Shown piece by piece: positions 1 to 64,000 of a stretch of 64,000 nucleotides of DNA. Position 1 is the stretch's first letter; each line of letters opens with the position of its first letter. Under the pieces are notes generated by a model. It was not told the origin of the DNA, searched no databases, and saw only the letters and a program-made list of their open reading frames with translations. The translations under genes and the position numbers were made by a program. The DNA is from Planctomycetaceae bacterium (GTDB taxonomy: Bacteria > Planctomycetota > Phycisphaerae > Phycisphaerales > UBA1924): assembly GCA_027487735.1 (NCBI GenBank), contig JAIYDA010000154.1, positions 1 through 64,000 on the forward strand, read 5' to 3'.

Positions 1-209
1 CCGCACGCATCACACCCCGTGATGCGCGGATACCCATCGATGCCGGGCAGGCCCCGCCCCACCCACAAATCCATGTGATTGAACGCGCTCGCCAGCGTGC
101 GAACCCGCACCTGCTGCGCGGGCGTGGGCCCAAGGTCCTTCCACGCACCGTCAAAGACGATGTTGGGAGTGACGGGCGTACCGCGCTTGGTGAGGACGAC
201 TGCTTGCAT
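1..209 (-). CDS. Zinc-type medium-chain dehydrogenase, N-terminal fragment
   Basis: The first 69 residues of a protein that runs off the left edge. Reading leftwards from the ATG at 209 it begins MQAVVLTKRG and later reads NHMDLWVGRG and DGYPRITGCDACG, the usual N-terminal GroES-like fold of the alcohol dehydrogenase / quinone oxidoreductase (MDR) superfamily. The Asn-His-Met-Asp stretch sits where family members hold the substrate and zinc lobe. The catalytic and Rossmann regions lie outside the window, so the substrate cannot be named. It is divergent from the methylase gene, and the 56-bp gap holds both starts. Confidence 0.75.
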   Translation of the reverse strand, partial: MQAVVLTKRGTPVTPNIVFDGAWKDLGPTPAQQVRVRTLASAFNHMDLWVGRGLPGIDGYPRITGCDAC

Positions 210-265
210 GCCGCAGGGTACCCTATTGTCTTTCGAAGCGTTCGACGTCAGCATGGAAGTTCCGC

Positions 266-1243
266 ATGAAAAACCGCATCGAGCACGAAAGTCCCGGCCT
301 TCTCGCGATACCGCGCATCGCGACCGCCTTTGACCCGACTTCTGAGGCGATCGTGGCAGAGGGCGATTGCCTCGACACGCTGGCGACGATGCCAAGCGGC
401 TGCACGCAGCTGGTCATTACGTCCCCACCTTACAACATCGGAAAGGAGTACGAGAAAGCCACACGCCTGGACACCTATCTCGCCGCGCTCAATCCGATCG
501 TTGACCAACTCGTCCGCGTACTTGCATCGCGAGGCTCGCTCTGCTGGCAGGTTGGGAACTACGTCGAAGACGGCGAGATTTTCCCGCTGGACATCTTCTA
601 TTACCCGTTCTTCAAGCGTCACGGTCTCAAGTTACGCAACCGGATCGTCTGGCACTTTGCGCACGGGCTGCACGCAAGCAAGCGATGTTCGGGCCGATAC
701 GAGGTGTTACTGTGGTTTACAAAGTCAGACAACTACACATTCAACCTCGACAGCGTTCGTGTGCCCTCAAAGTACCCGGGCAAGCGACACTTTAAGGGCG
801 ACAAGTATGGGCAGCCCTCGGGCAATCCGCTCGGCAAGAACCCATCGGATGTTTGGGCCCTTATGCAGCACGAGTGGGAAACCTTGATGTGGGACATTCC
901 CAACGTCAAGGCCAACCACCCCGAGAAAACCATCCACCCGTGCCAGTTTCCCATCGAGCTTGTTGAGCGATGCGTGCTTGCACTCACAGACCCCGACGAA
1001 CTCGTACTCGATCCATTCTCAGGCGTCGGCTCTGCAATGCTCGCCGCCCTGCGTCACAATAGAAGGGCGATCGGTTGCGAAAAGGACTCCTCATACTGCC
1101 ATGCCGCTCGGCAGCGAATCACTGACTTCTACCTTGGTGCCTTGCCGTATCGCCCACTCGGCAAGCCAGTGCATCAGCCGACAGGTCGGGAGAAGGTCAG
1201 CCAGGTACCCGTCGAGTGGCTCAAGGGTGGAGACACCGCATGA
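266..1243 (+). CDS. Type II DNA methyltransferase (beta-class, m4C or m6A)
   Basis: 325 residues. The catalytic motif TSPPY (residues 52-56) lies before the AdoMet-binding motif DPFSGVGS (about 249-256), which is the beta-class order of amino-methyltransferases that methylate adenine N6 or cytosine N4. A second family block, HPCQFPIELVERC, precedes the AdoMet site. The start has GGAAG six bases upstream. The stop overlaps the start of the next gene by four bases (ATGA), so the two are translationally coupled. Because that neighbour looks like a BglII/BstYI endonuclease, this enzyme is inferred to protect AGATCT or RGATCY sites; the target base is not settled by the sequence. Confidence 0.9.
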   Translation: MKNRIEHESPGLLAIPRIATAFDPTSEAIVAEGDCLDTLATMPSGCTQLVITSPPYNIGKEYEKATRLDTYLAALNPIVDQLVRVLASRGSLCWQVGNYVEDGEIFPLDIFYYPFFKRHGLKLRNRIVWHFAHGLHASKRCSGRYEVLLWFTKSDNYTFNLDSVRVPSKYPGKRHFKGDKYGQPSGNPLGKNPSDVWALMQHEWETLMWDIPNVKANHPEKTIHPCQFPIELVERCVLALTDPDELVLDPFSGVGSAMLAALRHNRRAIGCEKDSSYCHAARQRITDFYLGALPYRPLGKPVHQPTGREKVSQVPVEWLKGGDTA

Positions 1244-1809
1244 GAGTAGTTGGCACATACTCATTTAACGATGGAAGCAGTGTTGTTCAGACTGAGTACC
1301 CGCAGCTCCTGCGAGAGGTCCAGGCTGCAATACAGACGGTCGATGCCAGAGCACACAGAACCAAAAAGAGTGCCGAGAAGACAATGCCAGGACGTGTGCT
1401 CTATTCTCCTCGTGGAATCAATACTGCATTCAAGCACGCCTTCTTTGCTCACGGCTGGAGCCCGATTCGCGTGCCGTGTGACTACCCAACCGAGTTCTAC
1501 TCTCGCGGGTACACCTCGCCGAGGACGAGCCGCGGGGCATTCCGCGAGATGGACTTCGTCAAGACCAAGCTCGGGGTGGAGGTGCAGTTCGGCAAGTACG
1601 CGTTCATGGTCTACAACGTCTGTGCGAAGATGACGATCTTCAAGAACCTCGGCCACATCAACTGCGGAATCGAAATCGTGCCGGTCAAGGGATTTGCTGA
1701 CCAGATGTCAACCGGCGTCTCCTACTTCGAGCAGTTCGTCTGGGACCTGCAGGCGCGGGGAGTCTCCAACATTGACATCCCTGTCCTGATCCTCGGTATC
1801 GATGAGTAG
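1240..1809 (+). CDS. BglII/BstYI-family type II restriction endonuclease
   Basis: 189 residues from the ATG that overlaps the methylase stop. Residues D105, E114 and Q116 lie in REMDFVKTKLGVEVQFGK, giving Asp-x8-Glu-x-Gln. This is the spacing of the BglII active site (D84, E93, Q95 from established structures), in which Gln replaces the usual Lys of PD-(D/E)xK nucleases. The lengths of the N-terminal helical part and C-terminal strand region also suit this family. It probably cuts AGATCT or the degenerate RGATCY. A longer in-frame start exists at 1216, but the coupled ATG is preferred. Recognition sequence is inferred, not seen. Confidence 0.82.
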   Translation: MRVVGTYSFNDGSSVVQTEYPQLLREVQAAIQTVDARAHRTKKSAEKTMPGRVLYSPRGINTAFKHAFFAHGWSPIRVPCDYPTEFYSRGYTSPRTSRGAFREMDFVKTKLGVEVQFGKYAFMVYNVCAKMTIFKNLGHINCGIEIVPVKGFADQMSTGVSYFEQFVWDLQARGVSNIDIPVLILGIDE

Positions 1810-1836
1810 CCTGTAGCCCTACGTAAACGCCCACCT

Positions 1837-2829
1837 TCACCGCTTCGCCCCCACCTCCAGCGCCTTGCCCGTCCCCGGGTCGCGCACCGCCTGCATAAAC
1901 AGCTCCTCCAGGCTGGGCCTTCGCGGCATCACGCTCCGAATCGTGCACCCACTCGCCCGCAGCGCATCGATCCCCTGCTGCAGCACCGCCTCATCCACCC
2001 CTGCCCGCACCAGCGTCAGTTCGCCACTGCCTGCCGCCGCGCCCGGCGGTGCAACGCCCTCAACAAAACCCAACCCCGCCACCGAGCCCATCGCCCTGCT
2101 CCGCGCCGCCTCATCGGCGCATGCCACCACGATCTCATGCCGCGCGTCCTTCTCCGTCAGCTCCGCGATCGTCCCCTGCCGCTCGACTTTTCCTTGCACC
2201 AGGATCGCGATGCGGTCGCACATGAGCTCCAGCTCGCTCAGCAGGTGGCTATTCACCAGCACCGTGCACCCGCGCTGCCGAATCGCCGCGATCATCTGCC
2301 GAATGTCCCGCCGCCCCGTCGGGTCCACGCCGTCGGTGGGCTCATCCAGCACCACCAGCCTGGGCTCATTCACTAGCGCCTGCGCGATGCCGATGCGCTG
2401 CCGCATGCCCTTGCTATACCCCGCAAGCCGCACCTTCTCCCACTGCGTCATCCCCGTGAGCTCGAGCAGCTCCGTCGCACGGCGCTTGCGCGTCACGCGA
2501 TCCACGCCCGACAATGCCCCAAAGTGCTCGATCACCTGCCGCCCCGTGAGATACTCGGGCATGCGATGGTGCTCGGGCAAGTAGCCCACGCGCGCCAGCG
2601 TCGCACGATCTCCCAGAGGCTTGCCCAGCAGCGTGCCCGAAGCCTTCGTAGGCCGAATGACCGTCATCAGCACCTTTACAAGCGTGCTCTTGCCCGCGCC
2701 GTTGGGCCCCAGCAGCCCAAACACCTCGCCCCCCTCCACGCGCATGTCCACCCCGCGCAGCGCATGCACCGCGCGCTTGCCCTTGCCATACGTCTTCTCC
2801 ACCCCCCGCACATCAAGCGTTGCCGTCAT
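1837..2829 (-). CDS. ABC transporter ATP-binding protein
   Basis: 330 residues. Walker A is GPNGAGKST, Walker B is RLVVLDEPTDGVDP and the H-loop is VNSHLL. The signature motif is YSKGMRQR rather than LSGGQ, a form common in exporters related to drug, gliding and Nos-type systems. The last 100 residues after the ATPase core form an extra domain, as in the CcmA/NatA group. No permease gene is adjacent in this window, so the substrate and membrane partner are unknown. It converges on the restriction endonuclease with 27 bp between stops. Confidence 0.88.
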   Translation of the reverse strand: MTATLDVRGVEKTYGKGKRAVHALRGVDMRVEGGEVFGLLGPNGAGKSTLVKVLMTVIRPTKASGTLLGKPLGDRATLARVGYLPEHHRMPEYLTGRQVIEHFGALSGVDRVTRKRRATELLELTGMTQWEKVRLAGYSKGMRQRIGIAQALVNEPRLVVLDEPTDGVDPTGRRDIRQMIAAIRQRGCTVLVNSHLLSELELMCDRIAILVQGKVERQGTIAELTEKDARHEIVVACADEAARSRAMGSVAGLGFVEGVAPPGAAAGSGELTLVRAGVDEAVLQQGIDALRASGCTIRSVMPRRPSLEELFMQAVRDPGTGKALEVGAKR

Positions 2830-2910
2830 GCCCTGTTATACGCGCCCCCCACCCGCGCGTTCCACCGCACCCCGCATCCCCCTCGTGCCGAGTGCCCAGT
2901 GCCTCTCGCT

Positions 2911-4998
2911 TTACTCCTCCTCCTCATGCGGCTTGTACGCCCCCACGATCGCCTGCTGCACGTTGCTGGGCGTGCGTTCATCATGGCTGTATTCCATCCG
3001 AAAGCTCCCCGCGCCCCCCGTCATGCTCTTGAGCTCGTTTGCATAGTTCTGCATCTCGCTCATCGGCGCCAGCGCACGCACCACGCACAAATCCCCGCCA
3101 TAGCTCTCGCTCGCCACCACGCGCCCGCGCTTCGTGCTGATGTGCCCCGCAAGATCGCCCATGTGCTTGCTCGGAGCAGTCACCTCGATCGACACATAAG
3201 GCTCCAGCAGCGCGGGCTTCGCCTTCGTGATAGCGTCAATCAGCGCCCGCTTCCCCGCCGTCACAAACGCGATCTCCTTGCTGTCCACCGCGTGATACTT
3301 CCCGTCATACACCCGCACCGCGATCCCCGTCACCGGAAAGCCCGCGATCGCGCCGCTCTCGAGCACCTGCCGCACGCCCTTCTCCACCGCCGGCAGATAC
3401 TGCTTCGGGATGCTGCCCCCCACCGTGTCGTTATGAAACTCAAACCCCTCCGGATGGTCCGCGGGCAATGGCTCCACCTTGAGATACACCTCGCCAAACT
3501 GCCCCGATCCGCCCGTCTGCTTCTTGTGGCGATAGTGCCCCTCGCTCCGCATCGTCACCGTTTCCTTATACGCCACTTTGGGCGGCGCAGTCGACACATC
3601 GATGTGTTGCGCCCGGATGCGCTCGAGCACGATCCGCAGGTGCAGCTCACCCAGCCCGCGCAGCACCGTCTGCTTCGTCGTCGCGTTGCGCTCCAGCTGC
3701 AAGCACGGGTCCTCCGCCAGCAGCTTGTGCATCACGTTGCTGAACTTGGTCTCCTCCGCCTGGTTTTTGAGGTGCAGCGCGAGCCCATACACAGGCCTGG
3801 GCAGGGGCAATGGCGCAAGCCGCACAGAGTCCAGCTCGTGGCTGTCGTGGATCACGCTGTTGAACACGAGCTCATCCACCTTCGCCACCGCCGCGATCGC
3901 CCCGGGCCCCACCTCGTGCACCTCGATGTGCTCCTTCCCCTGCATGATGAACATGTGCCCGATGCGCACGGGCTTTTTGTGGTCGTCCACGATCACATCG
4001 CTCTTGGCCCGCAGCGTCCCCTGGTGCACGCGCAGCATCGCGATCTTCCCAAGGAACGGATCCGTCACCACGCGGAACACGTGCGCCAGCAGCTTCGCTC
4101 CCGCCTCGGGCTTGCCGTGCCACTCCTTCTCGTGGCTCACGCTGCCATCCTCCTCCACGTCCCGCAGCACAAACTCGGGCGGCGAAACCTCCACCGGGCT
4201 TGGGCACAAGCTCGCCAGCACGTGCAGCAACTCCTTCACGCCCATCCCCGTCTTCGCGCTCACAAAGCACACAGGCACCAGGTGCGCCTGCTCCAGGCAC
4301 TTCTCAAACGCGCTGTGCAGCTTTGCCGCGTCAAAGCCACCCTCCCCATGCTCCAGATACTCCATCGTCAGCTCGTCATCCACGTCAATCACCTGCTCCA
4401 CGATCGCCCGGTGCGCATCGCCGATGGTCAGAAAATCGCTCTGCACCTTCGCGCTCGCCTGCTCAAACACATTCACCACCCCGCTCCCCTTCCCAACAGG
4501 CAGCGTGATGGGCAGCGCGATGCTCCCAAGCTCCTCGCGAATGTGCGACAGCACGCCGGGCAAGTCCCGCGCTTCGTCGCACTTGTTCACGATGATCATC
4601 CGCGGAATCCCCCGCTCCGCCGCCACCGCCAGCAGCCGCCGCGACACGCTGTCGATGCACGTCGCGCTGGGCTTGGTCGCATCCACCACACACGCCACCA
4701 TCTCGCACGCCGGATAGCACGCAATCGCATGCCCGATGAAGTCGGCAAGGCCGGGCGTATCAATCAGGTTCACCAGGTGCCCATCATGCTCCAGGTGCGC
4801 AACCGCCGGTTGCAGGCTGTGCTTGTGGTGCCGCTCCTCTTCAGAGAAGTCGCTCACCGTGTTCCCCTCCGCCACGCTCCCCAGCTTCTTGATCGCCCCC
4901 GCCTCAAACAGCAATCGCTCCAAGAGCGTCGTCTTCCCGCTCGTCGTCGCTCCCACAAGGCACACGTTGCGAATATCCGCCGGGTTGCGAGTTGGCAT
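2911..4998 (-). CDS. Elongation factor G-like GTPase
   Basis: 695 residues from the ATG at 4998, which has AGGAG about nine bases upstream; a longer frame to 5067 has no better start. The G1 loop is GATTSGKTT (16-24), G3 is DTPGL (80-84) and G4 is NKCD. EF-G domains II to V follow, with the domain IV/V region ending in YSHDERTPSNVQQ. The canonical EF-G switch-II His of DTPGH is Leu here, and the usual AHVDAGKT loop is replaced. This places it in the EF-G-like paralogue group whose role in translation or ribosome recycling is not defined, rather than as the housekeeping FusA. Confidence 0.88.
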   Translation of the reverse strand: MPTRNPADIRNVCLVGATTSGKTTLLERLLFEAGAIKKLGSVAEGNTVSDFSEEERHHKHSLQPAVAHLEHDGHLVNLIDTPGLADFIGHAIACYPACEMVACVVDATKPSATCIDSVSRRLLAVAAERGIPRMIIVNKCDEARDLPGVLSHIREELGSIALPITLPVGKGSGVVNVFEQASAKVQSDFLTIGDAHRAIVEQVIDVDDELTMEYLEHGEGGFDAAKLHSAFEKCLEQAHLVPVCFVSAKTGMGVKELLHVLASLCPSPVEVSPPEFVLRDVEEDGSVSHEKEWHGKPEAGAKLLAHVFRVVTDPFLGKIAMLRVHQGTLRAKSDVIVDDHKKPVRIGHMFIMQGKEHIEVHEVGPGAIAAVAKVDELVFNSVIHDSHELDSVRLAPLPLPRPVYGLALHLKNQAEETKFSNVMHKLLAEDPCLQLERNATTKQTVLRGLGELHLRIVLERIRAQHIDVSTAPPKVAYKETVTMRSEGHYRHKKQTGGSGQFGEVYLKVEPLPADHPEGFEFHNDTVGGSIPKQYLPAVEKGVRQVLESGAIAGFPVTGIAVRVYDGKYHAVDSKEIAFVTAGKRALIDAITKAKPALLEPYVSIEVTAPSKHMGDLAGHISTKRGRVVASESYGGDLCVVRALAPMSEMQNYANELKSMTGGAGSFRMEYSHDERTPSNVQQAIVGAYKPHEEEE

Positions 4999-5467
4999 GA
5001 GGCTGCACTCCTGTCTGCTTTGTAAGCCGCGCCCGATGCACGCCCCACGCCGCCACATCACACGCAAACCCTCCGCGCCTCACGCCTCTCGCGCACGCAG
5101 AGGGTTCGCGCCGCCCCGCGTGCCGCCGGGCACTCTGCCCGCGCACGCCGCAGCCTCATGATGATGTTGGACGCGCCTGGGCATACGCACCGCCGCGCGA
5201 GCTCTGCCCTCTGCTCACTTTTGCAGCGGCAAGGCTCGACGCAAGTCTCAGCGTCGCGGCTGGAACACACAGCCGCCCGGCGCACTCGCGAAGGCCGCTC
5301 GCGAACAAGGGCTCCGCGCACTATACCGCAACCCTGCCGCTTTGCAACGCCACAACCCGCCCCATCACGCTTTTTTCCGTTGCCTCCCGCAACTTCCTCC
5401 CGCGCGTTCGCATCCTGTTGGTACACCCTGCGACAGATTTGCACCGCACGCCGCTCCGCCCACCAAC
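4999..5467. other. Gene-free interval, about 470 bp
   Basis: Holds the upstream region of the EF-G-like gene and the 3' flank of the zinc-ribbon protein gene. Open frames here are GC-rich shadows without recognisable composition. CTATACCG at about 5321 resembles a -10 element but nothing plausible is placed after it. No hairpin terminator was seen. Confidence 0.5.
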
Positions 5468-6481
5468 CTACTCAGGCCCCTCCGCAGCCCCCGCTTCCCC
5501 CGCCCCACCCATCTCCACCAGCGGCTGCATCCCCAACCATAACGGCAAGTTCTCATCATCGATGATCGCCAGCGCCTCGCCCCCATCCAGCGCACGCTGC
5601 GCCGCCCAGCTCGCATGATCGATCCCCAGCAGCTGCCCCTCGACGCGCAGCCACGCCAAGAGCTCGTTCTCGCTCAGCGTGCGCCCCGGAATGCCCCGGC
5701 ACTGCGTGCACAGCCGTTGGTCAGTGCTGCGAGGCAGCCGCTCCAGCCTGCCCCCGCCGCACACATTGCAAGGTCCGCGCTGCGCATCCTCGAGCACGCG
5801 CGTCACGCCCCCCGAAACTCCCGCGCGTGCCAGCGTGCGATCCAGCGACTCCAGCCGCTCGCGCACGTCGCTCCGCCGCAGCAACGCCCGCGCCCGCGAC
5901 GTGTCCCCACTCCGCGCCGACCCCAGCAGCAGCGCACACAAATAGTCCACCGACTGCTCACTCGCCGGGCCTGCCCCACTGCCCGCTGCCCCGCCCACCC
6001 CCACGCGCTCCTCCCCCGTGCTGCCCCGCAGCAGCACGCCCGCACCCGCCGGGTCCAGCCGCGCCGCCAGCGCGCGCACGCGCTCGCGATCGGCCCGCAA
6101 AGGCAGCGTGTCTCCCAGCGCAAGCAAGGCCGACACGCGAAGCCCCCGCCCACCCGCAGGCGACTGCCGCGCCAGCTCGTGCGCCGTCACCAGCAGTTGC
6201 GTTGCCAGCGCACGCAGCTCCAGCGAGTCCAACCGCGCCGCCGCATCGCTCGCCTCTTCCCCAAGCTCAAAGAACGCCTGCGCATCCGCAGCCCCGAGCT
6301 TTCCGGCAGTCTGCCGCAGCGCCGCCTCAATCTGCCCCGCCCCCGGCTCGCCGGCGTCGGTGCTCGCTCCCTGCGCCCGCACGCCCGTGGGCCACGCAAG
6401 CGCCGCCACCGCGCACACCACCGCGCACGACGCAATCCACGCCCCGCGCCTGCCCTGTACGCCCTGCTGCCACTGCCTCAT
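5468..6481 (-). CDS. Exported zinc-ribbon protein of the ExbBD/VWA cluster
   Basis: 337 residues. The start at 6481 overlaps the upstream stop by ATGA and has GGGAGG six bases ahead. The N-terminus is a clear Sec signal (about residues 1-37, ending ...GVRAQG). A helical alanine-rich middle follows, then a C-terminal four-cysteine knuckle: CNVCGGG, then CTQCRG about 17 residues later. This looks like a rubredoxin-type zinc ribbon or a redox-active cysteine pair set. It is the last gene of a coupled eight-gene set, so its product probably acts at the cell envelope with the proteins encoded before it. No family was recognised. Confidence 0.75.
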   Translation of the reverse strand: MRQWQQGVQGRRGAWIASCAVVCAVAALAWPTGVRAQGASTDAGEPGAGQIEAALRQTAGKLGAADAQAFFELGEEASDAAARLDSLELRALATQLLVTAHELARQSPAGGRGLRVSALLALGDTLPLRADRERVRALAARLDPAGAGVLLRGSTGEERVGVGGAAGSGAGPASEQSVDYLCALLLGSARSGDTSRARALLRRSDVRERLESLDRTLARAGVSGGVTRVLEDAQRGPCNVCGGGRLERLPRSTDQRLCTQCRGIPGRTLSENELLAWLRVEGQLLGIDHASWAAQRALDGGEALAIIDDENLPLWLGMQPLVEMGGAGEAGAAEGPE

Positions 6482-9400
6482 GCCCCACCTCCCAGCGCAA
6501 TCCACCACAGCTCCAGCATCGCCTGCTCCAGCGTCACCATCTGCGTCAGCACCCTGTCCGCCCGATCCGCATCGCGCCGTGCTACATCCCGACGCGCGCC
6601 CTCGAGTACGCTCCGCACCCGCGCCGCCTCCGCGGGCGCCCGCGCAATCGCCACGCTCGCCTGCAACTCCAGCATCGCCATCTGCCGCGCCACAAACTGC
6701 TGCGGTCGCCCCCGCGCCACCCGCAGCCGCTGCTCCTGCAGCGCGAGCGTCTCTTCCAGCGACGGTGCCCCACCCCCCACCACCGGCACATACAGCGTCC
6801 GCACATACCCCGCGATGTTGCCCACCAGCTTCTCGCTCAGCTCCGTCGGGTCCGCATCATCCGCCCGCACGGGCATCACGCTGGGCGCCAGGCCCATCCC
6901 CACGCGCCGCCAGTTGTCCAGCGCAAACCCCCGCTGCTCATAGATGCCCCCCAGCACCCGCTGCCCCGTCGCGATGTCGCGCACGTCCTCGTTCGCGCCC
7001 TGCGCGATGCGCTGAATCAGCCGCTGCATCACCCCCTGCCGCAGCCGCACGCGCCACCCCGGATCGCGCACGCTCCCGATCTTCACGCCCGACAGCCGCT
7101 CATAAAAAGGCACCAGCTCCGCCACGGGCGGCGCACTCGCCGAGGCATCGAGCATCGCGCTGAGCACCATCGTGTTCTCCGCGTTCGCCTCCGTCAGGCT
7201 TCGCGCCCGCCCCCGCAGCTCGGGGGTTGCGCCCCGCATCGTCTCCTGCACCAAAATCCGCGCTTCGAGCAGGTTCGACACGCCCCCAGCGCTCCGCAGA
7301 GCCTCCAGCCGCTTCGTCGCGTTCGCGCCGGCGAGCACATACCGCTCGCCCCACGCACCGCTCTCCACGATCACCGTCAATCGCGCGATGTTCATCGGCG
7401 CAATCGCCGCCTCGGGCAGCGAGGCTGTGCCTCCATCGCCCAGCCCCGCCTTCGCAACCTCAATGTCGCCCAGCACGATCTGCCACGCCAGCGTGTTCAG
7501 GCTTGCCGCCTCCACAAGCTTCATCACCGCCTGCGTCCGCGTCGCGCCCTCGACAAGCCCCTCGCGCTTGCTCCCCGCAATCCCGCGCCAGCGCTCAATC
7601 ACCTCGGTCGCCGCGTCGTCTCCCGCTGCCATGTCCCACAGCGCCGCCAGCCGCTCGCGCAGCAGAGCCCGATCGCTCTCGCTCGCGCCCGCCGTCAGGC
7701 TCATCGACAACTCCACGCCCGCGAGCTTGCCCTCAATGAGCGACGACACGATCACGCTCACCTGCTCGGGCCCCACCCCGGGCGAGGCAAGCCACCCCAG
7801 CAGCCGCTGCCTGCTCGCGACGCTCGCCTGGTCCTTCGTCGCGCTCGCACCAAACCCCGCTGCTGGCACAAGCACGCGGTACCCCATCAGCACCATGGGC
7901 TGCTGCGCCGGGCTCTGCCCGCTGCTCAGCACCGTGTCGATCGCGCCCAGAGCATGCTGCCCGAGCCTCGTCTCGTCCCCAGCCGCGAGCGCGCGAGCGC
8001 TCTCGCGCCACGCCTCCCACAGCCCCTGCGCTTCGGGCACGCTCACACGCCCAACTCCAGCACCAGTACCAGCACCAGCTCCAGTCCCCATGCCAGCCAG
8101 CCGCGCAGGCATCGCCCGCAAAGCGCTCTCGCCCCCCGCCAGCATCCCAAGCCGCCCGTCCTTCGCGGGCTCGCCCACCACCCCAAACACCGCATCGCTC
8201 GCGCGCATGATGCGCTCCAGCGTGCCCCACGCCAGGTCGCGCTCGCTCCGCAGCCGCGCCAGCAGCCCCGCGCTGAGCACCGCGCTGCGCACATCCTCGG
8301 GCGTGCGAAGCTGCCCCTCCACCAGCACGCTCCGCGCTGGCTGCGCCACCAGCTCCACCGCTGCCTGCGCATGCTCCTCGCTGTCGCCCACGCGATAGAT
8401 GTACTCCACCACCGCGCTGCTCAGCGCCAGCAGTTGCTGCTCGCTCGCGCTCACCCAGCGCTGCCCCAGCTCGTCCATCGCATCGCGAAACACCGTGAGC
8501 GAGCCATCCAGATCGCGCGGATTCGCCGGTGGCTTCGCCGGATCGACTTCCGCGCTCCCATCTGCCTGCTGCACGCTCGCCGACACCCGCTGCACACCCC
8601 CGCGCTGCGCCGCCTGCTGCAACGCCGCCAGCAGCTCCTGCATGCTGCGCGACGCGCCGCGCTCGCCCGCACGCGCCTCGCGCCCGCTCGCCTGCCCCGC
8701 ATCTCCCGCGTTCGTCTGCGTGTCGTTCCCGCCACTGCCCGCGCCTTGCGCCACATCGCGCCCCGCAGGCAACTGCCCCGCCCCGTCACCAGTTCCGCCA
8801 GCCCCAGCTTGCCCCGCCGCGCTCGCGGCATTCCCCGCACCCGCGCCCCCGCCCGCCGGAGGCGTGCGCCCCACCGTGTATCGCAGCGTGAGCGCCACCA
8901 CGAGCAGCAACGCCGCCCCCAGCGCCGCCCCACCCAGCAGCCGCTTCACCGCACCATTCGGATCAGGCTCGGACAAGGGGTACGCGTCCACCGTGGCGGC
9001 ATCATCCCCCCGCTCGCGCACGCGCGGTGAGCCGGGCTGTGCACCAAACTGTGGCCCTCCCTGCGGTCCAGTCTGTCGCCCTGCATGGAGCCCTGCCTGC
9101 ACGCTTGCCTGTGGCATCGCCCGAGGCACCACCGAAGGCACCGCCTGCCGCACGCCCGCCGCAACCGGCCCGCGCATCACCACCTGCGTTGGCATCACTG
9201 CCCGCGCCCCGCCCAACGCTGCCCCACCACCCGACAACCGCCGCAAGCTCGCGACCAGTTCATGCACGCCCACTCCGTGCGACATCGCCAGCAGCCGCGC
9301 ATGGTGCATCGTGCGCTGGTTCCACCCGCCGTGCAGCCCCAGCGTGATGCGCATCGCCTCGTCAAACGCCGTCAGCCCCACCGCGCCTCCACCCGGCACA

Positions 9401-9936
9401 CTCGCCTGCACCGCCCGCCCCACCACCACCTCGCGCCCCGCATACGCCAGCGCATCCCCCTGCCGCGCGTGCGACACCGCGCTCTGCATGGGCGGGCTCT
9501 GCATGGGCGGGCTCTGCATGGGCGGGCTCTGCATGGCCAGCTCCACTGGCCCATCTGCCAGCTCCAGCACCTCCGTGCCCATCGCCCCCGCGCTCCCGAT
9601 CCCACCGCCCAACCCACCGCCCAAGCCCGCTCCCAAACCGATCCCCTCCGACAGCATCACCGCCGCACTCGCGTGCAGCAGCATCCGCACGTGCGACACC
9701 TCCGCATCGCTGCCCGCCGGCACGCGCGACACGAGTTCCAGCCGCTCGCGCAGCGCCCGCAGCACCGTCGCCTCGTTCGACACGCCCGCAGGCAACCCCA
9801 GCACATGGTGCGGCGCAAGCGCATCGCGCACGCCCTCGGTGCGAAGCTGCACATACTTGCGGAGCAGCGCCGCACTATCCAGCGAGGCTGGCTCGTGACC
9901 CCGTTCGTGCCCCGGTTCATGACCCTGGTGGCTCAA
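6478..9936 (-). CDS. Very large membrane-anchored protein with J-like N-terminus
   Basis: 1152 residues, translated from a TTG at 9936 that overlaps the previous stop (TTGA) and follows a strong GGGGGAGG box. Residues 20-100 (HHVLGLPAGVSNEATVLRAL then RERLELVSRV) resemble the helix pair of DnaJ-like N-termini seen in planctomycete proteins, but no HPD is visible. Residues about 136-152 are a fourfold MQSPP repeat. A single membrane span lies at about 331-354 (LLGGAALGAALLLVVALTL). The remaining 800 residues are helical and alanine-rich, predicted outside the membrane. The layout suggests a scaffold that links cytoplasm and periplasm. Function unknown. Confidence 0.78.
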   Translation of the reverse strand: MSHQGHEPGHERGHEPASLDSAALLRKYVQLRTEGVRDALAPHHVLGLPAGVSNEATVLRALRERLELVSRVPAGSDAEVSHVRMLLHASAAVMLSEGIGLGAGLGGGLGGGIGSAGAMGTEVLELADGPVELAMQSPPMQSPPMQSPPMQSAVSHARQGDALAYAGREVVVGRAVQASVPGGGAVGLTAFDEAMRITLGLHGGWNQRTMHHARLLAMSHGVGVHELVASLRRLSGGGAALGGARAVMPTQVVMRGPVAAGVRQAVPSVVPRAMPQASVQAGLHAGRQTGPQGGPQFGAQPGSPRVRERGDDAATVDAYPLSEPDPNGAVKRLLGGAALGAALLLVVALTLRYTVGRTPPAGGGAGAGNAASAAGQAGAGGTGDGAGQLPAGRDVAQGAGSGGNDTQTNAGDAGQASGREARAGERGASRSMQELLAALQQAAQRGGVQRVSASVQQADGSAEVDPAKPPANPRDLDGSLTVFRDAMDELGQRWVSASEQQLLALSSAVVEYIYRVGDSEEHAQAAVELVAQPARSVLVEGQLRTPEDVRSAVLSAGLLARLRSERDLAWGTLERIMRASDAVFGVVGEPAKDGRLGMLAGGESALRAMPARLAGMGTGAGAGTGAGVGRVSVPEAQGLWEAWRESARALAAGDETRLGQHALGAIDTVLSSGQSPAQQPMVLMGYRVLVPAAGFGASATKDQASVASRQRLLGWLASPGVGPEQVSVIVSSLIEGKLAGVELSMSLTAGASESDRALLRERLAALWDMAAGDDAATEVIERWRGIAGSKREGLVEGATRTQAVMKLVEAASLNTLAWQIVLGDIEVAKAGLGDGGTASLPEAAIAPMNIARLTVIVESGAWGERYVLAGANATKRLEALRSAGGVSNLLEARILVQETMRGATPELRGRARSLTEANAENTMVLSAMLDASASAPPVAELVPFYERLSGVKIGSVRDPGWRVRLRQGVMQRLIQRIAQGANEDVRDIATGQRVLGGIYEQRGFALDNWRRVGMGLAPSVMPVRADDADPTELSEKLVGNIAGYVRTLYVPVVGGGAPSLEETLALQEQRLRVARGRPQQFVARQMAMLELQASVAIARAPAEAARVRSVLEGARRDVARRDADRADRVLTQMVTLEQAMLELWWIALGGGA
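9481..9540. repeat. 15-bp in-frame tandem repeat
   Basis: Three exact copies of GCTCTGCATGGGCGG and a fourth that diverges at its end, coding the MQSPP repeats of the 1152-residue protein. A multiple of three, so copy changes keep the frame. Likely a slippage site. Confidence 0.95.
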
Positions 9937-12770
9937 GGCTTGCCTCCCCCGCCCGGAACCGCTGGCGTCGTGGGCGCACCCGCACCCGGCTTCGCCCCCG
10001 GCATCACCGGAGCCGTCGGCTGCGCCAGCGCAATCGCAATCTCCACGCCCACGCTTTTCAGCTCCTCCGCATAAGGCGGCGGAAACTCCTTGCTGTGCAG
10101 CACCTTTGTCTGGTCCAGCGCTGCCTTCGCCTGCTGCGGATTGATGCGGAGCATCACGCGCAGCGACGCAATCCGCGCCTCATACCACTGCTCCGCGGGC
10201 GGATCAAAGCTCGCGAGAATCTCCAGCCACGCATCGAGCGATGCCTGCAGCGCCCCCGCATCCTCCGACAGCCGCGCGATGCGCCGCAGCATCGCGTGCG
10301 TCCGCACGCCGCTCGCGAGGCTGGCGTTGTCGATCGCCAGCGCGCGGTCGCGCATCGCAGCGTCCTTCGTGCTCTCCCACAGGCTCGCCGCCGCAGCCGC
10401 GACCCACTCTCGGGCCTGGCTGGCAGTCGCGCCCACCACTCCCTTGCCATCCATGATGCGAGTGCCCGCAAACACCACGCCCTTCGCGCGCTCCGCATCG
10501 CTCGGCGCTTCCTGCCAGCGCGCCACCGCACGCCGCAGCCACAACGCATCCGCCGCGCTCGCAAAGGGCCCGCCCCGCCCGCGCAGCTCATCGCCCAGCA
10601 CCGTCGCCCGCGCCTCGTCGTCGCGCGCCAGCGCAATCTGCAACCGCCGGAACGTCAGCTCATCGCGGAACGTCGTCGTGTCCAGCCCATTCTTGAATGC
10701 CGCCTGATCGAGGCTCGCCAGCGCGCTCTCCACCCGCGCCAGATCGGGCACCGACACGCTGAGCAACGCCTCCGCAAGCTGCCTCGCCCGCACGCCCACG
10801 CCCTCCGCTGCGCTCCGCGCCGCCTGCTGCTGCGCGGGCGTGTCGCGCACGTCGCTCAGCGCCCGGGCCAGGTCGCGCCGAAGCAGGTCCTCCGCCACGT
10901 CGGCAAACCGCAGCGCCGAGAACTCCCGCGTGCTCTGCCCGCTGCTGCGAAACGCGCGATAGAGCAGCCGCGCCGCCTGCGCCCGCGCCGCCTCATAAAG
11001 CCCCGAGTCACTCGGCACCGCCAGCAGCAGCTCGATGGTCTTCTCACTCCCCGCCTCATCCGCCCCCGCGCGCCGCAGCAGCAGCCTCGTCGCGTTCTCC
11101 GTCGCCGGAAACTCGCTGATGTACAGCGTGACAAGCCGCTCGTGCCGCGTGGTCAGGCTCTCGTCGCTGGCGTTCTGCTTGAGCAGTTCCTCCATGCACA
11201 CGATGGCATACCACATCGCCTCGCCGCGCACGCCGCTGTCGCTCGCGAGCGCGACCGCCCGCTCAAACACCTCCGCCGCCTGCCCCAGATCTCCCGCGTA
11301 GTAGAGCGCAAGCCCCTGCCGCAGTGCCGAGGGTGCAATCTCCTTCGGAAACCGCGTCGCGTCCTCGCTCGTTGCCGCACCCTCCAGCAGCCGCGCCGCA
11401 TCGCGATACTGATTCACGAGCACCACGAGCTTCGTGGGCTTGTCCCCAGGTCCATCCTGCGCGCGGTGCCCCTCGCGCGCTGCCTCGAAGGCCTGCGTTC
11501 CTTTCACATAGAGCACGATGAACCCGCCCTCGCCCAGGGGCAGCGTGCCATACCTGCGAACCAGGTCCACCACCTGCCCCGCAAGCTGCTGCGCGATGAG
11601 ATCGCCCAGCGCGGTCTGCGCCATGTCGCTCGCCACCTTGTCCAGCGTCTCGCGGCGCGACACGCCCGCATCGCGCAAGTACTCCAGGCTCAGCACGCCC
11701 AGCAGCCTCGCCTCCACCGGGTTCAGCACGTTTCCCGTCGCCTCGCTGCGCCGCAGCCTCACCAGCACCGCAACATCCGCCCAGCGCTCCGTGCCCGCGA
11801 GCACGATCAGCTTCCGCGAGAACATCTGCTCGCGCACGTTCGCGGGCACTTCGGTGCTCTGCTCCAGCAGCTCAAACCAGCGCAGCGCATCCACGTCGTT
11901 GTCCAGCATCGCATACGCCATCGACGCGCCCATCACGCTCCGGCAGATGTGCTCAAACCGCAAGTTGCCCGCAGAAAACCGCTCGATCGCGGGCGGCTTG
12001 CCTGGCACAGCATTCAGCAGCGTGCCAAACGCCAGCAGGCTCGCCGCAGCTTCCGACCGTTCACCCCCCAGCAGCGACACATAGTGCCGCGCCCACCCCT
12101 CGTAATACCGCGCAATCGCGCGAAGCTGCCTCGCCTCGCCCAGCAGCACGCGCAGCCTGTCCTGCTGGTCGGCGCTTGCGGTGCGCTCCTGCGCTTCGAT
12201 CGCTGCAACCCGACCCTGCAGCTTCGTGGCAAGCTGCCCAAACAACCCCGCGCTCGAACGCAGCTCGCGCAGCGTCTGCTCCAGCTCCGCCTCGCTCAGC
12301 ATGCGCAGCCGCGCCCGCTCCGCTCGCTCCTCCACGGGCAAGTAGCTCGCCTTGGCAAGGTCCAAACGCAGCTCGAAGCTGTCCGCCTGAGGCACATCAT
12401 CGAGCAGCTGCGTCGCCCGCTGCTCCAGCTCGCGCCGCTGCGCGTCATCGCCCCCGCGCTGCGCCTCCTGCAGCATCCGCACATACAGCTCGGCGAGCTG
12501 CTCCGCCAGCCTGGTCCGCCGCTCGAGCGCGTCGGGGTCGCTGGGGCTCAGCTTGGCAATCCGCCCGCGCAGCGCAGCGGCGAGCGCATCTTCCTGCCCG
12601 TGGAGCGCGAGATAGTCGCTCAGCGCCCGCTCGCGCGCCACGCGCGTGTCCTCGGGCGGGGGCGTGTCTTGCGCGTGGGCTACGGCGCCCGCTGCGAGCA
12701 GCAGGCACGCCGACCATGCCCAGCAAGCCTGGCCCCGTGCAACGCGATGCTGTGTCCGCTCACTGCCCAC
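9933..12770 (-). CDS. Exported 945-residue helical-repeat protein of the ExbBD cluster
   Basis: Start chosen as the GTG at 12770, which overlaps the ExbD stop by about ten bases, has GGGGG about five bases ahead and leaves a normal signal peptide (VGSERTQHRV, then hydrophobic ACLLLAAGAVAHAQ). A longer ATG frame to 12857 would run through the ExbD gene. The mature part is almost wholly alpha-helical with repeated Ala/Leu/Glu/Arg pairs, consistent with TPR or TPR-like superhelices; for example ALYYAGDLGQAAEVFERAV near the middle is a typical TPR unit. It ends in a Pro/Gly-rich tail. Probably a periplasmic binding scaffold coupled to the ExbB/ExbD motor. Exact role unknown. Confidence 0.8.
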   Translation of the reverse strand: MGSERTQHRVARGQACWAWSACLLLAAGAVAHAQDTPPPEDTRVARERALSDYLALHGQEDALAAALRGRIAKLSPSDPDALERRTRLAEQLAELYVRMLQEAQRGGDDAQRRELEQRATQLLDDVPQADSFELRLDLAKASYLPVEERAERARLRMLSEAELEQTLRELRSSAGLFGQLATKLQGRVAAIEAQERTASADQQDRLRVLLGEARQLRAIARYYEGWARHYVSLLGGERSEAAASLLAFGTLLNAVPGKPPAIERFSAGNLRFEHICRSVMGASMAYAMLDNDVDALRWFELLEQSTEVPANVREQMFSRKLIVLAGTERWADVAVLVRLRRSEATGNVLNPVEARLLGVLSLEYLRDAGVSRRETLDKVASDMAQTALGDLIAQQLAGQVVDLVRRYGTLPLGEGGFIVLYVKGTQAFEAAREGHRAQDGPGDKPTKLVVLVNQYRDAARLLEGAATSEDATRFPKEIAPSALRQGLALYYAGDLGQAAEVFERAVALASDSGVRGEAMWYAIVCMEELLKQNASDESLTTRHERLVTLYISEFPATENATRLLLRRAGADEAGSEKTIELLLAVPSDSGLYEAARAQAARLLYRAFRSSGQSTREFSALRFADVAEDLLRRDLARALSDVRDTPAQQQAARSAAEGVGVRARQLAEALLSVSVPDLARVESALASLDQAAFKNGLDTTTFRDELTFRRLQIALARDDEARATVLGDELRGRGGPFASAADALWLRRAVARWQEAPSDAERAKGVVFAGTRIMDGKGVVGATASQAREWVAAAAASLWESTKDAAMRDRALAIDNASLASGVRTHAMLRRIARLSEDAGALQASLDAWLEILASFDPPAEQWYEARIASLRVMLRINPQQAKAALDQTKVLHSKEFPPPYAEELKSVGVEIAIALAQPTAPVMPGAKPGAGAPTTPAVPGGGGKP

Positions 12771-13215
12771 GCTTGCCCCCAGACCCAGAAGAAAGCCCCG
12801 AAACCGGCACGTAGTTGATGCGCGTGAAGCCCGCATCGCTCGCCGCCTGCATCGCAATCGCCACCGCCTCCACGCTCACGCCATCGGGCACCTTCACAAA
12901 CAGCCCGCCATCCTTGGGCAGCGTGCTCAGCAGGTTCGTCAGCGTCGTCTGCGTGCTCACGCTGCGATCGCCCAGCGAGTACTGCACCGTGCCCGTCTTG
13001 CTGTCCAGCCGCATGCTCAGCACCTGGGGCTGCAAGGGGCTGCGCACGCCCGTGCCCTTGTTCTGGCTCGCGAGCGTGGCTTGCAGTTGGCTCTCGCCGC
13101 TGGTCATGCGGGCCGTGACCAAGAAGTAAATGAGCAGCAAAAACACGACGTCGATGAGGCTGGTGAGGGGCAGCCCCGCGTCACCTTCCGCGGGCCTTGC
13201 CTTGATGAATCTCAT
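12760..13215 (-). CDS. exbD: ExbD/TolR-family proton-channel subunit (second copy)
   Basis: 151 residues. A short cytoplasmic start MRFIKARPAE leads into one membrane span, LTSLIDVVFLLLIYFLV, with the conserved proton-relay aspartate at residue 22. The periplasmic ExbD fold follows (GGLFVKVPDGVSVEAVAIAM). A strong GGGGGAGG box precedes the ATG, and the start overlaps the stop of the other exbD by four bases. Together with ExbB it should form a proton-driven inner-membrane motor. Two different ExbD partners for one ExbB are usual in planctomycete clusters and suggest a heteromeric pair. Confidence 0.93.
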   Translation of the reverse strand: MRFIKARPAEGDAGLPLTSLIDVVFLLLIYFLVTARMTSGESQLQATLASQNKGTGVRSPLQPQVLSMRLDSKTGTVQYSLGDRSVSTQTTLTNLLSTLPKDGGLFVKVPDGVSVEAVAIAMQAASDAGFTRINYVPVSGLSSGSGGKRGQ

Positions 13216-13664
13216 GGCGTGCCTCCCCCAGCAGTTCCGTCATTCTTCACCTCGCCCGCCGTGCCAAGCTGCCACCCGCGCACACCAAACGCCGCCAGCG
13301 TGCGCGCCACGATGTTGATGTCATTCGAGCGTGCCAACCGATCCGCCCGCACCAGCACGCGCACGCGGTCTGCCTGGCCCCCCGCCCGCATGATCGCCTG
13401 CTGCACCTGCTGCCCGAGCCCAGTCGCTGCGAGCTTCTTGCCATCGACGATCAGCGTGCCATCCGCCAGCACATCCACCACGAGCGCGGGCGTCTGCCCC
13501 TCTTGCAGCGTCGAACCAAGCTGGGGTGGCAAGTCCAAGGGTGTGCGGCTGCCCTCGACAAACTGCGACGTGAACATGAAGAAGATGATGAGCTGCAACG
13601 TGACATCGATCATGGGCGTCATGTCCATGAACACGTTGCGGGGTTTGGGCTTGATGAAGCGCAT
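13212..13664 (-). CDS. exbD: ExbD/TolR-family proton-channel subunit (first copy)
   Basis: 150 residues. The membrane span MTPMIDVTLQLIIFFMFTSQ carries the essential aspartate at residue 20. The periplasmic part includes VLADGTLIVDGKKL, typical of ExbD. It begins with the same MRFIK as the second copy but the two diverge after that, so this is an old duplication. The gene follows exbB by a few bases. Confidence 0.94.
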   Translation of the reverse strand: MRFIKPKPRNVFMDMTPMIDVTLQLIIFFMFTSQFVEGSRTPLDLPPQLGSTLQEGQTPALVVDVLADGTLIVDGKKLAATGLGQQVQQAIMRAGGQADRVRVLVRADRLARSNDINIVARTLAAFGVRGWQLGTAGEVKNDGTAGGGTP

Positions 13665-13670
13665 GCGTGC

Positions 13671-14555
13671 TCAGCGGGGCGTCGTCGCGGCGGGCGTTGC
13701 TGGAACTGCGGTCTGCGGTGCTGCAGCGCGGGGCATCGCGGGCGCTGCGCGCGGTGCTTGCTTCTCGGTGCGCTGCTCGGCCTCTGCCGCCAGCCCCTCC
13801 GCAATGGCAGCGACCTCGCCCGCGCACTTCTCCATCCGGCTGCGGAAGTAGCTGTGCGCAGCCGTGCACGGAATTGCCACGACCAGCCCCTGCACCGTGG
13901 TGATGAGCGCGATGGAGATGTACCCCGCAAGGTCCGCAGGCTTTGCCGCCCCTTGCGTGCCCGCGATGGTGTCGAACGCGCCCACCATGCCCACCACTGT
14001 GCCCAGCAGCCCCAGCATCGGCGCGATGCTCGCGATGAGCGCGATCACCTCGTTGGGGCGAGACAACCGCGTTGCCTCGCCCGCGCCCGCTTCCTCCAGC
14101 GCGCTGCGAAGCTCGAGCATGCCAAAGGGCGAGCGGCTGCAGCGCGACAGTGCCTGCCCCACCACCCGGCACAGAAACACGTCGTTCTCAGGCTGATTGC
14201 AGAACTGCATCACGCCCTTGGTGTCGTTGTTGTGCATGCCGCGCTCAATCGCCTCGACGATCGCGGGCGGGGCGAGCTTCTCGGTGCGAAGCCTCACGAA
14301 CTGCACGATCGCCATCGCCACCGCGACGACGCTGAGCCCGATGATGACGTACCCAATCAGCCCGCCGCCCTCGATGTACTGCCAGAGGCTCTTGGTCGCG
14401 CTCGCGGTGGCAGCAGCGGCCCCTGCTGCGGGCGGCGCAACGGGTGCGCCGGCTGGCGCGCCCGCGCCAGCCTGGGCGAGCAGCATGCAGGCATGATGGG
14501 CATGGTGGGCCGCATCGGCAAGCAACGAGATGATGGTGGGAAGCAAGGTGTGCAT
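13671..14555 (-). CDS. exbB: ExbB/TolQ/MotA-family proton-channel protein
   Basis: 294 residues. After a His-rich and Ala/Pro-rich N-terminus come three membrane spans: about 73-95 (GYVIIGLSVVAVAMAIVQFV), about 175-195 (IASIAPMLGLLGTVVGMVG) and about 212-232 (ISIALITTVQGLVVAIPCT). The polar Thr residues of the last two spans match the proton-path threonines of ExbB. A long N-terminal stretch rich in Ala and Pro is typical of planctomycete ExbB. It lies directly before two exbD genes. Confidence 0.93.
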   Translation of the reverse strand: MHTLLPTIISLLADAAHHAHHACMLLAQAGAGAPAGAPVAPPAAGAAAATASATKSLWQYIEGGGLIGYVIIGLSVVAVAMAIVQFVRLRTEKLAPPAIVEAIERGMHNNDTKGVMQFCNQPENDVFLCRVVGQALSRCSRSPFGMLELRSALEEAGAGEATRLSRPNEVIALIASIAPMLGLLGTVVGMVGAFDTIAGTQGAAKPADLAGYISIALITTVQGLVVAIPCTAAHSYFRSRMEKCAGEVAAIAEGLAAEAEQRTEKQAPRAAPAMPRAAAPQTAVPATPAATTPR

Positions 14556-14647
14556 AAAGAAAACGTGCGAAGGACACACAACCGAAACAGCTCTCAACGA
14601 CCAACTTCCATGACAAACCAGCCCCCACCGACAAACCCCGCAGAACG

Positions 14648-15997
14648 CTACGGGGGCGGGCTCGCCTCGCCCGGGGGCGGTGCTGTCGGTTGCGCGGCGC
14701 TCGCGTTCATCGCTGCCTCGGCAGAAGCCGCGATCGTCGCCTCCAGACCTGCGAGGGCCGGGTGCGTCGGCGCGATCCGCCGCAGCTCGTCGCGCAGCAC
14801 CTTCGCGCTCGCGAGGTTGCCCTGCGCCACGCGCACGAGCCCGACATCGGCAAGGCAGAGCCCCGCGAGGAATGGGCTGTCGTCCGCCAGCAGCGCGGGC
14901 ACCCCCAGCGCGATGGCGATGCCCTGGGCCTTTTCTTCGGGGTTGGTGCTCGCGAGATAGCTCCGCGCCAGACCCGTGCGGGCCCACGCCTCGATCCAGC
15001 CCGGAAAGGCCGCCTCGTCTTCGTCGATCTGGTCGAGAATCGATTGCAAGTGCACGCGTGCGGCGCTGCGCTGTTCGGGTGTGCCCGCCTGCACGGCGAT
15101 GATGTCCCACACCAGCCTCGCGCCCGCAAACTCTGGCCCCGCATCGCTCGCGGGCCGCGCAGGCAGGGTCACGTTCTCGCCCATCGCGATGCGAGCAGAA
15201 AGGGCATAGAGCTCTACGAGCGTGCGCGCCACCACCGCCCGGCGGTCGCTGGCAAAGCCCGCGTCGGTGCTGGTTGCCCCAGCGGCTTGTGCGGGCTCGG
15301 GGCGCATCGCAATGGTGCGCAGGCCCACGCCCGGCACCCACAGGGGCGGCAAATCTGGGCAGAGCAGCGTTTCGCGATCGAGCAAGGGCTTGTCGAGGAT
15401 GGAGCGGGCCGCGCCGGTGCGATCCTCGCGCAGGGGCATAAACAGTGGCGGATTCTCGCCGCTTGCCACGAGCGCGAGCCATGCCTCCACGCTCGCGACC
15501 TGGGCCTGGCGATGCAAGCGGCACCGCAAGAGCCCAGCGGCGACCATCGCGCTCGTCTTGCCGCGCGTGCCGACGGTCTTGGCAAAGAGCTGCTCGAACA
15601 GAGGTTCCGCGCCGGCGATGTCGGCCCGCGCGAGGCGCGTGCGGGCGCGCCAGGCGAGGTCGGCGGTCTGCATATGGGCCTGCGCTTCCGCCGCGAAGGC
15701 CTGCGGCACGCTGCGGACTTGGTCCCAGCTCAGCCACGTCGAGCGCGATCCATCGGCGATGCGCACGCCCTGATCGGAAACCTCCACGACGTCGCCCGGC
15801 TGCACGGGCACGCCCGCGCGGAGCACGAGCTCGGTGGCGGGGGCTTTTTTGGTTTGCGGAGCAGTTTGCGTCGCTGGCGAAGCTGGTGGAGTCGCAGCTG
15901 GCTGGGCCAGGGCGACACCTGCGCAGAGCGCCACCACCGCGCACGCAACAAGCATGGGCATCGGGCGTGAGCGAGGATTTGAGGTGGTGCTGCGCAT
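14648..15997 (-). CDS. Exported helical protein of the ExbBD/VWA cluster
   Basis: 449 residues with a signal peptide (MLVACAVVALCAGVALAQ, from about residue 15). A small beta domain follows, VQPGDVVEVSDQGVRIAD, resembling the strand motif found at the front of many planctomycete secreted proteins. The rest is helical with TPR-like character and a Pro-rich C-terminus. It lies 25 bp after the VWA gene stop and 92 bp before exbB. No catalytic signature was recognised. Probably periplasmic and part of the same machine. Confidence 0.75.
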   Translation of the reverse strand: MRSTTSNPRSRPMPMLVACAVVALCAGVALAQPAATPPASPATQTAPQTKKAPATELVLRAGVPVQPGDVVEVSDQGVRIADGSRSTWLSWDQVRSVPQAFAAEAQAHMQTADLAWRARTRLARADIAGAEPLFEQLFAKTVGTRGKTSAMVAAGLLRCRLHRQAQVASVEAWLALVASGENPPLFMPLREDRTGAARSILDKPLLDRETLLCPDLPPLWVPGVGLRTIAMRPEPAQAAGATSTDAGFASDRRAVVARTLVELYALSARIAMGENVTLPARPASDAGPEFAGARLVWDIIAVQAGTPEQRSAARVHLQSILDQIDEDEAAFPGWIEAWARTGLARSYLASTNPEEKAQGIAIALGVPALLADDSPFLAGLCLADVGLVRVAQGNLASAKVLRDELRRIAPTHPALAGLEATIAASAEAAMNASAAQPTAPPPGEASPPP

Positions 15998-16022
15998 GCT
16001 GCAGGCCCTCCGGCGAATGCCA

Positions 16023-16982
16023 TCAGGGCACGAACGTGTAGGTTCCTCCGGAGTCTTTCGCGATGACGCGCATGTTGGCCTGACCGGCCTCGTTGCCGAA
16101 GCAGATGGCGTGGATGGGCACGGGCGGGCTGGAGATGTTCAGCCTCTGCGCGATCTCTTCGTCGACGGTGTCGGAAAACTCGCCGTCGGTCATGAAGTAG
16201 ATCGCGTCGGGCCTGGGAAAGCTGCTGCGGGTGAAGGCGAGCTCGAAGGCGGGCAGGGGCTCGGTGCTTGCGCCGGTGATGATGCCGTCGATCTGCGGTT
16301 CGAGCTTGCGGAGCGTGGCGGGGGTTGCCTGCGAGTACTTGCTCACGCCCCCAAGCACCTGCGAAAAGTCGCTGAAGAGGATGATGGCAAACTCGCTGGT
16401 CTCGGCCATGCCTCGCAGGGTTTTGCGGAGTTCTTCTTTCAGGCGGTCGAGCCTGCCGTTGGCGATCATCGAGCTGCTGACGTCGACGATGAAGATGAAG
16501 CGCGAGCCCGTGGTTTCGACGCCAAAGAAGTTTGCGCCGCCCCCACCACCGCCCGAGCCGCTGAGACCGCCGCCAGTGCCCGTGGTGATGTCGCCCCCGC
16601 CCGCGAGGCTGCCCAGGTCGGCGTCGGAGATGCTGGTCTCGCCCGCGTCGATCGGGGCGGGGTCGATCTCTGGGGTCAGGTCCATCGTGCTTGCGCTCGC
16701 GGCGTCGGCGGCGATCTCTGGAAAGCTCGGCGTGGGCAGGCTCTCGCCCATCATCTGGCTCAGCTCACCCTCGCTGAGGATCGCCATCGCGATGGGCTCG
16801 CTCTCTGTCAGTGCCTTCACGGCGACGGGCGTGCCCCCCGAGCCCAGGCGGATAAGGCGCGCCAGCCCGAAGCCCGCGATGTGGAGCACGAAGCTGAGGA
16901 GAAGGGCGGCGAGCGTGAGGTTGCGCCCCCACGTCCAGAGCAGCTTGGTGAGCGGCGGGGGCAGGTGCTCGTCGCGCTCCAT
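16023..16982 (-). CDS. Membrane-anchored von Willebrand factor A domain protein
   Basis: 319 residues from the ATG at 16982 (an in-frame ATG at 17084 is possible but lacks a ribosome site and would crowd the pyrH promoter). One membrane span at about 22-42 is followed by an acidic and Gly-rich linker, then the VWA domain. The metal-binding MIDAS motif FIVDVSSSM (D167, S169, S171) and the later YFMTDGEFSD are intact. This TonB-like topology, with an N-terminal anchor and a periplasmic working domain, and its position as first gene of an ExbB/ExbD cluster suggest that it takes the place of TonB or is the moved part of the complex. Confidence 0.88.
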   Translation of the reverse strand: MERDEHLPPPLTKLLWTWGRNLTLAALLLSFVLHIAGFGLARLIRLGSGGTPVAVKALTESEPIAMAILSEGELSQMMGESLPTPSFPEIAADAASASTMDLTPEIDPAPIDAGETSISDADLGSLAGGGDITTGTGGGLSGSGGGGGGANFFGVETTGSRFIFIVDVSSSMIANGRLDRLKEELRKTLRGMAETSEFAIILFSDFSQVLGGVSKYSQATPATLRKLEPQIDGIITGASTEPLPAFELAFTRSSFPRPDAIYFMTDGEFSDTVDEEIAQRLNISSPPVPIHAICFGNEAGQANMRVIAKDSGGTYTFVP

Positions 16983-17265
16983 CGAGGGGTCGGGGCGCGC
17001 AGGAGCGGTTTGGCCAGAAGCTTGACCAAAGACGCGAGCAAGGAATGGAGGCAAAGGAAGCAAGGCGGTTGGGAAACAAGGCATGGCACTTTGGGGCGCA
17101 GCGGACCACGTTTGTGCGCAGCACCCCGCACCCACCACAATGTACCCGCTTGGGGCACCGAGAGTTGCAAGAAGTGAGCGCAGCAAGCAACAACTGCCAC
17201 GGCGCGCGCACAAAGGCGGCCTTTCGCCCTCGGTCGCGCGGACGAGCACCCCTAACCTTGGCGCG

Positions 17266-18051
17266 ATGCCCAGCACAGCCCCGACGCCCACGACCCTCGC
17301 ACCGACGATGCCCCCCGCCCGCAGCGCCTTGCCCAACCCTCCATACAAGCGGGTGCTCCTCAAGATTTCTGGCGAGAGCTTTTGCAAGCCTGGGTCATTC
17401 GGCATCGACCCCAGCGAGCTGGCGCACATCGCCAGCGAGATTCAACTGACTGCGAAGAGCGGGACCCAGCTCGCGATCGTCGTGGGCGGGGGCAACATCA
17501 TCCGGGGAGCTGAGCTTGCCAAGCAGGGGCACATCCATCAGGCGACGGCGGACCACATGGGGATGCTGGGCACGGTGATCAATGCCCTGGCACTGAAGGA
17601 AAAGCTGCTGAGCATGGGGACGGCCTGCCGGGTGATGAGCGCGGTGGAGATTCGGGCGGTTGCGGAGAGCTTTATTCGGGGGCGGGCGGTGCGGCACATG
17701 GAAAAGGGGCGGGTGATCATTCTCGCTGCGGGCACCGGGAACCCGTTCTTTACGACCGACACGTGCGCTGCGCTGCGGGCGACGGAGCTGGAGTGCGACA
17801 TTCTGCTGAAGGCGACGAAGGTGGACGGGGTGTATACGGCGGACCCGAAGAAGGACCCGACGGCGACGCGATATGAGCGGATTACGTACGCCGAGAGCAT
17901 GGCAAAGAACCTGCGGGTGCTGGATCAGACCGCGCTGGCGCTGTGTAACGAGCAGCGGGTGCCTGTGCTGGTGTTTGACTTCCGGGTGAGCGGGAACATC
18001 GCGCGGGCGGTGCGTGGGGAGCAGATTGGGACGGTGGTGTACGCGGGGTAG
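17266..18051 (+). CDS. pyrH: UMP kinase
   Basis: 261 residues. Phosphorylates UMP to UDP in pyrimidine nucleotide synthesis. Family blocks are KRVLLKISGE, VVGGGNIIRG, GTGNPFFTTDT and ATKVDGVYTADP, all characteristic of the bacterial amino-acid-kinase-fold enzyme. It has about 20 extra N-terminal residues rich in Pro/Thr/Ala; an alternative ATG at 17308 would shorten this. It is divergent from the VWA gene. pyrH usually neighbours tsf/frr, and that linkage is absent here. Confidence 0.95.
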   Translation: MPSTAPTPTTLAPTMPPARSALPNPPYKRVLLKISGESFCKPGSFGIDPSELAHIASEIQLTAKSGTQLAIVVGGGNIIRGAELAKQGHIHQATADHMGMLGTVINALALKEKLLSMGTACRVMSAVEIRAVAESFIRGRAVRHMEKGRVIILAAGTGNPFFTTDTCAALRATELECDILLKATKVDGVYTADPKKDPTATRYERITYAESMAKNLRVLDQTALALCNEQRVPVLVFDFRVSGNIARAVRGEQIGTVVYAG

Positions 18052-18052
18052 G

Positions 18053-18089
18053 GAGGTGTCGAGGTGACGAGGTGTCAGGGTGTCAAGGG
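18053..18089. repeat. 8-bp tandem repeat RAGGTGWC, four units
   Basis: Units read GAGGTGTC, GAGGTGAC, GAGGTGTC and AGGGTGTC, then AAGG, starting just after the pyrH stop. The same unit in a similar order recurs six times at 58110-58163. Confidence 0.85.
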
Positions 18090-18125
18090 GAAAGCAGGGC
18101 GGCTCGGCTTTTCTGGGGGGCGGGC

Positions 18126-18155
18126 TTGAGAAATTTCGTGGCGAGTCTCTATGAT
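18126..18155 (+). promoter_or_regulatory. Predicted sigma-70-type promoter of the citrate synthase gene
   Basis: TTGAGA, an 18-bp spacer and TATGAT, 72 bp before the gene. Recognised by eye only. Confidence 0.45.
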
Positions 18156-18226
18156 CGCGTTCTGAGCGAGCATGGACGTGGCGACGGATAGGCCGCGGGC
18201 GTTCGCGAAGGTTCAAAGGGCACGAC

Positions 18227-19354
18227 ATGGCGTATTCCAAAGGCCTCGAAGGCGTGGTTGCGACGGATACCAAGATCTCGTTCATTGACGGCGAGAAAGG
18301 CGTGCTTGAGTTCATCGGGATTCCGATCGGCGAGCTCGCGAGCAACAGCACCTTCGAAGAGACCGTGTTCTTCCTTTGGAACGGGCGGTTGCCCAAGCAG
18401 GCGGAGCTTGCGGAGTTTGAGGCGAGCATCCGCAATCGGTATGAGATGCCCGCGTACATCCAGCAGCTTGTGATGAGCATGCCCAAGGATGCGCAGCCCA
18501 TGCACGTGCTGCGGACGGCGGTGAGCGCGATGGGGCTGATTGACCCCAAGCCCAACGCGACGGACCTGGCGAGCGTGCGCGACAAGGCGCTGACTCTGCT
18601 GGCGGTGACGCCCACGATTCTCGGTGCGTTCCATCGCTACCGGCAGGGCAAGCCCATCGTGGCGCCCGACAAGAGCCTGTCGATTGCGAGCAACGTGCTG
18701 ACGATGATCAGCGGCAGCAAGCCCAGCGCGACGATGGCGAAGGCTCTGGATGTGTGCCTCGTGCTGCACACCGACCACGGGCTGAACAACAGCACGTTCA
18801 GCGCACGCGTTGTCATCAGCACGCTGAGCGATATCTACAGCGCGATCACCGCGGCGATCGGCAGCCTGCGCGGACCCCTGCACGGCGGCGCGAACGAGGG
18901 CGTGATGGTGATGCTGAATGAGATCGCCAGCCCGGCGGCTGCTGCGCAGTACACGCTCGACAAGCTGGCGAAGAAGGACAAGATCATGGGCTTCGGGCAT
19001 CGCGTCTACAAGGCGTATGACCCGCGCGCGACGCACCTGAAGGTGCTGGCGAAGCAGTTGGCTCAGGACACGGGCAACATGGCCCTGTATGACAAGAGCA
19101 CGGCGATCGAGCAGACGATGGCGACGGCGGTTGCGGCGAAGGGGATTTATCCCAACGTCGACTTCTACAGCGCCACGACGTATCACTGCATCGGGCTGCC
19201 CCTGGACCTGTTCACGCCCATGTTTGTGGTCGGCCGCATCGGCGGCTGGAGCGCACACATTCTTGAGCAGCTTGCGGACAACCGGCTGTATCGCCCGGAC
19301 GTGGATTACAAGGGGCCGCACGATGTGCGGTACACGCCGATGGGGCAGCGGTGA
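18227..19354 (+). CDS. gltA: Citrate synthase
   Basis: 375 residues, the length of the short dimeric type rather than the hexameric 430-residue enzyme. Condenses oxaloacetate with acetyl-CoA at the entry to the TCA cycle. Active-site blocks are visible: HTDHGLNNSTF and LRGPLHGGANEGV (catalytic His), MGFGHRVYKAYDPR (oxaloacetate-binding His and Arg) and YPNVDFYS (catalytic Asp). It could equally be a 2-methylcitrate synthase, which shares these motifs, but no prp genes are near. A predicted promoter lies upstream. Confidence 0.94.
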   Translation: MAYSKGLEGVVATDTKISFIDGEKGVLEFIGIPIGELASNSTFEETVFFLWNGRLPKQAELAEFEASIRNRYEMPAYIQQLVMSMPKDAQPMHVLRTAVSAMGLIDPKPNATDLASVRDKALTLLAVTPTILGAFHRYRQGKPIVAPDKSLSIASNVLTMISGSKPSATMAKALDVCLVLHTDHGLNNSTFSARVVISTLSDIYSAITAAIGSLRGPLHGGANEGVMVMLNEIASPAAAAQYTLDKLAKKDKIMGFGHRVYKAYDPRATHLKVLAKQLAQDTGNMALYDKSTAIEQTMATAVAAKGIYPNVDFYSATTYHCIGLPLDLFTPMFVVGRIGGWSAHILEQLADNRLYRPDVDYKGPHDVRYTPMGQR

Positions 19355-19408
19355 GGGGAGGGGGAGGAAAGCAGGGAGAAAGGGATGGAGGGATAAAGGG
19401 AAGAAGTG
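19352..19408. other. Polypurine tract
   Basis: The plus strand just after the citrate synthase stop is almost only A and G for some 55 bases, with two pyrimidines. There is no hairpin. It could form a triplex or act in mRNA 3'-end behaviour; this is a guess. Confidence 0.6.
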
Positions 19409-19614
19409 TGAGCGGGCGGGCTCGCGTGGTGCGGGCCTGCTTTGTTTTTGGGGAAGCGAGGCCGTTGGAGTGCGGCCAACGGCTGGCTTTGAGATTGGGA
19501 CCCATGCCGCTGCAGTTGGGCGTGGCCCAGAGCGAGCGAGACAACCTCATGCAAGGTCGTAGCGTCGATTGCGTCTCGGCTGCGGCGCACGGGACGAGCG
19601 AACGTCCGTTCTTG

Positions 19615-19809
19615 ATGGAACGGCTCGACGACATCGCCGTGATGGGGCTCAGGCGGATGACTCCCGGGGAGCGAGGGCGTGCTGCACTCTCCTTGTTCGA
19701 TGGCGCGATAGTGCTCGCAGAAGCCGGGGTGCGAACGCTGCACCCGGAGCTCAATGATCTGCAGGCGAAGGAGATTGTGCTGAGGAGGATTCGCAGTGCT
19801 CGCGATTGA
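19615..19809 (+). CDS. Small helical protein paired with a nucleotidyltransferase
   Basis: 64 residues from the ATG at 19615; the frame is open further upstream and an inner ATG at 19657 is possible. The core reads MTPGERGRAALSLFDGAIV and then HPELNDLQAKEIVLRRI. This pattern, a short helical protein with a TP.ER...AL.LF start, is often seen directly before nucleotidyltransferase genes. It overlaps the next gene by 14 bp, so the two are likely co-translated. By context it may be the antitoxin-like or adaptor partner; no function is demonstrated. Confidence 0.6.
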   Translation: MERLDDIAVMGLRRMTPGERGRAALSLFDGAIVLAEAGVRTLHPELNDLQAKEIVLRRIRSARD

Positions 19810-20359
19810 TCTGCTCGCGAAGATCTCGGCGTTCCTTGATCGCGAGGGCTGTCAGTACTTTGTGTCTCGATCGGTCGCGTCGAGCGTGTGGGGCGAGCCT
19901 CGGTTCACGTACGACATCGACATCATCATCTTCCTTCGCATGGGGCAGCTGCCCGAGTTCACGCGGCACTTCGTTGAGCCCGAGTGGTATCTCAGCACCG
20001 AGGCAATGCGCCGGGCATTGGAGCACGATGCACAGTTCAACGTTCTCCACGTACCGAGCGGTCTCAAGATCGACTTCATGTGCTCGGACAACGGACCGTT
20101 TGATCGAGAGCGGTTCGCTCGCTTCAAGAGAGCCGAGCTGCGCCCGGGCCTTCTTGTGCCCATCGCAGCACCCGATGATGTGATTATCAAGAAACTCGTT
20201 TACTACAAAGGGGGGCTTTCTCCTAAGCACCTTCGTGATATCGGGGCGATCATGCGTGTGAGCGGTGAGTTCGTGCATACTGAGTACGTTGCACGCTGGG
20301 CGACCCACTTCGGGGTCGCGGACGTCTGGACACTCTGCAAAGAGCAGATTGGGTGGTAG
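19796..20359 (+). CDS. Nucleotidyltransferase-fold protein (MNT/AbiEii-like)
   Basis: 187 residues from a GTG preceded by GAGGAGG. The region VSRSVASSVWGEPRFTYDID (23-42) matches the GSxAS...GepR.T.DID active-site pattern of minimal nucleotidyltransferases. The metal-binding D40-x-D42 is kept, and the conserved first glycine of the nucleotide loop is Arg25. A Lys-rich helix, DDVIIKKLVYYKGG, lies in the second half as in the AbiEii and DUF6036-like families. With its overlapping small partner it resembles toxin-antitoxin or phage-defence pairs that modify tRNA or protein. The Gly to Arg change may impair nucleotide binding. Confidence 0.72.
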   Translation: MLAIDLLAKISAFLDREGCQYFVSRSVASSVWGEPRFTYDIDIIIFLRMGQLPEFTRHFVEPEWYLSTEAMRRALEHDAQFNVLHVPSGLKIDFMCSDNGPFDRERFARFKRAELRPGLLVPIAAPDDVIIKKLVYYKGGLSPKHLRDIGAIMRVSGEFVHTEYVARWATHFGVADVWTLCKEQIGW

Positions 20360-20423
20360 GCACCGCGAAGCGACAGGGTGGGAGTTCGTCGGGATGCAGG
20401 GGCACCCGTATCCTTGCCGTCTC

Positions 20424-21455
20424 ATGCAAGCCCTTATCAAGCACCACGCCGGTCCTGGCCTCCAACTCACGACGCGCAGCAAGCCCACGCCCGGGCCTCG
20501 GGAGGTGCTGATTCGAGTGAAGAAGGTGGGCATCTGCGGGACGGACCGGCACATCTGGGAGTGGGACAAGTGGGCGGCGGGGCGCATCCCGGTGGGGATC
20601 ATCACGGGGCATGAGTTTGTCGGCATCATCGAGCAGGTGGGGAGCGCGGTGACGAACTACAAGCCCGGGCTGCGCGTGAGCGCCGAGGGGCACATCACGG
20701 CGTGGAAGGACTTCAATAGCCGCACGGGCAACGCGCACATCGCGAGCGACACGAAGATCATCGGGATCGATCGCGATGGGTGCTTTGCGGAGTATGTGTG
20801 CGTGCCCGAAGAGAACGTGTGGCCCGTGCACGAGAGCATTCCGGACAAGGTCGCGGCGGTGCTGGACCCGCTGGGGAATGCGGTGCACACCGTGATGGCG
20901 GCGAACGTGAGCGCGAAGACCGTGGTGGTGACGGGCACGGGGATCATCGGGCTCATGAGCATCACGGTGGCGAAGGCGGCGGGGGCGAGCAGAATCTTCG
21001 CGACCGACATCGACCCGCGGCGGCGTGCGCTGGCGAAGAAGCTGGGCGCGGTCGAGGCGTTTGACCCGCGCGACAACGCCTGGATTGGCGAGGTGCGCAA
21101 GGCTTGCAAGGGTGAGGGAGCGGACGTGCTGCTGGAGATGAGCGGCGCGGAGAGCGCACTGAGCCAGGGGCTTGGGGCGTTGCGCAACGGCGGCACGGCG
21201 GCGCTGCTGGGGCTGTTCAAGGGGCCCATCACGTTCGACATCAACAGCCTGGTGATTTTTAAGGGCGCGACGCTGCTGGGCGTGAACGGGCGGAAGATGT
21301 TTGAGACGTGGTATCAGATGGAAGAGCTGCTGCTGAGCGGGCGGCTGGAGCTGGAAGAGATCATCACGCACGAGGTGCCGCTGAGCGAGTTTGAGCGCGG
21401 GCACGAGCTGATGATCCGGGGAGAGGGCATCAAGGTGGTGATGGCGGTGGGGTAA
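20424..21455 (+). CDS. tdh: L-threonine 3-dehydrogenase-like MDR without structural-zinc cysteines
   Basis: 343 residues, co-linear with E. coli Tdh (341). The catalytic zinc ligands are kept: C38 in GICGTDRH, then H63 and E64 in TGHEFVG. The NAD loop GTGIIGLMS and the family blocks DPLGNAVHT, LEMSGA and GRKMFETWYQM are all present. The four cysteines that bind the structural zinc in E. coli (93, 96, 99, 107) are Ala93, Asp96, Ser99 and Ala107 here, with no gap in the alignment. It would convert threonine to 2-amino-3-ketobutyrate; kbl is not adjacent. A related polyol dehydrogenase activity cannot be excluded. Confidence 0.85.
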   Translation: MQALIKHHAGPGLQLTTRSKPTPGPREVLIRVKKVGICGTDRHIWEWDKWAAGRIPVGIITGHEFVGIIEQVGSAVTNYKPGLRVSAEGHITAWKDFNSRTGNAHIASDTKIIGIDRDGCFAEYVCVPEENVWPVHESIPDKVAAVLDPLGNAVHTVMAANVSAKTVVVTGTGIIGLMSITVAKAAGASRIFATDIDPRRRALAKKLGAVEAFDPRDNAWIGEVRKACKGEGADVLLEMSGAESALSQGLGALRNGGTAALLGLFKGPITFDINSLVIFKGATLLGVNGRKMFETWYQMEELLLSGRLELEEIITHEVPLSEFERGHELMIRGEGIKVVMAVG

Positions 21456-21493
21456 AAAGCGGGGTTTTTGGCTGGGAAGATGGGGAAAGAAAG

Positions 21494-21528
21494 CAAAAGA
21501 AAATTTCGGGAAAATTTTGTTTTGTTTG
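21494..21528 (+). terminator. AT-only hairpin and T-rich tail after tdh
   Basis: A 13-bp stem (CAAAAGAAAATTT against AAATTTTGTTTTG, one mismatch) with a five-base loop, followed by T-rich sequence. Unusual for this GC-rich DNA. It can end tdh transcription, and it lies 36 bp before the fic start. Confidence 0.5.
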
Positions 21529-21563
21529 GAGGTGGGGGCTATGGTCATCCGAACGGAGTCCGT

Positions 21564-22946
21564 ATGCGTCACGAGTCTGCACCTTTCACATTTGGGAGTT
21601 TCTTGGGGCAGGTGTCCGAGGCACTTGAGCCTCACTTTCCCTTTGAGGGCTTCGAAAAACTCCATGCACGGCTACCGCAACTTCAGGCGGAGTATCGACC
21701 TTGGCGAAAGTTCCGGCATGTCGCAAGAGAGCTTGGGCTCGACCCTGCGACGGCATGGCGATTTGTCAAGATGTTCCAGCTGCCGTTGATGCGGTCTGTT
21801 GAGCCGCTTTGCCAGGCGGATGGAAGTTCGTTTGTGATCGTGAATACGCCAGAGATTCAAGAGGCGTTGCACACCATCGACAGAGCTGTTGGAGGGGGCG
21901 GACCTGCGGTGCTCGATCCGGACTCGGGGCAACTTGGTCACATTGACGCGCGCAAGCGTCTGAGCATTCGCACGTGGATGGACGAGGCAGCAGAGTCGTC
22001 GCTCATTGAGGGCGCGTCGGGCACGCGGAAGCAAGCGACGGACTTGCTGCGAAGTGGCAGAGAGCCCACGACCAACGGCGAGCGGATGATCGCGAATAAC
22101 TATGCGGCGATGCAGCAGATCAAGCGGTGGCTGAATCGTCCGCTCGATCCATCGATGCTGCTTGAACTGCAGACGATGCTGACGGTCGGCACACTCGAGG
22201 ATGCGAGCGAAGCAGGTCGGTTTCGGGGCCCGAGCGACCGGGTCGAAGTCGTCGATCATCGGACGAACGAAGCGATTTTCACGCCACCCGATGCATCGCA
22301 GTTGCCGCGTCGATTGGAGGCGTTGTGCGAGTTCGCGAACAAGCGACACACAGATCGAGAGTTCATCCACCCTGTCGTTAAAGCAGCAATCCTGCATTTT
22401 ATGATTGGGTATGAGCATCCGTTTTGCGATGGCAACGGGCGCACCGCGCGTGCGGTGTTTTACTGGTATGCGCTGCGGCATGGATACACCATCTTTGAGT
22501 ACATGCCCATCTCCGATAGGATTCGAGCGGGATACGCGCGATACCCGCAGGCGTATCTCGACACGGAGCAAGAAGGGGGCGATCTGACGCACTTCGTGCT
22601 GTACAAGATCGACATCGTGTCGCAGGCTTATGCGCGGCTGGAGGAACATCTTCGCGGGGAAGAGCAGCGGCTTGAGCGTGTGAAGCGGCTGCTGCGCGTG
22701 GGGAAGTCACTCAACGAGCGCCAGCGGCTTTTGATTGACCACGCGCTGAGACATCCCACGACTAAGTACACTGCGCGGAGTCATATGAACTCTAGTGGTG
22801 TGACCGCTCCGACCGCGCTCGCTGACTTGCAGGGGCTTGTAAAAGCGAAGCTGTTTGTATCAACCAAGTCGATGAAAGGCAAGGAACTGGTCTTTGTCGC
22901 GGTGGACGACTTGCGAGAAAAGGTGGAGAAGAAACAGCGACGCTAG
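21564..22946 (+). CDS. Fic-domain protein (probable AMPylase)
   Basis: 460 residues from the ATG at 21564, which has GGAG five bases upstream; an earlier ATG at about 21480 is also in frame. The Fic signature HPFCDGNGRTAR lies at 285-296 with the catalytic His285. An N-terminal-side inhibitory helix, SSLIEG (145-150), fits the (S/T)xxxE(G/N) rule, so this is a self-inhibited class II Fic. The C-terminal 80 residues look like a winged helix (TAPTALADLQGLVKAKLF). The enzyme would transfer AMP from ATP to a protein target. The stop overlaps that of convergent rnpA by four bases. Confidence 0.92.
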   Translation: MRHESAPFTFGSFLGQVSEALEPHFPFEGFEKLHARLPQLQAEYRPWRKFRHVARELGLDPATAWRFVKMFQLPLMRSVEPLCQADGSSFVIVNTPEIQEALHTIDRAVGGGGPAVLDPDSGQLGHIDARKRLSIRTWMDEAAESSLIEGASGTRKQATDLLRSGREPTTNGERMIANNYAAMQQIKRWLNRPLDPSMLLELQTMLTVGTLEDASEAGRFRGPSDRVEVVDHRTNEAIFTPPDASQLPRRLEALCEFANKRHTDREFIHPVVKAAILHFMIGYEHPFCDGNGRTARAVFYWYALRHGYTIFEYMPISDRIRAGYARYPQAYLDTEQEGGDLTHFVLYKIDIVSQAYARLEEHLRGEEQRLERVKRLLRVGKSLNERQRLLIDHALRHPTTKYTARSHMNSSGVTAPTALADLQGLVKAKLFVSTKSMKGKELVFVAVDDLREKVEKKQRR

Positions 22947-23398
22947 CGATGAGGCTCGCTCCGCTTTGCCCACTCCCTCGCCCCGCGCGCAACCAGCTCT
23001 TGCAGGCTTGCCTGCACCTGCTCGAGCGTCAGGGCGTCGGCACTGCGCACTTGCACCACGATGTCGAAGCCTTGGCTTTGATTGCGAGCCTCGTGAAGCT
23101 GCTGGGGCTGCCCAGCGGCTTGCACCGGGTGCATGGGCAGGTCGTGCTGCAGCAGGCGGAAGGCCTCTCGCACGAGGCGTTTGCAGCGCGTGCGCGACAC
23201 CGCCGTACCCACGCTGCGACCGACGCTCAGGCCCAGACGGTGGTGCGGGCGGGCGTTGGGCATGAGGGTGACGGCGAGCGGGCCCGCGGCTTTGCGCACT
23301 TTGGCGTCGTACACGGCCTTGTACTCAAGGTCGTGGGCGAGGCGGTGCGAGCGGGGGAGCGTGAGGCGCGGCATGCGGATGGGGGCGGGGTGGCTCAC
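22943..23398 (-). CDS. rnpA: Ribonuclease P protein component
   Basis: 151 residues. Binds RNase P RNA in tRNA 5' processing. The RNR signature is RTRCKRLVREAFR, preceded by RLGLSVGRSVGTAV. The N-terminal LPRSHRLAHDLEYKAVYD is the usual pre-tRNA leader-binding part. The protein is a little longer than most owing to a Gln-rich insertion. The start at 23398 overlaps the stop of the protease gene by four bases; an inner ATG at 23374 is possible. It is not next to rpmH or dnaA, which is unusual for this gene. Confidence 0.93.
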   Translation of the reverse strand: MSHPAPIRMPRLTLPRSHRLAHDLEYKAVYDAKVRKAAGPLAVTLMPNARPHHRLGLSVGRSVGTAVSRTRCKRLVREAFRLLQHDLPMHPVQAAGQPQQLHEARNQSQGFDIVVQVRSADALTLEQVQASLQELVARGAREWAKRSEPHR

Positions 23399-24099
23399 GG
23401 CGGGCTATTCGGTGAGCTCGGCGTCGCGCTGCCCGGGACGGGTCTAAGCACCGAGACGACCGCGGTCACGCCCTCTTGCGCCACCATGGCACCGACGTTG
23501 GTGATGTGCCTGCTGCCAAAGACAAACAGCAGTCCAAAGAGCACCATCGCAGCGAGGCCGCCGTACTCGGCGGTGAAGGCGCGGCGGTAGGCGGGGACAA
23601 ACGTGCCGACGATGGTGGAGCCATCGAGCGGCGGGACGGGGACGAGGTTGAAGAGCGCGAGCACGACGTTGAGCATCGCGCCGAGCCAGAGGAACTGGAG
23701 CAGGTTGTCGTAGAACGTCGCGCTCGCGAGCCCGGGGCCAAAGACGGCCCACGTGCCGCAGGCGACGATGCAGAGCACGGCGAGTGCGATGTTCACGAGC
23801 GGGCCAGCGACGGAGACTTTGGCGTCGTCGTAACGACCGTTGAAGTTGGTGGGGTTCACGGGCATGAGGCCGTAGGTAAAGCCCAGCAGCGCGAAGAGCA
23901 CCCATGCCATGCCCGGGATGTGGACGAAGGGGTTGATGGTGATGTGCCCGAGGTAGCGCGGCGTGTCGTCGCCGCAGCGGATGGCCATGAAGCCGTGCCC
24001 CAGCTCGTGGAGCACGATGGAGACGATGATCCAGACAATCCAGGAAACGAGAAAGACAGCGCCCCGGTTTTCGAGAGCGCTGAGGAGCCACCAGTTCAT
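23395..24099 (-). CDS. Site-2 protease (M50) family membrane metalloprotease
   Basis: 234 residues from the ATG at 24099. Zinc motif HELGH lies in the first membrane span (IVSIVLHELGHGFMAI), and the third ligand motif is NLVPVPPLDGS. About five further spans are visible. This is the short YdiL/SpoIVFB-like type without PDZ or CBS domains. It probably cleaves membrane-bound regulators; the substrate is unknown. It is coupled to rnpA by a four-base overlap. Confidence 0.88.
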   Translation of the reverse strand: MNWWLLSALENRGAVFLVSWIVWIIVSIVLHELGHGFMAIRCGDDTPRYLGHITINPFVHIPGMAWVLFALLGFTYGLMPVNPTNFNGRYDDAKVSVAGPLVNIALAVLCIVACGTWAVFGPGLASATFYDNLLQFLWLGAMLNVVLALFNLVPVPPLDGSTIVGTFVPAYRRAFTAEYGGLAAMVLFGLLFVFGSRHITNVGAMVAQEGVTAVVSVLRPVPGSATPSSPNSPP

Positions 24100-24193
24100 G
24101 CGAGGAGCGTACGGGGTCAGGGGGCTCGTCGGTCGACTGGGGGTGGGCTGGTGGGGGCAAACACGTGTTGGCCCGTCCATCGCGGCCCAGTCA

Positions 24194-26671
24194 TCACGCC
24201 CGCACCAGCGCGATGTCGAGCTCGACCACGCTGGGGGCGAGGCACTCGCGGTCGCTGCAGGCCTGAAACTTCACGCACAGCAGCGGGCTGCCTTGCCAGG
24301 GGCCGTTGCGCTCGAGGGCGACGCGCAGCTCGATGCGCCCTGCGTGCACGCGCAGGCGGGGCAGGCCCGTTTCGCGAGCGATGGCCTCGCTGGGCCAGAG
24401 GTGGCCTTGCGGATAGTCGGCGAAGGCCTCCACGCCTGAGCCATTGAAGACGTCGACGCGCAGGGGCGAGAGGCCATCGATTCCGGCGCGGGTGTCGTCG
24501 CCCGCCTCCATGGGGTTGGCAGCAACGATGTGATAGCCCGGGGCGATGGCAAGGTGCAGCAGCAGCTCGGCGGGCTGCCCCTCGGCAAGCACGACCTGCT
24601 CGGTCGCGGCGAGGACCTCGACGACGTCCTCGCCTGTGAGCGCGGCGCGGGTGGTGCCGGCGCTGGCGCGGGGGGCGCGGGGCGGCGGCTCGATCGCTTC
24701 GAGCTCCTTCGCAACGGCGGGAATGAGGAGCTTGACGCGCAGCAGGGCCCGCACCGAGTTGATCGCGAGGATCGGCCGCTCGGCGATTGTGCCGCTGGCG
24801 AGCGTGAGCTGCTCGCGCACGGCGGCGGCGAGCTGGGCCTTCTCGTCGGCGCTGTCGGTCAGCTCAAAGAGGTCGAGCAGGGCGTGCAGGCGCAGGCTGA
24901 AGCCGCTGGGCATCGCGCCATCGTGCAGGCTCATGCGGCGGGCAAAGAGCGAGGCATCGTCGCCATCTGGTGAGCCATCGGCAGGATTCGTGTCGTGGGC
25001 GTCACCCTTGAACTGCATGGCTTCGAGCAGCATCTCGCGTGCTTGTTGCAGGCGCATGCGGCGGGCGGTGGTGCTGGTTGCGGCGCGGGCGAGGGCGAGC
25101 AGGCCCTGGGCGGTAGCGGCGGCGTCTTCGAGGTATCCCTGGCCGCTGGGCCTCATGCCTTGGCCTGTGTCGCGCCAGCTTCGGGCGCGGCGGGAGGTGG
25201 TGGTGCGCGTGGTTGCGCCGCCCTGGGTGCTCTCGGTGGCGTGCTCGATGGCGGGCATGCTGAGCAGTGCGTCGGCGGCGTCGCTCGCGAGCTCGATGGC
25301 GACGCGCAGGTCGAGCGCGACGGCGGCGCGGGCGAGGGCGTCTATCGCGAGCCCATTCCAGCAGGCGATGGCTTTGGTGTCGGTGCTGGGCTGCACGCGT
25401 GCGGCGCGACGAACGAGCAGCACGCTGCGGGCGCGGGCGAGCAGCGACGCGAAGGCCTGGGCATCGACGCCCGCGCGGTCGGCGATTGCCTGCGGGGTCT
25501 CTTGCAAGCGCAGCACCCAGATGGGGTCGTCGGCTGGGTGATGGGGGTCGACGAAGTTGGGCTGGCCCGCGAGCCCATAGGTCGTGAGCACGAGCTGGGT
25601 CTGCTGTTCGTCGAAGCCGCTGGCAAGCAGGCACTCGCGGGCTTCGCTCAACGTCCACACATAGCTCTTGCCTTCGCGGGCTTCGCTCTCGGCGTCGAGC
25701 GCGCTGCTGAAGAGCATGCTGGGCTGGCTGAGGTCTTGGCTGATGTGCTCGATGATGCCCTGCGCGACCTCGGCATACCACGAGGACTGCAATCGCTGGC
25801 TCGCGACGGCGTAGGCACGCAGCATCTGGGCCTGGTCGTAGAGCATCTTCTCAAAGTGCGGCACCGTCCAGTGCGTGTCGACGCTGTAGCGATGGAAGCC
25901 GCCGCCCAGGTGGTCGTGCAGGCCTCCCAGGCTCATCGCGTCGAGCGTGGTGCGGAGGGCAACGTCGATAGCACGCTTGGTGGTGTCGTCGACGAAGTCG
26001 CGCGCGTCGAGCAGAAAATCGATGAAGACGACTTGCGGAAACTTGGGGGCCTGGCCAAAGCCGCCGTGCTGCTTGTCGAAGATCGCGAGCAGCGTCTGCA
26101 CGCACTGGGCGATGGTGTCGTTCGAGAGCGGGGCCTTGGGGGAGGCGGGGCTGGCGAACTCGGTGGATTGCTCCTTGATTGCCTGGGCGAGCTGGCGGGC
26201 CTGGGCGAGGACGTCGTTGCGCTGCGTCTTCCAGGCGTGGGCGATGCCGCTGAGCACCTGCGTGAAGGTGGGCACGCCCGCGAAGCGCGGCTCGCGCGGG
26301 TAGTAGGTGCCGCAGTAGAACGGCGCGAGCGACTTGGGCTCGAGGAAGACGCTGGTGGGCCAGCCGCCCCTGCCCGTCATGCTGAGGGTGGCGGCCATGG
26401 TGAAGTCGTCGACGTCGGGGCGCTCCTCGCGATCGACCTTGATGCAGACGAAGTGCTGGTTCATGAGCTGCGCGGTGGCGTCGTGCTCGAAGCTCTCGCG
26501 CTCCATGACGTGGCACCAGTAGCAGGTGCTGTAGCCCACGCTGACGAAGATGGGCACGTCTCGCGAGCGGGCGAGGGCGAAGGCCTCTTGCCCCCATTCC
26601 ATCCAGTGCACGGGGTTGTGGGCGTGCTGCAGCAGATAGGGGCTGGTGCTGTTGATGAGCGCGTTGGCCAT
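24194..26671 (-). CDS. DUF255/YyaL thioredoxin-fold protein with C-terminal nDsbD-like domain
   Basis: 825 residues from the ATG at 26671. The N-terminal thioredoxin-like part opens with [17 protein letters not shown] and has the Cys pair [10 protein letters not shown] (C50, C53). An (alpha/alpha)-barrel-like middle follows, as in YyaL/SPATA20 proteins, which normally are about 680 residues. The final 130 residues add a beta-rich domain with [11 protein letters not shown] and [13 protein letters not shown], very like the N-terminal domain of DsbD, whose paired cysteines exchange disulfides. The fusion suggests a thiol-redox role, although no signal peptide is visible. Confidence 0.85.
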
Positions 26672-26729
26672 GGGGCGAGGGTACGAGGCGGAGGCGCCCG
26701 GTAGCACCCTTGGGGCCAAGCAGCCTTCG

Positions 26730-27935
26730 CTACTGCGTCAGGTGCGTGCCCTCGCCCGCGTGGTTGCGATAGAACTGCACGCTGGTTGGGTAGGCAAACT
26801 CGATCTGCTCGCGGGCGAAGGTCTCGAGCAGGGCGAGGTTGATGGCGTGCTGGATGCGCACGTGCGTCATGAAGTCGGCGTTGCAGACGAAGTAGGAGTA
26901 CTCAAACTGCACCGAGTAGCTCGCGAGCGCGCGGCAGTGGCAGCGATCAAACCGCGTGCCCTGCTGGGATTCGACGATCGCCTGCACCAACGCGGGGACG
27001 CGCGCGAGCTTGGCGGGCGATGTCTCGTACGTCAGGTCGAGCACGCCCGCGACGCGGCGCTCGGACATCTGCTGAAAGTTCTGCAAGCGGCTCTCGAGCA
27101 GGTCGGTGTTGGTCATCACCAGCATCTCGCCGTTCACGCTGCGAACGCGCGTGGTCTTCACGCCGATCTTCTCGACGCTGCCCACAAACTCCCCCACCTT
27201 GATCACGTCGCCCACCTGGAAGGGCTTGTCGAACAAGATCGTGAGCGAGCCGAAGAGGTCGCCCAAGATGCGCTGGGCCGCGAGGGCAATGGCGATGCCG
27301 CCGATGCCCAGGCCCGTGAGCAGGGGCGTGATCTCTATGCCCAGGTTGGCGAGCACGAGCAGCACGAGCAGCACGCCCAGCACGAGCATGGAGACAAAGC
27401 GGATGATGCCCACGCCGCTGGCGAGGGATGGGTCGGGCCTGCCGTCGCTGCCCCGGCGCTTCTCGATGATGCGGGTGATCACCGCGTCGATGACGAGGCG
27501 ACTGGTGAGGAGCAACTGCACGCCCACGATGATGACCACGGCGACGCGCAGCAAGCGCGAGAGGCCATCGGGCAGGTTCAGCGCTTGCGCGCCGAGGGTG
27601 ATGCCCACCGCGAGCACGCACCAGAAGCGGATGTCGCTCAGGACGGCGACGACGAGATCGTCGATGCTTGTGGTGGTCTTGCGGCTGGCGCGACGGAGGC
27701 GGATGAGCAGCACCTGGCGCACGAGCCAGAAGATCGCCATGGTGGCGAAGACGATGCTGCCCGCGACGATGAAGGCGTGCAGCGTGTTGTTCTGCACGAT
27801 GCCCGCAAGCTCGGCGATGATGTCGAGCGGGCGATCGGCGACTGGAGTTGCGGGAGCTTGGGCTGCTGCCGGGGCGGCGGGGGCGGCGGCGGGGGCGGTT
27901 TGGGCGAGCACGAGGTGAATCGATGGCAGAGGCAT
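26730..27935 (-). CDS. MscS-family mechanosensitive channel
   Basis: 401 residues. After a short hydrophobic start and an Ala/Pro linker, membrane spans lie at about 53-75, 97-113, 128-150 and 180-215. The pore helix region [20 protein letters not shown] matches the Gly/Ala-packed TM3 of MscS, followed by the beta domain [18 protein letters not shown] and the [10 protein letters not shown] block. It relieves osmotic stress by releasing solutes. It lies 58 bp upstream of the DUF255 gene and in the same direction. Confidence 0.92.
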
Positions 27936-28085
27936 AAGCGAGCAAGGGTACTAGGCGGGGCGGGCGGGCCTTGTGCGGGGTGTTGCGGTGTGGACGAGGC
28001 TGTTATTTGCGGCGGTTTGGAGGTGTCGAGTGGGTTGTGCGCGGGCGGCACGCGCAAGTTTCGCACCACCATCTGGGCGTGCCAC

Positions 28086-28091
28086 TATACT
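28086..28091 (+). promoter_or_regulatory. TATACT -10 element, leaderless start of parA
   Basis: TATACT ends seven bases before the parA ATG, with no Shine-Dalgarno between. Transcription would begin at or next to the start codon. Confidence 0.4.
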
Positions 28092-28098
28092 GGCACGC

Positions 28099-29117
<1,019 letters not shown>

Positions 29118-29121
<4 letters not shown>

Positions 29122-29543
29122 GGCCGTTGATGTCGTCGGGCGGGGGTCGCACGGGCCAGGGCGCGGGGGTGCTCGGCACGTTCAACGTGCGCTGGCTGTT
29201 CTGGCCTTATGCGGTGCTGGTGTTCACGGCGACGCACTGGCCCCAGCTTGCGATTCCCAACCCGGTGCCGCGGACGGACCTGTGGATTCACCTGACGTGC
29301 TTTTGCTTGTGGACGGTGCTCATCGGGCTGTGCGCGTTCTTTGGGGCGCGCTGGAGCAAGCAGAACATCGGGCTGTCGTGCTTTGTCGCGCTCGTGTATG
29401 CGGCGATCGACGAGGGGTTGCAGTTTCCGAGCTTTTTGGGGCGCACGGTGGCGCTGGATGACTTTGGCGCCAACGCCTTGGGCGTGATGGCGGGGACGGG
29501 GCTGATGCTGATTCGCGGGGCGATGCGCGGTTGGGCGAGATAA
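29118..29543 (+). CDS. VanZ-like membrane protein
   Basis: 141 residues with about four membrane spans. The family pattern is present: THWPQL near the first span, DLWIHL in the second, then AIDEGLQFPSFLGRTVALDD and the NALGV segment, matching the DExxQ...R...D...N.xG motif of VanZ. VanZ itself gives low-level teicoplanin resistance, but most family members have no known role. The start overlaps parA by four bases. Confidence 0.82.
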
Positions 29544-29627
29544 GGCTGGGCGAGGTCAACCGAGCACGACAAACCGGCGCTGGCAAGTTCGCTTTGCCCG
29601 CGTGCGCCTTCTGTGTACCCTCGTGGC

Positions 29628-30479
29628 ATGGGTGCCCTGCTCTCCATCAGCATGTCCATCGCGAGCGCGATTGCCAACCTGGGCAACGTCATCATCGTCA
29701 AGACCGCGGAGTTTGGCGAGTTTGTGCACTTTGTGTCGCGCATCTGTGCTGGGCTGCTCAGCCCGCGCAGCTGGTTGCGGCGCGACAGGCTGGGGCAGCA
29801 GTTGTTCTTCGTGGGCACCATGAGCATGCCCGTCGTCATGCTCACGGGTGGGTTCATCGGCATGATTCTCGCGTTCGAGGGGTATCGCCAGTTTCAGACC
29901 ATCGGGCAGGAGGCGCGGCTGGGCGGGGTCATCAACCTCAGCATGGTGAAGCAGATCGGGCCCGTGCTGTGTGCGGTGATGCTGGCTGGACGCGTGGGGT
30001 GCAGCCTCGCGGCGGAGCTTGGCAGCATGCGCGTGACCGAGCAGCTGGACGCGATGCGCGCGATGGGCAGCGACCCGATTCGCGTGCTCGTGGTGCCGCG
30101 TGTGCTGGCGTGCGTGCTGATGATCCCGGGGCTCACGATCGCGAGCAATCTGTTTGGCGTGCTGGGTGGCTGGCTGGTGATCACGAAGTTTTATGGAGCG
30201 GATGCGGCGCAGTACTTTCGCTTCAGCGAGCAGTTCATCAGCTGGTACGACATCATGAACGGGCTGACCAAGAGCGTCTTCTTTGGTGGGGCGATCGGGA
30301 TCATCAGCTGCTGGAAGGGCTTTGAGTGCAAGGCGGGGGCCGCGGGCGTGGGCGAGGCGACGACCAACGCGTTCGTGACGAGCTTCCTGACGATCATCGT
30401 GATGAGCCTGGTGCTGGCGAAGCTGCTGAACGACGTGGAGTACTGGCTCTATGGGGGTGTGCAGAGCGTGTTTGGGTAG
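29628..30479 (+). CDS. MlaE-type ABC transporter permease
   Basis: 283 residues from the ATG at 29628; a GTG at 29613 is possible. About five membrane spans with the family blocks GGFIGMILAFEGYRQF, RVGCSLAAELGSMRVTEQLD, AMRAMGSDPIRVLVVPRVLA and TTNAFVTSFLTIIVMS. These permeases move phospholipids between outer and inner membrane with an MlaF-type ATPase and an MCE-domain binding protein. Neither partner is encoded next to it, so the rest of the system must lie beyond the window. Confidence 0.9.
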   Translation: MGALLSISMSIASAIANLGNVIIVKTAEFGEFVHFVSRICAGLLSPRSWLRRDRLGQQLFFVGTMSMPVVMLTGGFIGMILAFEGYRQFQTIGQEARLGGVINLSMVKQIGPVLCAVMLAGRVGCSLAAELGSMRVTEQLDAMRAMGSDPIRVLVVPRVLACVLMIPGLTIASNLFGVLGGWLVITKFYGADAAQYFRFSEQFISWYDIMNGLTKSVFFGGAIGIISCWKGFECKAGAAGVGEATTNAFVTSFLTIIVMSLVLAKLLNDVEYWLYGGVQSVFG

Positions 30480-30486
30480 CTGCTGG

Positions 30487-30656
30487 GTACCTCGGTTCTC
30501 CGAACCGAGGTCGGGGCGAAGCCACGAGGGGCTCGCGAGGGGGGCGGGCGAAGGGAAGCGGCGTGCTTGGCGCGGACGCGCGGCCTGGTGGATTGACAGG
30601 GACGGTGCATGCCCCTCGGGGCTTTGCCCCGAACCCGGTTCGGAGAACCGGGCTAC
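30487..30656. repeat. Imperfect 50-bp inverted repeat with palindromic cores
   Basis: Arms at 30487-30536 and 30607-30656 match when one is reversed, with about eight mismatches in 50 and a 70-base spacer. Each arm holds its own hairpin: CGGTTCTCCGAACCG in the left, CGGTTCGGAGAACCG in the right. It starts seven bases after the permease stop. It resembles a non-coding REP- or MITE-like element and may also end transcription. Confidence 0.8.
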
Positions 30657-30873
30657 CCGAAGCCGGGGTACACAAGCTAGCGGATAATAACATTTCTGGC
30701 GGCTGTTTGCGTAAGTGCTTGCTTGGCAGGCACTCGCGCCGGGGCAAGCGAACGAAACTTCCGCGCGAGTTCTGCGTTCAATTGCGGGGCGAATAATCGC
30801 CCAACTCTCTCCCGCGGTGGGCAACTGCCTTTGTCGGCGTGTGCGCTCTCCCGCGATTTGCAAGGATGGTTCG

Positions 30874-32808
30874 ATGCGCATGCCCGCCCGCTCGGCTTTT
30901 TCTGGTTTCGCGACTGTTGTTGGTCGTTTCTCTCCCCGCGCTCGTGGCGCGGCCGGGGTGCTGACGCTGGTGGCTCTGGCGGGCGCGGCCCATGCCGACA
31001 TGCCCAAGGTGCTCGATCGCATCTCGCCCGAGACGCCCTTGGTCGCGGTGATCGACAGCATTGACGCAATGGAGCAGGCAGGCGGTCAGGCGGAAGGCGG
31101 GCCCGACATTCTCGAGCAGCTGCCCACCGACCTGCGCAACATGCTGGCGATTGAGAGCCTGGACAAGGGGCAGTCCATCGCCCTGCTGGTGTGGCCCAAG
31201 GAGAAGGCTGCGGACGAAGCGAAGAAGGCGAACGCTGAAGACGAGATGCCGGGCATGATGGGCGGGGCATCGCCCCTGCAGGGCATGGCTTTCGACGCGG
31301 TGTTGCTCGTGCCGCAGACGGACTATGCGGGGTTTGTCAAGGGCCTCAAGGCGGGCGAGGCGGAGGGGGGCGTGAGCACCTTCACCTTTAGCGTGCCGCG
31401 CACCGAGATGGACGAGAACGGCGATGAGAAGGAGATCATCGAGCAGGAGACGATGTTTGTGAAGGACGCTGGCAACGGCTATGCCGCGCTGGGGCGCGAC
31501 AAGGCCTTCCTCGCGAGCTACAAGCCCGCGGAGGGGCAGATGGCCTCGCAGGTGGCGTTCCTGGGTGACGTGGGCAAGACCATCGAGGCCCGCACGCAGA
31601 TGATGCTGATCACGAACGTGAGCAAGGTGAAGGATGGCGTGGCAAAGGCAATGAAGCAGATGGAGGCGCGCGCGAGCGACCAGATGGCGATGATGGGCCA
31701 GGGCGAGGGTGCCGAGAAGGCCTTCGGCATGATGAACATGCTCGTCTCAAACTGGTCGCGCGATGCTCGCGTGGCGATTCTGGGTCAAGGCGCGTCGGAG
31801 AAGGGTGTTTCCATCGAGATCGGCACCGAGTTTGCCAAGGACAGCGAGTTGGGCAAGATGTTTGGCGGCGAGAGCAAGGCGACCGATGCGCTGGCGCACG
31901 TGCCCGACGTGCCCTTCATGTTCGCGCTGGGGTTTGATGCCTCGAGCGCGGCCGCGAAGGCGCTCGTGGATGGGATGGCGCAGATGCAGGGCGAGGAGGG
32001 CGTGCCGGGCATGGGCAACATGATGCGCGGCGCGAAGGATGCCGAGAGCTTTGCGCTGCTCATGGGCGCACCGCCCGCTGGCGCGATGGGCGGGCTGTTT
32101 ACGCAGACCGTGAGCTACATCAAGACGAGCGACCCCGCGAAGATGCTCGCCAGCGCGAAGACGATGACGGAGGAGATGAACAACAAGGTGATCGAGGGCA
32201 CCACCTACAAGACCAAGTATCGCACGGGCGTGAAGGAGCTCGCGGGCGTGAAGGTGGATAGCTGGGAAATGGCGATGGAGATGGACCCCAACGACGAGAA
32301 CGCGCAGATGGCCCAGATGATGCAGGGCATGATCATGGGCGCGGGGCCCATGAAGGGCTTTTATGGCGCGACGGAGAACGCCGTGGTGAGCACGCTCGCT
32401 GCCAACGAGCCCCTGATGGCGATGGCCCTGGACACCGCCAAGAGCGGCAAGGGCCTGGGCACGAACGAGCTGGTGCAGATGGTGCGCGGGCAGCTGCCCG
32501 AGGGGAGCAACCTCGAGGCGTACATCGGCGTGAAGCCCCTGGGCGACATGGCCCTGGGCCTTGCGAGCATGATGATGGGCCCGATGGAAGTCGAGATTCC
32601 TGAAAACATGCCGCCCGTGGGGATGGGCGCGAGCCTGGGCAAGAGCGGCGTGCACGCGTCGGTCTTCTTGCCTGCGGAGGTGCTGAAGGCTGCTGAGGAA
32701 ATCACCAAGCAGATGGACGCTGCGGGCCAGGGCGAGTTTGGTGAGGAGATGGGCAACGACGAGCCCATGCAAGGCAACGACGAAGAGGGCGCGGCACCGA
32801 AGTTCTAA
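30874..32808 (+). CDS. Large exported Met-rich protein, family unknown
   Basis: 644 residues from the ATG at 30874 with AAGGA eight bases upstream. A signal peptide (about 1-38, ending AGAAHA) leads to the mature start DMPKVLDRIS. The protein is acidic, rich in Met/Gly/Glu and forms mixed alpha/beta segments with repeated motifs such as LVVDGMAQMQGEEG-like helices. It is probably periplasmic. No enzyme motif was found. Its region starts after the inverted repeat element and ends at a strong terminator, so it is a single transcription unit. It looks like a planctomycete-specific family. Confidence 0.82.
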   Translation: MRMPARSAFSGFATVVGRFSPRARGAAGVLTLVALAGAAHADMPKVLDRISPETPLVAVIDSIDAMEQAGGQAEGGPDILEQLPTDLRNMLAIESLDKGQSIALLVWPKEKAADEAKKANAEDEMPGMMGGASPLQGMAFDAVLLVPQTDYAGFVKGLKAGEAEGGVSTFTFSVPRTEMDENGDEKEIIEQETMFVKDAGNGYAALGRDKAFLASYKPAEGQMASQVAFLGDVGKTIEARTQMMLITNVSKVKDGVAKAMKQMEARASDQMAMMGQGEGAEKAFGMMNMLVSNWSRDARVAILGQGASEKGVSIEIGTEFAKDSELGKMFGGESKATDALAHVPDVPFMFALGFDASSAAAKALVDGMAQMQGEEGVPGMGNMMRGAKDAESFALLMGAPPAGAMGGLFTQTVSYIKTSDPAKMLASAKTMTEEMNNKVIEGTTYKTKYRTGVKELAGVKVDSWEMAMEMDPNDENAQMAQMMQGMIMGAGPMKGFYGATENAVVSTLAANEPLMAMALDTAKSGKGLGTNELVQMVRGQLPEGSNLEAYIGVKPLGDMALGLASMMMGPMEVEIPENMPPVGMGASLGKSGVHASVFLPAEVLKAAEEITKQMDAAGQGEFGEEMGNDEPMQGNDEEGAAPKF

Positions 32809-32876
32809 GCGAGGTTTTCGGCGAACGTGCAACGTTGGTTTGCCGGGTGGAGGGATATCACGAAGCGCGTGTGACA

Positions 32877-32906
32877 CGCCCCGCTTGCCTGCAAGCGGGG
32901 CGTTTT
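32877..32906 (+). terminator. Rho-independent terminator
   Basis: A perfect 12-bp stem, CGCCCCGCTTGC with GCAAGCGGGGCG, and then TTTT, 68 bp after the stop of the Met-rich exported protein. Confidence 0.9.
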
Positions 32907-33021
32907 GCTTGCGGTAGGCAGGGTTCTTGCGGGGTTTTGCGGGGCACGTGCTTGCGTGAGTTGCGAGGGCGCGTGTGGAACTCTCCGATAATCTGATAAA
33001 GGTGCGCATAGGGGAGCGATC

Positions 33022-33050
33022 TTGTTGCCAGCATTTCCTGCTTGTGTTAT
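33022..33050 (+). promoter_or_regulatory. Predicted sigma-70-type promoter
   Basis: TTGTTG, 17 bp and TGTTAT, about 170 bp before the dockerin-like protein gene. The region between terminator and gene (32907-33218) contains no other recognised feature. Confidence 0.4.
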
Positions 33051-33218
33051 CCTCTTTCGGGCGAGTGCTGCGCTCGCGCTCGGTGGGCCCGTGGAAATCG
33101 GGTGGGAGCCATGCGGCAGCCCAGCAGCGGGTGGTGCTTGGGGTGTGCGTGATTCGAAGTGTTGATGAGGGATTGTGCTTTGGGCCAGGCCAGGAGCCAG
33201 GCTCAGAAAGGACTGACG

Positions 33219-34076
33219 ATGCGACTCGGGATCATTGCGGCGGGGTTAGCTTTGCTTGCTGGTGCGTCCAGTGGGCTCGCGGCTGTTGTCACGGGCACGG
33301 GGGTGCACACGATCGGCCCCTTCGGCACGACGGGCCCCTTGCAAGCGGGCGTTGGTGGGGCGATCAGCTTTCAAGCCGGGAGTGGGATGGACAGTGTGTC
33401 GGGCACCGTGGAGTTCACCAACAATGCCTCGAGCTCGAGTCAGTCTTTCACTCTGCGCCTGACGGACTTCACGTTTCGGAGCACCAGCGCAACACCCGTG
33501 ACGCTGCAACTGAACATCGTGCAAGACTTCGCGCTGGACAGCCGCGCGGTGCTGTCGGCGCGGACGAGCCATCAGTTTCAGGGCAGTGGGGAGTTCGTGA
33601 GTGCGTTGCAGTCTGGGCAAATGTCGAAGACGTCGACACATGAAGCCACGATGCTGCCCGCGATTTCATCGGGCTCTTTCTTCGGGCTAGGCTTTATGGA
33701 CTTTTTTGCATCGCACAACCAGTTCGTTGTCGTGCCCACCGACCAGATCTATCGCATCAACGCGACGTACACGTTCGTGCTCCGCCCTGCCGGGGCGGGC
33801 GTGGCGACGATTCGCATCGCGAATACAGCGGTCGACAGTGCCAACCTCGTGCTCGGCCCACCCCCGCCGCCGCCGTGCGACACGATCGACTTCAACCGCG
33901 ACGGGCTCTTTCCGGATGATCGAGACCTGGTGGACTTCTTGACCGTCCTCGCGGGCGGGCAGTGCAGCGAGCCCGCGTGCAACGACCTGGACTTCAATAA
34001 CGACGGGCTCTTTCCTGACGACACCGACCTCCTCACGTTCCTGCGCGTGCTCGCGGGCGGGACGTGTGCTCCGTAA
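33219..34076 (+). CDS. Exported protein with twin dockerin-like calcium repeats
   Basis: 285 residues with AAGGA nine bases before the ATG. The signal peptide is MRLGIIAAGLALLAGASSGLAA. A beta-sandwich-like domain follows. After a PPPPPP linker the last 65 residues hold two copies of a dockerin-like unit: DFNRDGLFPDDRDLVDFLTV and DFNNDGLFPDDTDLLTFLRV, each ending LAGGxC. Asp/Asn residues at positions 1, 3 and 5 fit an EF-hand-type calcium loop. Such paired C-terminal units are frequent in Phycisphaerae secreted proteins and probably attach the protein to a surface partner; no cohesin is encoded here. Confidence 0.85.
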   Translation: MRLGIIAAGLALLAGASSGLAAVVTGTGVHTIGPFGTTGPLQAGVGGAISFQAGSGMDSVSGTVEFTNNASSSSQSFTLRLTDFTFRSTSATPVTLQLNIVQDFALDSRAVLSARTSHQFQGSGEFVSALQSGQMSKTSTHEATMLPAISSGSFFGLGFMDFFASHNQFVVVPTDQIYRINATYTFVLRPAGAGVATIRIANTAVDSANLVLGPPPPPPCDTIDFNRDGLFPDDRDLVDFLTVLAGGQCSEPACNDLDFNNDGLFPDDTDLLTFLRVLAGGTCAP

Positions 34077-34170
34077 GGAAGTTTGGTTGCGCGGCACCGC
34101 TTGACGTGAGCAAGCGTGACGCGAGCAAGGCGGCGGAGGCAGCTTGCGTTCACCATTCGACGGGATCTCG

Positions 34171-34212
34171 CGCCGAATGGCGAATGCCTAATCCCGAATG
34201 CCCTATTCGTCC
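34171..34212. repeat. 7-bp SCGAATS repeat cluster, locus 1
   Basis: Degenerate heptamers CCGAATG, GCGAATG, CTAATCC and CCGAATG, ending at the stop of the aminotransferase gene. A lone CCATTCG lies 20 bases before, giving a small inverted arrangement. Confidence 0.75.
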
Positions 34213-35415
34213 TTAGTTCCGATACGCCTCAGCAACCTTGTGCACGCTCTCGCCCACGATGCGGATTTGGTCGTCGGTCAGGTCGTGGTGCATGGGGAGG
34301 GCGAAGACGCGCTGCGCGAGGCCATCGGCAACGGGGTTGTCGTTCTTGTTCCACTTCATCAGCGCGGGCTGCTGGGGCAGGCTGCGGGGGTAGTGCACCG
34401 CGGTGGGCACGCCCTCGGCCTTCAGCGCGGCGCAGAACTCGTCGCGGGTGCAGTTCATGCGGCGCAGGTCGAGCTGGCAGACGTAGAGGTGATACACAGG
34501 GTCGCTGCCGGGCGTGGCGACCGGGGCGATGATGCCGTCGATCTGGCGGAGCATGCGGTCGTAGGCGTTTGCCACGCGGCGGCGCTGCACGGTCTGGTCG
34601 ATCAGGCGGTCGAGGCGGCTGCAGCCCAGTGCGCCCGCCATGTCGTTCATGCGGTAGTTGTACCCCACTTGCTCGTGGAGATACTTTTCGGTCTCGCCGT
34701 GGCTGCGGAGGAGGGCGATCTCTCGCGCCAGGCTCTCTTCGTTGCACGTGATGAGGCCGCCCTCGCCCGTGGCGAAGTTCTTGGTGGCATACAGGCTGTA
34801 GGTCACGGCGTCGCCAAACTCGCCCAGCTTGCGGCCCTTGTAGGTCGCGAGGTGGGCCTGGGCAGCGTCGTAGACCACCGCGAGGTTGTGCTCCTCGGCG
34901 AAGCTCTCGACCGCGTCGATGTCCACGGGGCAGCCGTAGAGGTGCGTGGCGGCGATGGCGGTGGTGTTGCGCGTGATCTTGCGTGCGGCGTCGCGCATGT
35001 CGATCTGATAGGTGTCGGGCAGGGCATCGACGAAGACGGGGTTTGCGCCGCGGGCGACCACCATGCTCACGGTGGCGATGTAGCTCCACGCGGGCACCAG
35101 CACGTCGTCGCCTGGCTGCACGAGGGGCTCGTAGGCGAGCTGCAGGGCCACGGTGCCGTTGGCGCAGGTCATGGCGTATTCGCAGCCCGTCATGCTCGCC
35201 CAGCGGGTTTCGAGCTCTTCGCACCGCTTGGCGGCGCGGAGCATGCCCGAGTCGAGCACGCTGTTCACGGCGTCCTTGTCTGCCTGCGTGAGGGCGGTGC
35301 TCATGAAGGGCACGGGCGCTGGGCTGACGGGCGTGCCGCCAAAGATGGCGAGCATGCGTTGCATTTCTTGCTGGCGGGCGGAGCGGATGACCTTCGGAGC
35401 GGTGGTAGTAGCCAT
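34213..35415 (-). CDS. DegT/DnrJ/EryC1-family PLP aminotransferase
   Basis: 400 residues from the ATG at 35415. Sugar- or sugar-nucleotide aminotransferase fold: CANGTVALQLAYEPL (PLP-phosphate binding), VYDAAQAHLATYKG with the conserved Asp, and the Schiff-base lysine in YSLYATKNFATGEGG. It probably transfers an amino group from glutamate to a keto-sugar for envelope or O-antigen sugars. There are no sugar-pathway genes beside it, so the substrate is open. The stop lies inside a heptamer repeat cluster. Confidence 0.92.
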   Translation of the reverse strand: MATTTAPKVIRSARQQEMQRMLAIFGGTPVSPAPVPFMSTALTQADKDAVNSVLDSGMLRAAKRCEELETRWASMTGCEYAMTCANGTVALQLAYEPLVQPGDDVLVPAWSYIATVSMVVARGANPVFVDALPDTYQIDMRDAARKITRNTTAIAATHLYGCPVDIDAVESFAEEHNLAVVYDAAQAHLATYKGRKLGEFGDAVTYSLYATKNFATGEGGLITCNEESLAREIALLRSHGETEKYLHEQVGYNYRMNDMAGALGCSRLDRLIDQTVQRRRVANAYDRMLRQIDGIIAPVATPGSDPVYHLYVCQLDLRRMNCTRDEFCAALKAEGVPTAVHYPRSLPQQPALMKWNKNDNPVADGLAQRVFALPMHHDLTDDQIRIVGESVHKVAEAYRN

Positions 35416-35675
35416 GTGCGCAAGCGTAGGCGAAGGGAGGCCCCATTGGCCCACTTGCCGGTGTGTTTTGCTCGGCGGAAAAACATGAATCTTGCGGGCA
35501 AAGTGCTCGCGGTTTGCTCGTGGTGTGGTCGCCCGAGCTGCTCGACAAAGCCCCCGCGAAACCGTGGGCGATGCACGCACGAAGCCTACAACTTGTGCCA
35601 GGCGGGCTGCTTTGCGCCAGCGCGAAGTCAGCGTGAATCCATCGCGGGGCTATCGCTGGGCCTTGCCTGCACCGA

Positions 35676-36707
35676 ATGACGATCGTCGCGACCCCAACCT
35701 CGTGTGCCTGCCCTGCGCATGATCGTGCGCTCGCGGGCAGCGCCGCGTTGTGCGAGTCGATCACGCGCGAGCAGGCGAAGAACTTCTACTTCGGGCTTCG
35801 CGCCACGCCCAAGGCGAAGCGCGATGCGCTCTACGCGATTTATGCGTGGATGCGGATTCTTGACGACCTGGTCGACGAGCCGGGCAGCACGCACCCCGGC
35901 GCGGGCAGGCACGGGACGCTGGATTCCTACGTGGTCGCAAGCCGCGGCATCATGCGTGCGGCGCATGGGAGCGAGGCCTGCGCTGCGGAGGCAGGCTTGC
36001 CGACGGGCGATGGTTCAACAATTTGGCCCGCGCTGCTGCACACGCTGCGCACGCAGCCCATCGAGCCCGCATGGCTGGAGCTCATGATCGAGGGCGTGCG
36101 GGCGGATGAGCACCCGCGCATGCCCGCGACGATGGACGAGCTGCTGTGGTACTGCCACCGCGTGGGGGGCACGGTGGGGCTTTGCTGCACGAGTGTGTGG
36201 GCGGGGGCGGGCGCGGGGGCAAGTGAAGGCGGCGGCACAGTCATCGCGCAAACCGCTCGCCGCGAGGCACTGGCCAAGGCCGACGCACGGGGCAAGGCGT
36301 TTCAGATCATCAACATTCTGCGCGACATCGCGAAGGACGCGAGCATGTCTCCGCCGCGGTGGTATGTGCCTGCGTCGGTGCTTGCGGAGCATGGGGTGTC
36401 ACGCGAGCAGTTGCTGGCGTGGCAGGATGTGCGTGCGTGCGAGGGCGTGGTGTCGCGCCTTGCGGGCGAAGCGCGGGAGCTGCTGCGAAGCTCCGAAGGC
36501 GTCGAACGCGTGCTCGAGCCCGCCTGCGGTGCGGCACTGTGGACGATGACCCGCATCTACACGGGCTTGCTCGCCCGCTTGGAAGCAGCGCCCAGGCTGT
36601 GCGTGGGGCAGATGCCCGTGCGCGTGCCCAAGCCCGTGAAGCTTGGATACGCCCTCGCAGGAGCCGTGCTGCCGCGCGTGGTGGTGCGGATGCGGGCGTG
36701 GGTGTGA
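35676..36707 (+). CDS. Squalene/phytoene synthase-family prenyl head-to-head condensing enzyme
   Basis: 343 residues. Both Asp-rich substrate motifs are present: ILDDLVDEPG (63-67) and QIINILRDIAKD in the second half, plus the ordered RWYVPASVLAEHGV. Family members condense two farnesyl-PP to presqualene/squalene or two geranylgeranyl-PP to phytoene. No hpn or crt neighbours help to choose; a hopanoid HpnC/HpnD-like role or carotenoid CrtB role are both possible. The N-terminal 25 residues are Cys/Ala-rich and may include an over-called start. Confidence 0.88.
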   Translation: MTIVATPTSCACPAHDRALAGSAALCESITREQAKNFYFGLRATPKAKRDALYAIYAWMRILDDLVDEPGSTHPGAGRHGTLDSYVVASRGIMRAAHGSEACAAEAGLPTGDGSTIWPALLHTLRTQPIEPAWLELMIEGVRADEHPRMPATMDELLWYCHRVGGTVGLCCTSVWAGAGAGASEGGGTVIAQTARREALAKADARGKAFQIINILRDIAKDASMSPPRWYVPASVLAEHGVSREQLLAWQDVRACEGVVSRLAGEARELLRSSEGVERVLEPACGAALWTMTRIYTGLLARLEAAPRLCVGQMPVRVPKPVKLGYALAGAVLPRVVVRMRAWV

Positions 36708-36713
36708 GGGGAG

Positions 36714-36863
36714 CGGGATTCGGGATTCGGGATTCGATGAAGACAAGAGCCAGCTGTTGGCACGAGCGGTCGCTGGCGACCGAAGCGCGCGGCGACAGCC
36801 AGCCAGCCGCGTGAGCCGAATGCCGAATGCCGAATGGCGAATCCCGAATCCCGAATGCCTCGC
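36714..36863. repeat. 7-bp SCGAATS repeats as inverted arms, locus 2
   Basis: The left arm is three GGGATTC units (36714-36735). The right arm (36815-36863) is seven or so units in the other orientation, including GCGAATC and CCGAATC. About 80 bases lie between, with an imperfect stem of their own. The whole fills the space after the squalene/phytoene synthase gene. Confidence 0.8.
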
Positions 36864-36912
36864 CCATCCCCCACTCTCGCCCGCGAGCTTGCTCCCAAAC
36901 GGATCCAGCCCT

Positions 36913-37734
36913 TTACGCAACCACACTTCGCAAGCGTCCGCGAGATGCGCGCGTCTGCCGCATGTAGGCTTGCAGGTTGCGGCCTGGGCAGGCGGTGCTC
37001 TTGAGTTCCTGGTGGGTGTAAAGGTTCTTGACGCCCACGCGGTGCGTGGTCATCTGCTGCACGAGGAAGGCGTCGAGCGCGTCGATCTGGGCCTGCGTGG
37101 GGCGGTGCTCGTCGAAGTTGCCCATGAGCATGATGCCCATGTTGTGGTCGTTCGTGCGTGCCACGTGCGCGCCCTCGATGCTCAGCGGGCGCCCCTCCCA
37201 CACTTGCCCGTCGGGGTCGATGATGAAGTGATAGCCAATGTCCACCCACGTTGCGTCGCGGCTCAGGTGCTCGCGCCGCACGCGCGCCAGGCGATCGATC
37301 GCAAAGGCCCGCCCGCGCTTGCCCGCGCTGTTCAGCGCGTCGTGGTGCACCGTAATGAGCTGCACGCCGTTCATGGGCTTGCTCAGGTGCATCTTGGGCT
37401 GCCCGTTCGTCCAGGTGCTGCGCGGGTTCACGCTGATGCTGGGCACGCCCTGCGAAGCAACGGGCGCAACGCCCGGCTGCTGCACCACGGGCCTGGGTGC
37501 GACGTATCGCTGCCCGCCCTCGCTCCCACCGCCCATGCTCGCGATGGGGCGTGGCTCCTCATCGGGCCACACGGGCCCGGGAAAGTTCTGCTTGGTGCGG
37601 CTTGCGCAGCCGCTGGCGAGGGCAGCCGCGCCGAGGGCTGCGGCGCTGAGCAGCACACCCCGGCGTGAGAGCGCAAGCTCGGCAGGCAGAGGCAGGGCAG
37701 AGTTCGGGAGAGAGGGTGTGTGCCCGTGAGACAT
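36913..37734 (-). CDS. Tat-exported N-acetylmuramoyl-L-alanine amidase lipoprotein
   Basis: 273 residues from the ATG at 37734. The N-terminus has a twin-arginine type signal, SRRGVLLSAAALGAAALASG, and a lipobox ending ASGC, so it should be a lipid-anchored, Tat-exported protein. The C-terminal amidase_2/PGRP domain shows zinc ligands in LITVHHDAL, the His of TNDHNMGIMLMGN and STACPGRNLQ. It cleaves the bond between muramic acid and the peptide of peptidoglycan. A Pro-rich linker joins anchor and enzyme. This supports the presence of peptidoglycan in the organism. Confidence 0.9.
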   Translation of the reverse strand: MSHGHTPSLPNSALPLPAELALSRRGVLLSAAALGAAALASGCASRTKQNFPGPVWPDEEPRPIASMGGGSEGGQRYVAPRPVVQQPGVAPVASQGVPSISVNPRSTWTNGQPKMHLSKPMNGVQLITVHHDALNSAGKRGRAFAIDRLARVRREHLSRDATWVDIGYHFIIDPDGQVWEGRPLSIEGAHVARTNDHNMGIMLMGNFDEHRPTQAQIDALDAFLVQQMTTHRVGVKNLYTHQELKSTACPGRNLQAYMRQTRASRGRLRSVVA

Positions 37735-37963
37735 GGCGCTTCCTTGCGTGCGTGGGGGCGAGCACGCCACAAGGCATGCACCGGGAGAAGAGTATCGGCA
37801 CGCCATGCCCCTGGGGGAGAAAACCGGTTTGGCGCCAGCACGCCCCGCGCCGCCCGCAGATGGGTAGAATCGCCCCGCGCGCCGCCCAAGGGGCGTGCGA
37901 TGGCGTTTGGGTTGGCTCGTTGCTGCAAGTTTGGTGTTTTCCCGGGTTTTTCCCGAGACAAGG

Positions 37964-39256
37964 ATGGCTATGGCTGGTGCGTCAGACCTCGTGCGGGGCA
38001 ATGCGATCATCGGGCAGTCGGGCGGCCCCACCGCCGTCATCAACCAATCGCTCGTGGGCGTGGTTGAGGGGCTACGCCTGGGGCTGAAGGCGAGTGGGGT
38101 GGTGGATCGCATCTATGGCATGCGTCACGGCGTGCGAGGCCTGACCAAGGACGATCTGGTGGACCTGACCGACACGCACCAGGATCGGCTCGATCGCCTC
38201 GCGCTCACGCCCAGCGCGGGGCTGGGCAGCACGCGCGACAAGCCCGATGCCGCGTACTGCGAGCGCATCCTCGAGAGCTGCAAGAAGCACAACATCCGCT
38301 ACTTCTTCTACATCGGGGGCAACGACAGCAGCGACACCTGCCGCATCGTGCGCGAGAAGGCGAAGGCGAGCAACTACGACCTGCGCTGCTTCCACGTGCC
38401 CAAGACCGTGGACAACGACCTGATGGAGAACGACCACACGCCCGGCTTTCCGAGCGCTGCGCGGTTTGTCGCGATGGCCTGCATGGCCGACTTCATGGAC
38501 AACATCAGCCTGCCAGGCATCAAGATCAACGTCGTCATGGGGCGGCACGCAGGGTTCTTGACTGCCGCGAGCGCACTCGCACGCCGGCGCGATCGCGAGT
38601 TTGACGAGCTGCCCAGCCACACCACCGACGGTCCGCAGCTCATCTATTGCCCTGAGGTTGCCTTCGACCTCGATCGCTTCGTGGCGGACGTCGAGGCGAT
38701 CTATAGCAAGCGCCAGCGCTGCCACATCGTGGTGAGCGAGGGCATCGCCGACAAGGACCACGTCGCCATCGGCGCGAAGCTCATCAAGAACGCGCAGGTC
38801 GATGCCCACGGCAACGTGCAGCTCAGCGGCAGCGGCGCACTGGGCGACCAGCTGGGCGACCTGCTGAAAGAGAAGCTCACGCCCGCGGGCGGCAAGCCCC
38901 CGCGCGTGCGGGCCGACACCTTCGGATACATCCAGCGCTGCTGGCCCGACGCGAGCGTGATCGACCGCATCGAGGCTCGCCGCAGCGGACGCTACGCCGC
39001 GCAGCTCGCGATGCAGGGGCACTTTGATGGCAGCGTCGCGATCGTGCGGACCAGCAGCGGGAGCGCTGCCTACATGGGCGAGCGCGACGGCGAGGCCTAT
39101 GCCAGCGACTACAAGCGCGTGGAGCTGACGCAGATTGCTGCAAAGACGCGGCACATGCCCGCCGACTTCTTGCAAGGGCACAACAACGTGAGCCGCAAGT
39201 TCATCGAGTATTGCTTGCCGCTGGTGGGCGAGCTGCCGGGCTTTGAACGGCTCTAA
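37964..39256 (+). CDS. pfp: PPi-type 6-phosphofructokinase
   Basis: 430 residues. The start is the first of two close ATGs (37964 and 37970), with AAGG best spaced for the second. PFK motifs: GQSGGPTAVINQS (phosphoryl-donor loop), IGGNDSSD (118-125) and PKTVDND (146-152). The Lys in PKTVDND, at the place where ATP enzymes have Gly (PGTVDND), is the accepted mark of pyrophosphate dependence. It works reversibly in glycolysis and gluconeogenesis. Kinetics are not deducible, and a few family members use ATP. Confidence 0.9.
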   Translation: MAMAGASDLVRGNAIIGQSGGPTAVINQSLVGVVEGLRLGLKASGVVDRIYGMRHGVRGLTKDDLVDLTDTHQDRLDRLALTPSAGLGSTRDKPDAAYCERILESCKKHNIRYFFYIGGNDSSDTCRIVREKAKASNYDLRCFHVPKTVDNDLMENDHTPGFPSAARFVAMACMADFMDNISLPGIKINVVMGRHAGFLTAASALARRRDREFDELPSHTTDGPQLIYCPEVAFDLDRFVADVEAIYSKRQRCHIVVSEGIADKDHVAIGAKLIKNAQVDAHGNVQLSGSGALGDQLGDLLKEKLTPAGGKPPRVRADTFGYIQRCWPDASVIDRIEARRSGRYAAQLAMQGHFDGSVAIVRTSSGSAAYMGERDGEAYASDYKRVELTQIAAKTRHMPADFLQGHNNVSRKFIEYCLPLVGELPGFERL

Positions 39257-39307
39257 GAGTCATTGCGGCTTGAAGAGACGAGAGCCCGTCGCGCGAGCGG
39301 TGGTGGC

Positions 39308-39324
39308 CCAGGCGTCCCGCCTGG
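39308..39324. repeat. Small GC hairpin
   Basis: CCAGGCG TCC CGCCTGG, a 7-bp stem with a three-base loop, 52 bp after the PFK stop. No T tract. It may end transcription or be a dispersed palindrome. Confidence 0.5.
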
Positions 39325-39397
39325 TACCTCCGCGCCCGGCGTTACCGCCCCCTCTGCCGCACTGAGTGTCGCAGCCAGCGCGATACAGTTTCCTGAG

Positions 39398-41392
39398 ATG
39401 GCCTTCCGCCTCCCGAGCTTGCTGAATTGGTCTCTGCACGGCTTTCTGCCCTGCCTTGTTCCGTGCACGGTGCTCTGCATCGCTGCGCACGCGATCGCTG
39501 GCGAGCCCGTGCGCATTGCCCCACCCCTCTCGCTGCACTTTCACCACGTGTTTGGCAGCGAGCCCCTGCTCGATGGCAACGTCGCGCTGCGCACGCAGAG
39601 CAACATCGTCTCGGTCACGCGCGTCGCATACCTGCTCTCGAACTTTGCCTTCACGACGCGAGCGGGCGATCGCATCGCCATAGACATGCCAGCGGCACTC
39701 ATCGACGCCACCGCCCGTGTGCCGCGCGAGGTCATCACGCTCAGCAGCGTGCCCGCTGGCGAATACACCACCCTGAGCTTCGACATCGGTCTGCCCAGCG
39801 AGCTGAACCACGCCGACCCTGCGCAGTGGGCCCCCACCCACCCGCTCAACCCCAGCCTGAACAACCTGCACTGGAACTGGCAAGGGGGCTACGTCTTCTT
39901 CGCGCTCGAAGGGCGCTGGGTGCAAGCCGACGACACGCTCGGGGGCTACGTGTTTCACGTCGCAACCAACGAGCACCTCACACGGGTGTCCGTGCCCGCA
40001 GCGTTTGCGCACGGCGGAACCGCCGCCTCGCCCACGCACGCGCGCATCACGCTCGACCTTGCACGCGTGTTTGATGGTGTGCACACCATCGCCCTCTCCG
40101 CCGACCCCGCCTCGCACCCCACGCACTCCGCGCCGGGCGATGCGCTCGCTGCGAAGCTGTCGGCCAACCTCGCCCAGGCCTTCTCGTTCACGGGCACATT
40201 CGCTCATGACGAAAGCGAGACAACCGACGGGGCACCAGAGCCCGTTCCGCCTCCGCCCGGCACCACGCCTTATGCGTGGCACGCCCCCAAGCACTTTCCG
40301 CGTGTCGCGCTGCCGCACGACAACCCGCTCACGCGCGAGGGCGTCGCGCTGGGCGAAAAACTCTTCTTCGACCAACGCCTCTCGGGCAACAACGCCCAGA
40401 GCTGCGCGAGCTGCCATGTGCCTGCGCAGGCCTTTACCGATGGCAAGCCCCTCGCCGAGGGCGCGTACGGCGATGTCGGGCGGCGCAACACCATGACGCT
40501 GTTCAATCTCGCATGGTCGCAAGACAGTGGCTTCACGTGGGATGGCCGCAAGGCACGCATCCGCGATCAGGCCCTGCAACCCATCGAGGACGCGCGCGAG
40601 ATGCGCATCGCGCTGCCCGAAGCGATCGACAAGCTCTCGCAAGACGACGCGTACGCGGACATGTTCGAGCAGGCCTTTGGCTCCCAGGGCATCACGAGTG
40701 ATCGCATCGGCCTCGCGCTCGAGCAATACCTCCTTACGCTTGTCGCGGCTCGCAGCAAGTACGACCGTGTGGTGCAAGGCACCGACACCTTCACGCCCCA
40801 GGAGCAGCGGGGCTTTGAGCTTTTCAACGCCGAGTACGACCCTGCTCGCGGACAGCTCGGGGCCGACTGCTTCCACTGCCACGGCGGGCACCTGTTCACG
40901 AATCACCAGTTCGTGAGCAATGGGCTCGATGGCAGCCTGCTGCGAGATCGTGGGCTGGACGTTGCAGAACCCGCTGATGCCTCGCGCGAGCAACCTTCAC
41001 GCGCAGACGCCGACCCAGGCCGCGCGGGCGTGACCGACAAACTCATCGACCACGGGCGCTTCAAGGTGCCCACGCTGCGCAACATCGCGAAGACCGCACC
41101 CTACATGCACGACGGCCGCTTTGCGACGCTGATGGACGTGCTGCGGCACTACAGCGAGGGCGTGCAGCCCTCCCCAAGCCTCGACCCCAACCTTGCCAAG
41201 CACCTGCGTGCGAACGCCCGCATCCCGGGCAGCGAGCACCACGCGGGCGTGAACCTGAGCGACGAGGACAAAGCCGCGCTCGTGGCGTTTCTTGAGACGC
41301 TCACGGACGAGCCTTTGCCTGCCGACCAAACGACCGACGGCGAACCGCCCGCCGCGAAGCCGGACGATCGCAAGCATGAAGATCGTGAATGA
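39398..41392 (+). CDS. Fused MbnP-like copper-binding and MbnH/MauG-like di-haem protein
   Basis: 664 residues. A signal peptide occupies about 1-34. Residues 40-270 match the MbnP family: LHFHHVFGSEPLLDG, then YLLSNFAF, and the aromatic block LHWNWQGGYVFFALEG with W159 and W161. Residues 295-650 are a di-haem cytochrome c peroxidase/MauG-like domain: CASCH (336-340), CFHCH (491-495) and KVPTLRNIAKTAPYMHDG. In methanotrophs MbnH and MbnP are separate neighbours, and MbnH oxidises a Trp of MbnP to kynurenine to make a copper site. Here both sit in one chain. The protein is exported, and c-type haem attachment needs the Ccm system. Confidence 0.85.
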   Translation: MAFRLPSLLNWSLHGFLPCLVPCTVLCIAAHAIAGEPVRIAPPLSLHFHHVFGSEPLLDGNVALRTQSNIVSVTRVAYLLSNFAFTTRAGDRIAIDMPAALIDATARVPREVITLSSVPAGEYTTLSFDIGLPSELNHADPAQWAPTHPLNPSLNNLHWNWQGGYVFFALEGRWVQADDTLGGYVFHVATNEHLTRVSVPAAFAHGGTAASPTHARITLDLARVFDGVHTIALSADPASHPTHSAPGDALAAKLSANLAQAFSFTGTFAHDESETTDGAPEPVPPPPGTTPYAWHAPKHFPRVALPHDNPLTREGVALGEKLFFDQRLSGNNAQSCASCHVPAQAFTDGKPLAEGAYGDVGRRNTMTLFNLAWSQDSGFTWDGRKARIRDQALQPIEDAREMRIALPEAIDKLSQDDAYADMFEQAFGSQGITSDRIGLALEQYLLTLVAARSKYDRVVQGTDTFTPQEQRGFELFNAEYDPARGQLGADCFHCHGGHLFTNHQFVSNGLDGSLLRDRGLDVAEPADASREQPSRADADPGRAGVTDKLIDHGRFKVPTLRNIAKTAPYMHDGRFATLMDVLRHYSEGVQPSPSLDPNLAKHLRANARIPGSEHHAGVNLSDEDKAALVAFLETLTDEPLPADQTTDGEPPAAKPDDRKHEDRE

Positions 41393-41592
41393 CGTTTCGC
41401 CCGCGCATGCGCCGCGTGTGCAACGCGTGAAGATTCGTTGAACCGACGCAATCTTGACGAAACTTACGCGCAAACGCAACGCCCGAAATCTGAGGGGCAG
41501 GTATGCTCGTCTCGCTCCAGAATGCGCAGTCGAGCGACGTTGCTCGTGCGTGCCTGGGGTAATCCGTTCCGAAGAGAGAAAGAGAGAGACTC
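41393..41592. other. Intergenic region before the PEP-CTERM-like gene
   Basis: 200 bp. GGTATGCTCG at 41502 resembles a -10 element. GAGAGAAAGAGAGAG just before the next ATG is a purine-rich ribosome-binding stretch. Confidence 0.4.
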
Positions 41593-42375
41593 ATGAAGAT
41601 GAACCTTGCCGCCCTCGCGGCACTTGCCTGCGTTGCGCCCAGCGCCCTCGCAAACATCACCACCCCCGGTTACTCGCAGAACTTCAACGGCATGGGCGCC
41701 ACCGGCACCAGCGCCCCCGCGCTGTTCAGCATCTGGACCCTGCCGGGCGACAACAGCACCTTCACCGACGCCACGGGCATCCCCGCTTCGGCCGTCGGCG
41801 GCGGCACGCAGACCTCGCCCTCGGGCGCTCTGGGCGTGTTCACGCAGAACCTTGCCAGCCCCACGAACGGCTCGAACAACAACAACGGCTTCAACTTTGG
41901 TTTCAGCACCAACACCAGCGATCGCGCCCTGGGCACCGCCCCCACCACCGTTGGCGCTGCCGTCATCCAGGCCGCCCTCACCAACGCCCGCACCACGGCA
42001 ATCACCAGCCTCGACATCAGCTTCGATGTCGAAGTCGTGACCCTCCGCACCACCGCCAATGAGCTCCGTGGCCTGCGCTTCTTCTACAGCACCGTCGGCA
42101 GCGCCGGTCCTTTCACCGCTGTCCCCGCTCTCGATGTCGTCCCCTCGGCCTCGGCCGTCCGCGGCTCGGTGCTCGCCGCCAGCGCCACCGTGAACTTCCC
42201 CTCGGCAATCGCCCCCGGTGCGGGCCTGTGGTTCCGCTGGGTCGATGACAACGCCGACCAGACCTCGCCCGACCAGCTCGTCGCGCTCGACAACCTGGTG
42301 ATCGTCCCCTCGCCCGGTGCCATCGCCCTCGCCGGCATGGGTGGCCTGCTCTGCGCCCGCCGCAAGCGCCGCTAA
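41593..42375 (+). CDS. Exported PEP-CTERM-like protein
   Basis: 260 residues. The signal peptide MKMNLAALAALACVAPSALA is followed by an Asn/Thr/Ala-rich beta-sandwich-like domain. The C-terminus reads VPSPGAIALAGMGGLLCARRKRR: a PEP-like motif, a short hydrophobic span and a basic tail, which is the exosortase (EpsH) sorting signal. The protein is therefore expected on the cell surface or in exopolysaccharide. No exosortase is encoded in the window. Function otherwise unknown. Confidence 0.85.
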   Translation: MKMNLAALAALACVAPSALANITTPGYSQNFNGMGATGTSAPALFSIWTLPGDNSTFTDATGIPASAVGGGTQTSPSGALGVFTQNLASPTNGSNNNNGFNFGFSTNTSDRALGTAPTTVGAAVIQAALTNARTTAITSLDISFDVEVVTLRTTANELRGLRFFYSTVGSAGPFTAVPALDVVPSASAVRGSVLAASATVNFPSAIAPGAGLWFRWVDDNADQTSPDQLVALDNLVIVPSPGAIALAGMGGLLCARRKRR

Positions 42376-42453
42376 GCAGCGACTGGCTCGTGCTTGGGCT
42401 TCGCTCGTGCAAGTGAGCGGAGCTCGTAGCACAGCAACATCTCGCATCAACGC

Positions 42454-42485
42454 ACGAAGCCGGGGCGCATGCGCCCCGGCTTCGT
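42454..42485. terminator. Perfect 32-bp palindrome, likely terminator
   Basis: ACGAAGCCGGGGCGCA followed by its exact reverse complement. It lies 78 bp after the PEP-CTERM-like gene. The T-tract is weak, so Rho-independent action is probable but not sure. Confidence 0.7.
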
Positions 42486-42602
42486 CGTCTTGTCTCACAT
42501 CAGCATGTGCCACGCGTGCGCGTGACGAATGTTCTCTTCAGGCTCTCGTCAGGCTCTCACCACGGCCCAACCTCACCGATCATCTCGTTCGTCGGCGGCT
42601 CG

Positions 42603-43025
42603 TTACGCCGCGGTCTTCTGCGTGCGGCACTGCACACCCACGAGGTACACGCCCTCATGCTCTTGCTCGCAGCGCATCACCACGCCCACCTGGCGCGGGC
42701 TCATGGCGTGCTCAGGAATGATGCTCACGGTGCTGCCGGGCTCGATCTTCATCGGGCTGCGGACACCAAGGCCCGTCCAGCTTGCGTCCACCAGCTCCAC
42801 GCGTGCGAGCCGACCGGGGCCGGGCCCCTCGCTAAAGATCGCCATCGCGCCGCCGCTCACCACACGCCGCGGCACACGCCGCCGCTCGGGCTGCAGGCGG
42901 AAGGGGCCATCACCCACCAGGCCCTGCGCGGGGAACTTGGGCTCCTGAAACTGGCTCGCGAGCGTGCGCGGTGCCTGCTCCTGGCTGTTGTCCTTCTTGT
43001 TCGATGGCTGGCGTGCTGGCTGCAT
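42603..43025 (-). CDS. PilZ-like domain protein
   Basis: 140 residues. It has RRVPRRVV near residue 48, then ELVDASWTGLGVRSP and PGSTVSIIPEH, fitting the RxxxR...(D/N)xSxxG pattern of PilZ, which binds cyclic di-GMP. The N-terminal 45 residues are polar and probably disordered. It is likely a cytoplasmic cyclic di-GMP receptor. It lies on its own between terminators. Confidence 0.75.
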   Translation of the reverse strand: MQPARQPSNKKDNSQEQAPRTLASQFQEPKFPAQGLVGDGPFRLQPERRRVPRRVVSGGAMAIFSEGPGPGRLARVELVDASWTGLGVRSPMKIEPGSTVSIIPEHAMSPRQVGVVMRCEQEHEGVYLVGVQCRTQKTAA

Positions 43026-43145
43026 GATTCGCTCCTGGCATGCCCCTTAGGTCGCTGCGACCCCAAGCTCTTCATGGGCTTGGGTTGCAACGTCCCGAAA
43101 GGCGTCCCTACGGCTATCGGGGCCCGCAACACCCGACTTGACAGC

Positions 43146-43180
43146 ACGACCGCAAAACCCTGAGGGTTTTCTGCGGTCGT
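43146..43180 (-). terminator. Hairpin terminator between the FkbM and PilZ genes
   Basis: ACGACCGCA pairs with TGCGGTCGT, and an inner AAACCC pairs with GGGTTT around a TGA loop. It lies just after the stop of the FkbM-type gene on the minus strand. Confidence 0.7.
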
Positions 43181-43222
43181 TCGCCATTTTTTTGCGCACC
43201 TTTGCTCAAGTCGCCCGCCTCG

Positions 43223-44074
43223 CTACGCAAGCCGGGCTTTGCAATGCTGCAAGTCCGCCCGCACATACACGCGGTTGACGGCGATGAACCCCACGAGCGC
43301 ATAAGGCTGTGCCCGCATGTAGATGTCCACCGCTGTGCCCTCGCGCTTCGCGTTGTCCTCAAGCACGAGCACCTTGGGCTTCCACCTCTGCAGATCAAAG
43401 CCCTCGAGCAGGGGCACCTCGCCACCCTCGACATCGATGATCGCCGCGTCCACTTCCGTTCCTGCCGGCTGGCGCTCCAGCAGCGCGTTCATCGTCGTCT
43501 GCGGCACCGAAACCTGCGTGCTCTTCTGCTTGTTGCTGGCGATCGTCGCTCTGTGCAGCTCGTCGGTGTTCAAGTAGCTCAGCATGCCCCCCCAATGGTC
43601 CTCGACAACCGTGAACTCCGCCCGCTCGCCCGCGCCGGGCCTCCCGAGCGCAGCATGCACAACTGTCGCCTTGGGCCGGTTGCGCACGCACTGCTCAAAT
43701 CGCTGCGGAATCGCCTCGATCAGCAGGCACTTCCAGCCCGCTTGCTCGAGCCCCGCGCTCGCACTAAAGGTCTCGCCATCAAACGCCCCCACCTCAATGA
43801 TCAGCCCCTGCGGCTTGCCCGCGAGCACCTCGGGAGACAGCAAATCCCAGATCGCCGCGTCCTCGCCAAACTGCGACCGAAACTCGATGGGCGTCGCAAC
43901 CTGCCCTCCGCGTGCGCGCACCATGCGCTCGGCCTCGAGCGCGCAAAGCCGCTTGTGCATCTTCATGCTGCGCTGGAACAGATACTCCGCGTTGTGCGTC
44001 ACTGCCTGCAAGTGCTGCATGAGCTGCTGCATCTGCTGCTGTTGCATCGCCTGCTGCTGACCAATCGGCTGCAT
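43223..44074 (-). CDS. FkbM-family methyltransferase with coiled N-terminus
   Basis: 283 residues from the ATG at 44074; the longer frame to 44269 would run through the hppA terminator. A Gln/Met-rich coiled segment (QQQAMQQQQMQQLMQHLQ) comes first. The AdoMet site is IIEVGAFDGETFSASAGLE, followed by CLLIEAIPQR and IDVEGGEVPLLEGFD, which match the FkbM O-methyltransferase core. Such enzymes methylate sugars or other small acceptors; the substrate is unknown. Confidence 0.82.
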   Translation of the reverse strand: MQPIGQQQAMQQQQMQQLMQHLQAVTHNAEYLFQRSMKMHKRLCALEAERMVRARGGQVATPIEFRSQFGEDAAIWDLLSPEVLAGKPQGLIIEVGAFDGETFSASAGLEQAGWKCLLIEAIPQRFEQCVRNRPKATVVHAALGRPGAGERAEFTVVEDHWGGMLSYLNTDELHRATIASNKQKSTQVSVPQTTMNALLERQPAGTEVDAAIIDVEGGEVPLLEGFDLQRWKPKVLVLEDNAKREGTAVDIYMRAQPYALVGFIAVNRVYVRADLQHCKARLA

Positions 44075-44150
44075 TGTCGTTGCCTTCTGCCCGCACTGGG
44101 GCGCTGCGTGTGCTCGTGCCGCCACACCACCGTCGAGGATATCCGCAACG

Positions 44151-44183
44151 AAAAAGGCCCGCACGCCAAGGGGCATGCGGGCC
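44151..44183 (-). terminator. Rho-independent terminator of hppA
   Basis: On the minus strand GGCCCGCATGCC, loop, then a matching arm to GCGGGCC and TTTTT. It lies 37 bp after the hppA stop. Confidence 0.85.
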
Positions 44184-44219
44184 GAACACTGCTTCAAACT
44201 CGACCGGGTACGCCTGGCC

Positions 44220-47051
44220 TTACGCCTTATTCCCGTCGATCTGCATGCCGTAGAAGCTGCGATAGACAAAGAACGCGCTCGCCAGGAAGAACCCGATCGT
44301 CAGCGCGATCGTGATGGGCGTGTGCACAAACCCGGGCTCCTTCACGTGGATGGCAAGCTCCACTGCCAGCAGCCCGAAGAGCGTGGTGAACTTGATCACC
44401 GGGTTCATCGCCACGCTGCTGGTGTCCTTGAAGGGGTCGCCCACGGTGTCGCCCACCACGCACGCGGCGTGCAGGTCGCTGCCCTTGCCGCGGCCGCTGT
44501 TCTTATACACCGGATCGGTCTCGACGATCTTCTTCGCGTTGTCCCACGCGCCGCCCGCGTTGGCCATGAACATCGCTTGATAGAGACCAAACAGCGCGAT
44601 GCTAATCAGGTAGCCAATGAAGAAGAAGGGCTCGAGGAAGGCGAAGCTGAGCGTCGCAAAGAACACGCCTAGGAAGATGTTGAACATGCCCTTCTGCGCG
44701 TAGACGGTGCAGATGGTCACGACCTTTTGGCTGTCCTCCACGCTCGCCTTGGTGTTGCCATCGAGCTTCATGGTGTTCTTGATGAACTCCACGGCGCGGT
44801 ATGCGCCCGTGCTCACCGCCTGCGTGCTCGCGCCGGTGAACCAGTAGATCACCGCGCCGCCCATGATGAGCCCGAGCAGGAACGGGGCGTGCATGAGGCC
44901 CAGCTTGTCGACGTTGGTCTGCAAGCCGCCCGTCAGCACCACGATGATCGAGAAGATCATCGTCGTCGCGCCCACCACCGCCGTGCCGATGAGCACGGGC
45001 TTGGCGGTCGCCTTGAAGGTGTTGCCCGCGCCGTCGTTCTCCTCCAGATACTCCTTGCCCTTCTCAAAGTCGGGCGTGAAGCCAAAGTCGCGCTCGATCT
45101 CCTGCTTGATGCCAGGAATCTGCTCGATCGTGCTCAGCTCAAACACGCTCTGGGCGTTGTCGGTCACGGGGCCATAGCTGTCCACCGCGATCGTCACCGG
45201 ACCCATGCTGAGGAACCCGAAGGCCACCAGCCCGAACGCAAACACCGCCGGTGCCAGCATGATGCTCCCCAGCCCCATCGTGCTGAAGAAGTACGCCGCA
45301 CCCATGAGCGCGATGATCGCGATGCCCAGCCAATATGCACTGAAGTTGCCCGCGATGAGGCCCGACAGGATGTTCAGGCTCGCGCCGCCCTGCTCGCTGC
45401 TCTTCACCACTTCCTTCACGTGCCGGCTGTGCACGCTCGTGAACGCCTTCACCAGCTCCGGAATCACCGCGCCAGCAGCCGTGCCGCACGTGATGATCGT
45501 GCCCAGCACCCACCACGCGTTGCCCGCCAGCTTCGCGATCCCGGCGTTCTCGGGGTACGCAGCCACGATCTCGCCCCACATCCCCTCGTTCAGCATCGCC
45601 CAGCTCGCGGCGTACGTCAGCGCGATCGACACGCCCGAAGTCAGGAACACCAGCACCGTCAGCGGGTGCTCGAAGTTCATCTTCGTCGCGTTCGCATACT
45701 TCGCCTTCGCCATCGCCTCGTTGATGAAGTAGCTCACAGCGCTCGCGATGACCATGATGATGCGCATCACAAACAGCCACACCAGCAGCTTCACCTGGAT
45801 CGTCTGCGTCGTGCTCTGGGCCTTGCTCACCACGCCAGCAGCCTGCGCCACGATCGCCGTGTCGCTCGCGTCGGCCTTCAGCTGCTTCAGCTTGGTCGCC
45901 TCGTCGCCCGTCGCCTTGGCAAGCCGCGTGTCGATCGCGGGCAGATAGCTCGGGTTCAGCTTCGCGCCGCTCGCGTCGGTCCCGCCCACGTCCACGATGC
46001 TCGTGGCGTATGCATAGCTCACCTCGCGCATCTGCGTCCCGCTGCCGATCATCACCGTCTTGGGCGCAAACATGCTGGGGGTCACCGCGATCATCGTGAA
46101 CACGATGAGCGCCACGCCCGTCACGCCATAGGTCTCAAACCCGTCCGCGCTCGGACCAACGCTGTCGCCCGCGTTGTCGCCCACGCAGTCGGCGATCACG
46201 CCCGGGTTGCGGGCATCGTCTTCCTTGATCTTGAAGACGATCTTCATCAGGTCGCTGCCGATGTCCGCGATCTTCGTGAAGATACCGCCCGCGATGCGCA
46301 GCGCCGCTGCGCCCAGGCTCTCACCAATCGCAAACCCGATGAGGCACGACCCCGCAAGGTCCGCCGGCAGCAGCAGCAGAATCGCGAGCATGATCATCAG
46401 CTCGACGCTGATGAGCATCATGCCGATGCTCATGCCCGCCTTGAGCGGAATCGCATAGCACGGGAAGGGCTTGCCCTTCAGGCTCGCAAACGCCGCCCGG
46501 CTGTTCGCAAAGGTGTTCACGCGGATGCCATACCACGCCACGCCATAGCTGCCCAGCACCCCCACCACCGCGAACGCCAGAATCAGCGCCACGCGATCAA
46601 TGCTGAACCCGCTCTGAAACTGCCCGGTCGCCGTGTCGATCACGGGCGTCGGCGCAAACACGCCGAAGTACCCCGCAGCGATCACCCCGATGAACACAAA
46701 CAGCAGCGCTAGGAACTTGCCCTGCTGGATCATGTAGCTCTTGCACGTGGTATAGATGAGCTCGCTCACCTCCAGCATGCTCTTGTGCACGGGCAGCTTC
46801 TTCAGCTGCTGATAGATGATGAACCCAAACACCAGCCCCAACAGGCACACCACAAACCCCGCCAGCAGCAGGTCGTGACCGCCAATGCCCCCGAACTTCA
46901 CTAGGTTCAGGTCAGGAATGACAAGGTTCGCCTCGCCCCCGGGCTTCTGAAACACCGGCAGCTCCGCACCCGCCACACCGCCCGCATGGGCGACGCTCGC
47001 CAGCCCGAGGCCGACGATCGCCGGGACGATTCTCTGTAGTATCTGACGCAT
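44220..47051 (-). CDS. hppA: Membrane H+-translocating pyrophosphatase
   Basis: 943 residues from the ATG at 47051, longer than the usual 670-800. It couples PPi hydrolysis to proton (or sodium) export. About 16 membrane spans. Metal/PPi blocks include DDARNPGVIADCVGDNAGDS, then SADGFETYG and, near the C-terminus, DTVGDPFKDTSS. A Lys follows GNTF where K+-dependent enzymes have Ala, which suggests K+ independence. Extra sequence lies at the N-terminus (signal-like MRQILQRIVPAIVGLGLASV) and as a polar insertion around the middle with repeated Ala/Lys. A strong terminator follows the gene. Confidence 0.93.
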   Translation of the reverse strand: MRQILQRIVPAIVGLGLASVAHAGGVAGAELPVFQKPGGEANLVIPDLNLVKFGGIGGHDLLLAGFVVCLLGLVFGFIIYQQLKKLPVHKSMLEVSELIYTTCKSYMIQQGKFLALLFVFIGVIAAGYFGVFAPTPVIDTATGQFQSGFSIDRVALILAFAVVGVLGSYGVAWYGIRVNTFANSRAAFASLKGKPFPCYAIPLKAGMSIGMMLISVELMIMLAILLLLPADLAGSCLIGFAIGESLGAAALRIAGGIFTKIADIGSDLMKIVFKIKEDDARNPGVIADCVGDNAGDSVGPSADGFETYGVTGVALIVFTMIAVTPSMFAPKTVMIGSGTQMREVSYAYATSIVDVGGTDASGAKLNPSYLPAIDTRLAKATGDEATKLKQLKADASDTAIVAQAAGVVSKAQSTTQTIQVKLLVWLFVMRIIMVIASAVSYFINEAMAKAKYANATKMNFEHPLTVLVFLTSGVSIALTYAASWAMLNEGMWGEIVAAYPENAGIAKLAGNAWWVLGTIITCGTAAGAVIPELVKAFTSVHSRHVKEVVKSSEQGGASLNILSGLIAGNFSAYWLGIAIIALMGAAYFFSTMGLGSIMLAPAVFAFGLVAFGFLSMGPVTIAVDSYGPVTDNAQSVFELSTIEQIPGIKQEIERDFGFTPDFEKGKEYLEENDGAGNTFKATAKPVLIGTAVVGATTMIFSIIVVLTGGLQTNVDKLGLMHAPFLLGLIMGGAVIYWFTGASTQAVSTGAYRAVEFIKNTMKLDGNTKASVEDSQKVVTICTVYAQKGMFNIFLGVFFATLSFAFLEPFFFIGYLISIALFGLYQAMFMANAGGAWDNAKKIVETDPVYKNSGRGKGSDLHAACVVGDTVGDPFKDTSSVAMNPVIKFTTLFGLLAVELAIHVKEPGFVHTPITIALTIGFFLASAFFVYRSFYGMQIDGNKA

Positions 47052-47343
47052 CGCAAGTCTCCACGGTGCCCCGCGTCGCCCTGGCAGATGCACGCATGCA
47101 CCTTCCAGGCTTCGCAGGGCGTTGGGTTGTTCGCTTCGTTGCCCGCGCACTCCTTGCCAGGCAGCCAAAGCGTTGGGACACACACCTCGCACGCAAAACC
47201 GCGAACACTCCGCAAACCCAGTGCCGTCCGTTGCCGCTTTCCCTGGGCCTGCCCGCCGCGATCACTGCGTGGGCCGCGCTTGCTCCATCAGGCGCGGCCA
47301 ATCGTTCGTTGCCCGTTCCCCCTGCCCCCCGTCAGGCGGAGCG
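47052..47343. other. hppA upstream region
   Basis: Nearly 300 bp without a plausible gene on either strand. It contains the hppA promoter by position, but no convincing -35/-10 pair was identified. Confidence 0.4.
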
Positions 47344-47371
47344 AAAAAAAAACGGGCCACCTTGGCCCGTT
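47344..47371 (-). terminator. Rho-independent terminator of rpsU
   Basis: On the minus strand ACGGGCC, a five-base loop, GGCCCGT and then nine T. It lies about 20 bp after the rpsU stop. Confidence 0.92.
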
Positions 47372-47390
47372 GTGTCTGCCTGCTTCACCC

Positions 47391-47630
47391 TTAGTCGCGG
47401 GGCGCGCGTGGCCCGCCCATCGTGCTCATGCCGGGGCGCATGGGCATGTCGTCCTTAATACGACGCACAACGCTCTTCCGCGCATCGCGACGGGCCCGCT
47501 CGCTGGGCTTCTCATAGAACTCTTTCCGCTTGATGTCCTTCGTGAGCCCTTCCTTCTCGCACAGCTTCTTAAAGCGGCGCATCAGGGCCTCAACCGTCTC
47601 ACCGCTGCGAGCCTTCACGCGAATCGACAT
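47391..47630 (-). CDS. rpsU: 30S ribosomal protein bS21
   Basis: 79 residues with GAGG five bases before the ATG. It begins MSIRVKARSGETVEALMRRF and continues KLCEKEGLTKDIKRKEFYEKP, typical of bS21, which sits near the anti-Shine-Dalgarno end of 16S rRNA and helps initiation. The C-terminus is extended by about 15 residues rich in Met, Pro and Gly. Divergent from the lipoprotein gene. A single-gene unit with its own terminator. Confidence 0.95.
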   Translation of the reverse strand: MSIRVKARSGETVEALMRRFKKLCEKEGLTKDIKRKEFYEKPSERARRDARKSVVRRIKDDMPMRPGMSTMGGPRAPRD

Positions 47631-47826
47631 GCAAACCTCATCCTTTGTGCCGCACCGCGGCGGTGGGTCTTCACCTGGTCTACCACCACGCGGGCACACT
47701 GCCCTTCTCGCGCAAGGTGGGGTCGCTATTGAAGGGCGCAACTCGCGACAATTCAAGTCGCCCCCAACTTGCCCCCCTCCTCCAGCGCGCCCCGCCCGCC
47801 CCCCAGCCCGCCCCCGCACACCCTCA

Positions 47827-47832
47827 TATACT
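47827..47832 (+). promoter_or_regulatory. TATACT -10 element
   Basis: TATACT 27 bp before the lipoprotein start, followed by an AAGGAGG ribosome site at 47844. No clear -35. Confidence 0.45.
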
Positions 47833-47859
47833 CCCCCTTCTGCAAGGAGGCAGCCCACG

Positions 47860-48354
47860 ATGTCCACCCGCCCATCAACCCAACTCCCTCAGCGTTCGGT
47901 GTTTATTCGCATTCGCCGCCCCGGCAACTCCCAACTCGGCCAACTGGCCCGGCTCGCCCTCGCCACCACCCTAGCAGGTGCCCTCGTTGCCCCCCTCAGT
48001 GCCTGCAACCAAGCCCCACGCCGCATGGCCCACGGCACCACGGGCATCACCGCCGCGTACAGCGCTGGCACCCTCTCCGCCGTCCTCCCGCCCGAGGTCG
48101 CCGTCCCCGCAGCCGTCGCCGCGATGGAACAAACCTTCCGCTCCCGGGGCTACAGCATCGCCAAAAGCACCGCCACAGGCGAGCAAGGCCTCATCCTCGC
48201 CCGCCCCCCACGCACCACGACCTTCCCCGAAGTCGAAGTCATCATCACCAGCGTCATCGGCGGCACCCGCGTCGCCATCAGCAACAAACCCTGGGGCGAC
48301 GAAGGCCTCTCCCGCAGCCTGATGGACAGCATGCTGCAGCGGCTGGGGTTGTAA
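47860..48354 (+). CDS. Small lipoprotein, family unknown
   Basis: 164 residues, preceded by a perfect AAGGAGG. A basic start and hydrophobic stretch ARLALATTLAGALVAPLSAC end in a lipobox, so Cys50 should be lipidated. The mature part forms one small alpha/beta domain: VAAMEQTFRSRGYSIAKSTA, then FPEVEVIITSVIGGTRVAIS. This resembles small DUF3568-type lipoproteins that recur in planctomycetes. Function unknown. Confidence 0.82.
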   Translation: MSTRPSTQLPQRSVFIRIRRPGNSQLGQLARLALATTLAGALVAPLSACNQAPRRMAHGTTGITAAYSAGTLSAVLPPEVAVPAAVAAMEQTFRSRGYSIAKSTATGEQGLILARPPRTTTFPEVEVIITSVIGGTRVAISNKPWGDEGLSRSLMDSMLQRLGL

Positions 48355-48703
48355 GGACAGAACCGATCGGACTTGCAGACCAACGACCTTCACTGCTTTT
48401 CCCCCCAACCTAGCCAGCCACCCAAACCGACACGAACCCAAGCCATGCCCACGCTGGCGCCGCAACGATTAAGAACTCGACAGCACGCAGTCGGAGTGAC
48501 TGAGGGAATGCAGGCTGGTCATGAACCTGGAAGCTTGACGGAATCGCAGTGTCGTGCTTTCTGCGGGGCGCATGCGAGATTTCAAGAGCCACCAACGTGC
48601 TCCGATTGGCGTGCATGCATGGAGGGCTGCATAGCACACAGCCCTGGAGTTGCTATTCTACCATGCCCACCCGGGTTGTTCGAACCAGCAGCGATGTAAA
48701 ATC
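48355..48703. other. Gene-free interval, about 350 bp
   Basis: No convincing reading frame. GC content falls towards the right end, where the AT-rich island begins. No tRNA or repeat was found. Confidence 0.5.
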
Positions 48704-49279
48704 ATGAGAGTTAGATCAGCACTAATACTTCTCATTATACTAATCGCGATTGCATTGGGATCGCGGGCTGTCAATAGCATTGCCGTCGTTGAGTATTGGC
48801 AAAGTCAAGTACCGTCCCGGTCTTTGACACCCTACGACGTGTTCACCTCATCGGTCCATTTGAAAGTCGAGTGGCTGTGCAACGTGGCAGTTGTGTTTAT
48901 GTCAGCCCTGGTGGCTTCGTTGCTCGTAGCATTTCACCGACTGCGATATGGGAGGATGCTAGCTGTCTTGACAGTTAGCATCGCGATTGTCGCGTTGCTT
49001 GACATAATATGCGCAACCAATATGTCATCTATGAGAATATGGTTTTCGGACACGCGTGTGGATACAATACTTTACAAGATCGGTGAACTTATCGAGATTC
49101 AGTTTATTCAGAGCACGGTAGCTACACTTGCTGTATGCTTGGTGTCGATTTTTGTGTACAAGCGACTATTCATTGAATTGGGCGCGTATAGATGCCTGCG
49201 GTGTCAATATCCCACTAGTCCTTCGGCAGAACGTGACAATGTGAGATGCCCAGAGTGTGGCTTTGTCAATAGCCAGTAG
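48704..49279 (+). CDS. Membrane protein with C-terminal zinc ribbon
   Basis: 191 residues with four membrane spans (about 5-25, 52-78, 85-105, 128-150). The last 35 residues hold a zinc ribbon: YRCLRCQYPTSP, then VRCPECGFVN, i.e. CxxC-x16-CxxC. A membrane protein ending in such a ribbon is a common planctomycete design (CPxCGYDLxG type), here degenerate. AT-rich codon use differs from the surroundings. Function unknown. Confidence 0.72.
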   Translation: MRVRSALILLIILIAIALGSRAVNSIAVVEYWQSQVPSRSLTPYDVFTSSVHLKVEWLCNVAVVFMSALVASLLVAFHRLRYGRMLAVLTVSIAIVALLDIICATNMSSMRIWFSDTRVDTILYKIGELIEIQFIQSTVATLAVCLVSIFVYKRLFIELGAYRCLRCQYPTSPSAERDNVRCPECGFVNSQ

Positions 49280-49501
49280 TTGTGTATTAATGTCGAGATG
49301 GATTTATGTATTCCAACTATGGGTCATGACTAGCTGAGCTACCCGAAATCTCAGAGCTTACCCTATCCTCCTGCACCACAGTTTTCACACGCCAGGATGC
49401 GCAACAAGCGTAAGCAAGGTCCTGGCACCGCCAACAACGCCCCGACAATATTGCACTACAACGATACTCCGATTCGGCTTCCTACGGCACTGGCACATGC
49501 C
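49280..49501. other. Intergenic, nothing recognised
   Basis: About 220 AT-rich bases between two convergent genes. No terminator hairpin was recognised. Confidence 0.4.
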
Positions 49502-50041
49502 TCAAAGAGGAGTCAACTGAAACTGCTGAATGTACTGATTGAGCATCCGCATTTTGTTGACCGCCGCCGGCCATTCGCTCAACGGAGAGGCAAGGGAATC
49601 TCGTGGATGCGAATACGCAGGAATCCCTAGCTTCTCAGCGACGCGGTGCAAGTACTCCCGTTCAAGATGCACTTCGGCCCCTGAAACATGCCGAGCCTTT
49701 ATGTTATCAAAGACAATCTCAGGGCAAATACGAAACTCAACATCATGGTACAGCCACAATCGCGATGCGCCCATCGATATCGATACTCCGGCAGTATGTG
49801 GCCAATCATAGTACACCGTGGCGGAGGTGATATATGGTCTGATGCAAGCCCACTCTTTCAGGACAAGTTCCCGATTAACGTGGCTCCGAATCATTCGATT
49901 TGGTATTGTCTCAACGCCATCGATACTCGCCCAACGACTTATCTCAGGCAAGTTGAACTGGGTCATATTATTGGCCAGAGCAAATCTCGCGATTGCTCGG
50001 GCCACAGCAGGGGAAAAATAGCTTAGGTCATTGTGGTCCAT
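49502..50041 (-). CDS. Hypothetical protein of the AT-rich island
   Basis: 179 residues from the ATG at 50041 (a TTG lies at 50056). The sequence has normal protein character: MDHNDLSYFSPAVARAIARF at the start, then aromatic strands WPHTAGVSISMGASRLWLYH and a helical C-terminus. No signal peptide or membrane span. No family recognised. Same strand and same base composition as the 153-residue gene upstream, so they may be co-transferred. Confidence 0.6.
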   Translation of the reverse strand: MDHNDLSYFSPAVARAIARFALANNMTQFNLPEISRWASIDGVETIPNRMIRSHVNRELVLKEWACIRPYITSATVYYDWPHTAGVSISMGASRLWLYHDVEFRICPEIVFDNIKARHVSGAEVHLEREYLHRVAEKLGIPAYSHPRDSLASPLSEWPAAVNKMRMLNQYIQQFQLTPL

Positions 50042-50295
50042 AGCAGCAATGCTCAAGTATCTTCATGAACCGCGCCACTCGAAACTCCCCATCGCTGCTG
50101 ATCGAGGGCGATCTCCTCCGCCACCTCAACATGGGGCCAGAGACCCAGGGAGATGTTGTCGCACAGGGCGACTCGCTTGTCGTGCGGACAGTGACCAGTC
50201 AAGTGGACCAGCAGCCACAAGTTGTCGCGAGCTTGCCGACGTCTTCCGCGCGTTCAGTTGCCAAAGACCCACCAGCTTGCCCACCGCTGCCATGA

Positions 50296-50757
50296 TCAAC
50301 CGCCGAGCTCCGTATCAGAAACGAGTTCTAACCGAATAAGTTCCTCATAGATGATTCCAGGAATAACGTCATTGAGCTCTTGGACCAAATCGTCGATGTC
50401 GCCGTCGAGTATCCAGCCCCAACACACATCAATCCATCGTACAACCGTATAAATTGCACGACGACACTTGATATCTTTCGTATACACAAATTTGTCCCAG
50501 CAACTATCGCGAATCTCACTTATTATATACACAAGACGCCGCGGTAATTCATTTATATGCAGATTGACTGTCTGGGACGGCGTATGACCATTGACCTCGA
50601 TGTTGACTAGTTGAAGAATGTCCAGGAAGTAAGCAGCCTCATTGGCATCAATGAAGTCTGGCGAGTCGATCAAGCCGATTAAGGTAATATGCTTGTTACC
50701 ATCAGGGCCCCAGACAGAGTGATACTCAAGCAACTCCAACGTCGATTCTTTGATCAT
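50296..50757 (-). CDS. Hypothetical acidic protein, immunity-protein-like
   Basis: 153 residues with AAAGG seven bases before the ATG. It is small, acidic and cytoplasmic: ELLEYHSVWGPDGNKHITL, then DIDDLVQELNDVIPGIIYEE. This size and composition recall immunity proteins of polymorphic toxins, but no toxin is encoded next to it. The frame stays open for about 65 codons upstream of the ATG, which may be the remains of a longer coding region. Low-confidence interpretation. Confidence 0.6.
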   Translation of the reverse strand: MIKESTLELLEYHSVWGPDGNKHITLIGLIDSPDFIDANEAAYFLDILQLVNIEVNGHTPSQTVNLHINELPRRLVYIISEIRDSCWDKFVYTKDIKCRRAIYTVVRWIDVCWGWILDGDIDDLVQELNDVIPGIIYEELIRLELVSDTELGG

Positions 50758-51018
50758 TCTGGTGCCTTTCTCGTCGCAATCTCGTGGCTCTACATCCGGT
50801 TCGACCTCAAGTTGATAGGTATCTCTATGAATGTGATGGATGGGTCTCCCATTCGCTATCCAGTAATTGTCAATGGTAGCCGAGTCCCGCGATGAGGCGC
50901 GGCTCGTGGCCCTGGCCCCTTCGCCCAGTCGGGCAAGCGCTCTGCCTGCTAGAGAGGAAGTGGCTCACCACTCCTCTTCGTATCTTTCGTAAGCTCACGT
51001 AACGCCCGTAGATCCCCC

Positions 51019-51573
51019 TCACCCCGGCCACAACCCCCCAAAGATCGCCCCCGTCGCCAGCCCAAACAGCACGCCGTCGATCACCGACGCCACCTTGTGC
51101 CCCGTGCTGCCGTGATACCAAATGAGGTTGGGCATCTGCGCAAAGCTGTGCGCCAGCACCCCCGCCGTCCCCACCACCTGAAACACGCGCACAAACTCAT
51201 CACCCCGCTGCAGCGTGATGCTCGCCAAATACGCAATGAAGAACGTCGTGACAAGGTTCCACGCCAGCGTCAGCGCCAGGCTCTTGCCCATCGCAAACCC
51301 AGGCCACACGCTGATCGTCCCCAAAGGCCCGCTCTTCAGCAGCTCCACATACGCCGGGTCCTTCGCCGCCTCGCCCTTCCGCTGAAACGGAAACGCATAG
51401 TTCCCAGGCTTCAGCCCCATCCCCCGCACCGCCTGGATGAACCCCTCCTCATCGGGCAGCTTCTTCCAGTCCCCATGATGAAACGGCAGCACCACGTGCG
51501 ACACAAACCCCAAAAAAAACACCGCCACGCCCGACGCCACAACCGCCAACCACAATGAAGCAAGCAGTTCCAT
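51019..51573 (-). CDS. Small membrane protein, family unknown
   Basis: 184 residues from the ATG at 51573; an ATG four codons earlier is possible. About four membrane spans, the first LAVVASGVAVFFLGFVSHVV followed by LPFHHGDWKKLPDEE, a pattern seen in unnamed bacterial membrane proteins. A soluble loop and two to three C-terminal spans follow. No catalytic motif. Confidence 0.7.
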   Translation of the reverse strand: MELLASLWLAVVASGVAVFFLGFVSHVVLPFHHGDWKKLPDEEGFIQAVRGMGLKPGNYAFPFQRKGEAAKDPAYVELLKSGPLGTISVWPGFAMGKSLALTLAWNLVTTFFIAYLASITLQRGDEFVRVFQVVGTAGVLAHSFAQMPNLIWYHGSTGHKVASVIDGVLFGLATGAIFGGLWPG

Positions 51574-51589
51574 ATCTCCCAGCATACCC

Positions 51590-51619
51590 CCTAATGCCGA
51601 ATGCCTAATGCCCAATGCC
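51590..51619. repeat. 7-bp SCGAATS repeat cluster, locus 3
   Basis: Units CTAATGC, CGAATGC, CTAATGC and CCAATGC. The right half codes the last residues (GIGH and stop) of FolD, so the repeat invades a gene end. Confidence 0.7.
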
Positions 51620-52621
51620 TTCTTTTTCTGCCGCCTCCACCACATTCCGCAGCAGCATCGTCACCGTCATCGGCCCCACGCCCCCCGGCACTGGGCTAAT
51701 CGCCCCCGCCACGCGCGACACCTGCTCAAACGCCACATCCCCCACCGTCCGCGTCTTCCCCTCCGCGTTGGTCACGCGATTCACCCCCACGTCAATCACC
51801 GTCGCCCCAGGCTTCACCATCTCGGGCTGAATGAGGTTGGGCACGCCCGCCGCCGCCACGAGAATGTCCGCCATCCGCGTCACTTCGCTCAGTCCAGGCG
51901 TCCACTTGTTGCAGCTAATGACCGTCGCCTCATGCCGCATGAGCAGCACCGCCGTGGGCTTGCCCACCACATCTCCCGCCCCCACCACCACCACCGTCCT
52001 TCCGCGCAGCAGCGGCACAAACCCCTGCGCGTTCCCGGGCTCAATCGCCGGCGCAGGCCCCAGGCTCGCCACCTCCGCAGGCCTGCTCGCAAACGCCGTC
52101 GCCCCATGCACCTGCTCGATCATCGTGACAACCGCCAGCGCAGTGCACGGCGCAAAGCTGCTGCGCCCATACACAATGTTCCCGATGTTCGCCGGGTTCA
52201 CGCCCTCCACGTCCTTCTCCGGCGCAATCAGCCGCTGCACGCTGTACGCGTCCACGCCGCTGGGCACCGGCACGTGCATCATCATCGCGTGCACGCTGGC
52301 ATCGCCCGAGAGCTCGCGCACAAAACCCGCCAGCCGCTCCTGCGTCGTGTCCGCATCCAGCCGATGCAGGCGATACGCGATGTTCAGCTTCTCGCACGTC
52401 TTCGCCTGGTTGTCCGCATACACCCGCGCCCCGTTGTCTCCCCCCTCCACCAGCACCGCATCCAGCTGCACGCGCTTCCCCTTGGTTGCCAGCGCGCGCA
52501 CCCGCTCCGCCAGCTGCTCACGCAGCTTCCCCGCCATCGCCACGCCGTCGATGGTCGTTGCCGTGCCGCTGCGAGCCTGAGTCGTCGTTGCTTTCAAGGC
52601 GTCAGGATAGAACGGCAGCAC
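51605..52621 (-). CDS. folD: Methylenetetrahydrofolate dehydrogenase/cyclohydrolase
   Basis: 338 residues from the GTG at 52621, which has GGAGAG before it; an ATG at 52693 adds 24 residues that homologues lack. It interconverts methylene-, methenyl- and formyl-tetrahydrofolate with NADP. Motifs: YADNQAKTCEKLNI (catalytic Tyr/Lys region), MHVPVPSGVDAYSVQRLIAP, then VVVGAGDVVGKPTAVLLM, and ISPVPGGVGPMTVTMLL. The usual VGRS of the NADP loop reads VGAGDVVGKP. An insertion of about 20 residues precedes it. The C-terminus lies in a heptamer repeat. Confidence 0.93.
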   Translation of the reverse strand: MLPFYPDALKATTTQARSGTATTIDGVAMAGKLREQLAERVRALATKGKRVQLDAVLVEGGDNGARVYADNQAKTCEKLNIAYRLHRLDADTTQERLAGFVRELSGDASVHAMMMHVPVPSGVDAYSVQRLIAPEKDVEGVNPANIGNIVYGRSSFAPCTALAVVTMIEQVHGATAFASRPAEVASLGPAPAIEPGNAQGFVPLLRGRTVVVVGAGDVVGKPTAVLLMRHEATVISCNKWTPGLSEVTRMADILVAAAGVPNLIQPEMVKPGATVIDVGVNRVTNAEGKTRTVGDVAFEQVSRVAGAISPVPGGVGPMTVTMLLRNVVEAAEKEGIGH

Positions 52622-52728
52622 GATTCTCTCCAACGAAACCCGCGAGCAGAATCGACCGACTTGCTCCAGAGGTGAGCCCGACGCGATCGTCATGTATGAA
52701 CTACGATTAGCGAGTACGACGGGTCCAA

Positions 52729-54351
52729 ATGCATATCGAGCAAATGGAGGGGCCATTGTTCAGACTTCTGAATGTGACGTTCGCCGCTGTAATCGTTCTC
52801 TCAACGACTTGGACTACGCTGGCACAAGACGTCGTCCGCCTGAAAAATGGACGAACGTACTCTGGGCTAGTTGTGGAAGACAACCCAGAGCGCGTCACGA
52901 TCGACACAACGCTTGCGGGCTCAACCGTGCGCCTCTCTTTCGCTCGCTCGGATCTCCTGGGCGTGGCGCGCGCCGCTGCGTCGCCTGCCAACGTGACCGA
53001 ACGCCCCAATCACGAAGCTCTTCCCAAGTCACCTCCTCACGCCCAGCTGCCAGAAGAAATCGCACCGACGATGGATGCTTCCATTCCGTTGCAATTGTCT
53101 GTACCGAATGAAACAGACCCCGAGCGCCTCGCTTTTCGTGAGGCGATGCGCAGAGCCTCGAAGAACGATGCCGAGGCGATGAGCGAAGTTGCAGCACGTT
53201 ATCGTTCCGGGAACGGAACGACAAAGTCCTCCAGGCTCGCATTTGGTTGGTCTCGTCGAGCCGCTTCAATGGGACAAATCGACTCGATGCGTGAGGTCGC
53301 ACGTGCATATGCAGAAGGCGATGGCGTGTCACAGTCCAGTCAACTTGCTGAATTCTGGAATCAACGAGCCAGCGATTTTCTTGCGAGAGATTCTCGGCTT
53401 GAACTCACTGATCAGGAGCGCGAACTTCTAAGGCTTGCCTCGTACGTATACATATATAGGAATACGTATATTGAACGAGCACCAAATGATACATGGCAGG
53501 AACAGATCGAGAAGCATGCAAGCGGACAGTCCGCCACACGCGAGCTCGCGAGAAGTGCGCTCGTTGCGGGGCTGTTGCAGCGGCAGTTTATGGGTGACAC
53601 AAAGGCCACACGAGCCAAAATCAATCAGCTTCCCGACGCCTATCGCGAAGTCGCCCTGCACGGACTTTGGGCAGGACTGAGCGGCGAGGAGGTGACGTCG
53701 TTCCAGTCCTTTCGGGATGGCCCCGGACGCGTGGTAGAGAACTGGATATTCGAAGGGCGGCGGAAGATGATCCATGAGGTCCTTACCGAGGTGGAGTTGT
53801 CCGCCGCGAACACCAACTGCGCGATCCACGCAGAGACTTTTGTTGCCGATCGCCTCGGACTCGACGAGCTGACCGCGGGCAAAGACGTAAGCCTTCGCCT
53901 GCGCGATTTTCTTGGCGGACCCCAAGTGCGCCATCCCGATGGACAGCTCTTTGGTTCTGCTTTGTGTAGAGCTGTCGAAGTAAGAAATACAAGCATGCGA
54001 GTATTGCGCGACGTTGTGTGCATCGTGCACGTTGAGACCAGCGGACCCTCAGTTGCGCTCGGGCAAGATCAGCTCGATTTGAATGCACTTAATGTGGGCA
54101 CCGGATTTGGCAATCACGTTCCCGAGATCACTTTGTACTATATGGCATCTAATCTTCGAGGAACTTCACCAAAGTCTTGCATGATTTACCTCAAAGAGCT
54201 CTCGCCCAACGAGACGATCCAGGTCGCTGTTGGCAACTCACCCGTGCAATCGTGGATCGATCGCATCACAGTTCAACTCTTTACTCGCGAAGGACGAGTT
54301 TTGCCCTTTGATCTTTTTGTCGCGAAGAAGCCGGTTGAACGATCGAGGTGA
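52729..54351 (+). CDS. Exported Sel1-repeat protein
   Basis: 540 residues (start ATG 52729, or 52744). Signal peptide FRLLNVTFAAVIVLSTTWTT then LAQDVVRLKNGRTYSGLVVE, the small beta domain common at the front of planctomycete exported proteins. Two Sel1-like repeats follow at about 140-215 (AEAMSEVAARYRSGNGTTKS and SMREVARAYAEGDGVSQSSQ). The rest is a mixed domain with several Cys. Moderately lower GC than neighbours. Sel1 proteins are protein-binding scaffolds; the partner is unknown. Confidence 0.78.
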   Translation: MHIEQMEGPLFRLLNVTFAAVIVLSTTWTTLAQDVVRLKNGRTYSGLVVEDNPERVTIDTTLAGSTVRLSFARSDLLGVARAAASPANVTERPNHEALPKSPPHAQLPEEIAPTMDASIPLQLSVPNETDPERLAFREAMRRASKNDAEAMSEVAARYRSGNGTTKSSRLAFGWSRRAASMGQIDSMREVARAYAEGDGVSQSSQLAEFWNQRASDFLARDSRLELTDQERELLRLASYVYIYRNTYIERAPNDTWQEQIEKHASGQSATRELARSALVAGLLQRQFMGDTKATRAKINQLPDAYREVALHGLWAGLSGEEVTSFQSFRDGPGRVVENWIFEGRRKMIHEVLTEVELSAANTNCAIHAETFVADRLGLDELTAGKDVSLRLRDFLGGPQVRHPDGQLFGSALCRAVEVRNTSMRVLRDVVCIVHVETSGPSVALGQDQLDLNALNVGTGFGNHVPEITLYYMASNLRGTSPKSCMIYLKELSPNETIQVAVGNSPVQSWIDRITVQLFTREGRVLPFDLFVAKKPVERSR

Positions 54352-54389
54352 TCCTGAGCCTCTGCTTTCCCCGCAGCAAGGGCTCGCGG

Positions 54390-54395
54390 TATACT
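54390..54395 (+). promoter_or_regulatory. TATACT -10 element, leaderless start
   Basis: TATACT ends eight bases before the ATG of the outer-membrane-like protein, and no ribosome site lies between. Confidence 0.4.
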
Positions 54396-54403
54396 CCGCC
54401 ACT

Positions 54404-55330
54404 ATGCGTGCCCCTGCCCTAGCGGCTTCACTTCGGGTTGTGTCGTGTTGCTTTTTCGCCCTCGCAACCCCCGCCTTCGCCGCGAGCGACGACCCCGCGC
54501 CTTCCCTCGCCGATCGTGCCATGTTCACGATCCCAGGCTTCACATCCTCACCCACCCCCGCCCTGCACGTGCGCGCCGAGCTCCTCGCCTGGTACATGGC
54601 CCCAGGCGGCGAGCTCCGCCTCCCGCGCGCCGCAGGCCCCAGCACCACCCTCGACATCGACCCCTTCGGTTTCGACACACCCCAGCTCACCCCCAACCCA
54701 GAAGTCAGCATCTTCTCCCCCGCAACCCCCGATGGCTCCTGGCTCGCCCGCCAAGGCTTCCGCCTCACAGGCCGGGCCTTCGTCTTCGGAGACGACCACA
54801 CCTTCTCCGCCCCCTCCACCCTCCAACTGGGCGAACGCTCCCTCCCCGCGGGCGACTCCGCCACCATCAGCCTCGACTACGCCAGCTTCGAGCTCGAAGC
54901 CGCCGTCCCCATCCACACCTACGCCAGCGACACCACCAACCTCCAAGGCACGCCCGACGTCAGCAGCTCCCTCGAAGCCATCGTGGGCGTCCAAGCCATC
55001 GACTGCACCTGGCGGGCCACCATCAACGGCCTCACGCAAGAAGCAGGCGACACCAGCCTGGGCCCCCTCGTGGGCGGCAAGCTCGCCTTCGCCTTCACCG
55101 ACCGCTTTCTTGTTGATGTCACAATCACCGCAAGCACAGGTATTCTGGGCGACGAAATGCTCGCCGCCGACGTCATCGTGGGAGGCACCTACTGGTTCTC
55201 CCCCCACTTCGGCGCACAAATCGGCTACCGCAGCGCATTCTTTTCACTCTCGGGCGACGAACCAGGCACCGCGTTCGACTACTCCGGCTCCCACCAGGGC
55301 CTCATGCTTGGCCTCAGCGCACGATTCTAG
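54404..55330 (+). CDS. Outer-membrane beta-barrel protein
   Basis: 308 residues with a signal peptide (SLRVVSCCFFALATPAFAAS). The mature chain shows alternating hydrophobic strands: FRLTGRAFVFGD, ATISLDYASFELEAAVP, RFLVDVTITAS and QGLMLGLSARF. The last residue is Phe, the usual beta-barrel assembly signal. Small barrel of about eight to ten strands. It supports a diderm envelope. No specific transport role can be given. Confidence 0.78.
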   Translation: MRAPALAASLRVVSCCFFALATPAFAASDDPAPSLADRAMFTIPGFTSSPTPALHVRAELLAWYMAPGGELRLPRAAGPSTTLDIDPFGFDTPQLTPNPEVSIFSPATPDGSWLARQGFRLTGRAFVFGDDHTFSAPSTLQLGERSLPAGDSATISLDYASFELEAAVPIHTYASDTTNLQGTPDVSSSLEAIVGVQAIDCTWRATINGLTQEAGDTSLGPLVGGKLAFAFTDRFLVDVTITASTGILGDEMLAADVIVGGTYWFSPHFGAQIGYRSAFFSLSGDEPGTAFDYSGSHQGLMLGLSARF

Positions 55331-55715
55331 CGGACCTTGCCTGCTCCCCACCTCGCCTGCCCGCCCCCCACCACCTTCCGGCGTGCGTTTTTTCCGATTA
55401 TTCGTCCGCTTCTCCATGCTTCTGAGTTGACGCGGGGCCCGAATCGAGCCATACTTCCCACCCATCGCAGCACTTACGCGCTGCGGGCCCCTCCGACTCT
55501 GGTGGGCTCCGCACTCGAACTTGCCACGATGGTCCGCTGCCTCTGGCGAGGCCCTGGCGTCGATCAAACCCGCCCGCCCTCGCCTTGCCAGCATTGTCAG
55601 CCGGCCCCCCAGCCGGCCTTTCGGGTGGTTTTGTGCGCAGCACCAGTGATCTCCCCGGTTGCCACCTCGCCCCGAAGCGTCGTGACCACCTAGGAAGCGA
55701 GAGGAACGAGCGAGT
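55331..55715. other. Intergenic region upstream of the HU-family gene
   Basis: About 385 bp. The inverted CCGGCCCCCCAGCCGG at 55601-55616 is a short hairpin. The HU promoter must lie here but no clear box pair was found. Confidence 0.45.
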
Positions 55716-56090
55716 ATGGCGACCATCACCAAGAAGGAACTCGTCGAACGCATCACCGACAAGACCAAGGTGAAGCGTCACGACGTCAAGCGTGTCTGCC
55801 AGGAGCTCCTCGACCAGATCATCATCGAGCTGCGCCGCGGTAACCGTCTGGAGTTCCGCGACTTCGGCGTCTTCGAAGTCAAAGAGCGGGCCGCCCGCAT
55901 CGCCCAAAACCCCAAGACCATGGAAAAGGTCGAGGTCGCTGCCAAGCGGGCCGTGAAGTTCAAGGTCGGTCGCCTCATGCGCGAGAGCGTCGAGATGGGC
56001 GTCCCCCAGCCCCGCGTCGTCGTCAGCTCCGAAGCCAAAGAGCCCCGCGACACCAAAAAGGCTCGCGAGACGGAAGCCGCAACGATGTAA
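55716..56090 (+). CDS. HU/IHF-family DNA-binding protein
   Basis: 124 residues with GAGAGGAACGAG upstream of the ATG. The HU core MATITKKELVERITDKTK and FRDFGVFEVKERAARIAQNP shows the conserved G-x-F and the arm with R..R..NP. It binds and bends DNA as a dimer. A C-terminal extension of about 30 charged residues after the core (EAKEPRDTKKARETEAATM) is longer than in standard HU and is typical of planctomycete versions. Confidence 0.93.
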   Translation: MATITKKELVERITDKTKVKRHDVKRVCQELLDQIIIELRRGNRLEFRDFGVFEVKERAARIAQNPKTMEKVEVAAKRAVKFKVGRLMRESVEMGVPQPRVVVSSEAKEPRDTKKARETEAATM

Positions 56091-56149
56091 AGCTCGGTCT
56101 CGCGGCGTTTGGGCGACGCAGGCGGTGATCGGTACAGGGTGAGAAGCGA

Positions 56150-56248
56150 GGCATTCGCCATTCGGTGCTCGCGCAGCGACAGCGCGCATGCTGCCTGCGC
56201 TCCTCCCCCGAATGCCGAATGCCGAATCCCGAATGCCTCTCGCCGAAT
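56150..56248. repeat. 7-bp SCGAATS repeats as inverted arms, locus 4
   Basis: Left arm GGCATTCGCCATTCGG (56150-56165), a GC-rich 42-base spacer, and right arm of six units in the other orientation (56207-56248), such as CCGAATG, CCGAATC. It lies between the HU gene and the convergent membrane protein gene. Confidence 0.8.
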
Positions 56249-56269
56249 ATCGCTTCCCAGCCCCGCCCG

Positions 56270-57460
56270 TTACTCCGACTGCTCCACCGCCCGCACCGGA
56301 TACTCCAGCGCGAGCTCGCCACTCCCAGCCTTCTGCTTCAGCTTGATCGTCCACACGTAGCCCGCCTCCATGCCCTTCGCCTTGCGCGTCGCGGGCACGC
56401 GTGCGGGCACCACCAGCTGCCACGCGTCGTGCTGCGCAAAGCCCGCCCCGCCCGCGCCGGTGGCGCCCCCCGCGCCCATGCCCGTCACCAGCGCGTGCCC
56501 ATGCAGCGTGTGGCTCCACTCGGTGCTGCGCTTGAGCTGCCTGCTCTTGCCACTGCCCACCCACACAAGCCGCTCGCACATCACCGTGAGCACCACCGGC
56601 GCCGAAGGCTCGCGCGTGCAGAGCGCCGACAACGCGATCACGTTCATCTGCCCAATCCGAATCGCATCGTGCTCGATCATCACCTTGGGCTGCACAAACA
56701 CCCGCGCCAAGTACAGATTGTGCAGCGCCATGAGCACCAGCACGAGCGACACCACCCCAAGCCCCCCCACCATCCACCACACCCCCGTCGGCACGCGCCC
56801 CGTCGCGCCAACGATCAAAAACACCGCGAGCCCAATCGTCGGCACCAGCGCCACCAGCGCCCCCACCGCTGTCGCGATCGCCGAGGGCCATAGCCGCTTG
56901 CGCCCCACCACCTCGCGCATGGGCGGCTCGCTCCCCGCGATCGCGATGGTCTTGGGCGTCTCTCCCCTGCGACTGCCCAGCACCGCGATGCCAATCCCAG
57001 CAAGCAGCGTGCTCAGCCCCACCAGCACCAGGTGCCCAGCCGGATAGCGCTTCTCATGAAACACCAGAGGCGTGCCAGTCCCAAGCCGCGACACCACATC
57101 GGGCGGCAGCGATGCCGATGGCACATACCACGCCTGCAAAGGCACGCCCTGCGCATACTGGAGGGCCCACTCATCGCGGCGACGCCTGCTCTGCGTCGAG
57201 TACTTGATCTCGAGTGACGGATCGAGAAACGCCGACGACACGCTCCCCTCGGGCGTCTGCGCCACGAACGTGGGCCGGGCCTCGTAGTACCGCTTGTTCT
57301 TGCTGCCGCGCCGCTCGCTCAGCGCCGCCCCCTCTGCCACTGCGGGCACCTGCTGAGCCAACTGCATGAGGCGATGCTCCCGCGCCACCTCGGGCACGCC
57401 AATCCCCGCGGTGACGGCCGCGAAAGCCAGCAGCACAAACGCGATCACGAATCGAGCCAT
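56270..57460 (-). CDS. DUF3592-like membrane protein
   Basis: 396 residues from the ATG at 57460. Three to four membrane spans: 1-20, about 150-170, 205-225 and 235-255. The first periplasmic loop contains YYEARPTFVAQTPEG and KYSTQSRRRRDEW followed by QAWYVPSASLPPDV, which matches the DUF3592 pattern of Y.P.v.Y.y...G......G..v.v.ynP. The C-terminal half is a soluble beta domain. Function unknown. Confidence 0.72.
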   Translation of the reverse strand: MARFVIAFVLLAFAAVTAGIGVPEVAREHRLMQLAQQVPAVAEGAALSERRGSKNKRYYEARPTFVAQTPEGSVSSAFLDPSLEIKYSTQSRRRRDEWALQYAQGVPLQAWYVPSASLPPDVVSRLGTGTPLVFHEKRYPAGHLVLVGLSTLLAGIGIAVLGSRRGETPKTIAIAGSEPPMREVVGRKRLWPSAIATAVGALVALVPTIGLAVFLIVGATGRVPTGVWWMVGGLGVVSLVLVLMALHNLYLARVFVQPKVMIEHDAIRIGQMNVIALSALCTREPSAPVVLTVMCERLVWVGSGKSRQLKRSTEWSHTLHGHALVTGMGAGGATGAGGAGFAQHDAWQLVVPARVPATRKAKGMEAGYVWTIKLKQKAGSGELALEYPVRAVEQSE

Positions 57461-57523
57461 GCGGCAAGCATACGGGAAGCTCGTGCGGGTGATGGTGGCT
57501 GTGCCTGCGTGAACCTCCACCCC

Positions 57524-58012
57524 TCACTCCCCCCGCACCTCCGCATGAAACAACGCCGCCACCACCAGCGAGTGGTGGATGATCCCGCTCCGCACCAGCT
57601 CGCGCACCTGCCCCTTGGGCACCAGCCGCACGCCGATCTGTTCGTTCCCATCCAGGTGCTGGTCGCCCGCGTGCTCGCAGTCGGTCACGAGCACCGTGCT
57701 CACCATGTTATTGAAGATCGCCGGGTTCGCGCTCACCTGCCCAATCACGCCGCGATTGATGCCCGCAAACCCTGTCTCCTCCAGCAGCTCGCGCTCCCCC
57801 GCCACAGCGTGGTCCTCGCCATCCTCCACGATGCCGCCCGCAAGCTCCAGCGTCACCTTGCCCAGCCCATGGCGAAACTGCTCGATCATCACCACATGCC
57901 CATCCCGCGTGATCGCGACCACGTTCACCCACGCCGAGGCATCGAGATACACATAACTCCCCGCCTTCCGCGGATCATCGGGCGAAGCGCACCACCGCTC
58001 CTTCAGCGTCAT
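57524..58012 (-). CDS. Nudix hydrolase
   Basis: 162 residues from the ATG at 58012. The Nudix box is GGIVEDGEDHAVAGERELLEE followed by TGF, read here as GxxxxxE...REL.EE. It hydrolyses a nucleoside diphosphate linked to another group, probably ADP-ribose or NADH by the overall shape. Sequence similarity seems to extend a few residues upstream (PWVLGPSRT), so a GTG at 58051 may be the real start. Substrate not deducible. Confidence 0.85.
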   Translation of the reverse strand: MTLKERWCASPDDPRKAGSYVYLDASAWVNVVAITRDGHVVMIEQFRHGLGKVTLELAGGIVEDGEDHAVAGERELLEETGFAGINRGVIGQVSANPAIFNNMVSTVLVTDCEHAGDQHLDGNEQIGVRLVPKGQVRELVRSGIIHHSLVVAALFHAEVRGE

Positions 58013-58109
58013 CACCCGCGTCCGCGCCAGCGTGCGCGATGGCCCAAGCACCCACGGGCGAACGAGCGAGAGATAGGGCGGCGGATGGGACAAGAGAGGT
58101 GGGAGAAGA

Positions 58110-58163
58110 GAGAGGTGTCGAGGTGACAAGGTGTCAAGGTGTCGAGGTGTCGAGGTGTCGAGG
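58110..58163. repeat. 8-bp tandem repeat RAGGTGWC, six units
   Basis: Units GAGGTGTC, GAGGTGAC, AAGGTGTC, AAGGTGTC, GAGGTGTC and GAGGTGTC, then GAGGG. The same family occurs at 18053. It lies upstream of the Nudix gene and 44 bp from a heptamer cluster. Confidence 0.9.
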
Positions 58164-58206
58164 GAAGAGAGTGCAAACGCCGAACGCACACCCGCCAACG
58201 GATAAA

Positions 58207-58246
58207 CCCGAATGGCGAATGCCGAATGGCGAATCCCGAATCCCTC
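58207..58246. repeat. 7-bp SCGAATS repeat cluster, locus 5
   Basis: CCGAATG, GCGAATG, CCGAATG, GCGAATC and CCGAATC in a row, then CCTC. About 70 bp after the dnaA stop. Confidence 0.85.
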
Positions 58247-58316
58247 AACCCCCACCTCACCCCCGCGCCCACCCTCTTTATCGCTTTGCTGCTTTCTCGC
58301 TTTGCTGCTTTCTTCC

Positions 58317-60035
58317 CTACTTCTCCCTCATCCGCCCCATCAACGTCGACACGACCTCGCGCAGGCTCCCACCCAGGTGCGCACGCATCGCCATGGGCAG
58401 GGCCTCCAGAGGCAGCACGCTCGGGTCGTCGCCCTGCGTCTCGAGCAGATGCTTCAGCCGGCGTTGTGCCGCGATGATCGTCGAGTGGTTGTCGCGACCC
58501 ATGGCGCGGGCGATCTCCGGGTAGCTCTGCGTCGTCAGCTCGCGGGCCAGATAGCTCACGAGCTCGCGCGCCAGCACCACGCGCTTGTGCCGCCCGGTGC
58601 CCTCAAAGTCGCGCTTCTCCACCGCGAGCGCCAGGCACACCTGATCGACAATCGCCGCGGCGCTGAGCGGGCGATTGAGCCCGCCCGCAACGCCCGAGAT
58701 CGTCGAACCATTGCCCCGCCCCTCCAGCCCCAGGGCCCGCGCCACCACCGTGCACCCAATCGTGCTGTGCGTCGCGTGCCCCTCGCCCGGCAGCAGGCGA
58801 TACACCGCCTCGATCTGATTCAGCAGCCCCTCGATCTCGCGCACCGAGCCGCCAAAGCCGCCCAGGCTGCCCACCGCCCGTGCGCTGCGCTCGGCAAGCA
58901 TCTGGATCGCGTGCTCATCCAGCAGCAGCCCGCGCTTGCTCGCAAGCCGCTGAATGAGCTGGCGACGCAGCACCGGATCAGGAGGCGAGATGCCCACCAC
59001 GGGCCCGCCCATGCACCGGCTCAGCAGCCGCTGCGAGAAGGCCTCGATCTGCTGGGGGTGCTCGTCGCTCGCCAGCAGCACCTTGGCGTTGCTCAGGCCC
59101 AGCGTGTCAAAGGTGTGCAGCAGCTCGTTCTGCGTCCCCTCTTTGTTGCTCAGAAAGTGCACGTCGTCGAGGCACAACAGGTCCAGCCCGCGCACCTGCT
59201 TGCGGAAGGCATCGAGCTTGCCCGCACGCACGGCGGTGATGAACTCGTTGGTGAAGGTCTCGCCCGTGAAGTACTTCGTCTTGCCGTGCGGATACACCTG
59301 CATGTATCGCTGCTGCACGCCCCGCAGCAGGTGCGTCTTGCCCACGCCGCAGGGCCCGTGCACAAACACCGCGCCGCGCTGGGCAGGGTCTTCAGCAACG
59401 CGCAGCACCGTGAGGTACGCCACGCGATTGCTCTCACCCACCAGGAAGTCGCTCAGCCCGTGGGGCTGGGCAACAGGGCGAGAAAGGCCAGACCCAGCCG
59501 GGGAGGGCACGCGCGTCGCGATGGCGCGAGCTCCGCTTGAAAGAGCGTGAGGCGAGCCCATCGTGCCCGGGCTGTTCATGCCAGAGGCCGAGCCGTTCTG
59601 TCCTTGGTTGTGGCCGTGATTGAGGCCGTGATTGAGGCCGTGATTCGCTTGCGCATCGCTGGCAGCCGCAGGCTTGCTGCTCTTGGGCGCAACCCGCGTC
59701 ACGAGCTTCACGCAATCCAGCACCGCAAGCAGCACGTTGCCAAAGCGGCGTTCCACCACGCCCAGCATCGACCCGCTGGGCCCGCTCACGGTGAGCACGC
59801 GCTGCTCCACGCTCAGCGTGATGTCATCATCAAAGAACCGCGCAAACTGCTCGCTCCCCACGTGCTCGCGCACGCGCTGACGCAGAGCCGCGGGGCTCGT
59901 GTCGATCGTGCTCGCACTCGTCCGCGGGGCGAGATTAATCGCCCGCTTGGGCGCTTCCGCACCAGCGGTCAGCGCGGGAGTGGTGGGGGTCAAGCTCGCG
60001 ATTGCCTCGGGCGACGCGGTCCTCATGCTCGACAC
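58317..60035 (-). CDS. dnaA: Chromosomal replication initiator DnaA
   Basis: 572 residues from the GTG at 60035, which has AAGGAG seven bases ahead; an ATG at 60026 is less well placed. Domain III shows Walker A GPCGVGKTH (227-235) and LLCLDDVHF. Domain IV ends with the box-binding signature SYPEIARAMGRDNHSTI. The domain II linker is long (about 120-195) and contains a NHGLNHGLNHGHN repeat coded by 12-bp tandem units at 59617-59645. DnaA melts oriC as an ATP-bound filament. It is not next to dnaN or rpmH. Confidence 0.96.
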   Translation of the reverse strand: MSSMRTASPEAIASLTPTTPALTAGAEAPKRAINLAPRTSASTIDTSPAALRQRVREHVGSEQFARFFDDDITLSVEQRVLTVSGPSGSMLGVVERRFGNVLLAVLDCVKLVTRVAPKSSKPAAASDAQANHGLNHGLNHGHNQGQNGSASGMNSPGTMGSPHALSSGARAIATRVPSPAGSGLSRPVAQPHGLSDFLVGESNRVAYLTVLRVAEDPAQRGAVFVHGPCGVGKTHLLRGVQQRYMQVYPHGKTKYFTGETFTNEFITAVRAGKLDAFRKQVRGLDLLCLDDVHFLSNKEGTQNELLHTFDTLGLSNAKVLLASDEHPQQIEAFSQRLLSRCMGGPVVGISPPDPVLRRQLIQRLASKRGLLLDEHAIQMLAERSARAVGSLGGFGGSVREIEGLLNQIEAVYRLLPGEGHATHSTIGCTVVARALGLEGRGNGSTISGVAGGLNRPLSAAAIVDQVCLALAVEKRDFEGTGRHKRVVLARELVSYLARELTTQSYPEIARAMGRDNHSTIIAAQRRLKHLLETQGDDPSVLPLEALPMAMRAHLGGSLREVVSTLMGRMREK

Positions 60036-60479
60036 TGCTTGGCTCCTTGCCTTGCTGTTTGTCCGCAGGCGAAACTCGCATCATGCGAGGTTCTTCTTCC
60101 GCCGCGGCGCTCATCCTGAACGGTTGACCCCGCATCCTGCGCCACTCCCGCCGCCAACCTGCGCCTGCGTCGCGCGTCGGGGCGTGCATCATCTTCTGCG
60201 CGAGGGAGGTCGCCCAGTGCATGATGCACGCCCCGCACCAGCCCCCATCCATGGAGGCTGTGCGACGTCCGAGGCAGTGAGCCTGCGCTCACTTCCTGCG
60301 GTCAATGAGACACCTGAGGCCGCACCCGGAACGCTCGCCACTCGCCTGAAGCGGGTAACGCACACATCCCGAACTTGCAGCCAGCGATGCTCTCGCTGGT
60401 TGTACTTGGGTGGCCTTCCTTGGCCGGTCAGAGCTTGTGCCACGAAACTCGCACAAGGTGACTGCAAGCAACATGCTGT
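60036..60479. other. Gene-free interval upstream of dnaA
   Basis: About 440 bp between dnaA and the DnaA-box region. Reading frames here look like shadows. No hairpin or RNA gene was recognised. Confidence 0.45.
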
Positions 60480-60660
60480 CGCTCGTGGAAACACGATAGC
60501 CGAAGCTGTCGTTTCACGCAACCGGCATTTCCGAAGGATCGCATCTGTGGAATCCTAAGCCTATTCTTTCCAAACACTTCAATCCTGCAATTTCCCACGT
60601 TCCACGCTGACAACTAGCCTGTGTAGAACCCATTGTGGAAATGTGGATAAGTGCCACCAG
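60480..60660. other. Putative oriC or DnaA-regulated region
   Basis: Relatively AT-rich. A perfect DnaA box TGTGGATAA lies at 60642-60650, with weaker relatives TTGTGGAAA (60633-60641) and CTGTGGAAT (60545-60553). It precedes dnaA. With one perfect box it may be oriC, part of it, or only a DnaA-autoregulation site. Confidence 0.5.
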
Positions 60661-60700
60661 TTGCGCGCAGTTGGTCCCTCGACAGGCCTTTACGTCGTCT

Positions 60701-61768
60701 TCACACAGTGCATGCAGCACGTGACTTGACAAACGCGAGCCGCTGGGCAAACCCCATAAACCCCTCGGCCTCATACAGCCCTCTCGCGCCGACGTTGCGC
60801 ATGTCCACCGCGCACGCCATGGGCCAGCTCGCGTGCGCACGCCCGGCAGCAGCGATGCCGCGATGCAGCAAATGCCGCCCAAGTCCTTTGCCACGAAGCT
60901 CTTGCGAGAGGCCCAGGTACACCAGCTCCACCATCCGCTGCTGTGGACACGCGCTGAAGAACGCACACCCAGCCGGCGCACCATGCCGCGTCACGAGCCA
61001 CCACATCGACCCGTCGTACACGCCCGTGGCACGGTGGCTGGCGAGGATATCGCGCGTCTCGCGCAAGCCGCAAAGCTCTGGGCAATCAAGGGTTGCGACA
61101 TAGCTCTGCTGCATCGCCTCCACCAGCATCGCGTCGGTTTGGTCGCGCGCCAGGCTTGAGACGGGCACGATCGCCACGCCCTCGGGCAGCGCGCGGGCTG
61201 GGGGCTCCAGCCGATCGTTCACGCGGGGCGAACGACGCATGTACAGCAGCGTGCAGATGTTCGCAAAGCCAGCAGCGGCAAGGGCTTGGGCGTGCGACGT
61301 CTCGCTCGGATCGGGCAGGGCCTGCAGCAGCGCAAACTCGCCCGCGCGCTCGCGCGCAAGCGCGTGCGAGATCGCATCGACGCAGAGCGCACGCTCGATG
61401 GTCTGCGTGTCGCTGGGCCTGCGCATCTCAGACTTTGCGCTCTGCTTGCCCGCGTGCTCGCTGAGATACAGCGACACGGTGCGCCCAACGCCCAGCACGC
61501 CCAGGCAGACCTCGCGCACGCGGGGCGAGCCCTCGGGCCCTTCCACCGTCGCGTAGGCGTTGCGGATGTCGATGCCGTGGAGCGGGGCGTTGGTGAGGAA
61601 GGCCTCAGCGGCCTCCTCGACATTGTCGTTCGCCCGGCTGACAAGCCTGCGGGCGACGCCCTGCCGCATCGCGGTGGTGACGCGCACCAGACGCACGCCC
61701 GGGGGCAGGTCCGCGGTCGAGACGCACGCGGGGCCAAAGACCGGGATTTGCACGTCTGCGGACGCCAC
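60701..61768 (-). CDS. GNAT-family N-acetyltransferase (tandem-like)
   Basis: 355 residues from a GTG at 61768. The C-terminal half holds the acetyl-CoA loop LGLSQELRGKGLGRHLL and the end strand ARGLYEAEGF, typical of GNAT. The N-terminal half looks like a second, degenerate GNAT fold (HALARERAGEFALLQALPDP), so it is a two-domain protein of the MshD-like arrangement. The substrate is unknown. It reads away from the DnaA-box region on the same strand as dnaA. Confidence 0.82.
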   Translation of the reverse strand: MASADVQIPVFGPACVSTADLPPGVRLVRVTTAMRQGVARRLVSRANDNVEEAAEAFLTNAPLHGIDIRNAYATVEGPEGSPRVREVCLGVLGVGRTVSLYLSEHAGKQSAKSEMRRPSDTQTIERALCVDAISHALARERAGEFALLQALPDPSETSHAQALAAAGFANICTLLYMRRSPRVNDRLEPPARALPEGVAIVPVSSLARDQTDAMLVEAMQQSYVATLDCPELCGLRETRDILASHRATGVYDGSMWWLVTRHGAPAGCAFFSACPQQRMVELVYLGLSQELRGKGLGRHLLHRGIAAAGRAHASWPMACAVDMRNVGARGLYEAEGFMGFAQRLAFVKSRAACTV

Positions 61769-62028
61769 GGGAGGAGGATAGGGCGTTTGCGCGGGGCTGC
61801 ATGGGGAGCGTGCGCGGGTGGGGGCCTATGCTGTCCATTCGTGCGTCTGGCTGGGCACAGTTGGGCTTGGAGGTGGACAGCACGCAACCGCAGCGAGGCT
61901 CGCTGCGGAGCGAGACGCTCGGGGGTTGGGACAGGCTGCAACAAGCCAGACGGCGCAGGGGGGTTGGGTCTTCGGTGGGGAAGGTACAGGTCCGTTTCGA
62001 TCATTGGCTTTGGTCCGGAGAACGCTTC

Positions 62029-62751
62029 ATGCCGCAGATGTTCAGCACGACAATCGGGGTTGCGAGTGAGTTGGCCCGTCGAGCCAGCGGTGCGGTGCTG
62101 CGTCCGGCGTTGGGGGGCGTGCTCGCCCTGGGTGTGGTCGCGGGCGCTGCCCTGCTTCTGCCCGCGGCGGTGCCGAGCGTGATGGCAGCCCCAGAGCCCG
62201 ACCCGGTGCCTCGCAAGTGGCAGCTCACGGTCGATGCGGGCGCACTGCGCGTGATGCAGGTGACGCTCAAGACCAAGGACGGCACGCCCGACCCGCGGCA
62301 GTATTACGTGCTGACGTACAAGGTGAGCAATAACACGGGGCAAGACCTGCTGTTCACGCCGAGCTTCGAGCTCGCCACCGACGAGGGCGACCTGATGCGC
62401 AGCGGGCGCGACGTGCCTGCGGAAGCAACCAAGGCGATCCTCGACATGCTGGAAAACCCGCTGATGCAGGACCAGGTGAGCATCGTGGGCATGCTGCTGC
62501 AGGGCGAAGAGAACGCGAAGGACGGCGTCGCCATCTGGCCCGTGCCGCGCGAGCACGTGCGCCAGCTCGAGGTCTATGCCAACGGCTTCTCGGGCGAGAC
62601 GCAGGCGATGGAAGTGTTTGACGCTGCGACCAAGACGACCAAGCGCGTGCTGCTGCGCAAGACGCTGCAGCTGCGATACACGCCCTTGGGCGAGGTGCAG
62701 GCGAGCGCGGAGCCGTTGCCTGTGCAGGAGCAGCGGTGGATTATGCGGTGA
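62029..62751 (+). CDS. Exported protein, family unknown
   Basis: 240 residues from the ATG at 62029 with GGAG about eight bases upstream. The signal peptide is long (about 1-52, ALGGVLALGVVAGAALLLPA then AVPSVMAAPEP). The mature part is a beta-sandwich-like domain with YYVLTYKVSNNTGQDLLFTP, the pattern of domains that carry a comment on unbound-tension strands as in DUF-type envelope proteins. The C-terminus ends VQEQRWIMR. Followed by a hairpin terminator. No enzyme motif. Confidence 0.75.
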   Translation: MPQMFSTTIGVASELARRASGAVLRPALGGVLALGVVAGAALLLPAAVPSVMAAPEPDPVPRKWQLTVDAGALRVMQVTLKTKDGTPDPRQYYVLTYKVSNNTGQDLLFTPSFELATDEGDLMRSGRDVPAEATKAILDMLENPLMQDQVSIVGMLLQGEENAKDGVAIWPVPREHVRQLEVYANGFSGETQAMEVFDAATKTTKRVLLRKTLQLRYTPLGEVQASAEPLPVQEQRWIMR

Positions 62752-62811
62752 GGGAGGGCGGGGGCCATGCGGTATGTGAACGGCGGGTCGGGAGTGGTAG
62801 TTGGTGGATTG

Positions 62812-62833
62812 CGGGCCGCTAAAGGGCCCGTTT
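62812..62833 (+). terminator. Hairpin terminator
   Basis: CGGGCC, loop GCTAAAG, GGCCCG and TTT, 60 bp after the exported protein gene. Confidence 0.65.
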
Positions 62834-63203
62834 GAGAGCGTGCTGGCTTGTCTCGCACCGTGAGCGGTTGTTGGCCAACCATGACGTCCATCGTCGAGGC
62901 GTCGCGCATGCCCTTGCGACCGTAACGCACGAGGAACACGACGAAGACGTCACCCTCGCGGTCAGCACTGACAGCACGTTTACCCTACGCGGTTCTTCGC
63001 CCGGTGCCGTGCCCTGCGACGAAGCGATGCTTGCCCGTCACACCAATGGCCGAAAGACTTTGCGTCATCGACGTCAGTTCGGACTGGTCCGGTTCATTGA
63101 ACCGTGGTAGAGTTTCGGTCGACGACGGCTGCGGTTCGCACCTTTTGGTTGAAAGTGATCGTCGTTCGGCGATAGCAGCCGGGTGCAGCGCAACTTTTCA
63201 CCT
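62834..63203. other. Intergenic region, about 370 bp
   Basis: No convincing gene. Short frames on both strands could be remnants. The last part, upstream of the ImmA/IrrE-like gene, is less GC-rich. Confidence 0.45.
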
Positions 63204-64000
63204 ATGCCGCGCATTCCCGTCAAACCTTCGATGATCCAATGGGCCATTGATCGGTCCGGTCGCGATCGCGCAGAAATCGACAAGAAGTGTCCTGGTCTTT
63301 CACAGTGGCTTGATGGCGAGCTCGCCCCGACGCTCAATCAGCTCGAAAAGTTCGCGCGCGCAACGCGTGCCCCAATCGGCTACCTTTTTCTCGATACGCC
63401 ACCCGCCGAGCCACTGCCTATACCAGACTTTCGCACGATCGACAGTGCGGCAATCGCCCGCCCAAGCCCTGATCTGCTTGACACGCTCTATCTGTGTTTG
63501 CAACGCCAAGACTGGTACCGCCAGAACGCACTGCTTTTGCGAGAAGACCCCATCGCGTTTGTCGGCTCGGTAACGATTCGCAGCGACGAAGTCGCCACCG
63601 CAAAGGCGATTCGCGAGGCCGTCGGATTTGACCTCAGCGCACGTGGAGAGACAGATAGCTTTGAGTCCGCGTTACGCATGATGACCAAGGCCGCCGACGA
63701 TGCGGGCGTGCTCGTCATGACCAGCGGAGTTGTTGGCCAGAACACAAGCCGCCCGCTGAACACCGAAGAGTTCCGGGGCTTTGCCCTGAGCGATGACTAC
63801 GCGCCGCTTGTCTTCATCAACGGCACCGACACCAAGGCTGGTCAAATGTTCACGCTTGCCCATGAGCTTGCACACCTCTGGCTGGGCCAGAGTGCGCTTA
63901 CCGACGCCTCGGCAGGCAGCATCGCACGCGGTGGAGCAAACAACGTCGCGGCGCCCAGGGCACCCGCAAACAACAGCACTGCTAAAGATGATCCACGAAA
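63204..64000 (+). CDS. ImmA/IrrE-family metallopeptidase with N-terminal HTH (cut by window end)
   Basis: The first 265 residues. The N-terminal 70 residues (MIQWAIDRSGRDRAEIDKK, then LAPTLNQLEKFARATRAPIG) look like an XRE-type helix-turn-helix. The M78 zinc motif is HELAHLWLGQSALTD at about 229. These proteins cleave phage-type repressors or act as stress switches. In usual members a CN-x-VAAEFL block follows about 20 residues after the zinc motif; here the text reads NNVAAPRAPANN, so the C-terminal part may be altered or frameshifted. The rest is outside the window. Confidence 0.82.
   Translation, partial: MPRIPVKPSMIQWAIDRSGRDRAEIDKKCPGLSQWLDGELAPTLNQLEKFARATRAPIGYLFLDTPPAEPLPIPDFRTIDSAAIARPSPDLLDTLYLCLQRQDWYRQNALLLREDPIAFVGSVTIRSDEVATAKAIREAVGFDLSARGETDSFESALRMMTKAADDAGVLVMTSGVVGQNTSRPLNTEEFRGFALSDDYAPLVFINGTDTKAGQMFTLAHELAHLWLGQSALTDASAGSIARGGANNVAAPRAPANNSTAKDDPR

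Follow-up and report, generated by a model that had tools for sequence, protein, structure and literature searches.

A planctomycete operon joining an ExbB-ExbD-ExbD motor to a candidate VWA force transducer and a set of conserved solenoid-type partner proteins

Within the window, by which we mean the whole 64,000-nucleotide stretch of contig JAIYDA010000154.1 that was analysed, eight consecutive genes lie on the minus strand between positions 5468 and 16982, encoding, in this order, a VWA protein, p2, ExbB, ExbD1, ExbD2, a TPR protein, p7 and p8. The VWA protein (16023..16982; 319 aa; Pfam VWA_3, E 6e-8) is followed by the exported protein p2 (14648..15997; 449 aa), by the ExbB/TolQ-like motor subunit (13671..14555; Pfam MotA_ExbB above cut-off) and by two products matching Pfam ExbD above cut-off, the TolR-like ExbD1 (13212..13664) and a divergent second ExbD, ExbD2 (12760..13215). 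The remaining genes code for the TPR protein (9933..12770; 945 aa, exported, GTG start), p7 (6478..9936; 1152 aa, TTG start, single TM) and p8 (5468..6481; 337 aa, exported). The reading frames, their order and both of these start codons agree with an earlier sequence-only reading of this DNA, which had also described overlapping junctions and strong upstream boxes: four of the seven junctions do overlap, by 4 bp at ExbD1/ExbD2, TPR/p7 and p7/p8 and by 11 bp at ExbD2/TPR, whereas the other three are gaps of 25 bp (VWA/p2), 92 bp (p2/ExbB) and 6 bp (ExbB/ExbD1), and the boxes are found as GGGGGAGG upstream of ExbD2 and of p7. The p2/ExbB interval (14556-14647) is the sole large gap of the operon. 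Among the eight proteins, the Pfam matches above cut-off are VWA_3, MotA_ExbB and the two to ExbD; one further match, to TPR_2, is sub-threshold, and for p2, p7 and p8 Pfam gives at most sub-threshold matches at chance level. A single hydrophobic helix is present in the VWA protein and another in p7. An anti-phage defence role was also considered and ruled out, as none of the eight proteins (0/8) matches the PADLOC profiles for Zorya and the other listed defence systems.

The motor genes carry the residues on which function is expected to depend. Thr186, Thr220, the TM1 Ser75 and the TM3 Pro229 of ExbB are invariant in 33 sequences, as are the transmembrane Asp20 of ExbD1 (34/34) and Asp22 of ExbD2 (32/32), so that the aspartates and threonines previously described as intact are in fact fixed among the relatives. 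According to the literature, the TM1 Ser and TM3 Pro of ExbB form part of the known contact network of this subunit, and their invariance supports a force-transducer reading of the operon; the TM1 Trp of the same network is not conserved among the relatives, which counts against it. The presence of a divergent ExbD2 beside ExbD1 suggests, from sequence, a heterodimeric axle.

The VWA protein consists of an N-terminal transmembrane helix (residues about 21-44), a Gly/Asp-rich linker and a C-terminal VWA domain with a MIDAS, the fold being assigned by the Pfam profile and the flexibility of the linker by its composition. The single helix and the intact MIDAS proposed earlier are confirmed, the latter being formed by Asp167-x-Ser169-x-Ser171 (16470..16484, minus strand) together with Thr240 (16265-16263) and Asp266 (16187-16185); its D, S and S are each retained in 55/56 motor-linked VWAs. 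The helix contains the pair Ser30-3X-His34 (16881..16895, minus strand), resembling the residues through which TonB and TolA contact ExbB/TolQ in the literature. In the alignment of motor-linked VWAs the Ser is kept in 54/56 and the His in 56/56, no other column of the helix exceeding 27/56, and by pattern the pair occurs in 53/55 motor-linked VWAs compared with 11/219 background transmembrane segments; the helix is otherwise freely variable. The second half of the SHLS motif is a different matter: the window protein has Ala41 in the Leu place and Arg45 in the Ser place, and among its motor-linked relatives the Leu (H+7) is variable (23/56) and there is no consensus Ser at H+11. That the Ser-His part alone has been kept counts against the force-transducer reading.

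The p2 model (pLDDT 81) comprises a small beta barrel (about 69-96) and a TPR-like alpha solenoid (99-435), and its fold matches are generic TPR proteins (best Z 12.7 over 255 residues, rmsd 5.9; Foldseek E 0.06). Its match to the TPR domain of the Tol-associated YbgF/CpoB (Z 10.9, 122 residues, rmsd 2.4) is not above those to unrelated TPRs. For p7, the model (mean pLDDT 68) places small N-terminal helical domains at 21-98 and 190-241, a TM helix at 328-354 and a C-terminal alpha solenoid at 432-1147, with generic alpha solenoids as the sole fold matches (best Foldseek E 0.008; VIA Z 8.1 over 108 residues, rmsd 2.9). For a possible DnaJ-like cytoplasmic domain in p7, comparison with the genomes' own J domains by hhalign gives a probability of 18-47% over some 32 columns with the HPD absent. 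Compared by sequence with solved structures, neither p2 nor p7 has a significant relative, and a search of the viral fold library gave no match. The zinc ribbon attributed earlier to p8 is present in the window protein; as many orthologues have lost it, it was ruled out as a core feature of p8.

An identical eight-gene order was found at 22 further loci, two of which belong to another class of the phylum; 4-bp gene overlaps are usual there, p2 is found in every eight-gene locus, and all of the TPR relatives in the class sample fall within these clusters. Since the order is repeated at 22 other loci, it is not due to chance. The VWA, 945-aa and 1152-aa families thus accompany ExbB/D across classes, as the earlier reading had proposed to check, and the pattern that it named as contrary, with ExbB/D next to an ordinary TonB and the other genes scattered, was not found. 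In many genomes the locus adjoins pyrH, which gives it a housekeeping look. Six clusters lack the motor genes while retaining VWA, p2, TPR, p7 and p8, with the Ser/His pair kept in their VWA; an orthologous motor is encoded elsewhere in the genome in 4/6 of these cases, the other two (G090 and G113) having other motors only, and p2 and TPR are fused (p2::TPR) in three of the motor-less clusters (L032/L155, L157 and L158). The fixed stoichiometry once thought likely does not follow, because the motor genes are missing or displaced in these six clusters. Since the five genes of G090 and G113 occur with no orthologous motor, the module can do without the motor dedicated to it, and this counts against the force-transducer reading. 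Across the phylum, paralogous pairs of VWA and motor are found repeatedly. Judged from sequence, p2, p7 and p8 are regular partners of the VWA/motor core and the motor is detachable from the VWA/p2/TPR/p7/p8 cluster, both of which are new relative to the accessible part of PMC12204202.

TonB_C and Plug were undetectable in the genome from which the window derives, in agreement with the earlier claim that TonB and a receptor are lacking. In eight same-family genomes with the cluster, Plug had no match in any, and TonB_C mostly had none, the exceptions being one match above cut-off (G090) and one below (G119). Because of this distribution TonB-type nutrient import is rejected for this family. 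Where TonB is present it adjoins a separate ExbD, and the single such motor placed in the tree is a distant paralogue. Omp85 was found in all eight genomes, meaning that the cells are diderm.

The operon is best read as encoding a PMF-driven trans-envelope force transducer of Ton/Tol-like type, gripping by means of its VWA domain, to which we give a probability of roughly 0.65. This is close to the proposal made earlier, of a proton-driven envelope machine with the VWA protein in the place of TonB, which family co-conservation and the Ser-3X-His of the helix, a feature absent from that earlier account, support. The intact motor residues, the near-invariant Ser-3X-His and the conserved MIDAS all favour it, as do the eight-gene order with 4-bp overlaps across two classes, the invariant Ser and Pro of ExbB, the confinement of TPR relatives to these clusters, the retention of five genes and the Ser/His pair in motor-less clusters along with the p2::TPR fusions, the diderm family genomes without Plug and mostly without TonB_C, and the independent prediction of such a class with AF3 complexes, as given in the accessible part of PMC12204202.

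On the anatomy, conservation, synteny, motif and modularity established from sequence, we infer the force, the gripping, the partners and the output of such a machine as follows. An ExbD1-ExbD2 axle would be encircled by five ExbB subunits and turned by protons passing the aspartates of ExbD and the threonines of ExbB, while the VWA helix would dock on the outside of ExbB via Ser30/His34, as in TonB and TolA, and the flexible linker would convey the movement to the MIDAS domain. This domain may grip a partner in a metal-dependent manner, the likeliest candidates being p2, TPR, p7 and p8, a dedicated set of solenoid proteins in the periplasm, which could act as a scaffold anchored to the inner membrane by p7 and pass the pull on to the peptidoglycan or outer membrane. 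The motor would then be a replaceable energiser, and VWA, p2, TPR, p7 and p8 an inseparable machine. The most probable output is the coupling or maintenance of envelope layers, as in Tol, ahead of adhesion/gliding or secretion. More tentatively, and perhaps somewhat against the odds, these five proteins may constitute a distinct type of PMF-driven envelope machine, a conserved solenoid-based apparatus for transmitting force that has an exchangeable ExbB-ExbD-ExbD motor and assumes the task of trans-envelope coupling in planctomycetes without TonB and TonB-dependent receptors.

A machine for surface adhesion or gliding on the lines of the myxobacterial Agl/Glt system, in which a TolQ plus two-TolR motor would drive a complex in the envelope and a VWA adhesin would engage the substratum, is unlikely here. 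The make-up of the motor is alike (AglR is TolQ-like, AglQ and AglS are TolR-like), the Myxococcus motor cluster also lies apart from the machine clusters, and the VWA adhesin CglB works with the Agl/Glt machine. CglB, however, is an outer-membrane adhesin, whereas the helix of the VWA protein described here tethers it to the inner membrane; furthermore, no protein of the cluster has a Pfam match to outer-membrane barrel families, and the retention of the locus next to pyrH in many genomes is suggestive of housekeeping. Gliding has been proposed for the vWA force-transducer class in the accessible part of PMC12204202, although a literature search at title/abstract level brought up no report of it in these lineages, a weak point in itself.

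It is distinctly unlikely that the motor and VWA protein energise transport or secretion, opening a channel in the outer membrane so that cargo handled by the solenoid proteins could be taken in or exported: ExbB/ExbD share homology with Ton as well as with secretion motors powered by the PMF and the large exported repeat proteins might handle cargo, but the cluster has no Pfam match to an outer-membrane channel family and the eight family genomes with the cluster contain no TonB-dependent receptor. Neighbouring VWA and TPR genes are typical of non-motor Bat-type operons, and motor-free five-gene clusters do exist; a Bat-like chaperone or assembly complex of VWA, p2, TPR, p7 and p8, exerting no force and merely sharing an operon with the motor, is nevertheless highly improbable, given that Ser-3X-His is retained in the VWA helix even in motor-less clusters, that 4/6 motor-less genomes have the orthologous motor elsewhere and that VWA and motor are paired repeatedly, as paralogues, across the phylum.

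Of the systems that transmit energy from inner to outer membrane, Ton and Tol are understood best. If the force-transducer reading is correct, this operon, found in lineages without TonB and its receptors, provides the predicted vWA class with a defined parts list that includes its own transducer and regular giant periplasmic partners, while the naturally occurring versions that lack the motor or carry fusions amount to experiments already performed, indicating which parts go together and pointing to a possibly exchangeable motor.

The core of the operon (VWA, TolQ-like, two TolR-like and TPR genes) is already predicted in the accessible part of PMC12204202 (Mol Biol Evol 2025), where a 'vWA force transducer' class is described from PVC bacteria as an inner-membrane-anchored VWA protein of TonB/TolA topology with a motor-contacting His, its helix being expected from prediction to sit against the motor's edge, and with genes for one TolQ-like, two dissimilar TolR-like and one TPR protein in its neighbourhood. 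The operon shares the TM/linker/VWA layout, the His and Ser of the helix and the TolQ/TolR/TolR/TPR neighbourhood; it differs in lacking the rest of SHLS (6X-Leu-3X-Ser), which is not strictly defining, as the full motif is ascribed to 'many', not all, members, and, as far as that source goes, in having the VWA gene first, ahead of the motor and TPR genes, and in having p2, p7 and p8 as regular additional partners, a motor that can be detached and p2::TPR fusions. The second class of that paper, as described there, consists of TPH-vWA/TolQ pairs without TolR/ExbD and with a proton-binding Asp in the VWA helix; an N-terminal-TM VWA adjoining a TolQ-like gene is common to both, but the operon has two ExbDs and no Asp in its VWA helix (21-44). 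With Myxococcus Agl/Glt it shares a TolQ + TolR + TolR motor, TPR envelope proteins, a VWA protein and separable motor genes, the differences being the inner-membrane tether of its VWA and the lack of barrel proteins among the machine genes (by Pfam on all eight, the p2 and p7 models being alpha solenoids). To TonB-ExbB-ExbD and TolA-TolQ-TolR it is linked by the motor family with its essential Asp and Thr, the Ser-3X-His helix and the ExbB TM1 Ser and TM3 Pro; in contrast with these systems, it has two unlike ExbDs and large solenoid partners, its cluster contains neither a receptor gene nor TolB/Pal genes, and a VWA domain takes the place of the TonB_C or TolA-type C-terminal fold.

The operon is an uninterrupted run on the minus strand (16982 to 5468) encoding, in transcription order, the VWA protein, p2, ExbB, ExbD1, ExbD2, the 945-aa TPR protein, p7 (1152 aa) and p8, which are the eight consecutive genes, in the same order, of an earlier sequence-only reading. 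The assembly comprises 3.67 Mb in 162 contigs (completeness about 91%), and the relatives found by similarity search are MAGs labelled Phycisphaerales and Planctomycetota. Pfam assigned VWA_3, MotA_ExbB and ExbD twice, with a single sub-threshold TPR_2 match in the TPR protein and no meaningful match for p2, p7 or p8; a PDB search with the TPR-family profile hit engineered consensus TPR proteins (E 4e-16). The gene divergently upstream is, judging from its sequence rather than from a profile, UMP kinase (pyrH), and a similar pyrH-like gene occupies that position in relatives. Elsewhere the window encodes an ion-pumping membrane-bound pyrophosphatase (H_PPase; 44220-46976, minus strand) and an ORF combining an MbnP domain with a di-haem CCP_MauG peroxidase domain (39398-41392, plus strand).

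With the TPR protein as query, relatives were found in 13 of the 150 genomes of a class sample, all within the same taxonomic order and all in the same cluster, one contig-end case being its surviving part. A phylum-wide profile search added G264 and G342, two genomes of another class with the full order vwa-p2-exbB-exbD1-exbD2-tpr-p7-p8, and further clusters came from a VWA-family scan of named genomes. The complete order is present in 22 loci besides the window, across two classes, bearing out the co-conservation of the VWA, 945-aa and 1152-aa families with ExbB/D that had been proposed as a check. Among these 23 loci, 4-bp overlaps occur at vwa/p2 in 16, p2/exbB in 12, exbB/exbD1 in 12, exbD1/exbD2 in 11, tpr/p7 in 16 and p7/p8 in 18, counts which are somewhat generous because the nearest possible start codons were used, biasing the choice to small distances. 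Other families carry a shorter form, vwa-exbB-exbD-exbD-tpr, in which p7 was not recognised (L100-L102), and a paralogous VWA and motor cluster is common across the phylum (L104, L112, L113, L118, L129, L136 and others), several of these having p2-like and TPR-like neighbours as judged by position.

TonB and TolA dock on their motors through the TM-helix motif Ser-3X-His-6X-Leu-3X-Ser, the Ser and His touching TM1 of ExbB/TolQ and a contact network to which a Ser and a Trp of TM1 and a Pro of TM3 belong (PMC12905483). In an alignment of 56 motor-adjacent VWA proteins (VWA-domain median pairwise identity 31%), His34 is invariant and Ser30 is retained by 54, all other TM columns reaching at most 27/56; in the second half of the motif the Leu is variable and the final Ser is not conserved. 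A pattern search for Ser-3X-His picked out 53/55 motor-linked VWAs and 37/47 other VWAs, versus 11/219 background TM segments. ExbB TM1 Ser75, Thr186, Thr220 and TM3 Pro229 are each present in 33/33 sequences, no conserved Trp of the network was found in these 33, and the TM aspartates of both ExbDs are invariant. The MIDAS residues are likewise retained (D167, S169, S171 and D266 in 55/56, T240 in 51/56), and in the window the motor residues and metal site are intact, as had been claimed. The VWA protein of an other-class genome (L098:6247-7287) has a CxxC...CxxC zinc-ribbon-like segment N-terminal to its TM helix, with a sub-threshold Pfam zinc-ribbon match. VWAs with a Ser-3X-His TM helix and no motor genes nearby (L103, L105, L106, L109, L110, L111, L115, L116, L128) are possible additional users of a shared motor; G320, G352, G397 and G419 each have one plus a separate VWA and motor locus.

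The modularity of the operon is evident from six clusters holding vwa, p2, tpr, p7 and p8 without exbB/exbD/exbD. Three of them (L025/L147 in G113, L028 in G090, and L141) show a 4-bp p2/tpr overlap where the motor genes are expected, and in the others (L032/L155 in G102, L157, L158) p2 and the TPR protein are fused into one ORF of ~1190-1290 aa. An ExbB-family search located motors elsewhere (244-270 bits) in G102 and the genomes of L141, L157 and L158, and their ExbBs nest in the in-cluster clade (support 96/92), near G119 and the window's own genome, G000, not G084/G125. In G090 and G113 the matches (130-154 bits) are all to other motors; one of these (G090:C4, G113:C114) was seen in just these two of the genomes compared. 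Ser-3X-His is kept in every motor-less cluster. These variants indicate that vwa, p2, tpr, p7 and p8 belong together as an inseparable unit, to which a motor is probably provided in trans; this speaks against the "fixed stoichiometry" suggested previously.

Additional motors were also observed. L034 (G113:C114) and L036 (G090:C4) are an ExbB-ExbD-ExbD motor adjoining an apparent FtsX/LolE-type permease and ABC ATPase. This motor was seen in no genomes but these two, where an orthologous motor for the VWA cluster is missing, and a motor replacement is possible. G000 has a second ExbB-ExbD-ExbD set without a VWA gene (L020, G000:C10:42692-44533), preceded by an unknown 577-aa protein and followed by an SMP-30-like propeller gene. 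In a different ExbB-ExbD cluster (L039, G013:C2:1320000-1339500), the companions are an exported protein of 1026 aa and a 927-aa product with weak VWA-family similarity.

TonB_C and the TonB-receptor Plug domain were undetected genome-wide in G000, in line with the claimed absence of TonB and an outer-membrane receptor. Plug was absent from 8/8 same-family genomes tested, and TonB_C gave one match over the cut-off (G090) and one sub-threshold (G119). Omp85 was found in 14/14 genomes tested, and an outer membrane is therefore present. In G084 and G107, where both TonB and Plug occur, TonB adjoins a separate ExbD; the sole TonB-linked motor included in the tree falls far away, on a very long branch. 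No PADLOC defence family matched.

The AF2 model of p7 (mean pLDDT 68, 15-sequence alignment) has two small N-terminal helical domains, a TM segment (328-354) and a mostly confident alpha solenoid (432-1147); fold searches with it returned generic solenoids only. In the p2 model (pLDDT 81), residues 69-96 form a small beta barrel, accompanied by a TPR-like solenoid. These predictions are compatible with a scaffold role and name no partner. Residues 21-98 of p7 (window:6478-9936) form a cytoplasmic helical domain with a possible likeness to the J domain of DnaJ, in a degenerate form that lacks HPD (18-47% probability in hhalign).

Anatomy, gene order, the TM motif, the motor and MIDAS residues and modularity are established by the sequences. 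As a mechanism, we propose that proton flow would turn ExbB around an ExbD1/ExbD2 axle, that the VWA protein would dock on this motor through Ser30/His34, and that its MIDAS domain would pull on a partner, most likely one of the solenoid proteins, with envelope coupling as the probable output. An adhesion or gliding machine is unlikely, a transport machine slightly more so, and a Bat-like complex working without force is the most improbable of these alternatives to envelope coupling.

The central idea, a VWA force transducer, is already published: PMC12204202 (2025) describes inner-membrane vWA force transducers of the PVC group with TonB/TolA topology, neighbouring TolQ-like, paired TolR-like and TPR genes, and a vWA-motor complex modelled with AF3. 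According to the same paper, a phenotype on deletion is not known. The window operon shares the features of sequence and gene neighbourhood described there except the second half of SHLS, the full motif being reported for many, not all, class members. The present analysis adds an operon of eight genes, including p2, p7 and p8, that spans two classes, though some of these neighbours may be drawn in the figures or supplements of that paper. It also adds the counts for Ser and His, the lack of Ton components, and the variants with a missing motor or a p2-TPR fusion.
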